This document shows positions 1-64,000 of a DNA stretch of 64,000 bases, piece by piece (within the stretch, counting starts at the first letter, position 1; every line of letters starts with the position of its first letter). The stretch comes from Mesorhizobium temperatum (GTDB lineage Bacteria > Pseudomonadota > Alphaproteobacteria > Rhizobiales > Rhizobiaceae): the NCBI RefSeq assembly GCF_002284575.1, contig NZ_NPKJ01000007.1, positions 414 through 64,413 on the forward strand, read 5' to 3'. Below the pieces are notes generated by a model. The model ran no database searches. It was not told where the DNA came from and saw only the letters and a list, made by a program, of their open reading frames with translations. A program made the translations under genes and the position numbers.

Positions 1-418
1 GATGGGGACGATCGAGGTGTGCGAGACCGCCGGTTTTTAGCTTCGAAATGCCCCGGCTACTACCACCGGCCGTAAACGTCCGCTTCCGAGACGCCAATAG
101 GCGGCCGGAATGGCCGATTCGGGTCACGATTTGCCCTCGAAGTTCCCCGGAGCGAGAGTTTGAAAAGCGTCGGAAATGCTCTCTACGCCGTCCGACTGAT
201 GCACAGTCGCCCTCATTTCTCGATGAACCCTCGAGCGGCCAAGACTCAGTTGCCTTGCAGCTTCAGCCGGCGACACTCGAGCGTTGATCAGTTTGATCGC
301 GGCGTCGACCTTTGTATTGATCGACCTCCATCACGATTGACGTGACTTCTCGCAATGCAGCGGTGACTCAGGACCGCCCAAGCATTGGCCTTGCCTAGGC
401 AAGTTTGAGGAGGTCAAC
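1..418. other. Leading stretch without a clear gene
   Basis: No convincing gene is visible. A short frame open to the left edge stops at about position 40 and could be the last dozen codons of a plus-strand gene lying outside the window, but this cannot be tested here. The rest reads as non-coding or decayed sequence. Confidence 0.4.
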
Positions 419-631
419 GTGGGAATTCACGTCAGCGAAATTAGAGGATGGGAGTTCTTGGCTGAGGACGAGGCGATTGATGCTGCGATCGACAAATACG
501 GCAAAGACCCGACGACCTCGGTCGCGTATTGTGCGTTCGAGACGCTTGGCGATCGAGGTGGACCCGAGCATCGGTTTTGGTTCGACCTGTTTCTAAAGCT
601 CGCAAAATCGGATCACGTGGGTTGGGCGTAG
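419..631 (+). CDS. Small hypothetical protein (70 aa)
   Basis: I do not recognise this protein. The start is a GTG preceded at 409-413 by a strong GGAGG ribosome binding site with good spacing, which is the main reason to believe it is translated. It is acidic in its first half, has no membrane segment or signal peptide, and contains a tryptophan- and phenylalanine-rich middle (HRFWFDLFLKLAK). It stands alone, with no partner closer than 100 bases. Function unknown; the start is better supported than the gene's importance. Confidence 0.5.
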   Translation: MGIHVSEIRGWEFLAEDEAIDAAIDKYGKDPTTSVAYCAFETLGDRGGPEHRFWFDLFLKLAKSDHVGWA

Positions 632-749
632 GGCTCATTCTCAGTGCCCTTGATCAGGCGCACCGTCGGTCAGGTGGAGGCGACGCCTCAATGGCGATTC
701 CCCGTTTTCGCGCAGTGGGCAGTGGGAGGAGTTAGCCGCGCGGAATGAG

Positions 750-1025
750 GTGCGGAATCTCGGCAACCGCTGGCTCGTCCGGGAACCATGGGGCTGCGAG
801 CCAGTTCTGTTTCCAAAGCTGGAGGAACTGGCTGTGCCCGAGAAAATCCCTGCAACACCAAAAAGGGTTGACCCAAACAAGAAGCCTATCCGCCGCCCCG
901 ATGACAAGGAAACATCACCGGAGCCTGACCACATGGACCCGCCTCCCCGTGACGTGAGGGAGGCGCCGGTGCCGAACCCAAACGGCAAGAGCAACGAAAA
1001 AACGCCGCGCTCGTTTAGCGGTTAG
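750..1025 (+). CDS. Possible proline-rich small protein (91 aa)
   Basis: This is a low-complexity reading frame, rich in proline, lysine and aspartate after residue 30 (for example KIPATPKRVDPNKK and DHMDPPPRDVREAPVPNPNG). The GTG start has only a weak GGAATGAG upstream. Its stop overlaps the 3' end of the convergent acetyltransferase gene by 4 bases. The composition resembles the short disordered proteins at 1924 and 2115, so it may be a real stress-type small protein, but nothing proves translation. Confidence 0.3.
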   Translation: MRNLGNRWLVREPWGCEPVLFPKLEELAVPEKIPATPKRVDPNKKPIRRPDDKETSPEPDHMDPPPRDVREAPVPNPNGKSNEKTPRSFSG

Positions 1026-1510
1026 CTGACTGTCACAAGCTTCTTGCGAAGTGCAATGTTGAACGGAACGCATCCTTGCGATCCGAAGAAATGCCGCGCG
1101 TCGAGATTGGCTGCCCAGATGCCCAAGGCAATTTCGTCGATACCTTCGCAAGCAGCTCGCTGTTCAACATGGCACATCAAAGCTGTGGCAACTCCACGAC
1201 GACGAGCTTCCGGCATAACCGAGATGTGGTGCACATACATCCGGGGCCGAGGGAAAGTAAACGGCGTTTCTGGCAGCGACTGAATTTCAAACCAGACGTA
1301 GCCGACTGGAGCACGATCAATCTCAGCAATCGCGGTCGAGCTCTTCGGATCAGCCAGTCTCGCTGCGAAGAATGTCCTCACCGCAGACGGATCGGCTGCC
1401 TGTTTGAAAACGTCCGGATGCAATTCAGCATGGAGACTCTGAATCACCTGATTGAGCCGAACGAGCGAGTCAAAGTCTGCCTCCGAGGCAGCCCGGACTT
1501 TCAGTGACAT
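1022..1510 (-). CDS. GNAT-family N-acetyltransferase
   Basis: A single GNAT acetyltransferase domain fills the 162 residues. The acetyl-CoA-binding motif A is plain at about residues 97-112 (VMPEARRRGVATALM, the R-x-x-G-x-A pyrophosphate loop), preceded by the beta-strand YVHHIS and followed by the late-domain AANLDARHFFGSQGC typical of small-molecule acetyltransferases. The start is an ATG preceded by GGGGAGGTGT. The acceptor substrate cannot be told from sequence; amino acids, aminoglycosides and protein N-termini are all possible. The gene is monocistronic and converges with the weak frame ending at 1025. Confidence 0.85.
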   Translation of the reverse strand: MSLKVRAASEADFDSLVRLNQVIQSLHAELHPDVFKQAADPSAVRTFFAARLADPKSSTAIAEIDRAPVGYVWFEIQSLPETPFTFPRPRMYVHHISVMPEARRRGVATALMCHVEQRAACEGIDEIALGIWAANLDARHFFGSQGCVPFNIALRKKLVTVS

Positions 1511-1923
1511 TGAGACACCTCCCCGCTTGTAAACGATGCTGCGACGGTGATGTCTTTCTTGTCAACGAATGTCGGTCTTCCACCCTCAGGAACCAGCTGT
1601 CGTGACCGACGGCGCGGCGCCTGTTTCCACAGGGCGCGGCCCACAGTCGAGCCAGGGTTATTCCTGAAAGAGGGGAAAGGCGGCTCTGTCCAGTTGATAG
1701 ATGGGTAACAGTTTGAACCGGATACATGGGTTACAGTTTTCCCCCTGTGCTGTCGGCCGCAGCGCCAAGCGGTTTGGCGGGCGACGCCGCGCGGCGCTCA
1801 ATCTGCTGGCCGAGAAGGGAGAGATCGCGAAGGATTTCCCCGTTGAATGCAAGGAGCCTCGCACGGTTCGTATCAGGAACCTTCTCGGGGCCTGCTTGTT
1901 TTGGCTAGTGAAAGGAGAACGTC
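1511..1923. other. Intergenic region with short imperfect direct repeats
   Basis: No gene is supported here. Two near-identical 14-mers, ATGGGTAACAGTTT (1701-1714) and ATGGGTTACAGTTT (1726-1739), lie 25 bases apart. Repeated short motifs like these occur at the ends of some insertion sequences, but no transposase remnant was found next to them. A near-consensus EcfG promoter closes the region before the small gene at 1924. Confidence 0.45.
1876..1900 (+). promoter_or_regulatory. Near-consensus EcfG promoter
   Basis: GGAAC at 1876-1880, a 16-base spacer, then TGTT at 1897-1900. The alphaproteobacterial EcfG consensus is GGAAC-N16/17-CGTT, so one base of the -10 box differs. It lies 24 bases before the ATG at 1924, a normal distance for a short leader. 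Confidence 0.5.
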
Positions 1924-2106
1924 ATGAGCACAAAACCACCACCCGTTCCGGTAGAGAACCAGAGCCCTAAGGGGCCGGGCGATAAGAAGTCGGTTCCTGT
2001 CGACCAAACGCAGCACAGCCATTCCGCCCCAAATCCCGACAAACAGGGCCAGCAGGGCAACACGAAGGTCAATACGACCCATCAAGGCTACCAGCAGGAC
2101 CGTTAG
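1924..2106 (+). CDS. Small hydrophilic hypothetical protein (60 aa)
   Basis: This 60-residue protein is hydrophilic and probably disordered, rich in proline, glutamine, asparagine and histidine, without membrane segments or cysteine. The ATG is preceded by a very good ribosome binding site (AAAGGAGAA), so translation is likely. A near-consensus EcfG promoter sits just upstream, and the gene at 2115 follows after 8 bases, suggesting a two-gene stress operon. I do not recognise a domain; similar short proteins in rhizobia are annotated only as hypothetical. Confidence 0.65.
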   Translation: MSTKPPPVPVENQSPKGPGDKKSVPVDQTQHSHSAPNPDKQGQQGNTKVNTTHQGYQQDR

Positions 2107-2114
2107 GTGATTTC

Positions 2115-2336
2115 ATGTCCACGTCGAAGAAGACCCGCGCCAGCATCCGCCATGGCGGTCCTGGCGCATCGCACGAGAATGCCAAGGAGCCGCTGGTGAT
2201 AGAAAAGCCGCCAGCCGATTCCGATCTGCGCAGCCGCAGCAAGATCTCAGGCGGCGGAGGCGAACGCGACAGCCACCATACTCATGACCCCGAGAAGAAG
2301 GGCGGCGGCACCCGGCCGGCACGAGAAGGAAGGTGA
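2115..2336 (+). CDS. Small hydrophilic hypothetical protein (73 aa)
   Basis: A basic, probably disordered protein with glycine runs (SGGGGERD) and histidines (DSHHTHDPEKKGGG). It begins 8 bases after the stop of the previous small gene with an AGGTGA site before the ATG, so the two are probably co-transcribed from the promoter at 1876-1900. No known domain, signal peptide or membrane segment was seen. Composition and context suggest a stress-induced small protein, which is inference only. Confidence 0.5.
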   Translation: MSTSKKTRASIRHGGPGASHENAKEPLVIEKPPADSDLRSRSKISGGGGERDSHHTHDPEKKGGGTRPAREGR

Positions 2337-2401
2337 ATGGCTGTTCACGTGCCTGCGGAGTGGTGCGTGCATTTTTTGCTGAAAATGCGAGGCGCAAAAC
2401 A

Positions 2402-2905
2402 TCAGGCCGTCTGACTGTGAGCACGGCCTGGCTGCGAGATGGTCTGGGCAGCGCTTTGATCCGGTGGAACGACCCGTTCCTCGGCTGAGCGCCACATGGT
2501 GCGCAGCTTTTCCGGCAAAGTGGCTTGGACCTTCGCGACCAGACCACGCGAGACATGCCGCGATAGCGTGGCAAAGACAGAACGCACCGCATCGTTGGCA
2601 TCCAAGAGCCGTGCATCGGACAAGCGATCCGCGACTTCGATGACAAACTCGTCCCAGTCCCAATCGCTCGGCTGCCTTGCCGGCTCGAACTGATCGTAGT
2701 AGGCGCCACGCACCAGAACTGGCAGTTCGGCGCCGAGATGCGCCGCCAGTCCCAAAGGCAGCCGGTCGCGCAGCATCTGCAGGACTGTCGACAGCACCTT
2801 CCAGCAGAGCTGCCTGTCTGGGCCGAGCTCCTCCATCAGGTCATTGAGCCAGACGTTGGTGGTCTGAAGCGTCTTGTCGAAGACGTCGAGGCCTGTCGCG
2901 CTCAC
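2402..2905 (-). CDS. DUF2267 domain protein
   Basis: The first about 130 residues fit the DUF2267 family: a helical domain with the hallmark LGAELPVLVRGAYYDQFEP segment followed by FVIEVADRL. Members are small cytoplasmic proteins of unknown biochemical role, often seen in stress-induced gene sets. I chose the GTG at 2905 because the domain starts right after it and GAGAGGAC lies in front; a longer frame upstream has no domain content. An exact EcfG promoter is located 45-69 bases upstream of this start. The last 35 residues are a poorly conserved tail. Confidence 0.8.
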   Translation of the reverse strand: MSATGLDVFDKTLQTTNVWLNDLMEELGPDRQLCWKVLSTVLQMLRDRLPLGLAAHLGAELPVLVRGAYYDQFEPARQPSDWDWDEFVIEVADRLSDARLLDANDAVRSVFATLSRHVSRGLVAKVQATLPEKLRTMWRSAEERVVPPDQSAAQTISQPGRAHSQTA

Positions 2906-2949
2906 TACACCGTCCTCTCGCTCACGTCCGCCGCGCACAGTCACTCGTG

Positions 2950-2974
2950 AACGGATTATGTCCGCATGAGTTCC
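2950..2974 (-). promoter_or_regulatory. EcfG general-stress promoter for DUF2267 gene
   Basis: Read on the minus strand: GGAAC (2974-2970), a 16-base spacer, CGTT (2953-2950). This is an exact match to the EcfG/RpoE2 consensus of alphaproteobacteria and points at the DUF2267 gene starting at 2905. Confidence 0.75.
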
Positions 2975-3128
2975 CTCACAGCCTTGAAATTCCGCGACTA
3001 CGGTCTCGCTGCAAGATGGGGAAATTCCACCGCCGCGGCAGTAGCTGCGGGCTTTTTTGGCTGACCGCCGCAACTTCGGACCGCGTCACGCATTCTTGCT
3101 GTGATCGCCTGTCCCTCCAGGCGGTTTG

Positions 3129-3176
3129 AGGCTGAAAAAGCCTGTTGCCCGCTGGCTCCCGGCCGGCGGGCTTTCT
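3129..3176 (+). terminator. Double stem-loop with short T-rich tail
   Basis: AGGCT-GAAAA-AGCCT at 3129-3143 is followed at once by a GCCCGC/GCGGGC stem (3147-3152 with 3166-3171) and CTTTCTC. It has the shape of an intrinsic terminator, yet no plus-strand gene lies just upstream, so it may end a small RNA or be part of an untranslated leader. Confidence 0.3.
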
Positions 3177-3230
3177 CGTGAGCCTACCGGCTTTTCCCGC
3201 TAGACGAGCGACAACGATGCTACTTCCGGT

Positions 3231-3256
3231 GGAACAGGAAGCCCCCTCTGGGAGTT
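3231..3256 (+). promoter_or_regulatory. Near-consensus EcfG promoter
   Basis: GGAAC at 3231-3235, 17-base spacer, AGTT at 3253-3256 (consensus CGTT, one mismatch). It lies about 70 bases before the DUF3309 gene. Supported mainly by the exact sites elsewhere in the region. Confidence 0.4.
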
Positions 3257-3326
3257 CATACCGTCATCAACAGGCGCATGGACGTGCCCTTGTATGGCGC
3301 GGCAGCGCAAGAATGGGAGAACCGCC

Positions 3327-3491
3327 ATGAGCCTCGGAACCATACTCATCATCATTTTGATCCTTATCTTGCTTGGCGGGTTCAGCGGTCTGGGTGGCGG
3401 GCCGTTCTACGGCACTGGCTATTATGGCGGTGGCGGCCTCGGTCTCGTGCTGCTGATCCTGATTATCCTGGTCCTTCTCGGACGCATTTAG
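3327..3491 (+). CDS. DUF3309 family small membrane protein
   Basis: This 54-residue protein has the full DUF3309 layout: MSLGTILIIILILILLGG forming a first hydrophobic helix, a glycine/tyrosine linker (GTGYYGGGG), and a second hydrophobic helix LGLVLLILIILVLLGRI at the very C-terminus. Such proteins are tiny inner-membrane proteins of unknown function found widely in Proteobacteria. The ATG is preceded by GGGAGA. A longer in-frame start exists upstream, but the family begins with MSLGTI. A near-consensus EcfG promoter lies upstream. Confidence 0.85.
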   Translation: MSLGTILIIILILILLGGFSGLGGGPFYGTGYYGGGGLGLVLLILIILVLLGRI

Positions 3492-3665
3492 TGCCCGCAC
3501 GATTAGGCGGACAAACTTCAGCGTTGATCCGGTGTCGCTCTAGGGGCTCGTCCGGGAATGTCGCCGCGGCTGGGGACAAGGGGCGCACGTGATTGTCCCG
3601 ACGGAACCGAAATCGCTCAAGGGCATTATGCCCGCTGCAGAAATCCACGAGAATGGCGCCCATAC

Positions 3666-5072
3666 GTGAACTTCGTTGAACAAGCCGATATCGGCCTCGG
3701 AGTTTCGGGGATTCCGACTGCCGATCTGATGCAGGCACTGCCCGTCGCCATCTACACCGTCGACGAACAGGGACGCATCACCTTCTTCAACGAAGCCGCA
3801 GCTGAGCTCTGGGGCCATCGTCCTGTTGTCGGTCGGGACCTATGGTGCGGCTCGTGGAAGCTTCGTCATCTGGACGGTCGGGATATGGCGCATAGCGAGT
3901 GTCCGATGGCCGTGGCGCTGCGCGAAGGACGGGATGTCTCTTGGGACCAGGCGATTGCGGAGCGGCCGGATGGCGAACTCGTCCCATTCAGGGCTCACCC
4001 ACGCCTGCTTCGCGACGAAGCGGGCAATGTTGTCGGTGCCATCAACACGCTGCTCGACCTGCGCACCCAGACGCTAGGCGATGAAGCCCGCATGCGTCTT
4101 GCCGCCATTGTCGAGTCGTCGATGGACGCCATCATCTCGAAGGACATGAACGGCATCATCACCAGCTGGAACGATGCTGCAGAACGTCTGTTCGGCTACA
4201 CGCCTGCCGAGGCGATCGGCCGGCCGGTAACGATGCTCATTCCGCCCGATCGTCTCGACGAGGAGGTCTCGATCATCAGCCGCATCCGAGTCGGCGAACG
4301 CGTCCCCTCCTATGAGACGATGCGCCTGCGCAAGGACGGCACGCTCGTTTCGGTCTCGCTCACCATCTCGCCGATCCGCGACGCCATCGGGAGGGTCGTC
4401 GGCGCCTCCAAGATCGCGCGCGACATAAGTTCCCACAAGGAGAGCGAACGGCGCATCCGTCTGCTCATGCGCGAGGTCAATCATAGGGTGAAGAACCAGT
4501 TCTCGGTCATCATCTCGATGATCCGCGAGACCAGCAAGCTGACGAGCACACCTGAGGCTTTCCTCGGGCAGGTCCGGGAGCGCATCACGGCGCTTTCGGA
4601 ATCCCATGATCTCCTGGTCAATGCCGAGTGGCGCGGCGCGACGGTCGGCGAGCTCATCCAGGCACAGCTCAAGGCCTTTGCAGCGCAGTCCCGCGTGTCG
4701 ATGGCCGGGCCGATGCTGATGCTGCAGCCGAATGCCGTGCAGTATCTCGGGATAGCCTTTCACGAACTCGCCACCAATTCGGCAAAACATGGAGCGCTGT
4801 CCTGCAGCGGCGGACGCGTCGAAATCGATTGGAATGTGGTCCCTGCCGGCGACGGCGCCGATACCTTTCGCCTAGTCTGGCGTGAGTTGGACGGGCCGAT
4901 TCTGGACGCTGTCAGGGGGCGCGGTTTCGGAGTGGTCGTCCTCGAGCGAGTGGCGCCGCAGGCTCTCAGCGGCAGCGGGCGGCTGGAGTTCCATGAGCAA
5001 GGCGTCACCTGGACGCTCGAGGCGCCGCTGCATTTCGTCCAGGCGTCAGTGGCGGATAACGCGGCCGACTGA
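3666..5072 (+). CDS. PAS-PAS HWE-family sensor histidine kinase
   Basis: A soluble sensor kinase of about 468 residues. A first PAS domain (about residues 20-130) and a second (about 145-265, with IITSWNDAAERLFGYTP and a PAC-type KIARDIS end) precede the kinase core. The phosphoacceptor is His273 in NHRVKNQFSVI. The N-box HELATNSAKHG (His366, Asn370) and Trp405-x-Glu407 (WRE) are the two features that define the HWE family. No membrane segment, and the second PAS lacks a LOV cysteine motif. The start is uncertain: GTG 3666, an ATG at 3558 or an ATG at 3729 are all possible. HWE and related kinases often feed the PhyR-EcfG stress pathway, which fits the promoters around it; no response regulator is adjacent. 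Confidence 0.85.
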   Translation: MNFVEQADIGLGVSGIPTADLMQALPVAIYTVDEQGRITFFNEAAAELWGHRPVVGRDLWCGSWKLRHLDGRDMAHSECPMAVALREGRDVSWDQAIAERPDGELVPFRAHPRLLRDEAGNVVGAINTLLDLRTQTLGDEARMRLAAIVESSMDAIISKDMNGIITSWNDAAERLFGYTPAEAIGRPVTMLIPPDRLDEEVSIISRIRVGERVPSYETMRLRKDGTLVSVSLTISPIRDAIGRVVGASKIARDISSHKESERRIRLLMREVNHRVKNQFSVIISMIRETSKLTSTPEAFLGQVRERITALSESHDLLVNAEWRGATVGELIQAQLKAFAAQSRVSMAGPMLMLQPNAVQYLGIAFHELATNSAKHGALSCSGGRVEIDWNVVPAGDGADTFRLVWRELDGPILDAVRGRGFGVVVLERVAPQALSGSGRLEFHEQGVTWTLEAPLHFVQASVADNAAD

Positions 5073-5124
5073 AAGCGCCCGTGAAGCTGAACCCTTTCCC
5101 TCCGACCGACTGTGCTGACGCTCG

Positions 5125-5150
5125 GCCGGACCTATTGCGTTCGGTCCGGC
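5125..5150. terminator. Hairpin between convergent genes
   Basis: GCCGGACC at 5125-5132 pairs with GGTCCGGC at 5143-5150. It lies between the end of the kinase gene (plus) and the end of the convergent small gene (minus), and overlaps the latter's stop codon. No T-run follows, so it is a terminator candidate only. Confidence 0.35.
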
Positions 5151-5473
5151 TGACGAAGATAGAGCAAAACAGCCCTGTCCTCCACAACATCGAGGTTGCC
5201 TCCCCCAGGCAAAGCATCGCGATGAACTGAGAGCCGATGGACGTTAGCCAATTCGAAGACGGTCAGGCTGTCGAATTCCATGGCTGCCCCGTAGAACTGG
5301 GCCGCTTGCAACACCAGGCATTCGATGTCTTCAAGCGCAACGTTTTCGGCGAGGTTTCGCAGCCGCACGGTCTCAGCCACCGCAGTGACATTGACTATCC
5401 CCTTGCACCGGGCGGCTGCCCACACTTGCCGGTCAACGTCGTGACACAAACGAACCGAATAACCGTCTCTCAT
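5132..5473 (-). CDS. Hypothetical protein (113 aa)
   Basis: A small soluble protein that I cannot assign to a family. It starts MRDGYSVRLCHDVDRQVW and has a helical core (VRLRNLAENVALEDIECLVLQAAQFYGAAMEFD) that looks like a folded domain rather than an antisense artefact. I chose the ATG at 5473, with AAAGGG upstream; two other in-frame ATGs extend the protein by 15 or 23 residues. It converges with the kinase gene and the stop codons are about 60 bases apart. Confidence 0.6.
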   Translation of the reverse strand: MRDGYSVRLCHDVDRQVWAAARCKGIVNVTAVAETVRLRNLAENVALEDIECLVLQAAQFYGAAMEFDSLTVFELANVHRLSVHRDALPGGGNLDVVEDRAVLLYLRQPDRTQ

Positions 5474-5722
5474 GGCGAACCCTTTTTTCAGGAGCGGTTT
5501 GTCCCTCGGAATCAGCATGTGCCAGATCGGCTCGAATAACAAGCTGAATCCATAAAATTACCCACAAAATCAAATAGTTAGCATATCACGCAGGCTACCG
5601 CATCGACGCCTCACATTAACTCCGAGCCTTTCACGCCAACGGCATATTGACCGACCTTGACGCTCACTCAGCCTTTCCCTAACTCTTAGCTAAATACTAA
5701 CTTTGAGCGGCTGGAGGCAGAA

Positions 5723-5959
5723 ATGGCCGAACTGGAAAGACCCGAACGACTGCAGATCATGCTAACTGCCGATGAATTGGCTGCATTGGAAAACTGGCGC
5801 TTCGAAAGGCGCATGCCAAGCCGATCGGCGGCCGTGAGAGAGTTGCTGCGGCGCGGTCTCCATGCCGACGGATTTTTGACGGCGGCACAAGGTGCCAAGT
5901 CACAGGATTTTGGAGTTCTGCCCAATTCCGGGATTGTTGATGGACCGTCTCGCGACTAG
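5723..5959 (+). CDS. Ribbon-helix-helix type small DNA-binding protein
   Basis: The first 46 residues fit a ribbon-helix-helix fold: a beta-strand RPERLQIMLT, helix 1 ADELAALENWRFERR, and helix 2 SRSAAVRELLRRGL. Proteins of this kind bind operator DNA as dimers and usually repress their own or nearby genes. The ATG has a good GGAGG site at 5713-5717. There is no toxin gene next to it, so an antitoxin role is not supported; it may regulate another target. The C-terminal 30 residues are poorly conserved. Confidence 0.7.
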   Translation: MAELERPERLQIMLTADELAALENWRFERRMPSRSAAVRELLRRGLHADGFLTAAQGAKSQDFGVLPNSGIVDGPSRD

Positions 5960-6131
5960 CCGTCTCGCCAGATATGGTCGATCCCAAAAGCGGCTAAAGG
6001 CAACCCGACGGAGGTAGCGGGCGGCCGATATATTCGTCCTCGGCTCGCCGATCTGGCTGGGCCAGCCTTCGAGCGTGGCCAAGCGTCCTGGAGTGGATGG
6101 ACGCCTTGTGCCGGAGCCTTGCCCGCGCTCT

Positions 6132-6157
6132 GGAACTTCAGCCAATCGTCGCGCGTT
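6132..6157 (+). promoter_or_regulatory. EcfG general-stress promoter for HD-domain gene
   Basis: GGAAC at 6132-6136, a 17-base spacer, and CGTT at 6154-6157: an exact match to the EcfG consensus. It lies about 100 bases before the HD-domain gene at 6258. Confidence 0.7.
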
Positions 6158-6257
6158 CGGTGACACGGGCTACCGCGCCACACGCTTTCTTGAGGCACGC
6201 CGTGCATCGGAGCAAAGGCCGGTTGCATCAATACACAGGCCAGCAAGGATCGAAGCA

Positions 6258-6674
6258 GTGAGCGTGCTTTACCGCGCGGCAAAAATCGCCGAACAAGCTC
6301 ATGCCGGGCAGACGGACAAGACCGGACGGCCCTATATCGAACATTGCCGCCGGGTCGTTGACGCTGTCGAAACCCTCGACCAAAAGGCCGTTGCCTACCT
6401 TCACGACGTTCTTGAGAAAAGCGACGATTGGGACCGCGATCGGCTCGAGGCGGCTGGTTTTGGAACATCCATCATGTCGGCAGTCGATGCCATGACACGC
6501 CGGCCGGACGAGGACGACCTCGCTTTCGTGCGCAGAGCAGCAGCTAACCCATTGGCGCTGCCGGTCAAGCGCGCAGATCTCGCCGACAATCTGTGGCAGG
6601 CACGGCAGATTGGCACCTCGACATCGAAATATGAAGACGGCCTGCGGATCATCGACCAAGAATTCTCCGAATGA
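6258..6674 (+). CDS. HD-domain protein, (p)ppGpp-hydrolase-like
   Basis: A stand-alone HD-type metal-dependent phosphohydrolase domain of 138 residues. The fold is visible in the order AAKIAEQAHAGQ, RPYIEHCRRVVDAV (first His), AVAYLHDVLEKS (the His-Asp pair) and KRADLADNLWQA (late Asp), as in RelA/SpoT hydrolase and Mesh1-type proteins. Small proteins like this are thought to hydrolyse (p)ppGpp or related nucleotides, which is a family-level inference. The GTG at 6258 has AAGGA upstream and sits right before the domain. An exact EcfG promoter precedes it, linking it to the stress regulon. Confidence 0.75.
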   Translation: MSVLYRAAKIAEQAHAGQTDKTGRPYIEHCRRVVDAVETLDQKAVAYLHDVLEKSDDWDRDRLEAAGFGTSIMSAVDAMTRRPDEDDLAFVRRAAANPLALPVKRADLADNLWQARQIGTSTSKYEDGLRIIDQEFSE

Positions 6675-6728
6675 CGAAAAGATTGCCGTCTGCGGCGTAA
6701 CCGGCCGATGTGGAAATTCAAGCGCCGT

Positions 6729-7139
6729 CTACTCGGGGATGTGAGGCGTGTGTCGCTTGTCCTCGGCAGGATCGGCATCGATCCGCGCTTTGTCGGGGTC
6801 GAAGGCGCCATGGCGCGCGATGGCTTTTGCCGGGGTGTCGGGCGTCTCGTAGGCCCACATGAAGTCATCAGCCGATCCGCCGACCGCATGAACCCGCCAG
6901 TAACTCGCCGTGCCCTTCGACGGGGAGCGCCTTGTGGTGTTCGTCTTCTCCAGCAGGTCGAAATAGATATCCTCGAAAGGGATATAGAAAACGGGATCAT
7001 GTCCTTCTTCGTGAAGCACTTTTGCCCGCTCGGTTGAGGCGACGATCGCGTCGGAGAACCTGACCGTCACGGTTCCATTGAACGGGGTGATTGTAAGCGC
7101 GCCGGGATGGCGGGCGGAATTTGCGGCTAAGGGCTGCAT
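6729..7139 (-). CDS. DUF427 family protein
   Basis: The protein matches DUF427: a small beta-barrel-like domain with NGTVTVRFSDAIVASTERA, VFYIPFEDI, and KGTASYWRVHAVG, followed by FMWAYETP. The family's biochemical role is unknown. I start at ATG 7139 because the domain begins there and a GGAGAA site lies in front; the longer frame upstream is low-complexity. An exact EcfG promoter lies 34 bases upstream on the same strand. The last 35 residues (KAIARHGAFDPDKAR) are as in longer family members. It converges with the HD-domain gene. Confidence 0.85.
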   Translation of the reverse strand: MQPLAANSARHPGALTITPFNGTVTVRFSDAIVASTERAKVLHEEGHDPVFYIPFEDIYFDLLEKTNTTRRSPSKGTASYWRVHAVGGSADDFMWAYETPDTPAKAIARHGAFDPDKARIDADPAEDKRHTPHIPE

Positions 7140-7172
7140 TCGAATTCTCCGTTGGCTGGAGTTGTCTCCTGG

Positions 7173-7198
7173 AACGTCGTATCGCCCATCGGGGTTCC
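7173..7198 (-). promoter_or_regulatory. EcfG general-stress promoter for DUF427 gene
   Basis: On the minus strand: GGAAC (7198-7194), 17-base spacer, CGTT (7176-7173), an exact consensus match 34 bases before the DUF427 start codon. Read on the plus strand the same segment is GGAAC-N17-GGTT, a weaker match, so it might also fire outward. Confidence 0.75.
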
Positions 7199-7379
7199 AG
7201 TTTGGCCGGTCGTTGGCGTTTGTCGCTGCCGCGGCAGTTACGGCGATGGGCGCAGTGAAGCGCGGCCGTTGTGTGGTTCGACTTCGCGTCAAAGACATGC
7301 CGCAAGCTCCCCGCGACACGGGCTTTCTCAGCCTTCCGGCTGCAGGTGAAAAACCTCCTGCGGGGCATTCAGATTCGAG

Positions 7380-7405
7380 GGAACGTTACTGCCGAAGAGT
7401 TCGTT
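7380..7405 (+). promoter_or_regulatory. EcfG general-stress promoter for CBS gene
   Basis: GGAAC at 7380-7384, 17-base spacer, CGTT at 7402-7405, an exact consensus match 57 bases before the CBS-protein start. Confidence 0.75.
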
Positions 7406-7461
7406 TCCTAGGTCAACACCAAAACCGGCGGCGGGGCTTCGCAAGTTAAAGGGAGATTGCC

Positions 7462-7899
7462 ATGAAAGTCGACAACTGCATGACGAGGAATGTCCAGGTC
7501 GCGAACCCCGAACAGTCCATCCGCGAAGTAGCGCAGATCATGGGCAAGCTTGACGCCGGAGTGATGCCCGTGGGCGACCACGACCGGCTGGTCGGGATGA
7601 TCACCGATCGTGATATCGCGATCCGCGGCGTAGCATTGGGTAAGGGACCTGACACGAAGGTGCGTGATGTCATGAGCCCGGAGGTCAAATATTGCTTCGA
7701 TGACGAAGACGTCGAGCATGTGCTTGAGAACATGGGCGACCTGCAGGTACGTCGGCTTCCGGTTCTGAACCGCGACAAGAGGCTCGTCGGCATCATCTCT
7801 CTTGGCGATCTCGCGACGAGTGGCGAAGCGGCAGAAGCGGGTGAGGCTTTAAGCGACATCTCGAAGCCGGGCGGCGAGCATTCGCAGACTGCTCACTGA
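7462..7899 (+). CDS. CBS-pair domain protein
   Basis: A 145-residue protein made of one Bateman module. CBS1 runs from MKVDNCMTRNVQVANPEQS to LVGMITDRDIAIR, and CBS2 from VRDVMSPEVKYCFDDEDVEHVLENM to LVGIISLGDLA. Such modules bind adenine nucleotides and act as energy or redox sensors for partner proteins. The ATG has an AGGGAG site. An exact EcfG promoter lies upstream and a long perfect palindrome downstream, so the gene looks monocistronic. The C-terminal 30 residues are a flexible tail ending in GGEHSQTAH. Its partner is not known. Confidence 0.9.
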   Translation: MKVDNCMTRNVQVANPEQSIREVAQIMGKLDAGVMPVGDHDRLVGMITDRDIAIRGVALGKGPDTKVRDVMSPEVKYCFDDEDVEHVLENMGDLQVRRLPVLNRDKRLVGIISLGDLATSGEAAEAGEALSDISKPGGEHSQTAH

Positions 7900-8291
7900 C
7901 TGACGCGCGACACGGCAGTGCCAGGTCAACGGATATCTTGTTCCGCGGCGCGTCGGCCAACGCCGGCGCCCGGCCGGGCGCCTTCTGCATTGCGATGTTC
8001 TTCGGCAAAGGTTCAGGAACAATCCATGGATTCAGCGCCGAAAAAGCGCGACAGGGCGAAATGACCGTGCAGACTCAGACGCATCGGATCACGACGGCGC
8101 AAGACGTTCACCGGGATGTCATGTCGTGATAAACTCGTCTTGCGACGGGACCGCGCGACCGAGGCGGGGTATCTCGCAGCCGGGTAGCCCTTAGTCGCAG
8201 ACGATGAGCTTGAGCGCCTGATGTTCTCGAACGATTGCAAGCGTCCTGCCAAAGCCTATGGTGAAGGTGGGGCCTCTCGGAGTGGACAGAT
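7900..8291. other. Intergenic region after the CBS gene
   Basis: Apart from the palindrome at 7965-7982 no gene or clear regulatory site is visible. The following protease gene uses a TTG start with GGAG at about 8279-8282. No EcfG-type motif was found before it. Confidence 0.45.
7965..7990 (+). terminator. Likely terminator of the CBS gene
   Basis: An 18-base perfect palindrome (GGCGCCCGG/CCGGGCGCC) at 7965-7982 is followed by TTCTGC. It lies 66 bases after the CBS-protein stop codon and would form a very stable hairpin; the T-run is weak. Confidence 0.5.
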
Positions 8292-9422
8292 TTGGGTTGG
8301 TCGCTGAACCTCGGGACGATCGCCGGCACCACCGTGCGCGTTCACTTTACCTTCCTGCTTCTGCTCGTCTGGATTTGGCTGACGCACTATCAGATCGGCG
8401 GCACGCCAGCGGCCTGGGAAGGCGTTGCCTTCATCATTGCCGTCTTTGCCTGCGTGGTCCTGCATGAGTTCGGCCACATCGCCGCCGCACGGTATTTCGA
8501 CATCAGCACGCCGGATATTACGCTTTTCCCGATCGGCGGCGTGGCCAGGCTGGAACGCATGCCCGAAGAGCCGGGGCAGGAGTTCGTGATCGCGGTCGCG
8601 GGGCCGCTGGTCAATGTCGCGATCGCCGCGCTGATCTTCGTCTTGCTCGGCGGGTCGGCGAGTGTCGAACAGATGGCCGGGATCGAGGATCCGCGTACGA
8701 ACTTTCTCGCCAGGCTTGCCGGGGTCAATGTCTTCCTGGTCCTTTTCAATATGATCCCGGCCTTCCCGATGGATGGCGGCCGTATCCTGCGCGCCGCCCT
8801 CGCCGCCCGCCTTTCCTGGTCGCGCGCGACCCAGATCGCCGCCACGATCGGGCAAGGATTGGCCTTCGTCTTCGGTTTCCTTGGGCTGTTCTACAACCCG
8901 CTGCTAATCTTCATCGGCATCTTCGTCTATCTCGCCGCGGCAGCGGAAGCCCAGAACGCACAGATCCGCGAGGTAGCCACAAGCGTCCTGGTCGGTGACG
9001 TGATGATCACCGAGTTCGCCCGGCTGGAACGGTCGGCGACGCTTGACGAGGCAATCGAGATGCTGCTCGCGACCACGCAGCACGACTTCCCTGTCATCGA
9101 CTCCGCCGGCCATCTTGAAGGATTGGTGACACGCAACGACATGATCCGGACATTGAAGGAAAAGGGACCCGCCGCACCGGTCGCGAGCGCAATGCGAAAC
9201 GATATCCCGAAAATACATTACCGCAAAAGCCTGGAAGAAGGCCTGCGGCTCATGCAGCAGGCAGTTGTGCCTGCTGTTGCCGTCGTGGACAGTTCCGATC
9301 GGCTGGTCGGGCTCATGACACACGAAACCATAGGCGAGATGCTTATGGTCCGCTCGGCGGTTTCGGATGCCTTCCGATTTGGTCGTTTGCGTGGGAGCAA
9401 ACCGCGACTCACACGGATCTGA
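8292..9422 (+). CDS. Site-2 protease (M50) with C-terminal CBS pair
   Basis: An integral-membrane zinc metalloprotease of the M50/Rip3 type. Several hydrophobic helices surround the zinc motif HEFGH (about residues 58-62) in VVLHEFGHIAAARYF, and the second site NMIPAFPMDGGRILRAAL gives the Asp ligand. After about residue 230 come two CBS domains (VGDVMITEFARLERSATLDEA and the part ending RLVGLMTHETIGEML). Proteases of this family cut membrane-bound regulators such as anti-sigma factors; the CBS pair is a likely nucleotide-sensing switch. The start is a TTG with GGAG upstream. Its substrate is unknown, although the neighbourhood of stress genes makes a stress-signalling role plausible. Confidence 0.9.
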   Translation: MGWSLNLGTIAGTTVRVHFTFLLLLVWIWLTHYQIGGTPAAWEGVAFIIAVFACVVLHEFGHIAAARYFDISTPDITLFPIGGVARLERMPEEPGQEFVIAVAGPLVNVAIAALIFVLLGGSASVEQMAGIEDPRTNFLARLAGVNVFLVLFNMIPAFPMDGGRILRAALAARLSWSRATQIAATIGQGLAFVFGFLGLFYNPLLIFIGIFVYLAAAAEAQNAQIREVATSVLVGDVMITEFARLERSATLDEAIEMLLATTQHDFPVIDSAGHLEGLVTRNDMIRTLKEKGPAAPVASAMRNDIPKIHYRKSLEEGLRLMQQAVVPAVAVVDSSDRLVGLMTHETIGEMLMVRSAVSDAFRFGRLRGSKPRLTRI

Positions 9423-9495
9423 GCAGGAGGATATTCTTTCTACGCCGGATCGGGTGAGTGCGCTCCAGATCGTAGGAGAGCGATGAGCAGAAATC

Positions 9496-9526
9496 GGCCG
9501 GAACGACGTCGTTCCGGCCCATTTTC
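9496..9526. terminator. Bidirectional terminator
   Basis: A 24-base perfect palindrome (GGCCGGAACGAC and its exact reverse complement, 9496-9519) is followed by CATTTTCTG on the plus strand. It lies between the stop codons of the convergent protease and TerC-family genes, where a shared terminator is expected. Confidence 0.7.
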
Positions 9527-9532
9527 TGTGTC

Positions 9533-10189
9533 TCAAGCGCCCCCGACGTGAGGCAGAAGTTCAAGCGCACCGCGATAGATCATGTCGGCAGCTACGTAGA
9601 GGATGACCACCAGGCCGACATAGGCAATCCAACGGTGCTTCTGAAGCAGATTGGCAATGAGGTTTGCGGCAATGCCCATCAGCGCGACGGAGAGGACAAG
9701 GCCGAAGATCAGTACGTTTGGATGTTCGCGCGCAGCACCCGCTACCGCCAGAACATTGTCGAGCGACATCGAGACGTCGGCGATGATGATCTGCCAGGTT
9801 GCCTGCGCCAGGGTCTTGCGTGGAGCTTTGCCAGCTACGATGCCATCATAGTCGACATCACTTTCCGAAAGCGCTTCGATCGCCTGTGTTTCCTGCGCAT
9901 GGTTTTGCCGGAGTTCGCGCCACATCTTCCAGCACACCCACAACAGCAATATACCGCCAGCCAACAACAGGCCGACGATCTGCAGGAGCTGGGTTGTCGC
10001 GGCCGCAAAGCCGATGCGCAGAACGGCCGCTGCGATTATACCAACGACGATTGCGTTTCTGCGCTGCTCTTTGGGAAGTCCGGCCGCGGCAAGGCCGATA
10101 ACGATGGCGTTGTCACCGGCCAGCACCAGGTCGATCATGATGACCTGCAAGAGAGCGGTCATTGCTTCAGGACTAAAAAATTCTGTCAT
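9533..10189 (-). CDS. TerC/YjbE-family integral membrane protein
   Basis: A polytopic inner-membrane protein of 218 residues with about six to seven helices. The TerC family signature is clear: the acidic intramembrane motif VLAGDNAIVIGLAA near residues 22-36 and its inverted-repeat counterpart VSMSLDNVLAVAGAA near 140. Family members are metal exporters, with manganese efflux shown for several, or tellurite-resistance proteins. The ATG has AAGGGTGCC upstream. I looked for a yybP-ykoY manganese riboswitch in the leader, which often precedes such genes, and did not see its conserved core. It points away from the antiporter gene at 10561. Confidence 0.85.
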   Translation of the reverse strand: MTEFFSPEAMTALLQVIMIDLVLAGDNAIVIGLAAAGLPKEQRRNAIVVGIIAAAVLRIGFAAATTQLLQIVGLLLAGGILLLWVCWKMWRELRQNHAQETQAIEALSESDVDYDGIVAGKAPRKTLAQATWQIIIADVSMSLDNVLAVAGAAREHPNVLIFGLVLSVALMGIAANLIANLLQKHRWIAYVGLVVILYVAADMIYRGALELLPHVGGA

Positions 10190-10560
10190 ACGGCACCCTT
10201 GCGTTCAGCTAGGGGTGACACGGCTTGCGAGCATAACCGTAGAGCAACGCGGACACCGCGTATGACAAGAGAAATACTGCTACAGCTGAAGAAATCTCAA
10301 AGCCAGGCCACCCGGATTGAATTCCAGTCCGACATCACAGTCCCTGATGGACTGCCAGAGGGGCCCGGCCTGGTAGCACCTAGCTATTGCCGTAAGCGCA
10401 AAAACTCAAGGCTTAATTGTGATTCGGCACATGCGGCATCGAGCTCGGCAGTTTCGTTACGCCAAGTCGATTGAGCACGCGGCCATTGAACGGACAGGCA
10501 GCCGCAAGTACACTGATTGGGCCTCGGTCCGGTTCTGTAATACCCGATCTGCGGCCGTCG
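10190..10560. other. Divergent intergenic region
   Basis: This stretch separates the TerC-family gene (minus) from the antiporter gene (plus) and should hold both promoters. A small GCGG-ACA-CCGC hairpin lies at 10249-10259. No EcfG motif, riboswitch core or gene was recognised. Confidence 0.4.
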
Positions 10561-11694
10561 ATGGCGATGAGGAAATCCGTCTTGGCTGTTCATCGACGAC
10601 GACCGATCGGCCAATATCTGTTCCCAATCGGCTCCCTGGGCCTGGCCGCGCTAATTCATTTCGGCGCCGCGTCGATGGAGCCTTCGCTGCTTTCGATCAA
10701 GATCCTTGCGTTGATCGTGGTCGCTATCTTCATCTTCGCGACCGTGTTTGTGGTTTTGCATCATGCCGAAGCCGTCGCACGGCGGCTCGGTGAACCTTAT
10801 GGCACGCTGCTGTTGACATTTTCGGTGACGGCCATCGAAGCATCGGTCATCGTTTCGATGATGCTGCATGGCGAGAACAACCCGACGCTGGCACGCGAGT
10901 CCGTGTTTTCGACGGTCATGATCGTGTGCACTGGTGTGGTCGGGGTCTGCCTCACCCTGGGTGGGCTGAAGCATCGATATCAGGACATCAAACGACAGGG
11001 CACCAGCGCTTCCCTTGCCGTCATTATGGCGCTGACGGTTCTTACGCTGATCCTTCCAAACTACACTCTTGCAACAAGCCCCGGTACGTTCTCCGCATCG
11101 CAACTCGCTTTCGTGAGCGTTCTTTCCATCCTCCTCTATGGTGCGTTCGTCTTTGCACAGATGGTGCGCCATCGGGGCGATTTTATCGAGGATCTCACGT
11201 CCAGCGCGGAACATGAGGAGCATGTATCTGAGGGTGGGAACGTGACCACCAACGTGATCCTTTTATTTGTCGGACTGGCAGGGATCGTTCTTCTGACCGA
11301 GCAGGTGGCCGGCAGCATCGAGAATGGGCTCGCGTTTCTTCAAGTTACCCAGGCGGACGCAATCGTGGGCTTCTTCGTCGCTGCGCTTGTGCTTATGCCG
11401 GAGGCGGTATCGGCAGTTCGGGCAGCGCTCAATAACGAACTTCAGCGAGGGCTGAATGTCGCCCTCGGCTCGGCCTGCGCCACAATCGGCCTGACAATCC
11501 CGGCAATCGGTGCGGCGAGCCTACTCACCGGACGAAGCCTGACTCTTGGTCTAGGCCCGGGTGATACCGTGCTTCTCATCCTCGCGCTCGCCATCAGCAT
11601 CGTGAGCTTCGGGACTGGCCGGACAACTATGCTGACGGGGCTCGTTCATCTCGTCGTGTTTGTCGCCTATCTGTTCCTTATCTTCGTGCCCTAG
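10561..11694 (+). CDS. Calcium/proton antiporter, ChaA/y4hA type
   Basis: A membrane cation/H+ antiporter of about 377 residues with ten to eleven predicted helices. Two inverted halves carry the CaCA-type repeats: GEPYGTLLLTFSVTAIEASVI near residue 80 and VGFFVAALVLMPEAVSAV near residue 270, with the key acidic residues in helices. The overall order matches ChaA of enterobacteria and the y4hA ionic transporter of rhizobia. The loop between the halves is hydrophilic and acidic (HRGDFIEDLTSSAEHEEH). I chose ATG 10561; a TTG 90 bases upstream is in frame but would add a non-helical leader. It probably exports Ca2+ or Na+/K+ in exchange for protons. Confidence 0.85.
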   Translation: MAMRKSVLAVHRRRPIGQYLFPIGSLGLAALIHFGAASMEPSLLSIKILALIVVAIFIFATVFVVLHHAEAVARRLGEPYGTLLLTFSVTAIEASVIVSMMLHGENNPTLARESVFSTVMIVCTGVVGVCLTLGGLKHRYQDIKRQGTSASLAVIMALTVLTLILPNYTLATSPGTFSASQLAFVSVLSILLYGAFVFAQMVRHRGDFIEDLTSSAEHEEHVSEGGNVTTNVILLFVGLAGIVLLTEQVAGSIENGLAFLQVTQADAIVGFFVAALVLMPEAVSAVRAALNNELQRGLNVALGSACATIGLTIPAIGAASLLTGRSLTLGLGPGDTVLLILALAISIVSFGTGRTTMLTGLVHLVVFVAYLFLIFVP

Positions 11695-12326
11695 GATAGC
11701 GATCACCAGCCGTCTGTCGGCCATCGCAGCGCTAAGCCAATTCAGTCGTCAGTTGTGGTAGGTCGCGCGACACGATCCATATCTGAAGGCTGCGTGGGCT
11801 TGGGTTCTGCAAGGGCGGCAAGCCATTTTATTGGCCGTGTCAGATTCTATATTGACATCGACGAATTCAACCACACGTATATGCCCGATATTCATACGTT
11901 GGTGCAGTCAATTTTCGAGTCATCGCGGGAGACAGTTCTTATTGTGTCGGAACGAAACCTTGATGGCTTTGCAATTGTTTGAATTGTATGAGATTTTTGA
12001 TTTGTTGAGAATCGGCGTCCGTTCCGCGCCGCCACCAGCCGTCAAGGACTCGTTGTGTCTATCGTGCCAGTCCGTCTGATGCAGTTGAGAGGCCCGTTCG
12101 GTCACTCGCAAGAATTCAAAATAGGAGCTGCGGCGAAATAGGATACGAACTACGTGATCGCTGCCACAACTTCCAGCTGATCTTGGTCCACAGATTCTCT
12201 GGTTTTCAACAGGGCGGATCAGGCCGGGTCACCGCGGTCCGCAGAAAGCGGCAATCACTCGCCTTCAGCTATGGCAATCCAGCTGCCAAAGGCTCATTAG
12301 CGTAACCTTGCCGCCGCAAGCGCCCG
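11695..12326. other. AT-richer gap at the left edge of the defence island
   Basis: Over 600 bases without a supported gene. The part from about 11830 to 12060 is clearly richer in A/T than its surroundings (for example TTTGATTTGTTGAG), a sign of acquired or decayed DNA at the boundary of the defence island. A short plus-strand frame here has no domain and a poor start. No tRNA, integrase or attachment repeat was seen. Confidence 0.45.
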
Positions 12327-14420
12327 CTATATGAGGTCCTCGAGAAACTCTGAACCCGGCTTCACACTCGACAGGAACAGGCGATCCCGTGCCCGGGTCG
12401 CAGCCACATAGAGAAGCTGCCGTTCGGTGGCGATGACCTCGTCTAGCTCGAACTCGTCGGCCACGTCCGCCACGCGGGCCGCGAGCGGCAGAACGCCCTC
12501 GTCGCAGGCCACGACGAGGACCGTCCGGAACTCCAGCCCCTTGGCGAGATGCATGATGCCGACCAGGGCCGTGTCATCGCTGGCCTTTCCGGAAGATACG
12601 GTGCGATACGGTAGTGCGGCGGCCTCGGCAATCGCTCGGGCGCGCGGAACTTCGGCAGGGGAACGGACGAAAATGGCGATCTGGTCGGGCGGGATGCCGT
12701 CTTCGAGCAAGGCGCGGATGAAGGCAGCGGCAGCGTCGCGCTCCGCGGCCTCGTCGTCGGCAATCACCACCGTTGGCTCGATCCCCTCGAAGACCGATAC
12801 CGCACCGCGCCGATCGTCCTCTAGCCCATCAACGTCACGGATAGTTTTGGGAAGCAGGCGGTCGGCCATCTGCCTGATCTGCTGGGAGGTGCGATAATTC
12901 ACCTTCAGCGTGAAGGAGCGCCCGCGAACGTCGATGCCGAGCCCCTTCCAGGAAAAAGGCTGCTGGAAGATGCGCTGGCCGATGTCTCCAGCGAAGAAAA
13001 GCGCATCGGGGCTGTCAGGCGCGATAGCCCCAAGGAAGCGCAACTCCGGAACACCGAGATCCTGCGCCTCGTCGACCACGATATGCGTGAACGGTTTTTC
13101 CGCGCGCGAAGCGTAAGTGGAGGTCACTGCCTGGAACAACGAAGCCGGCGTGAACAGCGCCTTCTGTCGAAGTGCTTCGCGCACGCGCGAAAACACCTGC
13201 CACAGCGCCTCGCGCTGTTTTTGCCCCAAGCGGTTCTTGCGGCCCATGCGCGGCACCTCGGCATAGGCGTCGGCGCTGTCAATTCGCCAGGCGTCGATGA
13301 CGTTTTCCCATTCGGAGATCAGGAAGCGCGGCGAGAAGCCATGCACGCCTGCATCGTTCGCCGCCCTCTCGATCAGTCCGCGGACCGTCTCGCGGTCGGC
13401 GATATGCGCCTTTCGCCCCGCCGTCAGCCCGAACAGTTCCTCGGCGATCCTGCGGAAGGAGGCGACGGTGACACGGCCTTCCAGATCGTCGCGGCCACCC
13501 GAAAGCACGGCGAGCTTGCGTTTCAGCGCATCGGCCAGGGGGTCGGAGAAGGTCGTGAGCAGCACGCGTGCGTCCGGATCGAGGCGAAGGATGCGCATCA
13601 CGCGGTGCAGAGCCACCACGGTCTTGCCCGTCCCGGCGGAGCCAGCAACCCGAGCGGGCCCGGAGTAGTCGCGCTCGACGACGCCGCGCTGCAGAGGATG
13701 CAGGAACACCGCCCATTTCTCGAACGGCGCGTCGAGCGCCGCCTGCAGCTCGTCCAGCCCTTCCAGCACCCGGAACCGACGCATCGTGTCGGGATGCTCA
13801 AGCGGGTCTTCGACGGGTTCGGCGGGTTTCAGGATTCCCGTGGCGGCATATTCGAGCAGCGCCTCTCCCGCTTCCTGAGGCAGGTGCGAGGCCAGGGCGA
13901 AGAAGCTGTCCTCGGTTGCCTCGGCGACGTCGGCCAACCAGTCCTGCGGCACGCCGACGGAGAGAAGGTGGTCCGGCGTCAGTTTTGCGAATAGCGGCGG
14001 CGCGGGGATGCTCTCCTTGTCCGGAGCGACCTCGAATGGCAGGTCGGCCTGAACGGGTTGGATCGCTGGTTGCAACGCCACTTCCTCGACGCGCTCGCGC
14101 ACCTCGACGATCTGGATCGCACCGGTCGACGGATGCGTCTCGATGCGGCGCCGCTCGGCCCATTTGTAAGCGTCGTCGTGATGATCGACATAGGCCAGCA
14201 TTACGCTGTCCCCTGTCTTGTGGATGATGATGCGCAGGTCCCGGTTGACCCGCACCGACCAGAAATTGGGATCCTTCGACTTGTCGATGCGGTGGAACTG
14301 CAGGCCAGGCTGATCCGGGTTGGCTTGGAGGTCGAACGCCGTCAGCTTCGCCTGCTTCTGCTCGTCATTGGCGAGCTTCGCGAGGGATGAGGTAAAGCTG
14401 TCGGCTAGTATGGTGGTCAA
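12327..14420 (-). CDS. UvrD/Rep-type helicase with RelE-like N-terminus
   Basis: A superfamily 1 helicase of 697 residues. The first about 90 residues form a RelE/ParE-like domain (LQFHRIDKSKDPNFWSVRV, LRIIIHKTGDSVMLAYVDHH, AYKWAERRR) as in several defence-associated helicases. The motor carries Walker A GSAGTGKTVV (Lys266), Walker B VVDEAQDLG (Asp450), NYRTSQQIRQ, HLAKGLEFRTVLVV and YVAATRARDRLFLS. I start at TTG 14420 because TILADSF begins there and the preceding gene stops 11 bases before it. It is the last gene of the minus-strand operon. Its start closely resembles the 29-residue frame at 16404-16493. It likely unwinds or translocates on DNA in a nuclease complex, which is inference. 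Confidence 0.9.
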   Translation of the reverse strand: MTTILADSFTSSLAKLANDEQKQAKLTAFDLQANPDQPGLQFHRIDKSKDPNFWSVRVNRDLRIIIHKTGDSVMLAYVDHHDDAYKWAERRRIETHPSTGAIQIVEVRERVEEVALQPAIQPVQADLPFEVAPDKESIPAPPLFAKLTPDHLLSVGVPQDWLADVAEATEDSFFALASHLPQEAGEALLEYAATGILKPAEPVEDPLEHPDTMRRFRVLEGLDELQAALDAPFEKWAVFLHPLQRGVVERDYSGPARVAGSAGTGKTVVALHRVMRILRLDPDARVLLTTFSDPLADALKRKLAVLSGGRDDLEGRVTVASFRRIAEELFGLTAGRKAHIADRETVRGLIERAANDAGVHGFSPRFLISEWENVIDAWRIDSADAYAEVPRMGRKNRLGQKQREALWQVFSRVREALRQKALFTPASLFQAVTSTYASRAEKPFTHIVVDEAQDLGVPELRFLGAIAPDSPDALFFAGDIGQRIFQQPFSWKGLGIDVRGRSFTLKVNYRTSQQIRQMADRLLPKTIRDVDGLEDDRRGAVSVFEGIEPTVVIADDEAAERDAAAAFIRALLEDGIPPDQIAIFVRSPAEVPRARAIAEAAALPYRTVSSGKASDDTALVGIMHLAKGLEFRTVLVVACDEGVLPLAARVADVADEFELDEVIATERQLLYVAATRARDRLFLSSVKPGSEFLEDLI

Positions 14421-14430
14421 TATCGACTCT

Positions 14431-15441
14431 CTACTTCTTGTCCTTCGGTAACCGAGAACGTCGATCGCGACGGTATTCCACCACAACTTTCGAAATCATT
14501 TCATCACGTTTCATTTGTCCCGCAGATTTGGGCTTTGGCTCCGCATTCTGCTTCGCTGGTGGAATTGTCCTGATCGCCTTCCTGTTGGGGTGCGATTTGG
14601 CCTTGGACTTCTTCTTCGGCGGTGGAGGCGCTTTAGTCACAGACCGAGCGCGATGAGTTCTTGAACGGCGTATCAGTACTGATGCCGGAGTAACCCTCTC
14701 CGACCCAGCCTCAATCAATGTGTGTGGTTCTCGCAGAGGCCTCAGCGCATGTTCGCCAGTGGGAATGACCCTTAGAAACCGCTCGTTTTCAAACCAGGTG
14801 GCCTTGTAGGATCGAGGTTCGCACTTGGCAGGATGAAAGACACTAATCGCCGAATACGAGCCACTGACGACGTCGCCCACAGTGATGATTTCGTCTGGGC
14901 ACGTGATAGAGAAGTGGACCACGGGACCATCGGCCATTTCAATTAGCTGACCGGCCAGAAAGAGTTGAAATCCCTTACGCTCGACTGACGTGATTTCAAT
15001 CATTTGCCAGTCAATGGCATAGCCGGACCTGTGATAGCGGCCTCCATCGTATATTCCGAGGAAACTGGCGGCTTCTGCGAGCTCAAGGCGCATTCCACGC
15101 GCACGGGATTGAGGGCGCGGCGATATTGCGTTCACTGAGAACTGGGGATTGTCGGTGCAGCAGTGTTTCGGCCACGGTGGGCCTAGGTCATCAAAAAAGA
15201 CGCGGCTACCTCTGTCGTTCTGGTAATAGAAGACCGCAGCCTTGCAAACCGGACAAACCGCGTTCGGATTTACAAAGCAGGATGAGTAACCCTTGCTTGC
15301 CCGCTGCTCCCGCAGGATGCGCTCTGCGTCGCGGGTTTGCATCGACCTTCGCAACTGCGAGCGGTCGATCCTGACGTTGCCCCACGTGCTGGAGCACCAA
15401 CCGCAGCCACAATCTGAATAGTGGTTGTAGCCCCGTCCCAC
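14431..15441 (-). CDS. Cysteine-rich unknown protein of the defence operon
   Basis: I do not recognise this 336-residue protein. Its N-terminus is dense in potential zinc ligands: Cys11, Cys13, Cys16, then Cys55, Cys63-x-x-Cys66, and His93-Cys94-Cys95 after FFDDLGPPW, suggesting one or two zinc-binding modules. The middle (about 100-235) looks like a mixed alpha/beta domain, and the last 90 residues are a lysine/proline-rich basic tail (APPPPKKKSKAKSHPNRK) that could bind nucleic acid. It starts with GTG three bases after the HNH gene stop and ends 11 bases before the helicase, so translation is coupled. A role as DNA-binding partner of the HNH nuclease is inference. Confidence 0.75.
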   Translation of the reverse strand: MGRGYNHYSDCGCGWCSSTWGNVRIDRSQLRRSMQTRDAERILREQRASKGYSSCFVNPNAVCPVCKAAVFYYQNDRGSRVFFDDLGPPWPKHCCTDNPQFSVNAISPRPQSRARGMRLELAEAASFLGIYDGGRYHRSGYAIDWQMIEITSVERKGFQLFLAGQLIEMADGPVVHFSITCPDEIITVGDVVSGSYSAISVFHPAKCEPRSYKATWFENERFLRVIPTGEHALRPLREPHTLIEAGSERVTPASVLIRRSRTHRARSVTKAPPPPKKKSKAKSHPNRKAIRTIPPAKQNAEPKPKSAGQMKRDEMISKVVVEYRRDRRSRLPKDKK

Positions 15442-15444
15442 CCC

Positions 15445-16407
15445 TCACACCCCAAACACGTTCAACACCTCGTCTTCGAGGCTATTGATGACCTTAATAT
15501 CCTTCGAGGCTTGCTCGGGAACGGTCGTGACCACGCCAACCTGCGGCACATGTGTAGGCTGTCTCCGCGACCATGAACCCTCGCTCCAATTCCGCACGGC
15601 TTCAGCGGCAGAGGGCACCATCGTCCATTCGTATTCACGCCCGGACGGCCACCAACCCTCGGCCAGGAGGCTCATCCGGATGGGCGAGCCGTCATTACGG
15701 AGGTCCGGCTCCCATTTAAGCAGCGATGTGAGACGGCCCGCCAGTTTGCCGTAGAGCAGGTTTGCGGTCTTGGGATCGTCTTTGCCCAAGGCCTCTCGCG
15801 CCAGCACCCGCATTGTCGCGGTGCGGCGCAGTGCGCCAGCATGTGCACGCAAAAATGCGATGTCGCGATCGGATAATTCCGCTTGCTCGAATGCTCGACG
15901 GAATGCGGCCTCGTCTGGTCTCGGCCGCAAGGGGCGTGGACGCGCCCAGGGTGCGACCAGAGATTCAGGGTCAAGCGTCAGTGATCGCCACCAATAAGGC
16001 CCGGCCGTTCGGACGCGAATGACAGGCAACTCAACCTTATGTCCAGACGTAATCTTTTGGCCTAGCGCCCGCCGTTCAGGAAGGCTCCGCAACTGGACGA
16101 ATTCCGACCCGTATCCACCCGCTTCGAGATGCAGGCAGAACAGTTCCCATTCGGCTGGCGGCGCATTGAAGCGTTTGTGAAGCCTGCTGTGGCAGGGCTT
16201 GCACAGAGGGTAGGATTGCGGCGGCTGAAAGCTGAACGGCTCGGAATAGTCCTCCGAATGCCATTCTCCCTGGGGCCGGTCAGGATCACCGCACATTGCG
16301 CATGGTTCGCCCTCGAAAGGAGCGTGTCGCCCCGTCAACCTGCGATAGGCGGGCATGATCCTTGCCCGCTGTTGCCCGCTGTATCCGTTATAGGGGGCAT
16401 TGCTCAT
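15445..16407 (-). CDS. HNH-type nuclease with Mod-like C-terminal tail
   Basis: A 320-residue protein with a zinc-ribbon HNH-like core near its start: Cys36-x-x-Cys39, GEWHSEDYSEPF, then Cys69-x-x-Cys72-His73-x3-His77 (PLCKPCHSRLH). Such cores cut DNA using a metal bound by the histidines. Residues 100-300 are unassigned. The last 16 residues, KVINSLEDEVLNVFGV, match the end of the methyltransferase encoded at 18671-21790 (KVINHFGDEVLKVFGV) at 12 of 16 positions. The ATG at 16407 overlaps the stop of the 29-codon frame before it (ATGA), and the next gene follows after 3 bases. A restriction role within the operon is likely. Confidence 0.8.
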   Translation of the reverse strand: MSNAPYNGYSGQQRARIMPAYRRLTGRHAPFEGEPCAMCGDPDRPQGEWHSEDYSEPFSFQPPQSYPLCKPCHSRLHKRFNAPPAEWELFCLHLEAGGYGSEFVQLRSLPERRALGQKITSGHKVELPVIRVRTAGPYWWRSLTLDPESLVAPWARPRPLRPRPDEAAFRRAFEQAELSDRDIAFLRAHAGALRRTATMRVLAREALGKDDPKTANLLYGKLAGRLTSLLKWEPDLRNDGSPIRMSLLAEGWWPSGREYEWTMVPSAAEAVRNWSEGSWSRRQPTHVPQVGVVTTVPEQASKDIKVINSLEDEVLNVFGV

Positions 16408-16493
16408 GTTAAACGCACAATCCTTTTCAGCACCTTGTCGTCGAGGTGCTTGGCGAGAGTTGCGCTGAAGCTGTCGGCGAGGATCGTGGGCAT
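16404..16493 (-). CDS. 29-residue frame resembling the helicase N-terminus
   Basis: This frame starts with ATG two bases after the DUF262 stop and ends in TGA overlapping the HNH start codon (ATGA). It reads MPTILADSFSATLAKHLDD and so on, very like the first residues of the operon's last protein (MTTILADSFTSSLAKLAND). Many codon third positions differ between the two, so this is not a fresh copy. It looks like the stub of a second, diverged helicase gene, kept perhaps only as a leader that couples HNH translation. Whether the peptide itself matters is unknown. Confidence 0.5.
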   Translation of the reverse strand: MPTILADSFSATLAKHLDDKVLKRIVRLT

Positions 16494-16495
16494 GA

Positions 16496-18277
16496 TCAGT
16501 CAGCGTTTCCAGACGCGGGATCAAGTTGCAACCTGCGAAGGCGCTTTCGGATGAGTTTCTCGCGTTCCTCGATAAACTTGGGAAGCATCAGCACCGTTTG
16601 CAGATGCTCCCCCTCCGGAATTCTATGTCGGGAAATAAACCCCGCGTCTCTAGTTCTGATCCAGGTGCTGAATTGTTGTGCGTTCTTTTCCAGATTTTCG
16701 GGCGCGGAGAGAAGTTCGAGGTTAGCAAAGCGATTTTCGAGATCGCGCAATTCGTCAATCTTGCTCTGCGACACGTTCAGCGCCATGAGTGCGTTGCGAG
16801 ATAGCACAGCGTGAGGAAATATGTGATCAATGTGGTAAGGAATGTTGCCCCAACGATGCTCATCATAGAGCAGTGTGAGCGCGAGGAAGGTTAGTTTCTT
16901 GCCATAGCTAAGCTTAAGCACGTCGTCAATCGTGCTATCTTCGAAGGCAGACGAACGTCGCAAGTGCTTGGAAAGTTCGGCGTGCAGTTGAAGAAACGGG
17001 AACTCACTTCCCGGCTTGGACTTTTCAATGACGTTGCGTGCGACGGTGATCGTCGCATCAGATGCACCGCCAAAGACGGTGTTGATCAAGGCGGCGATGA
17101 TCCAGCGTCTGATCCTCTCGGCATTCACGACGTTGAAAGGAGTATCCTGCGTAAGCAGGTCGTGCCCTGTTAGGTGCAAATATTGCGCGATCGGAAGGGT
17201 CGCATTCAGCGACGTAAGATTTGTTTCGTCCAATCCATAGGTGTTCAGAAGTGCGAATGTTGCGCGTAGAGACTTCTTGACCTTCGGCCATGCGGACTGC
17301 ATGGAATCGATATTGGCGAGAGTCAGATTGCGAACTTGATACTGGTGATTGAGACCGGACAGCAATAGCGCTGCCTTGATGACATAATCTCGGGTGACGG
17401 CGTTTCGACGGGTACCCTCGTTGTTGATCTCATGCACAAGATTGACGATCTCCTCCCGCGCAGAGAATTGCGACCAGCGGGACGAAATCATCGACATCAT
17501 CAGATCGGACTTGCTGAGCTTTGTCCCTGCATCGTTGGCCCTGACAAATATCCGAAGGACGCGGTCATAGTCCTGCAGTTTTTCCGTATAGAAGGAGACC
17601 GATTCATCCTGCCAGACCATACAGCGTAGCCGATCCAGATTGCGCGCGGCAATTTCCCGTTCGGCCTTGGGTGCGTCTAGGCGCAGCAGGCCCAGTTTCT
17701 TGGCCTTAAACGTTTCGAATGATGCATCGTCTCGGTGTTCGAGTATTTCGCCAACCCGGATCCACAACTGCCCTGGTAGGTGTGGCGGGGGAGTCTCCCG
17801 GAATTCGAAGGCATACAGTTCCTCGTCGTGCTCTTCATCATCCTCGTCAAAGACATCGTCCGGCTCAACGAGGAGGTCGAGGTAGAGTTTCTTGGTCCGC
17901 CAAGCGTCAACGCTAGTGTTGCGCTTGTGTTTGACCTTTTCGGTGAGCGAGCCGCGCAGGCCAATCAACAGCGACGTCAGTCGCTGTTGGCCGTCCAACA
18001 CCAGCGTGGCATCGAGACCGTCCAGATTTGCGTGCTCGTTGTGGATCTCGCCCTGGCGAAAGTTCTCCGCGAAGCGATAGGTCTGCCAGTTCTGCTTGTT
18101 CTCCGTCGCGACATCCCAAAACAGGAATGAGCTGATGGGAAAACCTTTCATCAGGGAATCGAAAAGCCTGACAATCTGCTCGGAGTTCCAGACATAGGGT
18201 CGCTGGATAGCCGGCAGGAAGTACCTGCGGTTAATGTTCATGACCGTCTCGGCGACGGTGGCTGCGGAGTATGGCAT
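16496..18277 (-). CDS. DUF262 / HNH GmrSD-like restriction protein
   Basis: A 593-residue fusion of the two halves of the GmrSD type IV restriction family. The N-terminal DUF262 half has the ParB-like motif VLDGQQRLTSLLIGL (Asp95-Gly-Gln-Gln-Arg), which is linked to nucleotide use, after RRYFLPAIQRPYVW. The C-terminal half ends in an HNH/DUF1524-like site: YHIDHIFPHAVLSRN (His482, His485) and RFANLELLSAPENLEKN. GmrSD enzymes cut modified phage DNA; single-chain forms are common. It lies 18 bases after the DUF4357 gene. A long acidic insert (DVFDEDDEEHDEELYAFE) near residue 140 stands out. A role against modified DNA is inferred from the family. Confidence 0.9.
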   Translation of the reverse strand: MPYSAATVAETVMNINRRYFLPAIQRPYVWNSEQIVRLFDSLMKGFPISSFLFWDVATENKQNWQTYRFAENFRQGEIHNEHANLDGLDATLVLDGQQRLTSLLIGLRGSLTEKVKHKRNTSVDAWRTKKLYLDLLVEPDDVFDEDDEEHDEELYAFEFRETPPPHLPGQLWIRVGEILEHRDDASFETFKAKKLGLLRLDAPKAEREIAARNLDRLRCMVWQDESVSFYTEKLQDYDRVLRIFVRANDAGTKLSKSDLMMSMISSRWSQFSAREEIVNLVHEINNEGTRRNAVTRDYVIKAALLLSGLNHQYQVRNLTLANIDSMQSAWPKVKKSLRATFALLNTYGLDETNLTSLNATLPIAQYLHLTGHDLLTQDTPFNVVNAERIRRWIIAALINTVFGGASDATITVARNVIEKSKPGSEFPFLQLHAELSKHLRRSSAFEDSTIDDVLKLSYGKKLTFLALTLLYDEHRWGNIPYHIDHIFPHAVLSRNALMALNVSQSKIDELRDLENRFANLELLSAPENLEKNAQQFSTWIRTRDAGFISRHRIPEGEHLQTVLMLPKFIEEREKLIRKRLRRLQLDPASGNAD

Positions 18278-18295
18278 GACGAATGGAACCCGAGT

Positions 18296-18667
18296 TTAAG
18301 AGGATGGGGAAAGGAAATCCTTCAGCGACTTGCCCGACTTGATTTCAATCCAGAGCTGAGGGCCACTGGCGTTGTCGTCCTTGATGATGCCGGCCGCGCG
18401 ACTGGCGCTCGTGAATTCATGGTCGCGTGTGAATTTCAGAAGCTTTGAATCGCCAGTCGCCGCGAGGATGCCATGTCTCACCAGTCGATCACGTTCCTCG
18501 CGATCGCGCTTCTTGGTCGCCGAACTGTCTTTCACTGCCGTTGAGCCTGCGAGCACCACGAAACCTCCGTCAGGCAGAACCCGGCCGTCCGCCTGCGCGT
18601 CATGCGGACGATATCGGAAAGTTAGGTCCAGGAGCTCTGGGTCCATGTTTACTGTCATCTTTGCCAT
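18296..18667 (-). CDS. DUF4357 domain protein
   Basis: A short protein of 123 residues fitting DUF4357: GGFVVLAGSTAVKDSSAT, then RDRLVRHGILAATG, FTRDHEFTSASRAAGII and a final tryptophan (LWIEIKSGKSL). This domain is often found at the C-terminus of, or next to, restriction and GIY-YIG-type nucleases and is thought to bind DNA or a partner protein. The ATG lies three bases after the methyltransferase stop codon, so the two are probably translated together and may form a complex. The first 25 residues (MTVNMDPELLDLTFRYRP) are outside the domain. Confidence 0.8.
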   Translation of the reverse strand: MAKMTVNMDPELLDLTFRYRPHDAQADGRVLPDGGFVVLAGSTAVKDSSATKKRDREERDRLVRHGILAATGDSKLLKFTRDHEFTSASRAAGIIKDDNASGPQLWIEIKSGKSLKDFLSPSS

Positions 18668-18670
18668 GTT

Positions 18671-21600
18671 TTACACTCCAAAAACCTTCAGCACTTCATC
18701 CCCAAAATGGTTGATCACCTTGACGGCAATCCGCCCCGTGCTCGGCCTTGGGAATGGCCGTGACGTATCTGAATAGAGCGTCGCCCAGGCGTCCTCATCG
18801 ATTTCCGCCCTCAGCGCCGTCTTCAGCGACTTGTAGGGATCGTTCGCGCCGAGGAAGTAGGCGTGGCGAACGAAAAAACTCTCCTCGTTGTAGTCGGTGT
18901 CGATGAACCAGGCGGCGATACCCTTGACGTCGTCCGAGCGGATTTCGCCCGTCGAGGGGTCAAAAATGTCGACGCCGTTGACCTTCACCTGAAGCTCGCC
19001 GTCGGCCGTCTCGATCAGGTCGACATCCGGCTCGCCGAACACGACGAAAAGATTGCCCTTGCCCGTGTTCTTCAGGTCCTCGGCCATATGCAGGTCGGGA
19101 TTCATGCGGGCTTTCAGGATCGCCAGCGGGCCGAGGCGGTTGAGGTCGCTGGCCTGGGCCTCAAAATTGAAGGCGCAGGCGATCAGTGCGTCGAAGCGGG
19201 CATCCGAAGCCTCGCGGGCAGCGGCGGTGATCTGGCTGCGCGTCAGCGTGCCGAATTCCGGGCCGATCAGGATTCCTGCGCGTTTCTCGCGGCCATCCCC
19301 ATCATTGTATCGGCCTTCGGCGGCCAGCCAGTTGCCTGGCCATGGCTCGACCGAGTTGAAACGGATGGTGTCGCGCTTTTCCTGCTGATGGACTCCGGCG
19401 GAGCGCAGATGGTCGAGCACCATGTGGCCGAAATCCTGGTCCGGCACGTTCTTCGGCGCGGGCTGCATCGTGCCTTGCGCGGCCGAAATCTCCGCGCCCA
19501 GCGTGTCGTCGCGGGCGGTGACGACGCGGTGCGGCGACAGGCTCTCGACCGTGAACGGGCCGGCGACGCGCACTTTTGTCCGGTCCTCGTAGGGGCGATC
19601 GAAAAGCATCTCGACATCGGCGGCCTTGGCGATCGAGGCGTCGATCTCCTTCTGCCGCGCAATGCGGCCCTCCCACCAGCCCTTGTGCAGCTCGCGCAGG
19701 CGAGCGCTGACGAGGCCGGCCTTAGGCGCGCCTTCCTTCGTCTCCAGCCACTGGTCGAGGTCGCGCGGGATTTCCCACTCCTGCCAGCCGGGCGCGGCCT
19801 CTCCCTCCCCCTTGAGGGGAGGGTCAATCCGCGCAGCGGATTGGGGTGGGGTCGCCGCGGCAGTGCTCGACAATCTGGTAGTGCCTTCTGAGGCTACCCC
19901 CTCTGGCCGCTTCGCGGCCATCTCCCACTCGAGGGGGGAGAATCCCATCGCCTCGTTCATCTCCCTTCGCAGCGGCTCCAAAACCTGCTGCCACTTCTCC
20001 CAGATCACATCGATCTCGGCATTGTTGGCAATGGATTTAAGCGTAACGCGCGGCGCGCGCTCATAGACGAATCCCTGGCGGATATCGCCGGCGGTCGGCG
20101 CCTGCGGCTGGATCCTGCGCGACACCTTCTGCTCCTGCGCGCGACCCTCGGCGCTGTCGGCGAGATAATAGTAGGGATAGCGCGCCGCCATGAGCCGCGT
20201 GCGGGCAAGCGCCAGCGCCACGCGGGACGTATCGATGGTGATCCAGCGCCGGCCCCACTGCTCGGCAGCCGTCGCAGTCGTGCCGGAGCCGCAGGTCGGG
20301 TCGAGCACGAGATCGCCAGGATCGGTCGTCATCAGAATGCAGCGTTGTATGGCCGTCGAGGAAGTTTGGACTATGTAGACCTTGTCCTCAGAGCGACTGG
20401 TAAATGCTGTATCCCGCCATAAATTGTTGATCGGGCGAACCGGAAAGTCGTCGAGGAATCGGATGAACCGGACGTCATTTTTCCTTGCTAGCAGACGGTT
20501 CGCCCTTCCAGCCCTGGCCAAGCTCTCCGGTGGCATACCCCACCATCGGCTAGCCGATGTAAATGTCTTTCCCGCGAACTGGAATTCGTATTTACGACCT
20601 GGACCAGGTTTGGTGAGATCGCTCAAGCTAAATGGCCGATCTTCGGGACGAAGAATGATTGTGCCTGCCTTCTCTTCTGCTGAAAGCGTTCTTCGGCTGA
20701 GATCAGTTTCGTTTTGCACGTAAAAGTATTCCGAAACTGAATCGGTCTCGGCCCGCTTGTCTACGAAGAGCGGTCTGAATTTCGCCTTGCCGATGTCCTT
20801 CGCATATTGAATGACGTAGTCCAAAATTGCGGGTAACGAGGTGCCCGATTGCAATCCGGACGTTTTGCTAACCCCTATCAACGCTACGAGGTTCTCCTCC
20901 CCAAATACTTCGTCCATCAGAGCCCGCACGCGATGGACATTCTCGTCGCCGATCTGAACGAAGATCGAGCCACTCTCCGTCAGCAGTTCGCGCGCGACCA
21001 TCAGGCGGTCGCGCAGGTAGGTGAGATAGGAGTGGATGCCGTCCTTCCAGGTGTCGCGAAACGCCTTCACCTGTTCCGGCTCGCGCGAGACATCTGATAC
21101 CTTGCCGTCCTTCACGTCGCGCGACAGCGTCGACACCTGCCAGTTGGAATTGAATTTGATGCCGTAGGGCGGGTCGAAATAGATGCACTGCACTTTTCCG
21201 CGCATCGCCTCGCGCTCGGCCAGGCTCGCCATCACCTGCAGCGAGTCGCCGAGGACAAAACGGTTCGTCCAGTGCTGGGAATGCTGGTAAAAATCCGCGC
21301 GCTGATCCACATCCAGCCCGTTGAAATCGGCGAAGAGGTCGGGCGTGTCCGTCTCCGTCTCGCGGCGCGCATCCGAGCGGCGCTTCAGATCGTCGATGAT
21401 CGCCTTCGGGTGCACCTTCTCCTGCACATAGATCGGCGGCGCGTTGACCACGAGGTCGGACCAATCCTGGGTGTCCTTGCCCTTCCAGACAAGCTGCGCG
21501 TCGCCGATCTCGATCTCGCCGGTCTCGGCGAGTTTTCGCATCTGCTCGCGGGTGATCTTTATCCGCGCGCCATTCCAGACAATCTGCGGGTCGAGGTCGC

Positions 21601-21790
21601 CATCCCGCTGCCTGGTCTCGCCAAGCATCAGCGGCCGCGGGCGTGGCAGGCTCATGGAGCGCTCGGTCTCGCCCAGCATCTCCGCCTGCTGCTCGAACAG
21701 CGCGGCCATCTCGGCGGTCGGGTTGTTGATGCGCCGCGCTGCGTCATGGGTGAGCGCGTCGATGGCTTTTTGTATGGGCGTTTTGGCCAT
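18671..21790 (-). CDS. Large beta-class N6-adenine DNA methyltransferase
   Basis: A modification enzyme of 1039 residues. The catalytic motif DPPYG (from Asp206, in CIYFDPPYGIKF) comes before the S-adenosylmethionine motif LDPTCGSGTTA (from Asp497), the beta-class order shared with type III Mod subunits. It is much longer than usual Mod proteins (about 650), because of a C-terminal half typical of partners of BPTD_3080-type restriction helicases. A RIME-like palindromic repeat is inserted in frame at 19799-19945, adding about 49 residues near residue 630. The tail KVINHFGDEVLKVFGV is shared with the HNH protein. The start overlaps the preceding stop (TGATG). It probably protects host DNA from the operon's nucleases. 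Confidence 0.92.
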   Translation of the reverse strand: MAKTPIQKAIDALTHDAARRINNPTAEMAALFEQQAEMLGETERSMSLPRPRPLMLGETRQRDGDLDPQIVWNGARIKITREQMRKLAETGEIEIGDAQLVWKGKDTQDWSDLVVNAPPIYVQEKVHPKAIIDDLKRRSDARRETETDTPDLFADFNGLDVDQRADFYQHSQHWTNRFVLGDSLQVMASLAEREAMRGKVQCIYFDPPYGIKFNSNWQVSTLSRDVKDGKVSDVSREPEQVKAFRDTWKDGIHSYLTYLRDRLMVARELLTESGSIFVQIGDENVHRVRALMDEVFGEENLVALIGVSKTSGLQSGTSLPAILDYVIQYAKDIGKAKFRPLFVDKRAETDSVSEYFYVQNETDLSRRTLSAEEKAGTIILRPEDRPFSLSDLTKPGPGRKYEFQFAGKTFTSASRWWGMPPESLARAGRANRLLARKNDVRFIRFLDDFPVRPINNLWRDTAFTSRSEDKVYIVQTSSTAIQRCILMTTDPGDLVLDPTCGSGTTATAAEQWGRRWITIDTSRVALALARTRLMAARYPYYYLADSAEGRAQEQKVSRRIQPQAPTAGDIRQGFVYERAPRVTLKSIANNAEIDVIWEKWQQVLEPLRREMNEAMGFSPLEWEMAAKRPEGVASEGTTRLSSTAAATPPQSAARIDPPLKGEGEAAPGWQEWEIPRDLDQWLETKEGAPKAGLVSARLRELHKGWWEGRIARQKEIDASIAKAADVEMLFDRPYEDRTKVRVAGPFTVESLSPHRVVTARDDTLGAEISAAQGTMQPAPKNVPDQDFGHMVLDHLRSAGVHQQEKRDTIRFNSVEPWPGNWLAAEGRYNDGDGREKRAGILIGPEFGTLTRSQITAAAREASDARFDALIACAFNFEAQASDLNRLGPLAILKARMNPDLHMAEDLKNTGKGNLFVVFGEPDVDLIETADGELQVKVNGVDIFDPSTGEIRSDDVKGIAAWFIDTDYNEESFFVRHAYFLGANDPYKSLKTALRAEIDEDAWATLYSDTSRPFPRPSTGRIAVKVINHFGDEVLKVFGV
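19799..19945 (-). repeat. RIME-like palindromic repeat inside the methyltransferase gene
   Basis: About 147 bases made of successive palindromes: a CCCTCCCC-type stem closed by CTTG (about 19803-19823), AATCCGC-GCA-GCGGATT (19828-19844), TGGCCGC-TTC-GCGGCCA (about 19904-19920) and CTCCC/GGGGGAG at the far end. The layout is that of rhizobial intergenic mosaic elements, which are normally outside genes. Here it is a multiple of three and stays open, so the reading frame survives. Confidence 0.75.
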
Positions 21791-22782
21791 CAGGATTTCT
21801 CGTCTTTTATGTCGGAGGCATGCGCCAGGAAGGCATAGCGGTCACGAAGGTAGTTCGCCCAGCCGTCGTTGACTGGCGCATCGGCAATCAGTGGCGAAAA
21901 CAAGGATTCAGTCGAGCGGCTGAGGAAGTCGTCGGGTTCGACCAGCAGCGAGCGGTAAACCTTGAAGGCGTCGCCGCCAAGCGGACGCAACGCAGGCGAA
22001 GTAACGCGGGCCAGCCGCCGGTTCGCAGCCGGCGCGATGTGGAGCACGCGGACGCGCTCGGCCCCGTCCTCTTGCTCGGCTTGCATGCGAGCCGCCAGCA
22101 TCTGCTGGCGGAAAAGCTGGTAGAACGGTTCCCAGAAGAGGTCGGTGAGTTTTAGGCCAGCATCGCTGCGGACAGGGCCGAACGGCGCGAATGCCATGCT
22201 CTGGTAACGGCGAAGACGCTCCGCCTCACGCTTCTGTTCGGGCGGAGTTCCATAGGACTCCGTATACTTCCACTCGACCAACAAAGTTTCGATCCGGCCA
22301 GCCTGACGGAAGCGCAGGATCGCATCGGCGCTGGTGACGTTGGCGCCGCGCTTCGGCGACCCGGTCCGCGGCCATTCGTTGAGGTAATCCATGCGGCCGA
22401 TCCATTCGAACCCGACGAACCAGGATTCGCCGTCGGGTCCCTTTTCGACTTCCAGCATTTCGGGGAGGTCGCCGCCGACCGCCTGCTGGACGAGGCGCGC
22501 CAACATCTCCGGGCGCGTCGCGAGAGGCATCAGGAAATTCAGGCAGCAGACCTGAGAGGAGAGGCCATGGGCCGCGTGCTGGTGCCAGGCGATGGCGTTG
22601 TCGGAGAAATAGCGCGCGGCAACATCGCGGATTTCAGGATTGAGGTTGGAAAGCCTGTTGGCGGGTGCGAGGCGGTAGTCGCAGCCTTCAAACCCGCACT
22701 CATCGGGCAAGGTCGCGTGGAAGAACGCCGACTGCCGCGCACGTTCCTGTTCGACGAAGTGCAGCTCGCGTGGGTCGGTCAT
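21790..22782 (-). CDS. PD-(D/E)xK-like nuclease-fold protein
   Basis: A 330-residue protein without a family I can name. Residues 150-175 (SADAILRF, then ETLLVEWKYTES) have the spacing of a PD-(D/E)xK active site: Asp153, Glu170-x-Lys172. The fold is common in restriction enzymes. The N-terminal part contains HATLPDECGFEGC with cysteines at 29 and 34, and the C-terminal part is helical. It sits between a small unknown gene (4-base overlap) and the methyltransferase (TGATG overlap), so its product probably belongs to the same complex. Nuclease activity is inferred from the motif only. Confidence 0.7.
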   Translation of the reverse strand: MTDPRELHFVEQERARQSAFFHATLPDECGFEGCDYRLAPANRLSNLNPEIRDVAARYFSDNAIAWHQHAAHGLSSQVCCLNFLMPLATRPEMLARLVQQAVGGDLPEMLEVEKGPDGESWFVGFEWIGRMDYLNEWPRTGSPKRGANVTSADAILRFRQAGRIETLLVEWKYTESYGTPPEQKREAERLRRYQSMAFAPFGPVRSDAGLKLTDLFWEPFYQLFRQQMLAARMQAEQEDGAERVRVLHIAPAANRRLARVTSPALRPLGGDAFKVYRSLLVEPDDFLSRSTESLFSPLIADAPVNDGWANYLRDRYAFLAHASDIKDEKS

Positions 22783-23207
22783 GCTGTGGTCCCGCCCAAC
22801 GTCTGACCCAAGGCCTTTTCATAGCGCTGCGATGTCTCCCACAGGAAATCGGCTGCCTGATCCCAGTTGCCTTCGTCGTTCATGTCGAGATCAAGCCTGA
22901 TCGAGAAGAACCTGTCGCTCTCGCCCGGGCTTTTCAGCGGAGCGCCAAGTGCTGGAACCAGTTCGTCCTGCCAGTGTGTCAGGCGCTCGCGCAACTTCGA
23001 CGCTTTCCCACCGTCCGTCGTCCGGACGAACACGCGAACGAAATCGATGCCGGTAGTGATGCTAATCGCCAAACCCAGTTCCGGCATGGCATGCCAGCGT
23101 GCGCCGACAGGCTGCGCCTTGCCATGCAGCATCTCGCCCTTGTGACGGCCGAACATATGCAACCAGAAGCGCTTGATCACTTCCGTCTTGAGGTCGTTGT
23201 AGGTCAT
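22779..23207 (-). CDS. Small unknown protein of the restriction operon
   Basis: I do not recognise this protein of 142 residues. It has a helical start (TYNDLKTEVIKRFWLHMFGRH), a beta-rich middle (LGLAISITTGIDFVRVFVRT) and a conserved-looking end with aromatic residues (NWDQAADFLWETSQRYEKAL). The ATG at 23207 has GGAG upstream; a start seven codons earlier is possible. It lies 77 bases after the restriction helicase gene and overlaps the next gene by ATGA. Position suggests an accessory subunit of the restriction-modification complex. Confidence 0.7.
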   Translation of the reverse strand: MTYNDLKTEVIKRFWLHMFGRHKGEMLHGKAQPVGARWHAMPELGLAISITTGIDFVRVFVRTTDGGKASKLRERLTHWQDELVPALGAPLKSPGESDRFFSIRLDLDMNDEGNWDQAADFLWETSQRYEKALGQTLGGTTA

Positions 23208-23283
23208 CGACCGATCACTCCGCCGCAATCCACATTTCGGCCTCGGTCGCTGAGGGCCACCTGGTTCGTCTGGAATGCGCTGC

Positions 23284-26200
23284 TCATTGGGCTGCCGCCA
23301 TTCCCGAGGGCTCCGAATGACGTTTCACCAGCTTCTCCCATTCATCCTTGATCGCGAACGCATCGCGAAACTCGGCAAACGCCCATCGGCCGAAAGTCTT
23401 CAGATTGTTCACGCCTGGCACCCAGAGTGTTTCCATCGTCTGGGACTTGATCTGCGCGTCGAGACCGCGAAACCCCTTGATCTCCACCACGACGTTGAGC
23501 GGGTCCTCGACGCCATGCCCGTCATCGATCCGGACGATGAAATCGGGCAGATAGCGGCGAGTGACGGAGCCACTGAGATATGGCACCTCGAAGCCCAGCG
23601 CCTGGTTCTTCACATAGGAGAGCGTCGCCGGATGATTTTCGACGACGCGGGCAAACTCAGCCTCCCAGTCACTGTCGCATACGACGTAGTTGATGTGGCT
23701 CTTCAGGGGCGACGTGGTCCAGAGATTCGTCTTCGTCGTGTTGAAGGCGACGTGATTGGTCGAACCGTGCGGATTGTAGGGGTCGAGCATCGCCTTGACG
23801 ATCGGCGAACCATCCGCGCTCGCCTCACGCACGATCGCTTTGTAGATAAGCCCAGCCGCTTTTTCGGCGATCTCGGCATAGGTGAGCATGCCGATTTTCG
23901 TGCCGCCAGTCGTCTTCAGATGGTCCCTGATCCAGCGCCGGGTGATCGGCTGGATGAGGTTGTAGAGATGGTAGGGCGGGTCCTGGGCGCCGTCGCGGAA
24001 ATAGCGCTCGACCAGCCGCTTGGTCAGATGCACAGCAACCGAGTTCGGCCGCATGTCGTCTAGGGCATCGGGCGAAATGTCGTGACCCTCGCCGACGAGT
24101 CCTTCAAGCCGGGTCTCGCAAGGTCCGACCAGTTCCGGCGTGAGCGTCAGCGTCGAATCCGCGTTGAAGGTCGCCTGGATGCGGTCCGGCGGCAATTCGG
24201 TGCGGTAGCCTGCGACACGCGGAAAGCGGATGGCGAGGCGCTCGCGCTCACGCACCGCCGCGACTCGCGTGACCGGTTTCGGCGGCTTCTTCGTGACCGT
24301 CTGCGGCTCGGTCGCGAAGTCGAAGGGAATGCCGAGGATGTCGGCATATTCCGTCTCGAACAGTCCGGTCTCGGGGTTCAGTTCATAGGACTGGCGGCGC
24401 AGGCCCCGGCCGATGACCTGCTCGCACAGAAGCTGGGTGCCGAAGGCGCGGACGCCGAGAATGTGGGTGACCGTGTTGGCGTCCCAGCCTTCGGTCAGCA
24501 TCGAGACCGAAACTACGCAGCGGATCTGCTCGCCGAGCCGGCCCTTCTGGCCGACCGTGTTCATCACCTCGCGCAGCAGTTCACTGTCGGAGATGGCGCC
24601 GGCGGCCGCGCCCTCGCGCTCCTGCTTCTCCCGGCGGAACTGCTCGATCTCGGTCGCCGCCATGTCGCGGAAGGTTGCGTCGAGCGCCTCGCCGGACTCG
24701 ATCTGCTGGGAATCGATCAGCAACGTGTTCATGCGAGGCAACGGCTCGCCAGTGTTTTTGTCGAAGTTGCTGAACAGCGGGAGATGGCCGTGGTGTATGG
24801 TCTGCAGCTGGCCTTCGCGCTCGCGCTGCCAGCCGGAAACCCATTCGTAGACGAGCTTCGAGCTGGCGGTGTTGTTGCACACCACGATGAACACGGGCGG
24901 CACGCCGATGCCGGCGCGCTGCCATTCGTCGAATTCCTTCTCGTAGTGGCTGTAGAGCGAGATCAGCGCGGTCTGGAGCTGCGCCGGGATCGAGAACGGG
25001 TCGAGTTCGCCGGACTTGCCCGCGCCCTTCTTCGGCATCGCCTTGCCGATATGGTCCCACAAATTGCGATAGACAGGCGTCTCGGCGTTGACCGAATTGT
25101 CGGCGACGGGGACGCGCGGCAGCTTGACGATGCCGCATTCGATCGCGTCGACGAGGCTGAAGTCCGACACCACCCAGGGAAACAGCGTGCCTTCCTCGTA
25201 GCCCGAGCCGCGCAGGAAGAAGGGCGTGGCGGAGAGATCGTAGACCGCGCGCAGGCCGACCTTGCGCTTGAGCGCCTCCAGGCCGGAAATCCAAAGCCGC
25301 GCCGCCTCGTTGTTCTTTTTCGCCTCTTCCTTCTCCTCGCCCTTGGCTTCGGCTTCCTCGTCGGTGCCGGGCCGTTCCCGGTAGCAATGATGCGCCTCGT
25401 CGTTTATGACGACGATGTTCTTCAGATGCAGGAGTTCGCCGCAGGCCCGCTGCAGCATCTCACCCTCGGTCTCCTGCTGCTCGATGGGATGCCCGGTGCG
25501 CCCCTGCATCAGCCGCTCGCCAACTGGGTTGAGGTCATGCGCCTTGCGGCGCTGGAAGGCGTGGTAGTTGGTGATGACGATCTTGGCCTTGCCGAGGTCG
25601 GTCATCAGTTCGGCGGGCACCAGCTCTCGCGTGCGGTAGTAGTTGTCCGTGTCTGAAGGATTCAGGACGCGGAGGCGGTCCTTGATGGTGATGCCCGGCG
25701 CGACCAGCAGGAAGCCACGGGAGAACAGGGGCGAATTGGACTGTCGCGCCGCGTTGATCGACTGCCAGGCGATCAACATGGCCATGACGGTCGTCTTGCC
25801 TGCCCCGGTCGCGAGCTTCAGCGCCAGGCGGAACAGGTCCGGGTTGGCGTCTCGGTTGGCCTCCTGCAGGTGCCGGAAGATATGCGCGTACTGCTTTCGA
25901 CCGCGGGCGACCTCGGCCAGCCAGATTGCCGTCTCGACCGCCTCGATCTGGCAGAAGAAGGGTTTCTGGTTGGAGAATTCGTGATGACGCCAGTGCTGTA
26001 ACAGGCGCTGGGTGACTGGCGTCACTCCCCAGTCGTTGGGATTGGGCAGAGCCCGCCAGGATTCGAGGTGATTGCGGATTTCGTTGATGATCGGAGTTGG
26101 ATTGTAGCCGCTGGTGTCACCCTCGTCGGCATCGAATGCAAGCGACGTCTGGCTCCGCGCGACCGCCGCCTTCGTGCGCCGCGCCTTCGGAACAGGCGTA

Positions 26201-26334
26201 ACATACTTCGACCGGCGTCGACCTTCGATCGGAGGATGTTCGAGCGGCTGGCCGTCCTCTCCAAGCGCGTGATGCCGCGTCGGCGGCAAGTACGGAGAGT
26301 TGAGGATCGGCTCGGCATAAAAAGGTTTCGTCAT
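23284..26334 (-). CDS. BPTD_3080-family restriction endonuclease (DEAD/DEAH helicase)
   Basis: The first gene of the minus-strand operon, 1016 residues. It is a superfamily 2 translocase like type III Res: Walker A LATGAGKTTVMAML (Lys180), DEAH box VVINDEAHHCY (from Asp312), DLSATPF, and the late motif EQVIGRGLRRQS. A PD-(D/E)xK nuclease lies near the C-terminus (FEVPYLSGSVTRRYLPDFIV and NVVVEIKGF). The N-terminus MTKPFYAEPILNSPY is typical of the BPTD_3080 family, so I start at ATG 26334. Together with the methyltransferase it forms a type III-like restriction-modification pair. An ATP-driven search for unmodified sites followed by cutting is expected from the family. Confidence 0.92.
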   Translation of the reverse strand: MTKPFYAEPILNSPYLPPTRHHALGEDGQPLEHPPIEGRRRSKYVTPVPKARRTKAAVARSQTSLAFDADEGDTSGYNPTPIINEIRNHLESWRALPNPNDWGVTPVTQRLLQHWRHHEFSNQKPFFCQIEAVETAIWLAEVARGRKQYAHIFRHLQEANRDANPDLFRLALKLATGAGKTTVMAMLIAWQSINAARQSNSPLFSRGFLLVAPGITIKDRLRVLNPSDTDNYYRTRELVPAELMTDLGKAKIVITNYHAFQRRKAHDLNPVGERLMQGRTGHPIEQQETEGEMLQRACGELLHLKNIVVINDEAHHCYRERPGTDEEAEAKGEEKEEAKKNNEAARLWISGLEALKRKVGLRAVYDLSATPFFLRGSGYEEGTLFPWVVSDFSLVDAIECGIVKLPRVPVADNSVNAETPVYRNLWDHIGKAMPKKGAGKSGELDPFSIPAQLQTALISLYSHYEKEFDEWQRAGIGVPPVFIVVCNNTASSKLVYEWVSGWQREREGQLQTIHHGHLPLFSNFDKNTGEPLPRMNTLLIDSQQIESGEALDATFRDMAATEIEQFRREKQEREGAAAGAISDSELLREVMNTVGQKGRLGEQIRCVVSVSMLTEGWDANTVTHILGVRAFGTQLLCEQVIGRGLRRQSYELNPETGLFETEYADILGIPFDFATEPQTVTKKPPKPVTRVAAVRERERLAIRFPRVAGYRTELPPDRIQATFNADSTLTLTPELVGPCETRLEGLVGEGHDISPDALDDMRPNSVAVHLTKRLVERYFRDGAQDPPYHLYNLIQPITRRWIRDHLKTTGGTKIGMLTYAEIAEKAAGLIYKAIVREASADGSPIVKAMLDPYNPHGSTNHVAFNTTKTNLWTTSPLKSHINYVVCDSDWEAEFARVVENHPATLSYVKNQALGFEVPYLSGSVTRRYLPDFIVRIDDGHGVEDPLNVVVEIKGFRGLDAQIKSQTMETLWVPGVNNLKTFGRWAFAEFRDAFAIKDEWEKLVKRHSEPSGMAAAQ

Positions 26335-26667
26335 GCTCCCCCCAGAGCGAATCCTGCGCATCTTGCATGGGATGGAATTCGTTTATCAACCTCGATCGGG
26401 CTGTTGTTCCGGAAAAGTTGGTTCTCAACTGGAAATCGGCGCCATCGGCCGAAGCTCTCCTCGAATTTGGTTGGAGGACCGAATTATGGTCCCGAAACAG
26501 TCAGCCCAGTTACCACACACTCCGACCCGAAGCAGCTAGTGTTAACATTTTATACCGCGATGTAACGCTATGGTTACCGACACTGAATTATTGCGCTTAC
26601 ACGCTGGACAAGCGGCAGCTATGGCGCTTCATTGGAACGGGGCAATAAGGGTTTGGGCGGATGATTC
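26335..26667. other. Divergent promoter region of the two defence blocks
   Basis: About 330 bases separate the restriction helicase (minus) from druH (plus). The segment 26538-26590 is A/T-rich (GTGTTAACATTTTATACC), with a GTTAAC palindrome, and is the best place for the druH promoter. No repressor gene or clear operator pair was seen. Confidence 0.4.
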
Positions 26668-29600
26668 GTGAGTATCGGTCTTAGGCGTAGCTCGACAAGA
26701 GTTCCGGCGGGCACCCAGGCATCGCCATCACATCGCTTTCTGAGTGAAATCCTCGCTCAATGCGGCCTTGAAAAGCCCGATGGTCGTCCGCTGTATCGCT
26801 ACCGCATCAGCGACTCTCAATATCAATATGGCCTCTCGCTCTTGCGAAAGGCTTCTGCATTGCTGGACGGAAGCAACCGCCCGCTTTGCGCCATCTTTGC
26901 TCTTGTTACGGCGGAGTGGTTTCGCAGGGAGGCTGATACCCTATGGCGGCGCTGGCAGGATGTCGGCGTGGTGCCGGAAGAGGTTTCCAAGATTGAGCGG
27001 AACGAAATCGCACGCGCTGGGCTGGACTGGTGGGAACTGAAACTCATCGTCAATGAGGGACCACGGCGTACCCGTAACGAGTATCTGATGACGCTCGCCC
27101 GCAACGGTGGGCTTCCATCGACGCTTCTCGTCGGCGAACGTGCCAACGCGGTGCGGAGCTATTTCGAGAACGTGATGGCCGACTCGCTCGCATTGGGGTG
27201 GCCCTCGTCCCACGCCGATTATTTATCAATCGCCATCCGTCATGCAGAAGGACTGCCTACCAGCTACCAAGAAGACAGCATTTTCGCTCTGGCTGCGGAG
27301 TTGATCGCCGGGTTGATCGAATGTCGCCGCGCCTTACCGAGGGACCAGCTAAACAACAATCCTGCTGGCTGGCTTGATGCGCAAGCGAAAGGCTGGCGCG
27401 ACCGCCTTCCGATTCATCTGCCCGAGGATCAGGCTGCCTGCAGCAGGCTCTTTAACGATCTGCTTACGGTCGCGCCTAAGGCGCGGGGTGGCGGCATCGG
27501 ACTCAGGCGCCTTCTCGCGCAACACCCCGGTGGCAAGTGGATTGAGGGATTCGTCGTGCAGGCCGACGGTCCGCTCCGTTTTGATGCGCTCGCCGATGAA
27601 CAAGAAGGCCGCTTTCGCGCCTATTTCGCCGGAGGCGCCGCTCGGCTTACCTCCCGTGAATTCGCGCTGGTCTATCGGTCGGAAACGGATTCAAAGGGCA
27701 AATTCGAGGTGACCTCGCAGGCGCTCGGTCGTCCCGGATTCGTCGGCCCGCTGCCGTTCTCAGACGCGATAGCGGTGACACTTTCGCGCGAGGGCAATAC
27801 TTTGCCGGCCGTGTGCTGGCCCGGTGGCCGCACTGCGGCCTCGGCTTGTCACGTGCTGCGGCAAACGGAGCGAGAGGATCGGCTAGAACTCATTGGGACC
27901 GGCTCGGTTCGTTCGACCCTGGAAAACCTTTTCGTATGGGTGTCGGAAGGGACCAGGGTCTTAGGTCACGATGACGGCGTCGCGGAACTCATGTGGCAGC
28001 ACGACAGTCGGGCCCTCTGGCGTGTGGAGGGCATGGCGCTTGTTGAGACAGGAGAGGGCGAACGCTACCGCGTTCAGGCGGGTGCATCCTCGGACGAGGA
28101 ACGGCGGCTGGATCTTGAGACGATTTATCTGCCATCGCTGTCACTGGACGACGGGTCCATCCAGCCTGTCGCCGCGCCATTACTGGTCCGCACGAACGGC
28201 TCCGCCGGCACACCACGCTTGCGCATCCTGCGGGACGGGCGCGAAGTGCACGCACGACAGGCTTTGGAAGGTCCCAATCCCGCAGGCCGCGCCAAGACAC
28301 ACGTGCCCCCGCGGCTTCGATGCGCCCTTCGATGCTGAAGCCGTTAGGTAAGGCAAGGACGCGAGCGCGGTCGACCAGGAATCCTTCTTCATCCAGCCAC
28401 TGGACAGTAACGAGTCCATCGCGCCGGTCGATACGGACGGTGTAACGATCGAGGTAGAACGATCGGGCAACAGCTTCCTGGCGTCATGGCGCGATGCGCC
28501 TACAGCCCAGCAGCGCCTCCGACTGACCGATCCTGAAGGGGCCACAGTTATGGCGTCACTCGGTCTCGTCGCAAATGAGACGTTGCTCGTTGATGCTTCC
28601 GGCAAGATTCGCAAAGACGCGCCAGTGCTGTCGCCCGCCGATCTACGTGGCGCCGTTCTAGTGACTGGTGAGCCGGTCACGATCGACCTCGACCTGCGCG
28701 GGGCGGGCGATGCACGGGCGCTGATCGCCCGCCGCGTGGAAGGCGAGACTCCCATGGTGCGCTTCGGTGCGCTGGCTGAAAGCCTTCTCGGCCTGTCAAC
28801 CGAACGCGGCCCGAGGGTGATGATAAGGGACGATCGCAATCGCCCACTCTGCACCATACGCCGGAATCAAGACCTTCCGCTCGTGACAGACGGCAAGGTC
28901 CTCTTTGCGAATCTTGGCGCTGACGTACGCGCCGTCGCACGATCGCTTCTGCAACCAGAAACGGAGATCGCGCTCCTGCAAATTGGCAACGGCCTGTTCC
29001 AACTGCCGGCCAATCCCGATGGTTCATACCTCGTGTATTGCCGCAGGGGTGACGCAGTTCTGACGCGTCCTTCGATTATTGAAGCGCCGATCGATTCTGT
29101 TCGGCGTCAAACGCTCACGCGGCTGCAGGATATTGCGCTCGTTTCGGATGAGGACGCCCGCCGACAAGCCATCCAAAGGGAACTGCGGATCGTAGCCGAT
29201 GATAAGGAAAGAGGGGCCGAGATTTCCCAACTCATCCGCATCGTCGCATCCCTCAACGGCCTCAGCCCGCGAGCGATGGACATCACGCGAGAGTTGCCTT
29301 CTTGTCCTACGCTTCTATGCCGCCTGTTGTTGGCCGCGAGTCCTGAGCGACTTGATTCCATACTGGTGCTTGAACGCGATCTACCCTTCCTTTGGATGGC
29401 TTTGCCGCTCGACGCCTGGAAGCTGGCCGCAGCGACAGAATGGAACCGGGCTGTTTCAGACTTGTCGACGGTCTTCGAAGTCCCCCAAGCCACTGCCCAA
29501 GCCACGCTGCAGATGCAAAAACGCTTCGAGTCACTTGGCGAGCGAACGTTATGGTTTGCCGGAATCGTTCGTTCCCTGGGCCTCGGCAAGAACTTTTCTC

Positions 29601-29893
29601 AGGATCTCCGATCAATCGCTCAAGACTACATGCGCCTGCGCCATGACCAGCACGACGAACTGCCGCGCAGTCTCGCCGAGCGAGCTGCAAGCCTCGGCGT
29701 GCCGCCTGGACTCGATGGGTTCGACCATCACCACTTCCCGATGCTTCTCGTGCCGCTCTGCCTCGCAGGCGTAGCCTGTGGAAAACTCACCATGTCAGCG
29801 GAGATCGCGGCGGGCCTACGCAACGCGCTCGATATCGACCGCAACTACATCGCCGCCGCCTATCCTCATTGCCTCGAGTTCCTCGCCAAATGA
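26668..29893 (+). pseudogene. druH: druH of Druantia type III, frameshifted and interrupted
   Basis: The two open parts (26668-28338 and from about 28352 to 29893, in another frame) together give a protein of about 1075 residues of the DruH (STY4851/ECs_5259) type. The first frame reads well to about AKTHVPP, then a run of five Cs at 28306-28310 shifts it; removing one C continues the protein as GFDAPFDAEAV, but a TAA at 28349-28351 then stops that frame before GKDASAVDQESFF. So there are two lesions 40 bases apart. The 3' part remains open to the end and its stop overlaps the druE start (ATGA). DruH has no known enzymatic motif; it works with DruE against phages. A single C-run error would not explain the second lesion. 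Confidence 0.75.
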
Positions 29894-32800
29894 CCATTCG
29901 ACCCTTCGAGACGCTAGCCCGCTTGCGCCAACGCATGGCCGAGGCCGTGATCGCCCAGTCAGGGCTGCGGCATCCTGCTCTGAGTGCCCACCTCCGGAAG
30001 ACGCTGGCGAGTCCCAATGGCGAGGGCGCGCTGATCCCACCTCCCATCCTGGAGGGCGCCTTCCCGTTCGTAACTGCCGACGAGCCACTAGACGCTCTTT
30101 CAGGCAACTTGCTCGACGGACGGACGGTCGGGGCCCTTGTCGGAGATGACAGCGGCGAAGGCTACTCCTTCCCGCGGAAGCGTTTTCCCTACCGGCATCA
30201 GACCGCTGCGTGGCGGACACTTGGAGGACCGAAACCGAAAAGCGCGGTCATCTCCGCCGGCACCGGCTCCGGAAAGACAGAATGCTTCCTCGTGCCCCTG
30301 CTAGACAGCCTTTATCGCCGCAACGAGCGGGTAAGCGGTGTCGAGGCAATCATGCTTTATCCGCTGAACGCATTAATCGCGAGCCAGCAGGAGCGCCTCG
30401 ATGCCTGGACCAAGCCTGCCGGGGGCGCCATCCGCTACTGCCTCTACAACGGCAATCTACGCGAAAGGCTGAAGGCCAACGAACAGAGGGAAGCGCTGTC
30501 GCGTGCACCCCAGACCGTGCCTGACCGCCAGACCCTGCGCAACGAGCCACCGCCGCTCCTTGTGACGAACCTCACGATGCTCGAATACATGCTGGTCCGT
30601 CCACAGGACCGGCCGATCCTGGAGGCGTCCCGAGGCCGGCTGAAGTGGATCGTGCTCGACGAGGCGCATACGCTGGTCGGTTCGGCGGCGGCGGAAGTGG
30701 CGTTGCTCCTGCGCCGGGTCATGGAAGCCTTCGAAGTAGACCCGGCGACCGTCCGCTTCGTTGCTACCTCCGCGACGATCGGAGAAGGCGCCGATGTCGA
30801 GGCGAAGCTACGCAGGTTCCTCGCCGACATCGGCGGCATCTCGCTCGACAATGTCGTCATGATCACCGGAGATCGGCAGTTGCCGCGACGCCCGGCGAAG
30901 GGAGGCGCGGCGCCCGACGCGGCTGCGCTGTCCGCGCTGCCGCCACCTGCGCTCTTCGACGCGCTCGGCGGCCACGATCCCGTCTGGTCGCTCGTCGAGA
31001 AGTTAAAGGACCAATCTGTCACCGCCGAAGAGTTTGACCAACTCGGCAGCAGGATGGGAACGGACGGCGAGATGCTGGCCATGGCGCTAACCCGCGCGCA
31101 AAGCACCGCTCGCGAAACCCTCGCTCCTCTTCGAGTCCATTCCTTCCACCGCGCATTGCCGGGTCTCTGGTGCTGTACCAATCCGGGCTGCCCGGACACT
31201 GTCGGAAAAGATTGGAGCGCCGGACGCGTTCTCTATGAACGCGAGGAAAATTGCCCCTCCTGCAGGATGCCAGTCGCCGAGCTGGTTTCCTGCAATGAAT
31301 GCGGCGACGCCTTCATGATCGCTGAGGAAAAGGGCGATCGCCTCACTCCGCCACGCAATGTGCCGCCCGCCGACGAATTCTTGTTCGAGACCTTACGCGA
31401 AAGTACTGATGCTGAGGCGGAAGACGACACGAATGAGGAGGAAATTCTCCTCGACATGCCGTCCATCCGCCATTGCTTCTCGCTATCAGACGCTGGCCTC
31501 AGACCGCTGTTCATCGACGAGAAGACTGGCCGTACAGCGGATGGCGGCGGCGAGGGCCGGTACCGACTAACATCCCATGGCGACGGCAGAGGAGCTTGCC
31601 CGTCCTGCAGTGCCAAGAACAGATCCGGGGACAAGCTTTATCCCTTCCGTTTCGGCGCGCCCTTCATCATTGGAAACGCTGCGCCGATGTTGCTCGCGGC
31701 CATGCCCCCCTCAGACAAGGTCGCCGTGCCCGCGCTGCCGCAGATTCCGCCAGACCTTCCAGCGAGCGGACGACAGCTCATCAGCTTCACCGACAGCCGC
31801 CAAGGCACCGCACGCATGGCCGCGCGCCTGCAGATCGAATCCGAACGGGCCTTCGTCCGCTCTTTTATTTATCAAGCCGTTCAACTCAAGGCCTCTGGTG
31901 GCGGGGAGACCGAGGAAACGGCTAGGCTGCGCGCGAGGATTGCACAAATAAAGACCCGCGACGGATGGCAGGACGACGCCCTGTTCACGTCACTTGTCGC
32001 CGATTGTGAAAAGGAGTTGGCTACGCATACCGGGAACGGGACCATTCGTTGGCCGGATTTGCGCGAGAGCCTCGCTGATCGCATCGAAGTGCGCGAATGG
32101 CTACCGCAGGTATGGGGCGATCGGGCTGACATATTCAAGATGTCGGGATCGTCTGCGACTTCCCAATTGGCCAATGCGCTTCTTTTGCGCGAAATGCTGC
32201 GCCGCCCGCGTAGGGCGAACACGCCGGAAACAATGGGCCTTGCGCAACTGCTCTATCCGGCCGTCACCAGGGTCGTGGACGCGCCTCGGAACTTCCTTCA
32301 GCGCGGCGCGACGCTCGATGATTGGAAGGCATTTCTGACCTGCATTCTCATCTTCTCGGTCCGATCACCATACGCCGTTGCCGTGACCCGTGACGCACTC
32401 CGTTGGATTGCACGAAAGGGATATCCGAAGAGGCTCGTTTCCCCTGGCCTGGAAGCGGGTCACTACCAGCAGGCTTGGCCACGTGCCTCGACATCGGCGA
32501 AGATTCCCCAGGTGATAGAACTCCTTCGCCTGGGGCTCGGCCTCAATCCGGGAACGAAGGAAGACCGGATGGAGATGAACGACTGGCTGGAGAAGGCGTG
32601 GAACCAGCTCCTGCCACTCTTTCCCTCGAATGAAAGCGGCGAGCGTGCGCTTGACTTCAACCTTCTAGAGTTAGCGCCACTGAAGTCGGCCAATTTCTGT
32701 CCTGTGACCAGGCGCATCGTCGATGTCGCGCCCTTCGGACTAACGCCCTATGCCCGCACTGCCAAGGATCGCGCCGAGCCAATCAATTTACCGATTTGCC

Positions 32801-35800
32801 CCGTAAGCGAGGGCGAGACGGCCCGCAGCGCCTTCGTCGAAACCAACGAAACGGTTACGGACTTGCGCACGCGTGGACTCTGGACGGACCTGCACGACCG
32901 CATTGCGCTCTTCTCGCCTTACGCTCGATCGGCGGAGCATTCCGCGCAACTGTCGCCCTCGCGGCTGCGTCGCTACGAGGCCCGGTTCAAGGGCGGAGAA
33001 ATCAACTTTCTCAATTGCTCGACGACGATGGAGATGGGCGTCGACATCGGCTCGGTGAACGGTGTCATGATGACGAACGTTCCGCCGTCGATCGCCAATT
33101 ATCGCCAGCGTGTCGGCCGTGCGGGTCGACGCGGCCAGCCGTTGTCACTCGCCTTCACCTTTGCCAAGGACCGGCCGCTTGACCGCGAAGCTTTCCGCGC
33201 GCCCGCGAGCTTTCTCAAGCGCACGATTGCCGCGCCACGCGTTGCACTCGACAGCCGACCTATTGTGCTGCGCCATGTCGGCGCTTTTCTGCTCGGCCGC
33301 TTCCTTTCATTGCATAGCGGCAATGCCATGAGCATGAAGGCCGGCGATTTCTTCGGTTGTCCCGAATCGCCGCGTTCGTCGCGCCCGGTCAAGGCTGAGC
33401 GACCTGTCGCGCTCTTCTTCAATTGGCTAGCCCTTGCGACCACAGCCGATGACAGCGAAGCGGCGCTTCACCGGCTTGTGCGCGGCACCGTCCTTGATGG
33501 ACGGCGCGACCTCGCCGCACTGACCGCTGACGCCATGGCCGACGTCGAAGTTGACTTCGTTCGCGAGTGGCAGGCCCTGCAAGAGCAGGTGCCGGGCGCT
33601 GCCGAGATTGGGGCCGCCAAATCAATCGAGATTCATCTGAAACGACTGTGCAGCGAATTCCTGCTGGCCGACCTCTCCGATAGGGGGTTCCTTCCAGGCC
33701 ACGGCTTTCCAAACAATGTCGTCTCCTTCGAACTCGGCCGTGTCGCGTCCGATCACGACGCAGGCGACGGGCAAGCTGGCCGGCGCCATGGCGGACCTAA
33801 GCGGCCGCTCGACATCGCCATCCGCGACTACGCGCCGGGGTCGGAGACAGTGGTCGATGGGCAGGTCTACCGGGTCGGCGGCGTTACGCTGAACTGGCAC
33901 CGGCCCTCCAGCGAAGAGGGCGTGCGCGAGATTCAGGCGCTACGGTGGGCCATGCGTTGCACCCATTGCGGTGACTCTTGTACCGGGGCCGGCTCGTGGC
34001 CTGACCTTTGCCGGTCCTGCGGCGACGCGGCGGTCACTGTGGAGAATTACCTCAAGCCCGCTGGCTTCCTGCGTGATCACCACGTAGAGCCGCACGCGGA
34101 TGTCGACCAGGTTGCCTATGTGCGGCCCGAACGGAGCCGCATTTCAGCGGGATCTGTCCAATGTGAGGCGCTGAGCAAGCCGACCGCGGGCCGACTGCGG
34201 CTAAACCGCCGTGGGACCGTCTACTACCACACGAAGGGACCGGGCGACGCGCCGAGCGGCTACGGGCTGTGTCTTCGCTGCGGCCGCATGGAGCCGATGA
34301 AAGTCGGCCAGATGGTATGCACTGGCCTCCTGGACCACAAGCCGCTCCGCTCGCCCGAGAATTTCAAGGATCCGTGCGATGGCAACGACAAGCCCTTCGC
34401 CATTCAGGTTGGCCTCCATCTCGGCCACGAGATCCACACCGATGTCCTTGAATTCCAGCCAGCGGCGACGCCTGATATCGGCGCGGCGAATGCGATCGCC
34501 ATTGCAATGCGCGAAGCAGTCGCACGTCACCTCGGCATTGAGCCTGAGGAAATGGGCTATGGCATTGGTGCGTCGCGCAACGCGGTGACCAGCGCCACGC
34601 TGTCCATTTTCCTGCACGACCGTGCAGCAGGTGGCGCTGGCTATGTCGTTCGCGCCGCTGACGATATGCGCGCCATCCTGAAAAGTGCCCGCACCATTCT
34701 CGAATGCCCGCGCGATTGTACACACGCTTGCTCGTCCTGCGTCCTCGTCTCCGACGCACCGGAGAAGGAGGAAGAACTCGACCGTAGGAAGGCCATCGCC
34801 TTCATGGATGCCCATCTTGCACTTCCCGACGTCATCTCCCCCGACGATGTGTTCGCCCAAGATGCCGACATCTCCGAGCGGCCGCTGGCCGAAATCGACG
34901 ACTGGCTGAATGCTCGCGGCCAATCCAGATTGTTTTTCTGGACACAGGCGGGTGATCCGGCGTCGCTCGAGGATTGGCTCCCTACCTCGTTGTTCCGGCG
35001 CTGGGCGGGTAATGGACGGCCCGTTACGCTGGTCCTTCCCGAAGGTACGGTCGATTCGCTCGACGCGGCGCAGCTTCTCTATCTTCGCGACTACGGGTCG
35101 CGGCACCAGCTCATGTTCGCCGAGGGCGAGCCGATGTGCTTCGACAATGGTGCCATCCTGTTCGCGTATGCGACGGATGGGGCAGCCGGGAAAGGCTGGG
35201 CTAGCCGGGACCATGCGGTTGGTCTGGCTGGACCTGACTGGGGCGCCAGCCACAACCTCCCCATCGCCCACGCGCCGCTTGCTTTCCAGCCAACGATCAA
35301 GACGGTCGACCCCGAGTGTCTGGCCCCGGCGAGCGGCGCCGCCGTGGTCGTCCTCGATCAGGCGTTCGACGGCGCCATAGGCGTGCTCGGGGAGAAGATG
35401 GCAAAAGCGATCCGCAAAGCGGCGGCGGATTGCGGCATTGCGACGAGGGAACGGCCGGTGGAAGTTATCTACCGTGACCGCTTCGCTCGCTCCCCTATCG
35501 TACTGCGCCTCCTGCTGGATACCGTGTCCGCGCTTGCCGATGGCGAGACGATCTCGGTCTCCATCGAAACCGCTCCCGATAAAGGCTCTGGTTTCTCACG
35601 GCGCCACGTAGCCTCGGATATTGCTGACGACGATTTGCTGAACGCTTTTGCCGGAGCGTACGGCGACCGTCGCAATCTTGATGTCTCGCTCGCGGTCGGA
35701 CAGCCGCCGCACAAACGAAGCCTGACGCTCGCCTATGAATCGGGGAAGCGGCTGATTGTTGATTTGGACCAGGGCTTTGGCTGGCAGATGTATGACGGTC

Positions 35801-35922
35801 ACGATCGTTCTTTCGAAGCGAGTGCCGTGCCGCATGCCGCGGCAGGTCGTGTTGCAAACCTCGCGGGAAAGCTCCACCGTAGGCATGATCATGACAGCCA
35901 GATGGTAGTATGGCGAGGCTAG
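29890..35922 (+). CDS. druE: DruE, DUF1998 helicase of Druantia type III
   Basis: A giant superfamily 2 helicase of 2010 residues. Walker A AGTGSGKTE (Lys129), DEAH box VLDEAHTL (from Asp257), ATSATIGEG, and the RecA2 end QRVGRAGRRGQ (from Gln1073) are intact. Zinc-finger-like cysteine clusters lie near residues 425-480 and 1355-1380. The DUF1998 region ends in Cys1606/1610/1614/1617 (CTHACSSC). About 390 more residues follow, including VIYRDRFARSPIVLRLLL. The length, the DUF1998 and the DruH gene before it identify Druantia type III, an anti-phage system defined by DruE. ATG 29890 overlaps the druH stop. No frame damage was seen, unlike druH. Confidence 0.9.
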   Translation: MTIRPFETLARLRQRMAEAVIAQSGLRHPALSAHLRKTLASPNGEGALIPPPILEGAFPFVTADEPLDALSGNLLDGRTVGALVGDDSGEGYSFPRKRFPYRHQTAAWRTLGGPKPKSAVISAGTGSGKTECFLVPLLDSLYRRNERVSGVEAIMLYPLNALIASQQERLDAWTKPAGGAIRYCLYNGNLRERLKANEQREALSRAPQTVPDRQTLRNEPPPLLVTNLTMLEYMLVRPQDRPILEASRGRLKWIVLDEAHTLVGSAAAEVALLLRRVMEAFEVDPATVRFVATSATIGEGADVEAKLRRFLADIGGISLDNVVMITGDRQLPRRPAKGGAAPDAAALSALPPPALFDALGGHDPVWSLVEKLKDQSVTAEEFDQLGSRMGTDGEMLAMALTRAQSTARETLAPLRVHSFHRALPGLWCCTNPGCPDTVGKDWSAGRVLYEREENCPSCRMPVAELVSCNECGDAFMIAEEKGDRLTPPRNVPPADEFLFETLRESTDAEAEDDTNEEEILLDMPSIRHCFSLSDAGLRPLFIDEKTGRTADGGGEGRYRLTSHGDGRGACPSCSAKNRSGDKLYPFRFGAPFIIGNAAPMLLAAMPPSDKVAVPALPQIPPDLPASGRQLISFTDSRQGTARMAARLQIESERAFVRSFIYQAVQLKASGGGETEETARLRARIAQIKTRDGWQDDALFTSLVADCEKELATHTGNGTIRWPDLRESLADRIEVREWLPQVWGDRADIFKMSGSSATSQLANALLLREMLRRPRRANTPETMGLAQLLYPAVTRVVDAPRNFLQRGATLDDWKAFLTCILIFSVRSPYAVAVTRDALRWIARKGYPKRLVSPGLEAGHYQQAWPRASTSAKIPQVIELLRLGLGLNPGTKEDRMEMNDWLEKAWNQLLPLFPSNESGERALDFNLLELAPLKSANFCPVTRRIVDVAPFGLTPYARTAKDRAEPINLPICPVSEGETARSAFVETNETVTDLRTRGLWTDLHDRIALFSPYARSAEHSAQLSPSRLRRYEARFKGGEINFLNCSTTMEMGVDIGSVNGVMMTNVPPSIANYRQRVGRAGRRGQPLSLAFTFAKDRPLDREAFRAPASFLKRTIAAPRVALDSRPIVLRHVGAFLLGRFLSLHSGNAMSMKAGDFFGCPESPRSSRPVKAERPVALFFNWLALATTADDSEAALHRLVRGTVLDGRRDLAALTADAMADVEVDFVREWQALQEQVPGAAEIGAAKSIEIHLKRLCSEFLLADLSDRGFLPGHGFPNNVVSFELGRVASDHDAGDGQAGRRHGGPKRPLDIAIRDYAPGSETVVDGQVYRVGGVTLNWHRPSSEEGVREIQALRWAMRCTHCGDSCTGAGSWPDLCRSCGDAAVTVENYLKPAGFLRDHHVEPHADVDQVAYVRPERSRISAGSVQCEALSKPTAGRLRLNRRGTVYYHTKGPGDAPSGYGLCLRCGRMEPMKVGQMVCTGLLDHKPLRSPENFKDPCDGNDKPFAIQVGLHLGHEIHTDVLEFQPAATPDIGAANAIAIAMREAVARHLGIEPEEMGYGIGASRNAVTSATLSIFLHDRAAGGAGYVVRAADDMRAILKSARTILECPRDCTHACSSCVLVSDAPEKEEELDRRKAIAFMDAHLALPDVISPDDVFAQDADISERPLAEIDDWLNARGQSRLFFWTQAGDPASLEDWLPTSLFRRWAGNGRPVTLVLPEGTVDSLDAAQLLYLRDYGSRHQLMFAEGEPMCFDNGAILFAYATDGAAGKGWASRDHAVGLAGPDWGASHNLPIAHAPLAFQPTIKTVDPECLAPASGAAVVVLDQAFDGAIGVLGEKMAKAIRKAAADCGIATRERPVEVIYRDRFARSPIVLRLLLDTVSALADGETISVSIETAPDKGSGFSRRHVASDIADDDLLNAFAGAYGDRRNLDVSLAVGQPPHKRSLTLAYESGKRLIVDLDQGFGWQMYDGHDRSFEASAVPHAAAGRVANLAGKLHRRHDHDSQMVVWRG

Positions 35923-35999
35923 GCCAGACTAGGATACGATCACCAGCGTCTATCGATCAGCACGATCAGTCATAGATGTCGGTCGGCTACTGGGTCGCC

Positions 36000-36455
36000 C
36001 TAGACAGACACCACAAGCCGGTCGAGAAAAGGCCGCTGGCCGACAAGCAGCTTTTCCCGGGCCATATCGAGGCCGAACCACCCTGCGCGATCGATCTCTG
36101 GAAAGAATTGTATGCGGCCGCTGCGCGGCGGCCATTCCATCTCGAACATGTTGCTGCGCAGGCTGCCGGCGTCGAAATCGCCTTCGACGCCGAACGCCGT
36201 AATGAGCTTGCCGCCGCGCTGGCGCAGTTCTCCGAGCGGAAGCAGTGCTCCCTTGAGCTCCCAGCCGGTTTCCTCCACGAATTCGCGACGCGCCGCAGCT
36301 TCCGGCTGTTCGTCATCACCATACTCGCCCTTTGCAATCGACCACGCGCCAAGATCGCGGTTTTGCCAGAACGGCCCGCCCGGATGGACAAGCAACACCT
36401 GCAGTTCGTTGGTCGATCTGCGGTAAGGCAGGATGCCCGCACTTCTTTTCGCCAT
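36000..36455 (-). CDS. NUDIX hydrolase
   Basis: A single NUDIX domain of 151 residues. The Nudix box is complete: GEYGDDEQPEAAARREF followed by VEETGW, matching G-x5-E-x7-R-E-x2-E-E-x-G-x, which binds the catalytic metal. The N-terminus AKRSAGILPYRR and the QVLLVHPGGPFW strand are typical of the NTP/ADP-ribose pyrophosphohydrolase group. The substrate cannot be predicted. The gene is convergent with druE and may mark the return to the core genome after the defence island. Confidence 0.9.
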   Translation of the reverse strand: MAKRSAGILPYRRSTNELQVLLVHPGGPFWQNRDLGAWSIAKGEYGDDEQPEAAARREFVEETGWELKGALLPLGELRQRGGKLITAFGVEGDFDAGSLRSNMFEMEWPPRSGRIQFFPEIDRAGWFGLDMAREKLLVGQRPFLDRLVVSV

Positions 36456-36975
36456 CGCCTGAAGCCTCCTGAATCCAGCCTATCATCGCAGGTAGGCTGA
36501 ACGGGATGTTCCATTTGTCGATAGACTGCCCTGCCCTGTGTCGATGCGACTGGCTACACCCCATCAATACGACACGAAACGATCTAGCTCCCCGCTTTTC
36601 AAAGACGACCTCATATCGTCCTCTGGGTTGCGGCCCCGTCCCGTCTCATCGGGCCGATTGGGCCAACAGGCATCGGGGCGCCAATAGCCCCAGACGTGAT
36701 CCTCCGAAATCACAGTAGCGAGTGCAAACTCATTCGATCTGGAGTGGTCAGCGATCCGCGAACTATGCCGCAATGCCCTGCGGATTGAACCGGGGTGCGA
36801 TTGGCCCAAGGCGATTCATTGGCGCGCTGGAAAGCACGCCGCCAAAAGTGCTTTTCGACAACCCGCTCGGTTCGATTTCGGCCGGGCACACGCGGTCTGT
36901 TCACCGACCTGCACGAACCGCGCGTTGCCGGCGACCTCGACGAAACGCCTGATATAGTCGAGCCGATCGGTTGGC
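36456..36975. other. Intergenic region before the glycan cluster
   Basis: About 520 bases without a supported gene. A minus-strand frame at about 36816-37025 has protein-like composition (RLDYIRRFVEVAGNARFV) but overlaps the end of the glycosyltransferase gene and has no recognisable domain; it may be a relic. Confidence 0.4.
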
Positions 36976-37710
36976 TTAGCTACCGGCTCGCCGAGCGCGA
37001 AGAGACGCCTCTGTTTGATCGGCATTACCCAAGAATTCGTCGCGTTCGGCTATCCACAGATCCGCATAGTCGACATTCTGCCACTCGGCAAACCACGGAC
37101 CGCCGCTTGTATAGTGGACCGCCTTGGGTGTGCCAAGCGCCGGCTTTTCGTTCCAACCTTCAAGCCAGTTCCACTCTACTGGCAACGAGCCCAGGTCCTC
37201 ATCGGCGACCCACTGCATTCGATGGAGGTAGGCGCCACTTTCGCGGTTCACGACCTCTGGCGTAAGCGATTTAACCGAAGGGTGCGCGCAATTGAACAGC
37301 ATCAGCGAGGACCAGTTTTTTCGTGGGTAGGATGTCTGGACCACGCCGTCCATCTTCGTGGTGGCCTTCGGCGTATAGTCATGCTGGACGCAATAGACCG
37401 CCTTGTTCGACTTCGTGTATTCCAGCAAACCTGCGACGTCACCGAGCCACAGGAAGTCGCAATCGCAGAACAAAGCCCAACCCGTGTAGTCGGCGAGAAA
37501 AGGCGTGAGAAACCGCGTATAGGTGAACTCTGTTGACGCGAGCGGATCTTTTTCCCTCCAATACAGCTCACGGGCACGCAGTTCGTCCTGTTTGATTGGA
37601 ATGACGGATACCGGCACTGAAGCGTTTTTAAGCAAAGAGTGCCGCGCTACGTCGTAGGCGATTGGCTCACGGCTGTCCCATCCAACGAATACCCTAAACG
37701 CATCAGTCAT
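36976..37710 (-). CDS. GT8-like glycosyltransferase
   Basis: A soluble glycosyltransferase of 244 residues with a GT-A fold. The start FRVFVGWDSREPIAYDVARHSL is typical of a glycosyltransferase group related to GT8, and the metal-binding D-x-D is in ALFCDCDFLWLGDV near residue 85. A late HYTSGGPWF helps bind the donor. I start at ATG 37710, with AAGG at a good distance; a longer frame exists. It closes a line of surface-glycan genes on the minus strand. Donor sugar and acceptor are unknown. Confidence 0.8.
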   Translation of the reverse strand: MTDAFRVFVGWDSREPIAYDVARHSLLKNASVPVSVIPIKQDELRARELYWREKDPLASTEFTYTRFLTPFLADYTGWALFCDCDFLWLGDVAGLLEYTKSNKAVYCVQHDYTPKATTKMDGVVQTSYPRKNWSSLMLFNCAHPSVKSLTPEVVNRESGAYLHRMQWVADEDLGSLPVEWNWLEGWNEKPALGTPKAVHYTSGGPWFAEWQNVDYADLWIAERDEFLGNADQTEASLRARRAGS

Positions 37711-37789
37711 ATTCAGTACCTTGGCTCCTGATTTCAAAACGGTCATACCCTAGCTGTCTGGCAACAACTCGGCAACAATGGTGCAGAAA

Positions 37790-38605
37790 TTAGCCAGGAC
37801 GATTTCTGAATCTCACGGATTTGCCTTTCACCTCGGTCCGGCTTTTTTCGGCGGATTTCGTCTCGCTGCCCAATGCGACAAGCGCCCATTTCTGATAGGT
37901 GTAGCTGGCCGAATAAGCGGCGACCATCGCACCGGTCGAACCATCCAGAAATCCCAGCTTGAAAACATAGCTGTTCATATAGGCCCAGACCGACCGAAAA
38001 ACCGCCTTGCTTATCGAGCTTTTTCTGCCCTCGGCAAGCAACCGCGCCGCGGACGCTTCTGCGTATCGGCCGATCTTGTCATGCGCGTCTGCCAGGTCGG
38101 CGATGGAGTCATGCTCCATAGAGTGGGACAATCGCGTGACCTTCCCATTCATCACTACCTTCTCGTGCACCGTGTCGTTGCTGAAGCGCCCGGACTGTCG
38201 ACGGAAAAGCCTGAGCACCAGATCGGGCGACCAGCCGCCATGGCGGACAATGTGCCCACAAAAGCGGGATCTTCTTGGTATCTCGAAGCCGTCATAGCCT
38301 TTTGGGTTGGCGATAGCGGCTCTGATTTCTGCAGCCAGGGGTGGCTCGACCCATTCGTCGGCATCAAGGGAAAGGACCCAATCGCCTGTCGCCGCGGCGA
38401 GCGCACGGTTTTTTTGCGCGCCGAAACCGGGCCAATCGAGGGTGATCAGGACCTTGGCCCCGAGTCCACTGGCGATGTCCCTGGTTTGATCGGTGCTGTT
38501 ATTGTCGAGGACGACGATTTCGTCGGCAAAATGTACCGAGCGAAGGCAACGTGCAATGCACGCTTCCTCATTGCGGCTGATTATGATGACTGAGAGCGCC
38601 GGCAC
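37790..38605 (-). CDS. GT2 glycosyltransferase, WaaE-like
   Basis: A family 2 glycosyltransferase of 271 residues. The GT-A core is plain: LSVIIISRNEEACIARCL, the nucleotide-binding EIVVLDNNSTDQT, and the metal site DWVLSLDADEWVEP. The region after it (FEIPRRSRFCGHIVRHGGW, then HEKVVMNGKV) matches the lipopolysaccharide-core glucosyltransferases of the WaaE/KdtX group. It therefore probably adds a sugar to LPS core or a similar lipid-linked glycan on the cytoplasmic side of the inner membrane. The start is a GTG with a weak ribosome binding site. Confidence 0.85.
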   Translation of the reverse strand: MPALSVIIISRNEEACIARCLRSVHFADEIVVLDNNSTDQTRDIASGLGAKVLITLDWPGFGAQKNRALAAATGDWVLSLDADEWVEPPLAAEIRAAIANPKGYDGFEIPRRSRFCGHIVRHGGWSPDLVLRLFRRQSGRFSNDTVHEKVVMNGKVTRLSHSMEHDSIADLADAHDKIGRYAEASAARLLAEGRKSSISKAVFRSVWAYMNSYVFKLGFLDGSTGAMVAAYSASYTYQKWALVALGSETKSAEKSRTEVKGKSVRFRNRPG

Positions 38606-38710
38606 GGTCAGACGGTTCCGGCGTCAAAACTGCTGTTGTTCAAAGAAACTGTCCCCCCGGCCTGTTGGCACTCCGAGTGATACTAACGGATTCAAAAAAA
38701 ATGTCGAAAA

Positions 38711-39880
38711 TTATCTCAGGTCGAGACTTTCGTAGAGCGCTATCATTCTCCTGATCATGACGTTGAAATCGTAGTGTTCGGCCGCCGCTCTGACCTTAGC
38801 CGCAGTCTCAGGCCGTGACGACAGCTGCAACGCGCGGGCAAGCCCGGCGGCGAGGTCGTTGACGCTGGCTGCGTCGCAAACAAGCGCCGGGTCGAACCGA
38901 TCGACAAGCTCGCGCCCCCCACACCCGGTGCTTACCACGGCGGGCAAGCCGCTGGCCATGGCTTCGATCACCACTGTGCCGAATGGATCATAGATGGAAG
39001 GCAGCACGGCAATGTCGGCGGCGCCGTACCATGGCAAGGTGTCTTTCTGCGGCCCCAGCATCCTGAGCCTTGCGCCAAGACCAAGTCTGTCGCCGGCCTG
39101 CTTGAAGGCATTGGCGCGCGAATCTTGGCCAACGACCCATACCTCCGGCTCACCGTCCAGCGTGGCGACAGCCTTCAGCAATGGAAGAAGTCCTTTTCGC
39201 GCGAAACCCGAGCCGACAAACAGGACGACCGACCTGTCATCGTTGATGCCGAGCCGTGAGCGGACCGCAGTTCGATGCTGCTGACGCAGCTCCAGGTTGA
39301 AACGGCGCAGGTCAACCCCGTTGGGAACATGGTGCACACGTTCCGCCGGATAGTCGTAGTGACGGATAATATCCTCAGCCACCATTTTCGAAATGGCAAT
39401 CACAGCTTTAAGCCGTGGGCTCGCATAGGTTGTGCGTTCAAGACGCAGCGTCTGGCGGTGAAAGGGGCTCAGCGCCATCGCTGCCCTGCCAAGCCGCGTC
39501 TCGAAACGCCGCCGCTCGGCAAGATAGGCGGCATGAACGCCTTCCCCGGCCCGGAACACATCGCAGCACGGAAGGCGATCGTTGCTCTGCACCAGGGCCG
39601 GCGGCATTTCGGCGATCTTGCGGCATGCGGCCCGAGCAAAGGACGTCGCCCGCTGGGAGCGGGGAAAGCGGCGACCGGCACAATGGATGAATTCTATGCC
39701 CTCGTATCGCGGCCAGTCGCCGGACAGCACGGCCACCGGCCGTTGACGCGCGGCGAACGCCGCCATGATGTTTTCCAGCATGATCTCGCCTCCGCCAAAA
39801 GGCGCATAGCGCTGGCGTACGAACACAATAGGCGTCTTCGGTTCGGCTTGAACCGGTTGATCATGCTGTGACAAATCCAT
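38711..39880 (-). CDS. GT4 glycosyltransferase
   Basis: A GT-B glycosyltransferase of 389 residues, family 4. The N-terminal domain opens with IVFVRQRYAPFGGGE, the linker has HHVPNGVDLRRF, and the C-terminal donor-binding site holds the E-x7-E motif in DPFGTVVIEAMASGLPAVVS. The similarity to WaaG-type heptose/glucose transferases suggests LPS core synthesis, but the acceptor is not certain. The ATG is preceded by GCGAGA. It stands apart from the GT2 gene by about 105 bases and faces the plus-strand sulfotransferase. Confidence 0.88.
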   Translation of the reverse strand: MDLSQHDQPVQAEPKTPIVFVRQRYAPFGGGEIMLENIMAAFAARQRPVAVLSGDWPRYEGIEFIHCAGRRFPRSQRATSFARAACRKIAEMPPALVQSNDRLPCCDVFRAGEGVHAAYLAERRRFETRLGRAAMALSPFHRQTLRLERTTYASPRLKAVIAISKMVAEDIIRHYDYPAERVHHVPNGVDLRRFNLELRQQHRTAVRSRLGINDDRSVVLFVGSGFARKGLLPLLKAVATLDGEPEVWVVGQDSRANAFKQAGDRLGLGARLRMLGPQKDTLPWYGAADIAVLPSIYDPFGTVVIEAMASGLPAVVSTGCGGRELVDRFDPALVCDAASVNDLAAGLARALQLSSRPETAAKVRAAAEHYDFNVMIRRMIALYESLDLR

Positions 39881-40054
39881 GCAATCTCGCTACGCCCTTT
39901 TGCACCACGATTAAGCTTTCGAACTTGGCGGGACTTTCTTCGCAGTCTATTAAGCGCAGCAAGCCGGTCCTGGATAGGGGCAATTCGCTATAGTTCTGCG
40001 TGGTTGCGGCTATGCCACGACTGGTAGACTGCTTTCAAGGCGAGGGTTTTGCCG

Positions 40055-40972
40055 ATGACCACCAGCCATGTTTCGCCCGCCGACACGGTCATTCCGGGCA
40101 AACGCAAGATCGGCGTGATCCGCCGCCTCGAGCGCTCGTTGCGACCAGGACTGCGAAATCTTCGCAGCCTGGTCAAGGAGCCGTTTCTTGCCTGGGCGCA
40201 TCCGGAAGCGCTGGCTTTTTACCGCAGAGCCATGGAAACCGCATATCTGCCGGACGACCTGATCGACGTAGTCCCGCAACTCAAGATCCTGTACCTCGCC
40301 ACGCCAAAGGCGGCGAGCAGCCGCATTCGCAGCAACCTTGCAGCCATGATCGGCAACGACACCGTGTCGGGGTGGCGCAGCGACCAGAACTGGAAGGTGC
40401 ACAACCGAAAGGCGTCGAACTTGCAGGCGCCTCGCCATGGCGTCGTGCAGTTCTATCGCATGGCCACAAGTCCCGAAGCCTTGCGATTCACCTTCGTTCG
40501 CAATCCCTATACAAGGCTGTTGTCGTGCTGGGCCGACCAATATCGCGACCGTCCCCTTGTGCCTGGTTATGGCAGGGTGGAGGTCTATCTGGCCAACCGC
40601 GAAAGGGCTGATCCGGCGCTGCCTGTCGGTGCTGACAAGAGCCTGTCCTTTGCAGATTTCGTCGCCTTTGCCTGCACGACGTCCACATGGCGCATCGACA
40701 AGCATTGGCAGAGGCAAAGCGACATCGTCGACCTTCCAGGCGTTGCGTTCGACCTCATCGGCAAGACCGAGACTTTCGCAAAGGATTTCGAACGGGTTCT
40801 CGATCATGTCGATGCGAGCGACGAGGTAAGACGCGCGGCGATGCCACCTCTGCACACCTCCTCGCGCCGCAGGCTTGCCGACTATTTCACGCCAGAACTG
40901 GCGGACACCATCTATCGTGCGTATGAGCGCGACTTCGATCAGTTTGGCTATCCGCGCGCGCTTCCAGCGTAA
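40055..40972 (+). CDS. Sulfotransferase family 2 protein
   Basis: A 305-residue protein of the Sulfotransfer_2 type, which moves sulfate from PAPS to a carbohydrate. The 5'-phosphosulfate loop is ILYLATPKAASSRIRSNL near residue 90 and the 3'-phosphate site is FTFVRNPYTRLLSCW near residue 150, the two hallmarks of the family. No signal peptide or membrane helix is visible, so it should act in the cytoplasm before export. I start at ATG 40055, after GCGAGGG; an upstream TTG is in frame. It is the only plus-strand gene between two minus-strand glycan blocks and converges with another sulfotransferase. Confidence 0.85.
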   Translation: MTTSHVSPADTVIPGKRKIGVIRRLERSLRPGLRNLRSLVKEPFLAWAHPEALAFYRRAMETAYLPDDLIDVVPQLKILYLATPKAASSRIRSNLAAMIGNDTVSGWRSDQNWKVHNRKASNLQAPRHGVVQFYRMATSPEALRFTFVRNPYTRLLSCWADQYRDRPLVPGYGRVEVYLANRERADPALPVGADKSLSFADFVAFACTTSTWRIDKHWQRQSDIVDLPGVAFDLIGKTETFAKDFERVLDHVDASDEVRRAAMPPLHTSSRRRLADYFTPELADTIYRAYERDFDQFGYPRALPA

Positions 40973-40990
40973 AGCGGTCGCGCCGCCGTC

Positions 40991-41677
40991 TCAAAGATAT
41001 CCGAACGCCTGCATCAGGGGTTTCCCACGCCCCTCGGTAAGCTCCATCAATTCCTGCTGACCCAGTTCGGTCTTCCAGCGGCCGCGGCCATCATAAATCG
41101 GCTGGTTCACTTGTTGGTTGCGCAACGCGGCATGTTGGGGTTGCGCATCAAGTGTGAACCATCGTTGCGGGTTCCGATGATAGTCGAGCAAACTCTGGTC
41201 GAACGACAATCCCAGGAAGGTGCAGATCTTTTCGATGGTCGCTTCCGGGTCATCGACAAGATCTTCGTAGCGGTAAATCAGGACGTCCTTGCTGCCGCGC
41301 TCGGCAAGCACCATTGTGTTGTCCGAAATCCAGCGATCCAGGCTCTCGGTCGCACCGCCGAGCCGCCTGGTCAGCGAAGCAACGGTATCGCGCCCATCGC
41401 GTACCGGCATCACGAACTTCGCGCCCGGCACCAGGCGTCGTATCCGGTCGACACGCCTGATATGACGCGGTGTCTTTTCCAGCAGCACCGACTTGCCCGC
41501 CCCAATGGCCGCCCGTTTCAGCTTCGAGTAGCGATACAGCGCAAGTGGAGCCCATTTGAAAAACACGTTGGTTTCTTCGAATGGCAAAAAGACATCGGCA
41601 TGCGAAGCAAGAATCGTCGCTATCAGCGTGGTGCCGCTATGTCCGCATCCGCAGACAAAGCCTTTGCATCGGATCAA
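40991..41677 (-). CDS. Sulfotransferase domain protein (228 aa)
   Basis: A compact PAPS-dependent sulfotransferase. The 5'-phosphosulfate loop is FVCGCGHSGTTLIATILA at the very N-terminus, and the 3'-phosphate site is KFVMPVRDGRDTVASLTRRL near residue 90, followed by LIYRYEDLVDDPEATIEKIC typical of the family. It lacks a signal peptide. It starts with TTG overlapping the stop codon of the preceding sulfotransferase gene, so the two are co-translated and may act on the same glycan at different positions. The acceptor is unknown. Confidence 0.88.
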   Translation of the reverse strand: MIRCKGFVCGCGHSGTTLIATILASHADVFLPFEETNVFFKWAPLALYRYSKLKRAAIGAGKSVLLEKTPRHIRRVDRIRRLVPGAKFVMPVRDGRDTVASLTRRLGGATESLDRWISDNTMVLAERGSKDVLIYRYEDLVDDPEATIEKICTFLGLSFDQSLLDYHRNPQRWFTLDAQPQHAALRNQQVNQPIYDGRGRWKTELGQQELMELTEGRGKPLMQAFGYL

Positions 41678-42462
41678 GTCACACCTGCCCTGTCGTCGGC
41701 ATAAGATATGCCATGCCGCTGAAAGGCTTCATCGAGCCGCCTCCAGTAATCGAGCCGCGCAAGCACGTCGTCACAAAAGCCTACATCATCCGCGCTGAGG
41801 TAGTCCAAATAACCGCCGACCTTACCTTTTCGAACCTTGAAACTTTCCGGGTCGTCAGGATTGCGCGGTTGCAATCTCCCGCCATAGCGCGCACCCAGTT
41901 CTCCTGAGATTTCAGATTGCTGCATGCGTTTGAACGATCTGCTGGCGGCAACATCGGCAAGCTGGGACTCCTCAAAGGGTTTCCCCAAAAATTTCCCGAT
42001 GCTGCGCAATGCATCGTTTGTATCCCGCTGCACATCTTCATAGCGCAGAAGCGCAATCTTTCGCATGTGACTTGCGGCTGCGAACCACTGCAGGTTGAAA
42101 AGGGCAATCTTCTCGACACCGTGTTTGGGGCTTCTTATACAATCGCCGATCGGACCTGCTTCCAGCCCATGGCGTTTGTTGACCTGAAAATATCCAGACA
42201 CCGCAGTGTCGCGGGGGTCTCGCGTCAGGAATAGAATCCGTTGCCGTTTGTAGCGAGACTTGTCGGGGCTGATCTGCGTAATGTCACGCAGATCCTTGTG
42301 GTCGGAACCGTCATGCGTGTAAGCCGCATCGACGCTCAGATCGTCAAGCATTACTCGCAGCCAGGTCCGCCCGGATTTGGGAAACGAGACGACAAGGAGG
42401 GGCGGCTTTCTTGCAAAAAAGTTGGAAAACAAACTCAACTTGCGGACTCCGATTGCGGGCAC
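41674..42462 (-). CDS. Sulfotransferase family 1 protein
   Basis: A 262-residue cytosolic-type sulfotransferase (Sulfotransfer_1). The classic PAPS loop LLVVSFPKSGRTWLRVML is at about residues 21-38, and the 3'-phosphate motif is RILFLTRDPRDTAVSGYF at about residue 75. KIALLRYEDVQRDTNDALRSI follows as expected. A GTG is used as start; a TTG eight codons later with GGAG in front is an equally good choice. The gene overlaps the next sulfotransferase by 4 bases and follows the GT-B-like gene by 14, so it belongs to the same minus-strand operon. Confidence 0.9.
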   Translation of the reverse strand: MPAIGVRKLSLFSNFFARKPPLLVVSFPKSGRTWLRVMLDDLSVDAAYTHDGSDHKDLRDITQISPDKSRYKRQRILFLTRDPRDTAVSGYFQVNKRHGLEAGPIGDCIRSPKHGVEKIALFNLQWFAAASHMRKIALLRYEDVQRDTNDALRSIGKFLGKPFEESQLADVAASRSFKRMQQSEISGELGARYGGRLQPRNPDDPESFKVRKGKVGGYLDYLSADDVGFCDDVLARLDYWRRLDEAFQRHGISYADDRAGVT

Positions 42463-42476
42463 TTTGATCGAGCAGA

Positions 42477-43559
42477 TCAGCGATTGTAAATATCGATTAA
42501 GGCATTGGCGATCCGTTGCGAAGCCGGCACCTTTGGATCAATCGACAGATTGGCATTGAGGAAGTCCCGGCTTTGCTCAAAATAAGTCAGCCTTGACCTG
42601 ACCGCAGCGCGGATATCCTCGACAAGGTCATGCTCCGACAATGTTGGTTTGAAAGCGCCCATAGGCCTGTCGAACTCGACCATGGGCGAAACCAGCGGAT
42701 ACAGCACCACCGGAATGCCGCAGGCGATTGCTTCGTAAACAGTGGTGCTTGGGCGCGTTACGAGCGCCAGAGCGTCCGGGAGCAGCTGTGCGAAATCCAG
42801 GGTCGATTTGTTCGGCATATCGACTTTTGCGAACATCGTGGGGTGAACGCTAACGACATAGGCAAGGCCGAGTTTCGCGCATGCGGCTGTCACGGCTTCA
42901 ATCGCTTGGCGATCTGCGGGCTCTTCGATATCCCCCTTGAAGTTGACCAGCACAAAAAGCCCTTCATCGTGCCTGGCGCCAGCGCTTCCGACGGCACGCT
43001 CAATGACCGGCGAGCCGACCACGTATGTCGGCTGTCGTCTTTGCTGCAGCGCCGCTGGTCCCATCGACAGGATGTAGTCAGCTCTCACAAATCGATGCGG
43101 CTGCAGCAGTCGCGCACCCCCGATCAGGCCGACCACACGGACCATGCCGAAGTTGATGGAGTCGATGAACCGCCTAAAGAATTGCGGCGCATAGTCATTT
43201 CCAGTCACCAGCATGTCGCCGGGTCTGATCATCCGCTCGAGTTCGGCAAAGCCGATATGCGATATTCCCCGGGCGTTGAGTTCAGGTCGCGCTACGCCGC
43301 CGCGTTTCAATCCATCAAGATGCGCGAACACGCAGCGGATGCCGCGGTCACCCAGAATTTCTGCCGCGTCAGCCAGCAGCCGAACATTGTTGCGGTTGTG
43401 TGGGACGAAGTAGACAGTCCTCGTCGCTGCCCTGCCGCGAGCGTAGATACGCCCGCGCTTGAACAGATTTCCTGGATGCACAAGCCGGTACGCCGCGAGG
43501 AGCCGCTGCACAAAGCCTTCGCTGACAGGAGAAGCCGCCTTGGCTCTCGACCTACCCAA
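42477..43559 (-). CDS. GT-B-like glycan synthesis protein
   Basis: A 360-residue protein without a clear family name. The fold looks like a GT-B glycosyltransferase: a first Rossmann-like half (TRTVYFVPHNRNNVRLLADAA), and a second half with GLFVLVNFKGD, VVSVHPTMF and a donor-site-like ALVTRPSTTVYEAIACGIPVV, as in polysaccharide and CDP-glycerol-type transferases. The TTG start has GAGG upstream. It lies between the paralog triplet and the sulfotransferases, so a role in assembling the sulfated glycan is probable; which sugar it moves is unknown. Confidence 0.7.
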   Translation of the reverse strand: MGRSRAKAASPVSEGFVQRLLAAYRLVHPGNLFKRGRIYARGRAATRTVYFVPHNRNNVRLLADAAEILGDRGIRCVFAHLDGLKRGGVARPELNARGISHIGFAELERMIRPGDMLVTGNDYAPQFFRRFIDSINFGMVRVVGLIGGARLLQPHRFVRADYILSMGPAALQQRRQPTYVVGSPVIERAVGSAGARHDEGLFVLVNFKGDIEEPADRQAIEAVTAACAKLGLAYVVSVHPTMFAKVDMPNKSTLDFAQLLPDALALVTRPSTTVYEAIACGIPVVLYPLVSPMVEFDRPMGAFKPTLSEHDLVEDIRAAVRSRLTYFEQSRDFLNANLSIDPKVPASQRIANALIDIYNR

Positions 43560-43702
43560 AGATATACATCGCCTCTTATCCGTGAAATTCAGAACGGCCG
43601 CCCGCCGGGTAGTTTACAATGCTCTCGCCGTCAAGAAAGACGCTTGACTACTTCGCCGGTTGTGACCTGCCTGGCACACTCGCGACGTATTGTGTGATGG
43701 AT

Positions 43703-44875
43703 TCAACCAGCGCCGATGAGTGAGCCCATGTGGTTTTGTGCGTCTTCCATCACCGCGGCCCAAGGCCGTTCCCGTTTCGAGACCAGCACTGCAGATGGAT
43801 AGTAGGGTGTGCGATCGCCCTCGACCGGCCAGGAACGTTTGAAACCATCGCCAAGGATAAAGACCGACGGGATGCCGAGCGCGCCCGCAAGATGCGCCCC
43901 GGTGTTGCTGATGGTTACCACGGCGTCCATCGCGGCAACCTGCGCCGCGAAAAGGTCCATATCGACGAGTTGGTCGATTGATCCGTCATGGAGAATACGC
44001 GCGAGCTCGCCATCGGTCAGGATCTTCAGGTCGGACTCGACCTGGCCATATTGCAGCGAAACGAACCGGAGGTCCGGACGGCTGATAAGCCCGCGCCATG
44101 CCGTAAGTGGCGGGAGGTCCTTGCCGGGATTGGAGCTGCCCCATGCGATGCCGACCAAAGGCCGCCCATCCTTCCGATAGCGAGCGCGAAGTTCAGCGAC
44201 CCGCGCCGGGTCCGGCTTCAGCGGGACGAAATGCTCCCGGATCGTGGTCTCATCTGTCTCGAACACGGCAGTCAGATGCTGAACGCCCGCAAAGGCCTGG
44301 GCCTCGCAATAGGCGGCCTTGTTCCCCGGACCGACAGCTCGCACATCGGCGGCGGGAAATGTCCGCTGAAAGAGCGGCACCAACCGGTGCTCGACCAGGA
44401 CGATCAAACGAGCGGCCCGGGCGAGCGCGCGGCCGACGGAACTCGCATGATGGATCGCGGTGGCCAGACCCTGCTTTTCGGTCTCCATCAGATCGACGAG
44501 CAGGACCTGGTCCGAGATATCCTGGCCGAGCCATTCGCCGTTGACGCGGCCCTCAACGATGTGGCGCCGGGCGATCTTGAGCTCGGCCGCCGGGCCGTAG
44601 GCGCCCATACGCATCAGCGCCTTGCTAAGCTCGTCGAGCAGGCGAACCTCACCCCTCGACTTCGCGATCGAACCCAGAGCCAGGGCTTTCGGCAGCGCTG
44701 CCGGCCAATCGCGCGCCTCGACGCTTCGCCGATAATCCGCCATCCGATCGGCAATGTCGCCATCACGCCAACGAAGGAAAAGCTGCCGCCGGTGGCGACG
44801 GAACCAGACCTTGTAGTTGTAGCCTGCAAGCGCGACACCGCGGCGGAACCGGCGAAGGAGTTGGCTACCGGCCAT
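43703..44875 (-). CDS. TPR / GT9-like glycosyltransferase paralog 1
   Basis: The first 90 residues are helical, TPR-like; the C-terminal 270 resemble GT9/GT41 transferases, with VGIAWGSSNPGKDLPPL, FVSLQYGQ, and the donor site DAVVTISNTGAHLAGALGIP. It is one of three consecutive genes of the same build; FAAQVAAMDAVVTISNT and SWPVEGDRTPYYPSA recur in all three with small changes. I start at ATG 44875, which overlaps the preceding stop by 11 bases; a longer frame would overlap by 83. Probably a sugar transferase for the surface glycan. Confidence 0.75.
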   Translation of the reverse strand: MAGSQLLRRFRRGVALAGYNYKVWFRRHRRQLFLRWRDGDIADRMADYRRSVEARDWPAALPKALALGSIAKSRGEVRLLDELSKALMRMGAYGPAAELKIARRHIVEGRVNGEWLGQDISDQVLLVDLMETEKQGLATAIHHASSVGRALARAARLIVLVEHRLVPLFQRTFPAADVRAVGPGNKAAYCEAQAFAGVQHLTAVFETDETTIREHFVPLKPDPARVAELRARYRKDGRPLVGIAWGSSNPGKDLPPLTAWRGLISRPDLRFVSLQYGQVESDLKILTDGELARILHDGSIDQLVDMDLFAAQVAAMDAVVTISNTGAHLAGALGIPSVFILGDGFKRSWPVEGDRTPYYPSAVLVSKRERPWAAVMEDAQNHMGSLIGAG

Positions 44876-46064
44876 CACCAACTCCACCGACGATTTCCAT
44901 AACCCGTTTGCCTGCTTCCTGCATTGCAGACGCCCATGCCTGGCCACCCTTTCGAACCAACCGAACGCTTGGATATGTGGCTACCGTCTCGCCGAAGGCA
45001 GGCCACGACAGCCGAAACCCATCGTCGAGCATGACCACAGTCGGGACGCTCAGCGCTCCCGCCAGATTGGCGCCGGTATTGCTGATCGTCACCACCGCAT
45101 CGAGCGCCGCGATTTGCGCGGCAAAGCGATCCATATCCGACAACTGGTCCACGGAAGCGTCATGGATGATGCGTCCCGGCGCCCAGCGTTCGAATTCGGA
45201 GAGCGCTGGCCCGACATCGCCATACTGCATACTGATGAAACGTCCCGGCAGATTGCCGAGCAGCGCCCGCCAATCGTCCAGAGCCGGCAGGTCCTTGCTC
45301 TTGTTCAGGCTTCCCCAGGCGAAGCCGATCAGAGGACCCGGGCCACGATCGAGATAGGTTCTGCGCAACTGGGCGACCATGCGGCGATCCGGCTCCAATG
45401 GAAGGAAGGGCGCGCGTGCTGTCGGCTCATCCGGCCAGAAATGCTTCGCCAGTGTCTCGAAGCAGGCGAAGACATCGGCGTCCATCGCCGCCACCTCCCC
45501 TTCTCCTTCTAGCCTGACATCGAGCGCAGGATATGTTCTGCGATAAAGTGGCGCCAATCGCGGCTCGACAAAGACGGTGCATCGGTCGGCAGCTGCGATC
45601 ACCGGCCCAAGCAGCGATGCGAACTGGAGGAAGATTGCAAGATCGCCTTCGCGCCGCTCGACGGCAAGCCGGCGACCCGCAAGATCACTGCCATCCCATT
45701 CGGGCCGGCCGGGCACTTGCTTGCTCGACGCAATCAACTGCCAGGCGCGATTCCCAGCGCCAAGCCGTCTCAATCCACGCCCGGCTTTTTTGACAAGCCC
45801 GGGATCGCCAAGCTGCTCACCGAGCAGGCCGAGTGCCAGCGCATGATCCCGGGCCGCCTGCCAGTCACGCCGCTCGACACTCTGCGCCATCAGGCTCATA
45901 TGCCGTTCGACGCTTTCGTCAGCATGGCGCGAGGGACGCCTAAAAAACTTCTTCGCCCGATCGAGAACATTCTGCAGCCGCTTGCCGTCAACACCTTGCG
46001 GGCGCAGGTCGGCAGCTTTTGCCTTCTCAAGGATGGATCGTCTGTTCGGCACGGCGACCCTCAA
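44865..46064 (-). CDS. TPR / GT9-like glycosyltransferase paralog 2
   Basis: The middle gene of the triplet, 399 residues, with the same helical N-terminus and GT9-like C-terminal domain (LIGFAWGSLNKSKDLPAL, FISMQYGDVG, ALDAVVTISNTGANLAGAL). The donor site has Asn where the others have His (TGANL instead of TGAHL or TAAHL), a difference that could alter substrate use. It overlaps the upstream paralog by ATGA and the downstream one by 11 bases, so the three are translationally coupled. Confidence 0.75.
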   Translation of the reverse strand: MRVAVPNRRSILEKAKAADLRPQGVDGKRLQNVLDRAKKFFRRPSRHADESVERHMSLMAQSVERRDWQAARDHALALGLLGEQLGDPGLVKKAGRGLRRLGAGNRAWQLIASSKQVPGRPEWDGSDLAGRRLAVERREGDLAIFLQFASLLGPVIAAADRCTVFVEPRLAPLYRRTYPALDVRLEGEGEVAAMDADVFACFETLAKHFWPDEPTARAPFLPLEPDRRMVAQLRRTYLDRGPGPLIGFAWGSLNKSKDLPALDDWRALLGNLPGRFISMQYGDVGPALSEFERWAPGRIIHDASVDQLSDMDRFAAQIAALDAVVTISNTGANLAGALSVPTVVMLDDGFRLSWPAFGETVATYPSVRLVRKGGQAWASAMQEAGKRVMEIVGGVGDGR

Positions 46065-47239
46065 CTATCGCTAGACAGCGTCGAACGCACCGTCAGAATC
46101 GACGAGAGGCGCCGGCCGACGTCGTCGAGCACCACCGGCCACGTGCGTCCTTCCTTGCGCATGACGACGCCGTTCGGATACCAGGGCGTTCGATCGCCAA
46201 TCACTGGCCACGCTGTCTGAAAATTGTCATCGATCAGGAAAACAGTTGGAACACCGAGTGCGCCGGACAGATGGGCCGCCGTATTGCTGATCGTTACGAC
46301 GGCATCGAGCGCGGCGACCTGCGCGGCGAAACGGTCCATATCAACCATCTGGTCGACACTGTCGTCATAGATAAGCCGCGCGTCATTGCCGTTGCGCAGG
46401 CGCCGCAGCGCCGGCTTGATCTGTCCGTACTGGAGGGAAACGAATGTTGCGTGTGTCTGGGCGATGAACCGCGCCCATTCGGGGAAATCAGGCACGTCCT
46501 TGGTGTGGGATTTGCTGCCCCAGGACAGACCCACCAGCGGCAGATCCGTCATCGAGCGATAGCGCTTGCGGAATGTCGCGACGAGTTCAGGATCTGCCCG
46601 CAGCGGCACGAAATCGGCGGCAAGTCTTTCGGCATCGCGGCCGAAAACCCAGGCGAGATTTTCGAAGGTCGCAAATTTGTCGCCAACGACATTCTGCTGC
46701 GCTGGGACCACGGTCGCATTCGGGAACGTCCTCTGTACAAGCGATACAAGGCGCGGCTCGACCCGAATTGTCGCGCTTTGCGCACATGCAGCGGCGGCGC
46801 CGGCCAGTCGCGCATGGCGGATAACCCGGCCAAGACTGCGAGGGTCATCCTCTACAAGATCGATCAGCAGTGTATCCGAACCGAGGTCTTCTCCAGTCCA
46901 CTCGTTGGCACCTTTCCCTTTTCGTTGCCGGCGAGCGGAAAGCCGAAGCTCGGCCGCCCGCGCGAACTTGCCCAGCCGTTCGAACGCCTGGCCTGCCTTC
47001 TGCATCATTTCAGGGTCGCGGGCACGATCGGCCATGATGGCCATTTCATTGGTACTTGCTTCAAGCCCTGTCCAGTCCCGGCGCGCGATCAGCGCGTCGA
47101 CCTTGGCCTGCTGCTCAAGAACGGAACGAGGTTTGGAGCCGGTAAACAGCCTCCGCACGGCCTTTGTGTATCGGCGCAACTGCAGGCCCAATCCGCCAAT
47201 CACGTACCGGATGTAGGAACCGTGGTAAAAGCTGGTCAT
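46061..47239 (-). CDS. TPR / GT9-like glycosyltransferase paralog 3
   Basis: The first gene of the triplet, 392 residues. It shares LVGLSWGSKSHTKDVPDF, FVSLQYGQIKPALRRL and ALDAVVTISNTAAHLSGALG with its neighbours, and the end TPWYPNGVVMRKEGRTW. The N-terminal 120 residues are helical with a TPR-like pattern (LIARRDWTGLEASTNEMAIM). It follows the exporter gene by only six bases. Divergence among the three suggests different sugar linkages rather than redundant copies. Confidence 0.75.
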   Translation of the reverse strand: MTSFYHGSYIRYVIGGLGLQLRRYTKAVRRLFTGSKPRSVLEQQAKVDALIARRDWTGLEASTNEMAIMADRARDPEMMQKAGQAFERLGKFARAAELRLSARRQRKGKGANEWTGEDLGSDTLLIDLVEDDPRSLGRVIRHARLAGAAAACAQSATIRVEPRLVSLVQRTFPNATVVPAQQNVVGDKFATFENLAWVFGRDAERLAADFVPLRADPELVATFRKRYRSMTDLPLVGLSWGSKSHTKDVPDFPEWARFIAQTHATFVSLQYGQIKPALRRLRNGNDARLIYDDSVDQMVDMDRFAAQVAALDAVVTISNTAAHLSGALGVPTVFLIDDNFQTAWPVIGDRTPWYPNGVVMRKEGRTWPVVLDDVGRRLSSILTVRSTLSSDS

Positions 47240-47245
47240 CGGCCT

Positions 47246-49051
47246 TCAGCGCGATACGCTCTGCCGCAGCGTTTTGCCGCCTTCGACGATCGGAGCGGAC
47301 GCTTCCAGATGGAAGATCGAGCGATAGATTTCGCTGCGCTCGGCAAGCTCGTCGTGAGTCCCGGAGTCCGCGAGCATGCCAGCGTCAAATACCAGAATAC
47401 GATCGGCCGCCTTGATGGTTGAAAGCCTGTGCGCAATGCAGATCACCGTGCGCTGAAATGCATCGTCGAACGCAGCCTCCATGACCGCCCGTTCGTTTTC
47501 GCCGTCGAGCGCGGATGTTGCTTCATCGTAGACAATCACCGGAGCATTTTTGAGCAGGGCGCGCGCGATGGCAACGCGTTGTTTCTGCCCGCCCGACAGA
47601 TTGGTACCGCTCGGCCCGACAAGCGTGTCGAGCCCGTTTTCCAGGTTAGAGGCAAAGCTGGTGACCCGGGCGAGGTCCGCCGCGGACTCGATCTCCCGAT
47701 CGGTGGCGTTCGGGCGTCCGTCACGAATGTTGTCACGGATCGAGCCTTCGAACAGGAAGACGTCCTGTGACACCAGTGCGATATTGTCGCGAACGTCGGA
47801 GAGGCTGATCTTCGAAATATCCTTTCCGTCGAGGAGAATCCTGCCCTTGTCCGGCTCCATCAGGCGCAGGACAAGATTGACGATGGTTGTCTTGCCGGCG
47901 CCGGAGCGGCCGACGATCGCCAGCTTCTCACGAGGTCGCACCTCGAAGGAAACACCGTGCAGCGCCGGGCTGTTGCCGCCATAGGTGAAGGCGACATCTT
48001 CAAAACGGATGCTGCCCTCGACATCGGTGAGATGCTCGCCCGCGGTTGCGAGTTGTCGCTGTTCGGGGGTATCGATCAAATCATACATCTGCTCGACGGC
48101 TACCATTTGCTTCTGGATGTCGACATTGACCCGGGCGAGCCGCTTGACGGGCTCATAGGCAAGCATGAAGGCGGTTATGAAGCCCATGAATTCGCCCGGC
48201 GTCTTACCGTTGCCGAGGGTCTGCCAACTGGCATACATAACGAAAAGGCCGATGATGAAACCGCCGCCGGTCTCCATCAATGGACTCATCAACGCCGATG
48301 TCCGGTTGATCTGGATGCCGCGCCTTTCCATCTTGCCGACGGCCTTTGCGAAGCTGGCGGCTGCCTTGTCTTCGAGTTGGAAGGACTTGATGGTGCGGAT
48401 GCCTTCGACGGCTTCCGTGCCGATCGACTGGACCAGTGCAGCCAACTCCGTCTCACCCCTTGCCAGCGCCTTGAGCTTCTTGGTTATGGCGCCCACCGAT
48501 AGGAATAGCAGCGGTAGAACCGTCACGGATATCAGCGACATCACCGGATCCTGCTTGACCATGACGCTTGCCAGGGCAATCAGCTTGAGCACATCGGAGA
48601 CAGAGCTGCTTGTGAGGGTGAGAATAACGGCGGCCCCGGCGCGCGCGTTGAACATGATCTTGGAGACGAATTTCGCCGGATGCTGGTTGGCGAACCGGCC
48701 GATGTCGAAACGCACCATTCGGGAAAACTGCCGATTTTGAAGGTCCGAAACGATAGCCCGGCGAATCTTCCCCGTCGTAATAGTCTGGCAGTAGTCAGCG
48801 ATTCCTTTGATCAGGAAAATGCCGATAATCACGAGGCTGATACCCCATGCGGCGGCAGCGTTCCGATCCACATAAATGGTATTGACCATGACACTCATGA
48901 TCCAAGCCGTTGCGCCGGTCGCCGCCGCAGCGGCGATCGAACACAGCAAACCTGTCACATACAGCGTCTTATGCGGTGGTAGGTTTTCGACGATCAGGCG
49001 CTTGACCGGCGGATACGTCAGGGCCGCTGAAATTCGTTTCTTTGCGCTCAT
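47246..49051 (-). CDS. MsbA-like ABC exporter
   Basis: A half-size ABC exporter of 601 residues with a six-helix membrane domain (about 25-320) fused to an ATPase. Walker A is IVGRSGAGKTTIVNL, the signature LSGGQKQRVAIARALL, Walker B PVIVYDEATSALDGE, and the H-loop CIAHRLSTIKA. It resembles MsbA and other lipid-linked glycan flippases, which work as dimers in the inner membrane. I start at ATG 49051, where MSAKKR begins, after GGGAAACGG. It heads the minus-strand operon of glycosyl- and sulfotransferases, so it probably exports their product or its lipid carrier. Confidence 0.9.
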   Translation of the reverse strand: MSAKKRISAALTYPPVKRLIVENLPPHKTLYVTGLLCSIAAAAATGATAWIMSVMVNTIYVDRNAAAAWGISLVIIGIFLIKGIADYCQTITTGKIRRAIVSDLQNRQFSRMVRFDIGRFANQHPAKFVSKIMFNARAGAAVILTLTSSSVSDVLKLIALASVMVKQDPVMSLISVTVLPLLFLSVGAITKKLKALARGETELAALVQSIGTEAVEGIRTIKSFQLEDKAAASFAKAVGKMERRGIQINRTSALMSPLMETGGGFIIGLFVMYASWQTLGNGKTPGEFMGFITAFMLAYEPVKRLARVNVDIQKQMVAVEQMYDLIDTPEQRQLATAGEHLTDVEGSIRFEDVAFTYGGNSPALHGVSFEVRPREKLAIVGRSGAGKTTIVNLVLRLMEPDKGRILLDGKDISKISLSDVRDNIALVSQDVFLFEGSIRDNIRDGRPNATDREIESAADLARVTSFASNLENGLDTLVGPSGTNLSGGQKQRVAIARALLKNAPVIVYDEATSALDGENERAVMEAAFDDAFQRTVICIAHRLSTIKAADRILVFDAGMLADSGTHDELAERSEIYRSIFHLEASAPIVEGGKTLRQSVSR

Positions 49052-49273
49052 TCCGTTTCCCGATGCGATGTATCGTTTTTGTGACGACCTTCGCTCCTGC
49101 CGATCCATGAAATTCTCTCGACGCCGTCACACATGCGCCAAACTGGTACCTGACGTCTGACTTCGTTCGAAGTTATAGTCAATCTTGAATCCTCCTGATT
49201 GCGGCTGGCGGCGAAGCGGACTAAATGTCGGGCATTGCTGTCGGCGGCCGGCTATGAAGATCATGGAGCTATT

Positions 49274-50287
49274 GTGACATTACTAGAACGAGTTCGACGA
49301 AAGTACTTTCGGCTCCGCCACCAACTCGGATACATCAAACCTATCCGTTTGATGGCATCGAACAAATCAAACGCTAAGTATGACGACTTTGTCAGTTCTG
49401 GCGCCATTACAATCCGTAAAAACTCAATATTCACTTCTGACGACATATTCTTCACGATGGGTAGTTGCTTCGCGCAGGAAATTCGACGTGCATTGACAAG
49501 CAGGCAGATCGCATGCGTTCCGTCTTATAGAAATATCAGCTTCGACCCGGCACAGGCCATTGTAGATGAGCTGCCTCGGCAGGAGCATATGAACTTCTAC
49601 AACACCTTCACGGTTCGCCTTCAGATCGAGCAAATGCTCGGGTTGTGGGATCAGGCCCATGACGACTGGTGGCAGGTCAAGAAACGTGCTCCTTGGGGCC
49701 CAATCTGCTTTCAGGACCCGTACCGCCGTGGCATCTTCGCCAAATCTCCGCAAGTTCTCAAAGAGGTGATCGAGAGCATGAACCGAGAGATGCGGGTTGG
49801 CTTCGATGCAGCCACGGCATTCATATTCACCTTCGGAATGACTGAGGTCTTCATCAACAAGGCCAGTGGCAAAATAGCAGCACAGAAACCGCTCTATCGT
49901 GGCGGAGGCGGGATGCAGGAAACGGCGCTTCACGTCAGCAGCTTTCAGGAAAACTACGCCAACGTGATGGCCACCGTGGACATGGTCCGTCAACACAAAC
50001 CCGATGCACCGATAATTCTTACAGTCTCACCGGTTGCGTTGGCTCGGACGTTTCAAGACGCGGATGTCGTCACCGCGAGCACTGAAGGCAAATCCGTTCT
50101 TCGGGCTGTGCTTGGTCAAGTCTGCCGGGAACGGGACAATGTCCATTATCTTCCCTCATTCGAGTTTGTTACCTATGGAGGCCTTGCTCGTAGCTATAGA
50201 GAGGACTTACGACACGTAAAGATATCAGTCGTCGACGAGATCGTTGAACAGTTCTTCAATGCGTACTTTGCTCCGTCGTCGCCGTAG
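49274..50287 (+). CDS. GSCFA domain protein
   Basis: A 337-residue protein of the GSCFA family, named after the motif seen here literally at residues 63-67 (FTMGSCFAQEIRRAL). These proteins are SGNH-esterase-like and are found in capsule and other surface-polysaccharide clusters; a role as acyl or sulfate ester hydrolase or transferase is proposed but not proved. Later conserved parts are FIFTFGMTEVFIN and HYLPSFEFVTYG. I start at GTG 49274 because GGAG lies 5 bases before it. The base composition is less GC-rich than in the neighbouring exporter gene, which suggests separate acquisition. Confidence 0.85.
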   Translation: MTLLERVRRKYFRLRHQLGYIKPIRLMASNKSNAKYDDFVSSGAITIRKNSIFTSDDIFFTMGSCFAQEIRRALTSRQIACVPSYRNISFDPAQAIVDELPRQEHMNFYNTFTVRLQIEQMLGLWDQAHDDWWQVKKRAPWGPICFQDPYRRGIFAKSPQVLKEVIESMNREMRVGFDAATAFIFTFGMTEVFINKASGKIAAQKPLYRGGGGMQETALHVSSFQENYANVMATVDMVRQHKPDAPIILTVSPVALARTFQDADVVTASTEGKSVLRAVLGQVCRERDNVHYLPSFEFVTYGGLARSYREDLRHVKISVVDEIVEQFFNAYFAPSSP

Positions 50288-50303
50288 CCGCAGCCAATCA
50301 GCA

Positions 50304-51041
50304 CTAGCTTGCCTTTACGACAATCGCCTGCCCCGTTGGAAGTTCGATGATGCCTTCAGGGCGGTTTTCGAAGAATTGATCAAAGGCCTTTCGGGCTCCA
50401 GGACAGAGCGCAGAGCCGTAATCGTCACAAATGATCATGCCATTCGCGCACACCCGATCGTAGAAGAAGGCAAGCGCGTCACGTGTCGGCTCGTATAGAT
50501 CGACGTCAATATGGACCAGGGCGAAACGCCGGTCGGACACGCTGGAAAAAGTGTCTGGTATCCATCCCACATGAAAAGTGGTGTTGCTGAAGTCGGAAAT
50601 ATTCTCTCTGGCTACCTTCTCGTCGGTGCTGAGATCGCCGGACTTCCATGGCGTTCGGCCGTTTAGCTTGCGATCCTCTGCGGTTGGTTCGGAGAGGCCA
50701 GCGAACGAGTCGAAAAGGTGGTAGTGCCGTGGCCGAAGATCGCTCATCAGCATGAATATCGTCGACCGGCCTTGCCTTACGCCGCATTCGGCCACATCGC
50801 CATCGATACGCTCGATCGATCGCAAGCAGCTTTGCAGGACGAAAGCCCGGGGATCAGGAATCCCGCGGATGTTTTTGACCCGCTGCAGCGCCTTTCGGAA
50901 AAACGGCTGGTCTTTCCAGACCATATGACTGGAATAAACATAGAAGCCGTATTTGTCGGCCTTCTTCTGAGAGACCTTATACCAAGCCACGCCTCTGCGT
51001 TTTTTCGAAATAACAGCAAGCGCCGCGTCTCTCAATTTCAT
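50304..51041 (-). CDS. TylF/MycF-type O-methyltransferase
   Basis: A 245-residue S-adenosylmethionine-dependent methyltransferase of the TylF family. The binding site is GDVAECGVRQGRSTIFML near residue 85, followed by HLFDSFAGLSEPT and the metal-binding FALVHIDVDLYEPTRDAL and MIICDDYGS (two Asp pairs). In this family the enzyme O-methylates a sugar of a macrolide or polysaccharide. It converges with the GSCFA gene, the stops being 16 bases apart, and fits the glycan cluster as a decorating enzyme. Confidence 0.9.
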   Translation of the reverse strand: MKLRDAALAVISKKRRGVAWYKVSQKKADKYGFYVYSSHMVWKDQPFFRKALQRVKNIRGIPDPRAFVLQSCLRSIERIDGDVAECGVRQGRSTIFMLMSDLRPRHYHLFDSFAGLSEPTAEDRKLNGRTPWKSGDLSTDEKVARENISDFSNTTFHVGWIPDTFSSVSDRRFALVHIDVDLYEPTRDALAFFYDRVCANGMIICDDYGSALCPGARKAFDQFFENRPEGIIELPTGQAIVVKAS

Positions 51042-51438
51042 CTGTATCCTCCAGCATTCGATATGTTCACAAAACGGGCAGAAGAGAAAGCTCTGCCGAC
51101 ATCAAGCGCGGAATGAAATCGAGTTCCCGGCTGAAGGACGTGGGTTCGTCGAGCGCCGCAAGGAAGCGCTTCCCGGTGCTCGTAATGAGCCAAAGTCGAG
51201 AATGGAACTCCCATCGAGTGCGACTCAAGATCACGGGTCACGTGCTTGGGCCTAGTCAGGAAATAGTCGATCCCTGCCGGGCTGTCGGAGTTAACTCACT
51301 GCCAGGCTCGCGCTGCGCGCGCAGTTGATGGCACCGGCGTCTCACTATCACATGTTTGCATGCAGCCGGATCAACGCCCTGCGGCAGGTGCGCGTCGAAA
51401 AGCTCAGGCTCGTCATCGCGCTTGCGGCGGCGAGAGGT
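51042..51438. other. Gap between glycan cluster and protease gene
   Basis: Almost 400 bases with no recognised gene; short frames here have no domain and no good ribosome binding site. It may contain the promoter of the TylF-type gene. Confidence 0.4.
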
Positions 51439-52065
51439 TCAGTCGACCGCACCGACCAGGACGTCGCGGTATTCAAGTATCGCGACCCAGCGCCCGGTAT
51501 CTGTGGACGATTGCCTTTTTAGAAATCTATATCCAGTTTTCGACCAAAGCTTCACCTCGTCGTTGAGGTTGTCGAGCACATAGTCGCCTTTGTCGGTCTT
51601 GACCGTCAGCACTGCGTGCCCCTCGCCGTCTTTCTTTTTGACGACGGTGATCAGAAGGTTCGAGAGCGATATGCCCTCCAAATTGAGCATCCGGCGCTTA
51701 AGCAGGACGTAGTCCTCGCAGTCGCCGATCGCGCTGTCAGGATAGGACCAAAATTCCATCATTCCGTGAACGGCAAAATCGCTCACGGGCTTGATCGATC
51801 TATTCACGAGTTTGGTGACGGACGCGAGTTTGTCTTCCATGCCTCTGCTCAAAAGGACTGGAGGGACCCTGCCCGATCGTATCCTGCATTCTGAGGCATG
51901 CCTTCGGCAGAATTCAACGTGGCCGACCGGGATGGAACTCCGCTGCCCGGTGGCCATGGCACCAGACACCGCATCGGCCGAAGCTTTCTCCATCGGCGTC
52001 GCGGACATCATCAAGCCCAACAGTAGGCCGGCACACAGCCATGCCCGCGGTATAACCAATCCCAT
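51439..52065 (-). CDS. Transglutaminase-like cysteine peptidase (BTLCP)
   Basis: A 208-residue secreted or periplasmic protein. A signal peptide is visible (PRAWLCAGLLLGLMMSATP). The catalytic triad of bacterial transglutaminase-like cysteine proteinases is in place: Cys in AIGDCEDYVLLKRRML, His in DGEGHAVLTVKT, Asp in YVLDNLNDEVKLW. In Pseudomonas the family member LapG cuts a large adhesin; short rhizobial forms like this one have no assigned target. It is not next to a lapD-like gene here, so a biofilm role is only possible. Confidence 0.88.
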   Translation of the reverse strand: MGLVIPRAWLCAGLLLGLMMSATPMEKASADAVSGAMATGQRSSIPVGHVEFCRRHASECRIRSGRVPPVLLSRGMEDKLASVTKLVNRSIKPVSDFAVHGMMEFWSYPDSAIGDCEDYVLLKRRMLNLEGISLSNLLITVVKKKDGEGHAVLTVKTDKGDYVLDNLNDEVKLWSKTGYRFLKRQSSTDTGRWVAILEYRDVLVGAVD

Positions 52066-52671
52066 TCGCCCCGCCCAAGGTAACGACCCGAAACAATATT
52101 TAATATCGCGTTACCATCTTTTCACGGGCACATCAACGCAGCCGACACACAATTTACAGCTACCGTCGCGAACCATCACCAACGACCGAATGCTGGACGC
52201 CGCGCGGTCAGCGCCAGGGAATTTCCATGGCCACTGGAAGACCCTCGCGTGTTCTCGCATGATCGCATCGGCGTACCTGCGCTTATCGACGACCCAAACA
52301 ATGGGGAATTGTGCGCCTGTACGTCACTGAGGTTCTTCAGCAGCGCCGCTTACGGGACCGGATGACGACGCCGACACGTATTTGGCTGCCCAAACGTGGA
52401 CAGACGGCCGAGAAAAAGTTGTAGCCAAAATTGTCGAAGCGACCGAAGGCCAAGAGCTACGGCGCTCTCGCGTAGATTTCGCATACATTCGGATACATTT
52501 CGATGGCACCCGGGCAAACCTCTGCGACAGGGGTAGCGTAAGTTCCAATCGTGAGCAGGAAGGCTCGTCATGGTGACGAGACAGAACGCCGACAGCGGTT
52601 TCGCAAGCAGGAGTCAATAGCGCGCGAGGCGCCGATTGGCCGGTCTGCTCATTCGAAGAAAGGAAAATACG
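52066..52671. other. Gap before the small secreted protein
   Basis: About 600 bases without a supported gene. The first 80 bases are A/T-rich (AATATTTAATATCGCG), as expected for the protease promoter. The rest has only frames with no domain. Confidence 0.4.
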
Positions 52672-52911
52672 ATGAACAAACTTGCAACGGCTTTCGTCCT
52701 CCTTGCCTTGTCGACAGGAGTCTCGCTCGCTGCCAATCAAAACCCGGATCGCGACCCGACCCGCGGATTCGCTACTGGCGTCGACAACAGCGGAATGACC
52801 TTGGATACCGGTCACACGGCTTCGTTGCCTCAAACGGTGGTAGCCCCGAAAGAAGAACAGCCACAGCCCGGCAAGGTGCTTAGGGGTCGTGCACCATGGG
52901 CAGGCCGTTAA
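52672..52911 (+). CDS. Small secreted hypothetical protein (79 aa)
   Basis: A short exported protein. Residues 1-21 form a clear signal peptide (MNKLATAFVLLALSTGVSLA, cut near LAA). The mature part of about 58 residues is hydrophilic, with two threonine/proline-rich stretches (SLPQTVVAPKEEQPQPGK), and has no cysteine or known domain. The ATG has GAAAGGAAAA in front. A strong stem-loop lies 30 bases after the stop codon. Function is unknown; similar short signal-peptide proteins occur in rhizobial genomes. Confidence 0.7.
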   Translation: MNKLATAFVLLALSTGVSLAANQNPDRDPTRGFATGVDNSGMTLDTGHTASLPQTVVAPKEEQPQPGKVLRGRAPWAGR

Positions 52912-52940
52912 TATACGGAACTTGTATTCCCATGCAAAAC

Positions 52941-52978
52941 TGTCCAATCACCCGCAATGCAACGAGGGTGGTTGGACA
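52941..52978. terminator. Strong 13-bp stem-loop
   Basis: TGTCCAATCACCC at 52941-52953 pairs with GGGTGGTTGGACA at 52966-52978, with one G-T pair and a 12-base loop. It follows the small secreted-protein gene by 30 bases and may stop transcription, though no T-run follows. Confidence 0.45.
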
Positions 52979-53036
52979 GGGGCGCAAGAAAATCCTGCCG
53001 CCATGCTCCAGTCCTGAATGAGCCATATCCGACGGG

Positions 53037-53270
53037 TCAGAACTCCCACGGAGAGAACGACTTGAGACCAGTCGTGCCGAAGACACCCAAATTCCGCGTC
53101 GCCAAGCGGCCGCTATTCACCCTTGAGATTGCAGCAATCATGCCGTCGGGTGCCGACTTCCCGCGGCCGGCGAACCGGCGACGCCAATCCGACAGTCCCT
53201 GGTCCAAACGCTCGGCACGCTGATCGGGTCGAATTTTCTGGATGCCGAAGGCGATCTCGGCGATGGTCAC
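53037..53270 (-). pseudogene. vapC: vapC toxin remnant (PIN domain)
   Basis: This frame contains the middle and end of a VapC PIN-domain ribonuclease: TIAEIAFGIQKIRPDQRAER (including the conserved Glu of helix 2), LDQGLSDWRRRF, then directly SAPDGMIAAISRVNSGRLATRN with the Asp of the active site and a late FSPWEF. The N-terminal third with the first catalytic Asp is absent, and about 30 residues between RRRFAGR and SAPDG seem deleted when compared in mind with complete VapC proteins. It lies downstream of the vapB-like gene, the usual order. It cannot be an active toxin. Confidence 0.75.
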
Positions 53271-53307
53271 GGCTGGAAGCGCAAGTTCAGCGTCCGATTA
53301 CCCCGGA

Positions 53308-53514
53308 TCACTGCTTCAAGGTCGATTTCGGTACCATAAGCGCTGGCAATACGAGTGTAGAACGTCGATGCCGGCTCACGACCTGCTTGCCGAACCTCAT
53401 AGATTCCAGTGCGCCCTCAACCACGTCGGCGATCGAGCGGTTCTCGCGTCGAGCAAGCCGATGGGCAAGATCGCGCGCCTTGGCGCTGCGTACGGAAAGC
53501 TGAGGTTCGGCCAT
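53308..53514 (-). CDS. vapB: VapB-like antitoxin (Rv0623 type)
   Basis: A 68-residue protein whose first 40 residues match antitoxins of the Rv0623/VapB kind: QLSVRSAKARDLAHRLARRE followed by RSIADVVEGALE, the helix-turn-like core that binds DNA. The last 28 residues (RHRRSTLVLPALMVPKSTLKQ) do not look like a VapB toxin-binding tail and may come from the deletion that removed the start of vapC. The ATG has a strong AAGGAG. With its toxin broken, it may persist only as a free regulator or relic. Confidence 0.7.
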   Translation of the reverse strand: MAEPQLSVRSAKARDLAHRLARRENRSIADVVEGALESMRFGKQVVSRHRRSTLVLPALMVPKSTLKQ

Positions 53515-53650
53515 AATGGAACTCCTTTTGCCGTGGATATGAGCCATCCGCACTGCCAGCAAGATGGCAGATGATGGCTTGCCATCCAACAGTTCCGTGA
53601 TCGTCGGCCAGCGAAGATCGCGCATGAAGCGACCCCGGCAATAGCGCAGG

Positions 53651-53662
53651 ATGTATAGACAA
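53651..53662. promoter_or_regulatory. Candidate HutC-type GntR operator upstream of SDR gene
   Basis: ATGTATAGACAA at 53651-53662 contains GTATAGAC, matching the core of the HutC-subfamily consensus (GT-A/C-TA-G/T-AC). It lies about 70 bases before the SDR start codon. The likely binder is the GntR/UTRA regulator encoded at 61085. Confidence 0.5.
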
Positions 53663-53732
53663 CCGGCCGCAACTGGTGTTCGTTTCCAATCCGACCTTAT
53701 GCAATTTCGAAAAATACAGGAGCCGTGACAGC

Positions 53733-54506
53733 ATGGACGCCGCTCCCTTGTTCGACCTGACGGGAAAAAAAGCGCTGGTGACCGGCGCCAGCCGCGGCAT
53801 CGGCCAGGCCATGGCGGAGGCGCTCTCCGCGGCTGGTGCGGACGTCGCGGTGACCGCTCGCGACGAAACATCCCTTCGTGAGACGGCGGACCGAATTAGC
53901 GCTAACGGGCGCAGGTCGCTTTGCCGGTCTCTCGACGTGCTCGACACCGATCGTATCCGCGTGGTGGTCGACGATGTCGCGGATGCCTTTGGTGGGCTCG
54001 ACATCCTGGTCAACAACGCCGGCTATGAGCAAGTCCAGCCCTCGCTCGACGTCGACGAAGCAGTGTGGGACCGCATCGTATCGACCAATCTGAAGGGCGC
54101 CTTCTTCTGTGCGCAGGCCGCGGCGCGGCGGATGGCTGCCGGCAACAGCGGTGGCGCGATCATCAATCTTTGCTCGCTGACCTCCTATGTCGGCATTCCG
54201 GCCGCGGTGCCTTACGGTTCGTCCAAGTCTGGGCTCCTGGGCATGACGCGCGCGCTCGCCGCGGAATGGGCATCGCTCGGCATCCGCGTCAACGCCATCG
54301 CTCCGGGGTATTTCCATACGGCGATGACGGATGCTTTTTATCAGGATCCCGACTGGCAGACGGCGATGCTGGCCAAGATCCCGCAGCGGCGCTTCGGCAC
54401 GATGCAGGATCTGGCCGGAGCCGTCGTGTTCCTGGCGAGCGGGGCATCAGCCTATGTCACCGGGCATTGCCTCCCAGTCGACGGCGGCTATCTCGCATCC
54501 ATCTGA
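53733..54506 (+). CDS. Short-chain dehydrogenase/reductase
   Basis: A classical SDR of 257 residues. The NAD(P) motif TGASRGIG is at residues 17-24, NNAG follows in DILVNNAGYEQ, and the catalytic site is Tyr161-x3-Lys165 in PYGSSKSGLLG. VDGGYLASI closes it. It oxidises a secondary alcohol or reduces a ketone. Its position ahead of the ABC transporter, HisD-like and zinc-dehydrogenase genes suggests it oxidises the imported polyol or sulfonate, as the SDR does in DHPS clusters. I start at ATG 53733, after AGGAG. A candidate GntR operator lies upstream. Confidence 0.9.
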   Translation: MDAAPLFDLTGKKALVTGASRGIGQAMAEALSAAGADVAVTARDETSLRETADRISANGRRSLCRSLDVLDTDRIRVVVDDVADAFGGLDILVNNAGYEQVQPSLDVDEAVWDRIVSTNLKGAFFCAQAAARRMAAGNSGGAIINLCSLTSYVGIPAAVPYGSSKSGLLGMTRALAAEWASLGIRVNAIAPGYFHTAMTDAFYQDPDWQTAMLAKIPQRRFGTMQDLAGAVVFLASGASAYVTGHCLPVDGGYLASI

Positions 54507-54547
54507 GCGACTGAGGTGTGGTGCAACAATAACCGTGTAGACCCGAC

Positions 54548-54569
54548 TTGTATATGGTTGTATATACCA
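54548..54569. promoter_or_regulatory. Candidate HutC-type GntR operator upstream of the ABC operon
   Basis: TTGTATAT occurs twice (54548-54555 and 54558-54565), ten bases apart, and the second copy extends to the perfect palindrome GTATATAC (54560-54567), which fits the HutC-type core GT-A/C-TA-G/T-AC. It lies about 60 bases before the transporter ATPase gene. This is the better of the two operator candidates. Confidence 0.55.
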
Positions 54570-54624
54570 CCTCACAACGCCGGACGTTCTTGCATGCGAC
54601 CGGCGACAAACAAGGGGAACCGCC

Positions 54625-55770
54625 ATGCAGGAGCCTTTCCGGGCCGTAGCTTCACGCGAAGCGGAAGGCGGCAGGGAAATCGCAGTCACGGTCCGCAACG
54701 TCGGGATGGACTTCGATGGGGTTCATGCCGTCAAGAATGCGTCCTTCGATCTGCCGAAGGGCCGGTTCCTCACCATTCTCGGGCCTTCTGGGTCCGGCAA
54801 GACAACCCTCCTGCGGATGATCGCCGGGTTCCAGACCCCGAGCAGCGGTGAGATCTTCATCAATGGCGAAGCGGTGAGCGCAGTGCCACCGCACAAGCGG
54901 TCGATCGGCATGGTCTTTCAGAGGCTTGCGTTGTTTCCACATATGACGGCGGCTGAGAATGTCGCGTTCCCGCTGAAGATGCGTCGGCGCGACGCACGCA
55001 CCATTCCCGAACGCGTCGAGCGATATCTCGAACTGGTCCGGCTCGGGGGCTACGGCGGCAGGCGCATTCACGAACTTTCCGGCGGACAGCAGCAGCGCGT
55101 CGCGATCGCGCGCGCGCTGGTGTTCGAGCCCGACCTGCTGCTTCTCGACGAGCCGCTCGCTGCACTCGACCGCAAGCTGCGCGAGGAAATGCAGCTCGAA
55201 TTCCGCCGCATCCAGCGCGAGCTCGGCGTCACCACGATCAACGTCACCCATGACCAGCGCGAGGCGCTGGTGGTTTCCGACGACATCGTCGTCATGGACC
55301 AGGGCGAGATCCAGCAGAAGGCGCAGCCGATCCACACCTACCGCCAGCCCCGTAACGCCTTCGTCGCCAATTTCATCGGCGTCACCAACTTCATTGCCGG
55401 CACGGTACGGGCCGTCTCGGAAGCAGGCGACGTCTCCATCCTTCGAGGTGATCTGATGCTTGCCGGAAAGATCGGCGATCCGGTCAATCCACCTGCGGAG
55501 GGCGACAAGGCGTCGGGAGCGATCCGCGCCGAACAGATCCGTCTCGCCGGCGATGCTGCGCAGCTGTCGAAGCTCGATTGCATGCTAGCCGGGACTGTCA
55601 CTGACACCATCTTCGAAGGCGAGCGCATGGTCTACGAGGTAGCCTGCGCCGCGATTGGCGACGAGGTCATTCGCGTTTTTGACCATGATCCCGCCGCGCA
55701 CACGCAGTTCGACATAGGCGAAAGTGTGTTCCTGGGGTGGAATGCCAGGGACATGCTTGTTTTTCGATAG
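54625..55770 (+). CDS. PotA-like ABC transporter ATPase
   Basis: The ATPase of an importer, 381 residues, of the polyamine/CUT2 type. Walker A GPSGSGKTT (Lys59), signature LSGGQQQRVAIARAL, Walker B LLLDEPLAALD, and the H-loop INVTHDQREAL are intact; the last 130 residues form the TOBE domain. It works with the two permeases and binding protein that follow. A strong AAGGGGAA precedes the ATG. The substrate is not a polyamine by necessity; the adjacent catabolic enzymes point to a small polyol or sulfonate. Confidence 0.9.
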   Translation: MQEPFRAVASREAEGGREIAVTVRNVGMDFDGVHAVKNASFDLPKGRFLTILGPSGSGKTTLLRMIAGFQTPSSGEIFINGEAVSAVPPHKRSIGMVFQRLALFPHMTAAENVAFPLKMRRRDARTIPERVERYLELVRLGGYGGRRIHELSGGQQQRVAIARALVFEPDLLLLDEPLAALDRKLREEMQLEFRRIQRELGVTTINVTHDQREALVVSDDIVVMDQGEIQQKAQPIHTYRQPRNAFVANFIGVTNFIAGTVRAVSEAGDVSILRGDLMLAGKIGDPVNPPAEGDKASGAIRAEQIRLAGDAAQLSKLDCMLAGTVTDTIFEGERMVYEVACAAIGDEVIRVFDHDPAAHTQFDIGESVFLGWNARDMLVFR

Positions 55771-55805
55771 AACCGGAAACCGGTCAAACCCAGAGGAGAA
55801 TGCAG

Positions 55806-56912
55806 ATGAAGCGCTTTAAGCCGACATTATCCCATCTTTCCCGCAGAACCTTCCTTCAGGCCACCGCTGCGCTCGGCGGCGCCTCGGCGCTCGGCCTGCG
55901 CGGCGCCTATGCGCAGGAACCGGAAAAGCCGGCGGAGATCATCGTGCGCGCCTGGGGCGGCAGTTGGGTGGATAGTTTGAAGGCCGGCGTGTCCGACAGC
56001 TTCACCAAAATGACGGGGATTGCTGTCCGTCACGACCTGACCGAAGACAATGAGATCCAGCCCAAGGTCTGGGCGGCCGTAGCGCAGAACCGGGTCCCGC
56101 CGATCCACATCAACTGGGACACCACCACCAATGCCACGAAATCGGCACTGCGCGGCGTGACGGAAGACCTCTCCGACCTGCCGAACCTCGCCAATGTGAC
56201 GGACCTTGCCAAGCCGGCCGGCCTGGAAGGCTTCCCGATCGTCAACACCTACGGCTATGTCTATGTGCTTGCCTATCGGCCTGCGGCATTCCCGGACGGA
56301 CCGCCGAAGTCCTGGAAAGACCTGCTCGACCCGAAGTTCAAGGGCCGGCTTGCCTTCTACAATGACGGCATCGGCTTCCATTTCCCAGCCCAGGTCGCCG
56401 GTGGCGGCAAGCTGGAGGACATACCCGGCAACATGCAGCCGGCTTGGGATTTCATTACCAAGATGAAGGCGCAGCAGCCGCTGCTCGGTGAGGATCCCGA
56501 CTTCACCACCTGGTTCCAGAACGGCGAGATCGACGCCGCCTGCACCATCTCGACCAACGCCCGAGAGGCCCGCAAGAATGGCGTGAAAATCGAATGGGTC
56601 GTGCCGGAGGAGGGTGCGAAATTCGACACGGACGGTCTGTGGATTCCCAAGGGCCTGCCGGAAAACGAACTCTACTGGGCCAAGCAGTACATCAACCATG
56701 CGCTGACCAAGGAAGCCCAGCAGGTCTGGCTGGACGGCCTCGGCTTGCCGGGCGTGGTGCCGGGCCTCACACCGCCGAAGGATCTGGTGGGCGATCCGTC
56801 CTATCCGACCACCGAAGCGGATTTCCAGCGCCTCATCCGCATCTCGTCGAAGATCCAGGTCGAGAATGAGAGCGAGTGGTTTTCCAAGTTCAAGGCGATC
56901 ATGCAGGGTTGA
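55806..56912 (+). CDS. PotD/F-like substrate-binding protein, Tat signal
   Basis: A periplasmic binding protein of 368 residues, type 2 fold. It starts with a twin-arginine signal (LSRRTFLQATAALGGASAL) and is probably cut after AYA. The mature protein begins PEKPAEIIVRAWGGSW, the strand typical of PotD/PotF and related ABC binding proteins, and has HINWDTTTNATKSALRG. It delivers the ligand to the permeases. I start at ATG 55806 because AGAGGAG is correctly spaced from it and not from the ATG at 55800. Confidence 0.9.
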   Translation: MKRFKPTLSHLSRRTFLQATAALGGASALGLRGAYAQEPEKPAEIIVRAWGGSWVDSLKAGVSDSFTKMTGIAVRHDLTEDNEIQPKVWAAVAQNRVPPIHINWDTTTNATKSALRGVTEDLSDLPNLANVTDLAKPAGLEGFPIVNTYGYVYVLAYRPAAFPDGPPKSWKDLLDPKFKGRLAFYNDGIGFHFPAQVAGGGKLEDIPGNMQPAWDFITKMKAQQPLLGEDPDFTTWFQNGEIDAACTISTNAREARKNGVKIEWVVPEEGAKFDTDGLWIPKGLPENELYWAKQYINHALTKEAQQVWLDGLGLPGVVPGLTPPKDLVGDPSYPTTEADFQRLIRISSKIQVENESEWFSKFKAIMQG

Positions 56913-56977
56913 CGCCGGGTCGGCCGGTGCTGCGCTAGCGGCACCGGCTCCTTCACGACGTCAGTTACGGATTTTTC

Positions 56978-57922
56978 ATGCGGGCAGCCAGGACAGCCTA
57001 TCCCCTCAAATGGCGCATCATGGATGCGCTGGAAGGCGTTGCCGCCGCCATCTGGCCGGCGCGGTTCCGACGCGCCACGCCCTATCTGATGCTGCTTCCG
57101 GCGGTGCTGCTGGTCGGACTGCTCGTGCTCGGTCTCATCCAGATTGCGGACGCCAGCCTGCGCACGCTCGACACCACTACTTTCCAGTTCTCGGACGACT
57201 ATTCCATCGCCAATTTCCGGCGGGCGCTGACGGAGCCGCTTTTCCTCGTTGTCGCGCAGCGCAGCCTCATCGCCGCCCTGATCGTCACCGCGGTGACACT
57301 CGTCTTCGCCTTCCCCTACGCCTATCTGATGGTGCGCACGCGTTCGCCAGGATTGCGCAAATTCCTGCTGATTGCGCTGTTCCTGCCCTTCTTCATCGGC
57401 CAGGTGGTGCGTGCCTATGGCTGGCTGATCATCTTAGGCAACCAGGGCATGGTGAACGAGGCACTCGGCCTTGTCGGGGTCGCCCCGATGCGGCTCATCT
57501 ACAACTATCCCGCCGTGCTGTTCGGCCTCGTCCAATACATGCTGCCGTTTGCCGTGCTGATGCTCGCGCCGGCACTCACAGCCATTCCCGAGGAGCTGGA
57601 GGCGGCCGCTGGATCGCTCGGCGCGAACTGGGTTCGCACGTTCATCCATGTCGTGTTGCCACTCGCTCGTCCGGGCTTCATCGGCGCCGGTGTGGTGGTG
57701 CTGACGCTTTCGCTTACCGATTTCGCGGTCCCCGCGATCCTTGGCGGCGGCTCCCATGACTTCATCGCCAACGCCATCTACGACCAGTTCTTCCGAACGT
57801 CCGATCAGGGTCTCGGCGCGACGCTGGCGCTTATGCTGGTCGCGCTCGGGTCAATCCTTGTCGGCCTCGTGTTCGCGCTGTTTGGAGCTGGAACGCTCGC
57901 CATGGGGAGATCCCGGGCGTGA
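56978..57922 (+). CDS. ABC transporter permease, PotB type
   Basis: An inner-membrane permease of 314 residues with six predicted helices (YLMLLPAVLLVGLLVLGLIQIA is the first). The ATPase-contact EAA loop is at ELEAAAGSLGANWVRTFIHVVLPL, near residue 210. It forms a heterodimer with the next permease, whose gene overlaps by 4 bases. The start is ATG 56978 with a weak ribosome binding site; another at 57020 is possible. Confidence 0.9.
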   Translation: MRAARTAYPLKWRIMDALEGVAAAIWPARFRRATPYLMLLPAVLLVGLLVLGLIQIADASLRTLDTTTFQFSDDYSIANFRRALTEPLFLVVAQRSLIAALIVTAVTLVFAFPYAYLMVRTRSPGLRKFLLIALFLPFFIGQVVRAYGWLIILGNQGMVNEALGLVGVAPMRLIYNYPAVLFGLVQYMLPFAVLMLAPALTAIPEELEAAAGSLGANWVRTFIHVVLPLARPGFIGAGVVVLTLSLTDFAVPAILGGGSHDFIANAIYDQFFRTSDQGLGATLALMLVALGSILVGLVFALFGAGTLAMGRSRA

Positions 57923-58719
57923 GCGGCTCGCGCAGCAAATCGGTTGTTCTGTGGACCCTGGTGACGATCGCCCTGGTGACGCTTTCGGCGCCGACGGTCG
58001 TCGTGCTCGGCGCTTCCTTCACCGGCGGCAACATCATCACGTTTCCGCCGGATGGGCTGTCGCTTCGGTGGTACGCGCGTATCTCGCAGGCCTCCGACCT
58101 GCGCAACGCTTTCCTGCGTACGCTCCATGTCGCGGCGGTCTGTACGATCGTTGCCATTCCGGTGGGCACGCTGGCCGGCATCGCGCTGGCGAAATATGCG
58201 GTGCGTTTTGAGAAGACGATCCAGATCTATCTGCTGCTGCCCTTTACCATCCCGCTGATCGGATCGGGCATCGGCCTCATGCTGATTTTCGGCAACGCCG
58301 GCATTCTTGGCCAGCTCTGGCCGGTCGGCATCGCCTGCTGCGTCATCAACCTTCCCTTCATGATCTGGGCGGTGACGGCGAGTGCCACCGGGCTTGACCC
58401 GGATCTTGAACTGGCCGCCGCCAATTGCGGCGCGCCGCCGCTCCAGGTGTTCTTCTCCGTCACCCTGCCGGCGGTTATGCCGGGGGTGATCACCGGCTCG
58501 CTGCTGATGTTCATCCTTGCGCTGAATGAGTTCCTGGTCAGCCTGCTGCTCGTCGATGCCCGCATCGTGACGCTGCCGGTGCTGATCTACAACTCCATCC
58601 GCTCGATCATCACGCCGGATCTTGCCGCGATCTCCGTGGTCTTCATCGCCTGCTCGGCTGTCGCCGTCTTCCTGCTCGACAGGCTGGTCGGGCTCGACAT
58701 CTTCCTGAAATCGAAATGA
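57919..58719 (+). CDS. ABC transporter permease, PotC type
   Basis: The second permease, 266 residues, with six helices (VTIALVTLSAPTVVVLGASF is the first). The EAA loop LELAAANCGAPPLQVFFSVTLPAVMPG couples it to the ATPase. Its GTG start overlaps the stop codon of the first permease. The set ATPase, binding protein, permease, permease has the content of a PotABCD importer. Confidence 0.9.
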   Translation: MSGSRSKSVVLWTLVTIALVTLSAPTVVVLGASFTGGNIITFPPDGLSLRWYARISQASDLRNAFLRTLHVAAVCTIVAIPVGTLAGIALAKYAVRFEKTIQIYLLLPFTIPLIGSGIGLMLIFGNAGILGQLWPVGIACCVINLPFMIWAVTASATGLDPDLELAAANCGAPPLQVFFSVTLPAVMPGVITGSLLMFILALNEFLVSLLLVDARIVTLPVLIYNSIRSIITPDLAAISVVFIACSAVAVFLLDRLVGLDIFLKSK

Positions 58720-58754
58720 GGAATGCCGGCCCGCCGGGCCGAAAAGGAAATCCT

Positions 58755-60077
58755 ATGCCAAACGTATCGTTCCACGACTTGAGCCAACTCGACGTCGCCA
58801 GTCGAGCGGCACTGATGCGGCGCTCAGAGACCGATCTCTCCAGCTTTATGGAGAAGGCCGCACCGATCATCGAGGCGGTACGAACAGAAGGCGACGCCGC
58901 GCTCATTCGCTTCGCCCGCGACTTGGACAAGGCAGATCTCGATGCCGCGCGGCTGAAGGTCAGCCCCGCCGAGTTCGACGCCGCCTTCGGCATGGTGGAC
59001 GAGGACGTGGTCGCCGCCATTCGCTTCGGCATCGACAACATCCGGCATTTCCACGAAGAGCAGAAGCCGGAAGCGATGTGGCTTAAGGAAATGCGGCCCG
59101 GCGCGTATGCCGGGGACCGCTTCACGCCGATCCGCTCGGTGGCGCTCTATGTCCCGCGCGGCAAGGGGGCGTTCCCTTCGGTGACAATGATGACCGCAGT
59201 GCCCGCCGTGGTGTCGGGCGTCCCGGAGCTTGCTATCATGACGCCGCCAGCGCCCGATGGTTCGGTGGACGCAGCGACACTGGTTGCGGCGCGCCTCGCC
59301 GGTGTCGAAACGGTGTACAAATGCGGCGGCGCGCAGGCGGTCGCCGCGGTCGCCTACGGCACAGAGACGATCAGGCCCGCGCTCAAGATCGTCGGTCCAG
59401 GCAGCCCTTGGGTCGTTGCGGCCAAGCGGCTGCTTGCCGGGGTCATCGATCCCGGCCTTCCCGCTGGTCCATCGGAAGCGATTATCCTCGCCGACGACAG
59501 CGTGCATGGCGGACTGGCCGCGCTCGACCTCCTGATCGAGGCGGAGCACGGGCCCGACTCGTCGGCCTATCTGGTGACCCACAGCCGCCGCGTCGCGGAG
59601 GAGGCACTGGCGGCGCTGCCCGAGCACTGGGCGCGCATGACCGATCAGCGGGTAGCGTTCTCCACCGCGGTGCTGACCGGTGCCTATGGCGGCATCGTGC
59701 TGACGGCATCGATCGAGGAGAGCTACCGCTTCGTCAACGACTACGCACCTGAGCATCTGGAGATCCTCTCCACCGATCCCTTTGCGCACCTTGGCCACAT
59801 CACCGAAGCCGCCGAGATCCTGATGGGGCCGCACACGCCGGTTTCGATCGGCAATTTCGGGCTGGGTCCCAACGCCGTGCTGCCGACCAGCCGCTGGGCG
59901 CGTACCTGCGGACCGCTCTCGGTCACGGATTTCGTCAAGCGCTCTTCGATCGGCTACGTGACGGCGGCGGCCTATCCGGAATTCGCCCGCCATGCCCGCA
60001 CACTTGCCCGCTATGAAGGCTTCTCCTCGCATGAACACGCCGTCTCCGACGTGCGCGACCGATATCTGGTGCGGTAG
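58755..60077 (+). CDS. Histidinol-dehydrogenase-like enzyme (HpsN-like)
   Basis: A 440-residue member of the HisD family. The catalytic pair Glu333-His334 is conserved (APEHLEI), as are His265 and His426 of the zinc site, but the zinc ligands corresponding to Gln259 and Asp360 of E. coli HisD are Glu262 (EAEHG) and Asn367 (SIGNFGLGPNAVLP). This marks a paralog with a different substrate. Known examples are sulfopropanediol 3-dehydrogenase (HpsN), which turns DHPS into sulfolactate with NAD. The neighbours (SDR, zinc dehydrogenase, importer, GntR) fit such a pathway, but no desulfonating enzyme is in the window. ATG 58755 follows AAAAGGAAA. Confidence 0.85.
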   Translation: MPNVSFHDLSQLDVASRAALMRRSETDLSSFMEKAAPIIEAVRTEGDAALIRFARDLDKADLDAARLKVSPAEFDAAFGMVDEDVVAAIRFGIDNIRHFHEEQKPEAMWLKEMRPGAYAGDRFTPIRSVALYVPRGKGAFPSVTMMTAVPAVVSGVPELAIMTPPAPDGSVDAATLVAARLAGVETVYKCGGAQAVAAVAYGTETIRPALKIVGPGSPWVVAAKRLLAGVIDPGLPAGPSEAIILADDSVHGGLAALDLLIEAEHGPDSSAYLVTHSRRVAEEALAALPEHWARMTDQRVAFSTAVLTGAYGGIVLTASIEESYRFVNDYAPEHLEILSTDPFAHLGHITEAAEILMGPHTPVSIGNFGLGPNAVLPTSRWARTCGPLSVTDFVKRSSIGYVTAAAYPEFARHARTLARYEGFSSHEHAVSDVRDRYLVR

Positions 60078-60080
60078 CGG

Positions 60081-61088
60081 ATGATGAAGGCGGCCAGACT
60101 CCATGCGGCGGGCGATTTGCGGGTTGAGGATGTGCCATCTCCCGGCGAACCAACGCCTGGCTGGGTGCGGCTCAGGGTGACGGCCGCCGGCATCTGCGGC
60201 TCCGACCTCCATAACTTCCGTACTGGTCAGTGGATCAGCCGCGCGCCGAGCGTCGTCGGGCATGAATTCGCCGGTGAAGTGACCGCCGTGGGGGCCGGCG
60301 TGTCCGAACTGGCCTGCGGAGACCGGGTGGTCGCCGATTCGCGTTTCTGGTGCGGCGAATGTCCTGCTTGCCGGGCTGGCCTGCATAATGTCTGTGCCAC
60401 ACTCGGCTTTGTGGGCGAGCTCTGCGACGGCGGCTTCGCGGAAGAAACGGCGCTGCCGGCGCGGCTGCTCCTGCGCCACGACCCCGCGCTCGATCCCGCA
60501 ATCGCCGCCATGGCGGAGCCGCTGGCGGTCGCCTTGCACGCAGTGCGGCGTCTGTCGGCGCCGGCCGGGGCGCCGGTGCTTATCGCCGGTTGCGGCCCGA
60601 TCGGCGGGCTGGCGGCGCTACTCCTGTCGCGGCCCGGCGAGAGACCTGTCCTCGTCGCTGACCGCAATGCGGCGCGTGCGGATCTTGTGGCCGAGGTGAG
60701 CGGCGCAACCGTCGTCGATCTGGACGCCCTGCCCTGTGATCCCAACCTGCGCCATGCCATCGACGCGACGGGCAGCGTGGCGGTGATGGCGCGGCTGCTC
60801 GATCTTCTGGCCGGCGGCGGCACGCTGGCGCTGGTCGGCATTTCGCATGGCCGCCTCGATCTCGACCCCAACCTCCTGGTCGAACGCGAGATCGCGCTTG
60901 TCGGTTGCCACGCCTTCGCCGACGAGCTTGCGCCGGCCGTCGCGATGCTTGGTGATCTCGCGCCGGCGCTGTCGCGTTTCGTGGCCGAGGAGATCGCGAT
61001 CGACGAAATCCCCGCCGCCTACCAGCGCCTGATCGCAGGCACGAGCGGCGGTTTGAAGACCATCGTCCGAATAGAGAGAGGGCGATGA
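60081..61088 (+). CDS. Zinc-containing alcohol dehydrogenase
   Basis: An MDR-family dehydrogenase of 335 residues. The catalytic zinc site shows in GICGSDLHNF (Cys) and VVGHEFAGEV (His-Glu), and the structural zinc site in CGECPACRAGLHNVC (four cysteines). The nucleotide domain has VLIAGCGPIGGLAALLL. It oxidises a secondary alcohol with NAD. It follows the HisD-like gene by 3 bases and overlaps the regulator gene, so it belongs to the same operon. In DHPS clusters a similar enzyme interconverts the two enantiomers together with the SDR; that role is inferred here. Confidence 0.9.
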   Translation: MMKAARLHAAGDLRVEDVPSPGEPTPGWVRLRVTAAGICGSDLHNFRTGQWISRAPSVVGHEFAGEVTAVGAGVSELACGDRVVADSRFWCGECPACRAGLHNVCATLGFVGELCDGGFAEETALPARLLLRHDPALDPAIAAMAEPLAVALHAVRRLSAPAGAPVLIAGCGPIGGLAALLLSRPGERPVLVADRNAARADLVAEVSGATVVDLDALPCDPNLRHAIDATGSVAVMARLLDLLAGGGTLALVGISHGRLDLDPNLLVEREIALVGCHAFADELAPAVAMLGDLAPALSRFVAEEIAIDEIPAAYQRLIAGTSGGLKTIVRIERGR

Positions 61089-61816
61089 TCAAGCTTCCCG
61101 AAACCGCCGGACCGCTCTACGAAAAGGTCAAGGACTACGTGCTCGGCAACATCGGCAGCGGCAAATGGCCGAAGGACCGCAGGCTGCCTTCCGAAAACGA
61201 GCTGGTCAGCACGCTCGGCGTCTCGCGCATGACCGTGCACCGGGCGCTGAGGGAACTGACCTCGGAAGGCCACCTCCTGCGCATCCAGGGCGTGGGCACC
61301 TTCGTGGCGCCGCCGAAACCGCAATCTGCTCTCATCGAAATCAGGAACATCGCCGGCGAGATCGCCGCGCGCGGCGGACGCCACAGGGCCGAGGTCGTCG
61401 TGCTCGAGAAGATCCGCGACCCTGCGCTGGACCTTATCGTCGCCTTCGAGTTCATGCGCCGCAGACCGGTCGCCCATTCGATCATCGTGCATTTCGAGGA
61501 CGATGTGCCCGTCCAGCTCGAGGAGCGCTTCGTCAATTCGGCTCTCGCACCGGACTACCACCGGCAAAATTTCGTTGCGACCACCACCTATGACTATCTG
61601 CAGCGGGCGACGCCGCTGACGGAAGTGGAGCACGTGATCTCGGCCATCGCAGCCGACGAGGTGGCCGCGCGCCGTTTGATGATCCAGCCAGGCGACCCCT
61701 GCCTGCTCCTGCATCGGCGGACCTGGTCAGGCGCGGCGGTCGCCACCGTCAACAAGCTCACCTATGTTGGCAGCCGCTATTCGCTTGGCAGCCGCTACGC
61801 GCCCTCGCCCGCATGA
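61085..61816 (+). CDS. GntR-family regulator, HutC/UTRA type
   Basis: A transcription regulator of 243 residues. The N-terminal winged helix is GKWPKDRRLPSENELVSTLG followed by SRMTVHRALRELTSEGHLLR, the GntR signature; the rest is a UTRA ligand-binding domain (HSIIVHFEDDVPVQLEERFV, then LTEVEHVISAIAAD). HutC-type members repress catabolic operons until the substrate or an intermediate binds. The start overlaps the dehydrogenase stop (ATGA), so it ends the operon it probably controls through the sites at 54548-54569 and 53651-53662. Confidence 0.92.
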   Translation: MIKLPETAGPLYEKVKDYVLGNIGSGKWPKDRRLPSENELVSTLGVSRMTVHRALRELTSEGHLLRIQGVGTFVAPPKPQSALIEIRNIAGEIAARGGRHRAEVVVLEKIRDPALDLIVAFEFMRRRPVAHSIIVHFEDDVPVQLEERFVNSALAPDYHRQNFVATTTYDYLQRATPLTEVEHVISAIAADEVAARRLMIQPGDPCLLLHRRTWSGAAVATVNKLTYVGSRYSLGSRYAPSPA

Positions 61817-62011
61817 GCGGGGTCACGTAGCCAAGCCGGGCGTGGCAGCCTATCGGCCAAACGGCTGCTTTGATAGGAATCAGTTCTGCCTGCGCCGCCG
61901 TTTTTCTTGTTGGCGCCGACCCACATCAGGTTCGGGGTCAAGCCTGGCCGCCGGTCAAATTGCACCGAAGCGGCCAGACTGATTGGGAATGTCCAGGACG
62001 CGGCCGACCGT

Positions 62012-63361
62012 TCAAACTAACCCGGGGACCACGAAAACCAGCCAGGCGATGACAGGACCGATGATGGCGATGAGCGCGCTGTAGATCAGCAACGTCTTGA
62101 GCACGCTCTCGCGCTCTGCTTCCCGGGCATTGGCGACGACCAGCGCACCGTTGGTCGAAAACGGACTGGTGTCAACGATGGTGGTGGAGATCGCGATCGC
62201 GGCAACCACACCTATGGCACTGATCTGTCCCTGCAGGAGGAAGGGGACGGCCAGTGGAATGATGGCTCCCAGCAATGCCGTGGATGAGGCGAATGCCGAT
62301 ACAATGGCGCCGGTGAAGCAGAGGAGGAGTGCAACCAGCAGCGGCATGCCCAGGCTAGAAATGCCGTGGGCGACGTAGTCGATCGTGCCGATCTTCTCCA
62401 TGACGCCGACATAGGTGATGATGCCGGCGATCAGGAGCACCGTCGACCAGCTGACCTTGTCGATCGCTGCCTTTTGGGTCTTCGGCGAGAGGAGTGCGAG
62501 CGCGACCGCGACAGTGATCGCCACCAGGCCGACATTGAACTTGAAGACAAGTGCGCCGACCGCGAGCGCGGTTAGGCCGATTAATGTCGTCAATCTTTCC
62601 GTCGTCAGGCCGGAAAGCGCCGAAACATTTTTTTTCTGCTCCTCAAAGACGTGATGGCTGATCGGAGTAGCCGGCGTGCCGCCGTGGCCGACGATTGACT
62701 GCGTCACGCCCTCGGGGTGGAGGTCAGGCAGCGGTCCCGACGCGATCGAATACTTACGCAGCACCTTCGAGCCGCCGAAGACGAAGAATACGAGGACGGC
62801 GATGGCCAGGTTGAAGAAGAAGCTGGAGAGGAACAGTGATGTCGGCGCGAACGGCAACCCCGCCTTTTCGACGATTTGGTTGGTGATGCCGCCATAGACG
62901 CTGATCGGCGAAAAGCCGCCCGCCTGTGCACCGTGAATAACCATCAATCCCATCATGACCGGATTGATGCGGTACTGGAACGCAAAACCCAGCGCCACCG
63001 GGGCCAGGATGGCGACCGCCGCAGGTCCGAGCGCACCGAAGCCGGTGATGACGGCGGCGACCAGGAACATGACCCAGGGAATCCACGCCACATGTCCGCG
63101 CACCAGTTTGACCGCGCCCTCGACCAGCCAATCGATAGTACCGTTGATCTGGGCGATGGCGAACAGGTAGGTAATGCCGACCAGTGTCAGGAAGAGGTCG
63201 CTCGGGAAGCCAGCAAATATTTCCACCGGCTTCATAGCCATGATGAGCGAGCCGACCAGAAAGGCGCATGCGAAGGCGAGTGCGCCCATATTGATCGGCT
63301 GGATGGTGGCGATCACGAACATGCCGACCAGCAGCGCGATCGACAGAATCTGGATGTTCAT
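62012..63361 (-). CDS. matC: MatC-like malonate/dicarboxylate carrier
   Basis: An integral membrane protein of 449 residues with about 11-12 helices, of the dicarboxylate carrier MatC group. The N-terminal NIQILSIALLVGMFVIATIQPINMGALAF and the inner repeat VIHGAQAGGFSPISVYGGIT are typical; the second half repeats with LVALLLCFTGAIVSAFASSTALLGA and SPFSTNGALVVA. A loop of about 60 residues between the halves is hydrophilic. In rhizobia MatC imports malonate for the synthetase MatB, whose gene lies just upstream on the same strand. Confidence 0.88.
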   Translation of the reverse strand: MNIQILSIALLVGMFVIATIQPINMGALAFACAFLVGSLIMAMKPVEIFAGFPSDLFLTLVGITYLFAIAQINGTIDWLVEGAVKLVRGHVAWIPWVMFLVAAVITGFGALGPAAVAILAPVALGFAFQYRINPVMMGLMVIHGAQAGGFSPISVYGGITNQIVEKAGLPFAPTSLFLSSFFFNLAIAVLVFFVFGGSKVLRKYSIASGPLPDLHPEGVTQSIVGHGGTPATPISHHVFEEQKKNVSALSGLTTERLTTLIGLTALAVGALVFKFNVGLVAITVAVALALLSPKTQKAAIDKVSWSTVLLIAGIITYVGVMEKIGTIDYVAHGISSLGMPLLVALLLCFTGAIVSAFASSTALLGAIIPLAVPFLLQGQISAIGVVAAIAISTTIVDTSPFSTNGALVVANAREAERESVLKTLLIYSALIAIIGPVIAWLVFVVPGLV

Positions 63362-63472
63362 AGCTTCCTCCCTCGGGAAACGCCTTCAGGCGCCCGTTCT
63401 CATTTCCATCGGTGGTAGATCAGCCTGCGTTGGTCTCGCTCCCAAGCACCAACGCAGGGTAGTCAGCGCCTC

Positions 63473-64000
63473 CTAGGAGGCGGGCATGTAAAGGTTGCTG
63501 AACCGGTCGCGCAGAAGGTTCTTCTGCACCTTTCCCATGGTGTTGCGCGGAAGGTCCTCGGCGAAGATCACCCGTTTCGGCTGCTTGTAGCGCGCGAGGC
63601 GGTCGCGCAGCGCGTTGAGCACGGCCTTTTCGTCCATTGTGGCACCGGGCTTGAGCACCACGATGGCCGTCACCCCCTCGCCGAAATCCGGATGTGCAAT
63701 GCCGATGACCGCACTCTCGGCGACACCGTCGAGTTGATCGATCTCACCCTCGACTTCCTTCGGGTAGATATTATAGCCGCCGGAGATCACCAGGTCCTTG
63801 TCGCGGCCGACGATGTGGAGATAGCCCGCCTCATCGATCTTGCCGAGGTCGCCGCTGATGAAATAGCCGTCCTTGGTGAACTCCGCCGCCGTCTTTTCAG
63901 GCATCCGCCAGTAACCTTTGAAAACGTTCGGGCCCTTGATCTCGACCATGCCGGTTTCGCCTGGTCCGAGCGTCTCGCCCGTGGCTGGATCGGTGACCCT
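63473..64000 (-). CDS. matB: Malonyl-CoA synthetase MatB, 3' part
   Basis: The C-terminal 175 residues of an acyl-CoA synthetase of the ANL family; the gene continues beyond the right edge in an open frame. Visible motifs are GPNVFKGYWRMPEKT, the A7/A8 region YFISGDLGKIDEAGYLHIVGR and KDLVISGGYNIYPKEVE, and the catalytic lysine near the end in LPRNTMGKVQKNLLRD. The family identity as MatB rests on these and on the matC gene 111 bases downstream. It converts malonate, CoA and ATP to malonyl-CoA. Confidence 0.88.
   Translation of the reverse strand, partial: RVTDPATGETLGPGETGMVEIKGPNVFKGYWRMPEKTAAEFTKDGYFISGDLGKIDEAGYLHIVGRDKDLVISGGYNIYPKEVEGEIDQLDGVAESAVIGIAHPDFGEGVTAIVVLKPGATMDEKAVLNALRDRLARYKQPKRVIFAEDLPRNTMGKVQKNLLRDRFSNLYMPAS

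Follow-up and report, generated by a model that had tools for sequence, protein, structure and literature searches.

A three-gene, type III-like restriction-modification (RM) core in Mesorhizobium temperatum is best read as an operon that hosts cargo in two slots, inside which cargo genes have been gained and lost, leaving relics; we put the probability of this reading at roughly 80%. The core consists of the genes for Res, Mod and RelE-UvrD and was defined by comparison with 80 relatives and 20 stretches from the same taxonomic order. Slot A lies between Res and Mod, slot B between Mod and RelE-UvrD. The run was read in contig NZ_NPKJ01000007.1, and coordinates are positions in the window, the whole 64,000-nucleotide stretch analyzed. 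In operon order its features are:

23284..26334, minus strand: core gene 1, Res, a helicase-nuclease of the BPTD_3080 family (NF046055, 1271.9 bits, cut-off 800)
23215..23287, minus strand: slot A scar, the ends of a GmrSD-like gene (first 43 nt at 23245-23287, last 30 nt at 23215-23244)
22779..23207, minus strand: slot A cargo, PDC-S11-related protein (PADLOC, E 0.00056, model 175-311 of 318)
21790..22782, minus strand: slot A cargo, REase-ARP / PDDEXK_13 nuclease (PF22558 2.6e-56, PF20796 4.1e-21)
18671..21790, minus strand: core gene 2, Mod, type III-like DNA methyltransferase (PADLOC MTase_III 1138.8 bits; N6_N4_Mtase 1.6e-28)
18296..18667, minus strand: slot B cargo, DUF4357 protein (PF14267 1.1e-10; PDC-S14 2.6e-20, model 210-309 of 320)
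16496..18277, minus strand: slot B cargo, GmrSD fusion, HEC-05/BrxU-like type IV restriction enzyme (HEC-05, 593.2 bits)
16434..16493, minus strand: UvrD 5'-end relic (beginning MPTILADSFSATLAK; agrees with the start of UvrD in loci L007 and L008 at 46/60 nt)
15445..16407, minus strand: slot B cargo, a rare HNH-like protein (present in 2 of the 397 same-order genomes, its own included)
15445..15498, minus strand: Mod 3'-end relic (IKVINSLEDEVLNVFGV and stop), with which the HNH-like frame now ends (agrees with the end of the L007 Mod at 44/54 nt)
14431..15441, minus strand: slot B cargo, cysteine-rich protein, GTG start (directly 3' of Mod in L031, L160, L169 and L178)
12327..14420, minus strand: core gene 3, UvrD helicase (UvrD Pfam) with a RelE-fold N-domain

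The tight minus-strand run from Res to RelE-UvrD described in the original prediction is borne out by the frame list, with nine open frames rather than ten between the Res start (ATG at 26334, or at 26361 upstream) and the RelE-UvrD end at 12327. With preferred starts, the spacings in operon order are 76, overlap 4, overlap 1, 3, 18, 88, 3 and 10 bases. This packing is compatible with one transcription unit, and a single transcript is possible; on both strands of 12000-27000, promoter-like patterns (2 found, mean 3.3) and terminator-like patterns (14 found, 13.4 expected) stand at chance level. Druantia III genes adjoin the operon. A suspected recombinase trio at 8292-11694, proposed from frame sizes, was abandoned, as Pfam assigned two of the frames to an M50 peptidase and a Na/Ca exchanger and matched the third to nothing.

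Res matches the ResIII Pfam family, while its RE_endonuc score (16.2) lies below the cut-off of 23.4 and its match to PADLOC REase_III is weak (30 bits over 44 residues); no solved relative was found by sequence at E ≤ 0.01. Mod has solved relatives in 6k0w, 7dsu and EcoP15I (4zcf), and its DPPY motif, as read in the sequence, precedes DPxCGSGT, an order we take to be a mark of class. The predicted fold of its C-terminal third (pLDDT 55) was too low in confidence and was set aside. The window shares with EcoP15I-like type III RM systems a type III-like Mod and the ResIII helicase part of Res, but differs in having a BPTD_3080 Res barely matched by the PADLOC type III REase models, a third core gene and two cargo slots.

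The third gene starts at TTG 14420, in a frame open from 14486. Its N-domain aligned in 54 of the 57 other UvrD-bearing loci, the remaining three having been dropped by script filters. The structural model of this domain (pLDDT 88.3) matches YoeB/RelE, with 12 matches at E ≤ 0.001 and the best to 2a6r_C (E 5.5e-5), and predicts a RelE/YoeB fold. RelE-UvrD belongs, on this comparison of sequences, to the core, yet is not obligatory, because UvrD is absent from 11 of 80 loci in which the downstream sequence extends for about 9 kb or more.

The comparison set comprised the best 80 of at least 587 Mod relatives, chosen by Mod similarity, together with the 20 same-order stretches; the full count covers 105 loci, window included. 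Res, Mod and UvrD are all present in 71 of these 105, and one gene order and strand holds in all 71 (53 of 53 in a smaller count); Res stands ahead of Mod on the same strand in 72/72 loci having both, and no best match to Res or UvrD on the opposite strand occurs among the loci. Within the 397 same-order genomes, 20 others have a Mod of at least 50% identity, and a hand count found UvrD downstream of it, on that contig and strand, in 17. Core loci are spread over many phyla, as judged from record titles. Bare cores without cargo make up 10 of 53 loci, and both slots are occupied in 26 of 53. Slot contents elsewhere include GmrSD, Fic, HerA, SIR2 and YhcG genes. Calling of the slot ORFs followed a simple rule, so some may be false; as called, 98 of the 155 cargo ORFs are without a partner among the loci compared. 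Slot ORFs of at least 200 aa lie mostly on the operon strand (89, versus 8 on the opposite strand). In no other locus are more than two of the window's six non-core genes represented by clear relatives, weak N-terminal GmrSD matches not being counted. Only Res, Mod and RelE-UvrD stay together across loci, and the single composite ten-gene system that had been proposed is not recovered in co-occurrence or order. Judged on the slots alone, the variable genes appear to be embedded cargo in the HEC/PDC sense, namely variable defense genes between conserved host genes; the PADLOC HEC/PDC models are themselves defined by embedding.

An ordinary defense island, in which genes merely piled up together and the core had no special role, is an improbable alternative, although it ranks first among the rivals. 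The Druantia III genes next door would fit such an island, as would the occurrence of the cargo families elsewhere. Against it, the Res-Mod-UvrD order into which the cargo is set is otherwise constant, most of the cargo shares the operon strand, and some junction relics derive from the core genes themselves.

The slot A protein at 22779..23207 matches only the C-terminal part of PDC-S11 and has relatives in L009, L031 and L182, while REase-ARP adjoins Mod in one of the five other genomes that have it. In slot B, the DUF4357 protein corresponds to the C-terminal part of PDC-S14. The HEC-05 match spans nearly the whole of the GmrSD fusion, which combines DUF262 with a C-terminal HNH and matches BrxU-like GmrSD over its full length; GmrSD_C alone scores 20.2, below the cut-off of 23. 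Its only solved relative by sequence is 7p9k (E 1.7e-88); a 54% relative occupies slot B of L007, and in the one other genome with a relative, that gene does not adjoin Mod (0/1). The second of the two genomes counted for the HNH-like gene is a weak match, and no match was found in the plasmids searched. The frame list and profile searches agreed with the families originally named for Res (BPTD_3080), REase-ARP/PD-(D/E)XK, Mod (N6/N4), DUF4357, the GmrSD fusion, the Cys-rich protein and UvrD. The HNH-like protein matched no family in Pfam, PADLOC or NCBIfam, and its label derives only from a C-x2-C...HxEDYS...C-x2-CH pattern read in the sequence. As to whether the last four genes normally lie apart from Res and Mod, the genes differ: UvrD keeps its place in the same order in 71/71 three-gene loci; the Cys-rich gene is both slot cargo (four loci) and core-free on plasmids, where five of six stretches opened (of 34 matching plasmid records) had no core gene within 8 kb; and the HNH-like gene has one weak match besides its own in 397 genomes.

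Three relics inside the operon were absent from the original prediction. In L007-L010 and L160 Res is followed by a GmrSD-like gene of about 1.91 kb, and the slot A scar keeps the two ends of such a gene, the middle having been lost; against L009 the scar's two parts agree at 30/43 and 26/30 nt, the next best within the window being 26 and 19. The UvrD 5' relic, which agrees with the window's own UvrD at 43/60 nt, stands ahead of the HNH-like gene; a supposed third match to the Mod tail at 16410-16463 (31/54) proved to be this relic. The Mod 3' relic agrees with the resident Mod at 36/54 nt and scores 15.4 bits, the best reverse-strand score being 2.2. Outside the window, L033 carries a relic of UvrD together with a less strongly matching piece of the Mod tail, ordered as in the window, and is counted with L007 as scar evidence. 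Pieces of core genes occur in six of 94 loci with a slot stretch, two of which (L055 and L064) lack an intact UvrD, so that the stretch is not a bounded slot. A Mod-tail piece in L009 was too weak to count: it spans 25-27 nt with E values from 5e-4 to 5e-3, scores 30 where the reverse reaches at most 26, and gives 0.1 bits in a separate scoring. Also left uncounted were pieces in slot A of L042 (5.3 bits) and in L015 (6.0 bits). No Res 3'-end relic was found in the slot stretches (best forward 1.7 bits, reverse 3.3). The scars in the window point to genes that were swapped in and out.

The Mod-like C-terminus of the HNH-like protein might instead be a functional docking tag, recruiting it to a protein to which the Mod tail normally binds. 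Conservation of the Mod tail (0.94 over the last 21 residues, versus a mean of 0.67) is similar to that of the catalytic motif blocks, and the HNH-like protein keeps 12 of 17 Mod-tail residues. Against the nearest Mod tail, that of L007, the 17 codons show five amino-acid-changing differences and one silent, and three of the changes (H to S, G to E, K to N) fall at nearly invariant Mod positions, which suggests decay. The Cys gene behind the tail marks an old Mod-Cys junction, and a strict motif search of 86 loci found the tail only at Mod ends. A search of plasmids with the 27-residue Mod tail gave 28 records with one place each and no second tail. The codon changes and the strict motif search disfavor the tag, which we consider unlikely. 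That all nine proteins form one integrated machine in a single pathway is the least probable reading, for the tight spacing and overlaps, and internal promoter patterns not above chance, are outweighed by the existence of bare cores, the lack of any locus sharing more than two non-core genes, and Cys-rich, REase-ARP and GmrSD relatives found without the core.

Embedding of defense genes in defense operons is already known. Passages of two papers (PMC8565338, PMC11411939) describe Hma as a helicase-methylase-ATPase operon hosting embedded defense genes, including the HEC-05/BrxU family; its components are a helicase, a methylase (m5C per PMC8565338) and a DUF499 ATPase (PMC12839542). The window has in common with Hma an operon host of embedded defense genes and that same family. 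No DUF499 (HmaC) Pfam match was found at E ≤ 0.1 in the nine window proteins, on which basis membership in Hma was rejected, and no Hma name appears among the PADLOC matches listed (best 25 of 55 for Mod, best 25 of 35 for UvrD). TgvAB or DarTG2, in the relevant sections of PMC11411939 and PMC12255303, are modification-dependent or toxin systems embedded in type I RM operons; the window differs in RM type, in its many kinds of cargo, in its two slots and in its core-gene relics. HEC-05 is equated with BrxU in a passage of PMC11411939; the window gene is BrxU-like over its length but sits in a type III-like host operon, not beside BREX. In the literature searched, no description of a Res-Mod-RelE-UvrD core as a two-slot host was found, nor the term BPTD_3080; as far as these searches show, such a core, with core relics in its slots, is a new form of such embedding.

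These observations have led us to propose a model for the host operon whereby Mod, from its family and motifs, would mark self DNA, and Res, which combines an ATP motor with a PD-(D/E)xK-like end, would cut unmarked DNA, RelE-UvrD being the conserved third part of the core. The slot genes would be separate effectors riding on the operon's expression: the BrxU-like GmrSD may stop phages that escape the core through their modified cytosines, while further nuclease activity may come from REase-ARP and the HNH-like protein. The earlier suggestion that both unmodified and modified DNA are targeted fits this predicted, family-based pairing of type III-like RM with BrxU-like GmrSD. Cargo turnover within the operon, probably by recombination, would leave short relics of core and cargo genes. 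A more tentative extension, which we hold to be possible though doubtful, is that the core is an evolved platform growing in a polarized way, new cargo landing directly behind Mod. Donor fragments would pair with the conserved Mod gene, and every event would leave behind part of either the former Mod 3' end or the donor's UvrD 5' end. If so, slot B would be a stratified record, youngest beside Mod and oldest beside UvrD, a layering suggested by the window and L033.

The host-operon reading corrects the tempting view of nine packed genes as one machine. The relics would be sequence fossils of cargo gain and loss, and the two slots can be mined for new defense genes through guilt by embedding.

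The minus-strand operon was originally predicted to comprise ten frames; nine open frames were counted. Family assignment with Pfam, PADLOC and NCBIfam placed Res in the BPTD_3080 family (1271.9 bits) and Mod, by family match, among type III-like methyltransferases, and returned no match for the HNH-like and cysteine-rich (Cys) proteins. A match to HEC-05 covers nearly the whole length of GmrSD, for which sequence comparison gives a single solved relative, 7p9k (BrxU). The PADLOC models matched by the PDC-S11-like (S11) and DUF4357 proteins are larger than the proteins themselves, and in each only a C-terminal section is covered (175-311 of 318 and 210-309 of 320, respectively). The modelled N-terminal domain of UvrD has a RelE fold. 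Promoter and terminator patterns in the operon are at chance level. A divergent Druantia type III system adjoins the operon; its DruH looks split or broken.

Features of the window
26334-12327, minus strand: nine frames in the order Res, PDC-S11-like, REase-ARP, Mod, DUF4357, GmrSD, HNH-like, Cys-rich, UvrD
23215-23287: two pieces of a GmrSD-like gene
20291-20890, minus strand: Mod residues 301-500
18674-18736, minus strand: last 21 residues of Mod
16493 downward: UvrD start piece
26668-35922, plus strand: Druantia type III
26668-28338, plus strand: DruH, first frame (model 52-558)
28550-29893, plus strand: DruH, second frame (model 694-1138)
29869-35922, plus strand: DruE (2058.7 bits)
44323-44400, minus strand: predicted tRNA-Sec, anticodon TCA

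The comparison set comprised 80 loci (L-handles) of at least 587 relatives from a Mod scan, spanning many phyla by record title; the nine window proteins were placed in them by tblastn, and the lengths of slot A (Res/Mod gap) and slot B (Mod/UvrD gap) were then measured. Res is present in 72 loci, the other eight having less than 1 kb upstream, and UvrD in 57. Downstream sequence in the 23 loci without UvrD is at most 5.2 kb in 12 and about 9 kb or more in 11, so that in some loci the gene is genuinely missing or lies far off. Wherever the three core genes occur together (53 loci), they stand as Res-Mod-UvrD on one strand. Adding the window, four loci on plasmids and 20 stretches from the same order (L130 among them) brought the set to 105 loci, of which 71 contain all three, in one order throughout (71/71); the order script used same-strand matches of at least 38% identity, and no best match of Res or UvrD failed either filter. 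Slot A is shorter than 300 bases in 25 of the 53 loci and slot B in 12, a count in which the slot B of L033 is too small, being measured only to a UvrD relic; both are shorter in 10 loci and both reach at least 300 bases in 26.

Among 397 genomes of the window's order (G-handles), where Mod/UvrD pairs were counted by hand from two tables, 20 others have a Mod match of at least 50% identity. In 17 of these, Mod and UvrD share a contig and strand, with UvrD downstream; in G190 the two genes are on different contigs, and no UvrD is listed for G277 and G334. Another six genomes carry only more remote Mods (41-49%), again with no UvrD listed. UvrD also occurs without a listed Mod, for example in G359 and G369, and as partial or contig-end copies. 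REase-ARP is found in five other genomes of this sample, beside Mod in one (G166) and elsewhere in four, GmrSD (at E 1e-40) in one (G230, no Mod listed), and the HNH-like protein as one weak partial match.

The contents of the slots (cargo) vary. ORFs were called by a simple rule, so that some are false, and 130 of the 149 of at least 100 aa were scanned (plus strand, at least 110 aa; any strand, at least 200 aa). The top Pfam families, among the best 25 of 87, are GmrSD_N (7), Fic (6), Fic_N (5) and BRO-N (5), followed by the HerA central domain, SIR2_2, AAA_15, IrrE-like peptidase and others (3 each) and YhcG, subtilase, REase-ARP and others (2 each); PADLOC gave HEC-05 (7), SoFic (6) and HerA (3) among the best 25 of 406. 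Since HEC and PDC models are themselves defined by embedding, such matches provide no independent support. No blastp partner was found for 98 of 155 slot ORFs (window included). Slot ORFs of at least 200 aa mostly share the strand of the operon (89, against 8 in the opposite orientation). Relatives of the window's cargo occur in few of the 80 loci: S11 in two, REase-ARP in two, Cys in one, DUF4357 and HNH in none. GmrSD matches occur in seven, of which L007 has a full-length relative in a slot (54%) and L073 one beyond UvrD on the other strand (27%); the remaining five match the N-terminal part (28-32%) and are taken as other GmrSD types. The core order of the proposed composite system recurs in these loci, but its full gene set does not: with those five excluded, no locus holds more than two of the six cargo genes (L009 and L031), L009 reaching three if they are counted. 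The added stretch L168 holds REase-ARP and DUF4357. On rhizobial plasmids, Cys-rich relatives whose homology begins before their annotated starts have BREX genes (L089) and a helicase/DUF1156/DUF499 cluster (L090) no more than 8 kb away.

Several slots contain gene remnants. In L007-L010 and L160, Res is followed by a GmrSD-like gene, of which the window retains, at this place, 43 nt from the 5' end and, adjoining them, 30 nt from the 3' end. These match L009 at 30/43 and 26/30 nt, against 26 and 19 for the runner-up placements within the window. Of the two matches, the 3' one is clear; the 5' one, though moderate when taken alone, begins at the Res stop. The Cys-rich gene lies directly 3' of Mod in L031, L160, L169 and L178; in the window its upstream neighbour is instead the HNH-like frame, which terminates in 18 codons (counting the stop) that constitute a Mod end, matching that of L007 at 44/54 nt and the resident Mod at 36/54, the resident end being closest to L010 (51/54). 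The interval from GmrSD to the HNH-like gene contains a UvrD start that matches those of L007 and L008 at 46/60 nt; it was detected by DNA identity and not by the UvrD-start profile. In L007, a remnant of the Cys gene, its initial 48 nt (87.5% to L160), separates Mod from the HEC-05 gene. L033 shows the window's relic order: UvrD 5' relic (109.8 bits), a 257-aa frame, Mod-tail piece, more ORFs and full UvrD. Its Mod-tail piece carries less weight as evidence: the profile score is 7.9 bits against a best reverse of 2.2, but plain scoring gives 27, where reverse controls from that locus peak at 19 and 26.

When 94 loci (89 slot B and 63 slot A stretches) were scanned with profiles, further UvrD pieces came to light in L055 (26.1 bits) and L073 (9.5), as did Mod-start pieces in L078 (61.3 bits, an additional copy on the upstream side of Mod) and L064 (33.3). 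Neither L055 nor L064 shows an intact UvrD, so the stretches taken from these two extend to 10 kb or to the end of the locus. On the reverse strand the best scores were 2.2 (Mod-tail), 1.2 (UvrD-start), 3.3 (Res-end) and 4.5 (Mod-start), and no Res-end piece in these loci exceeded its control. The UvrD start in L055 is decayed, and some 9 kb of downstream sequence contains no intact copy; the third core gene may have been lost here. The remnants in the window and in L033 suggest a possible model of polarised growth, whereby new cargo would land directly behind Mod, stranding old Mod 3' and donor UvrD 5' pieces, so that slot B would be youngest near Mod. We give this model about one chance in three, its odds lowered slightly since plain scoring makes the Mod-tail piece of L033 less certain.

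The core itself is a mosaic. Over Mod residues 801-900, identity is 98% with L010 and 84-91% with L007, L008, L009 and L160. In an otherwise conserved Mod, residues 301-500 are hypervariable (15-47% to eight relatives) and are probably the target recognition region, and residues 601-700 also vary (32-68%). UvrD residues 1-100 are closest to L007 (84%) and each later block of 100 to L010. This pattern is consistent with recombination inside the operon and with exchange of the target recognition part. Across an alignment of 77 Mods the tail hardly varies (0.94 vs a mean of 0.67), and it perhaps contacts Res or UvrD.

Embedding of defence genes is already known from the Hma/HEC and PDC work (PMC8565338, PMC11411939, PMC12988326, PMC10855318, PMC12255303, PMC12839542; see also PMC4619093, PMC12707154). 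In the literature searched, no description turned up of the BPTD_3080/Mod/RelE-UvrD core hosting two slots, or of relics of core genes within slots, although the Payne 2024 preprint may list the former; to that extent both appear new. In the proposed working, Mod would protect self DNA, Res would cut unmarked DNA, GmrSD would cut modified DNA and the other nucleases may add further effects. The pairing of restriction-modification with a cutter of modified DNA has precedents in TgvAB within a type I system and BrxU with BREX (PMC11411939). As a guess, RelE-UvrD might serve as a motor or processing subunit, its RelE-fold part binding a partner or nucleic acid.
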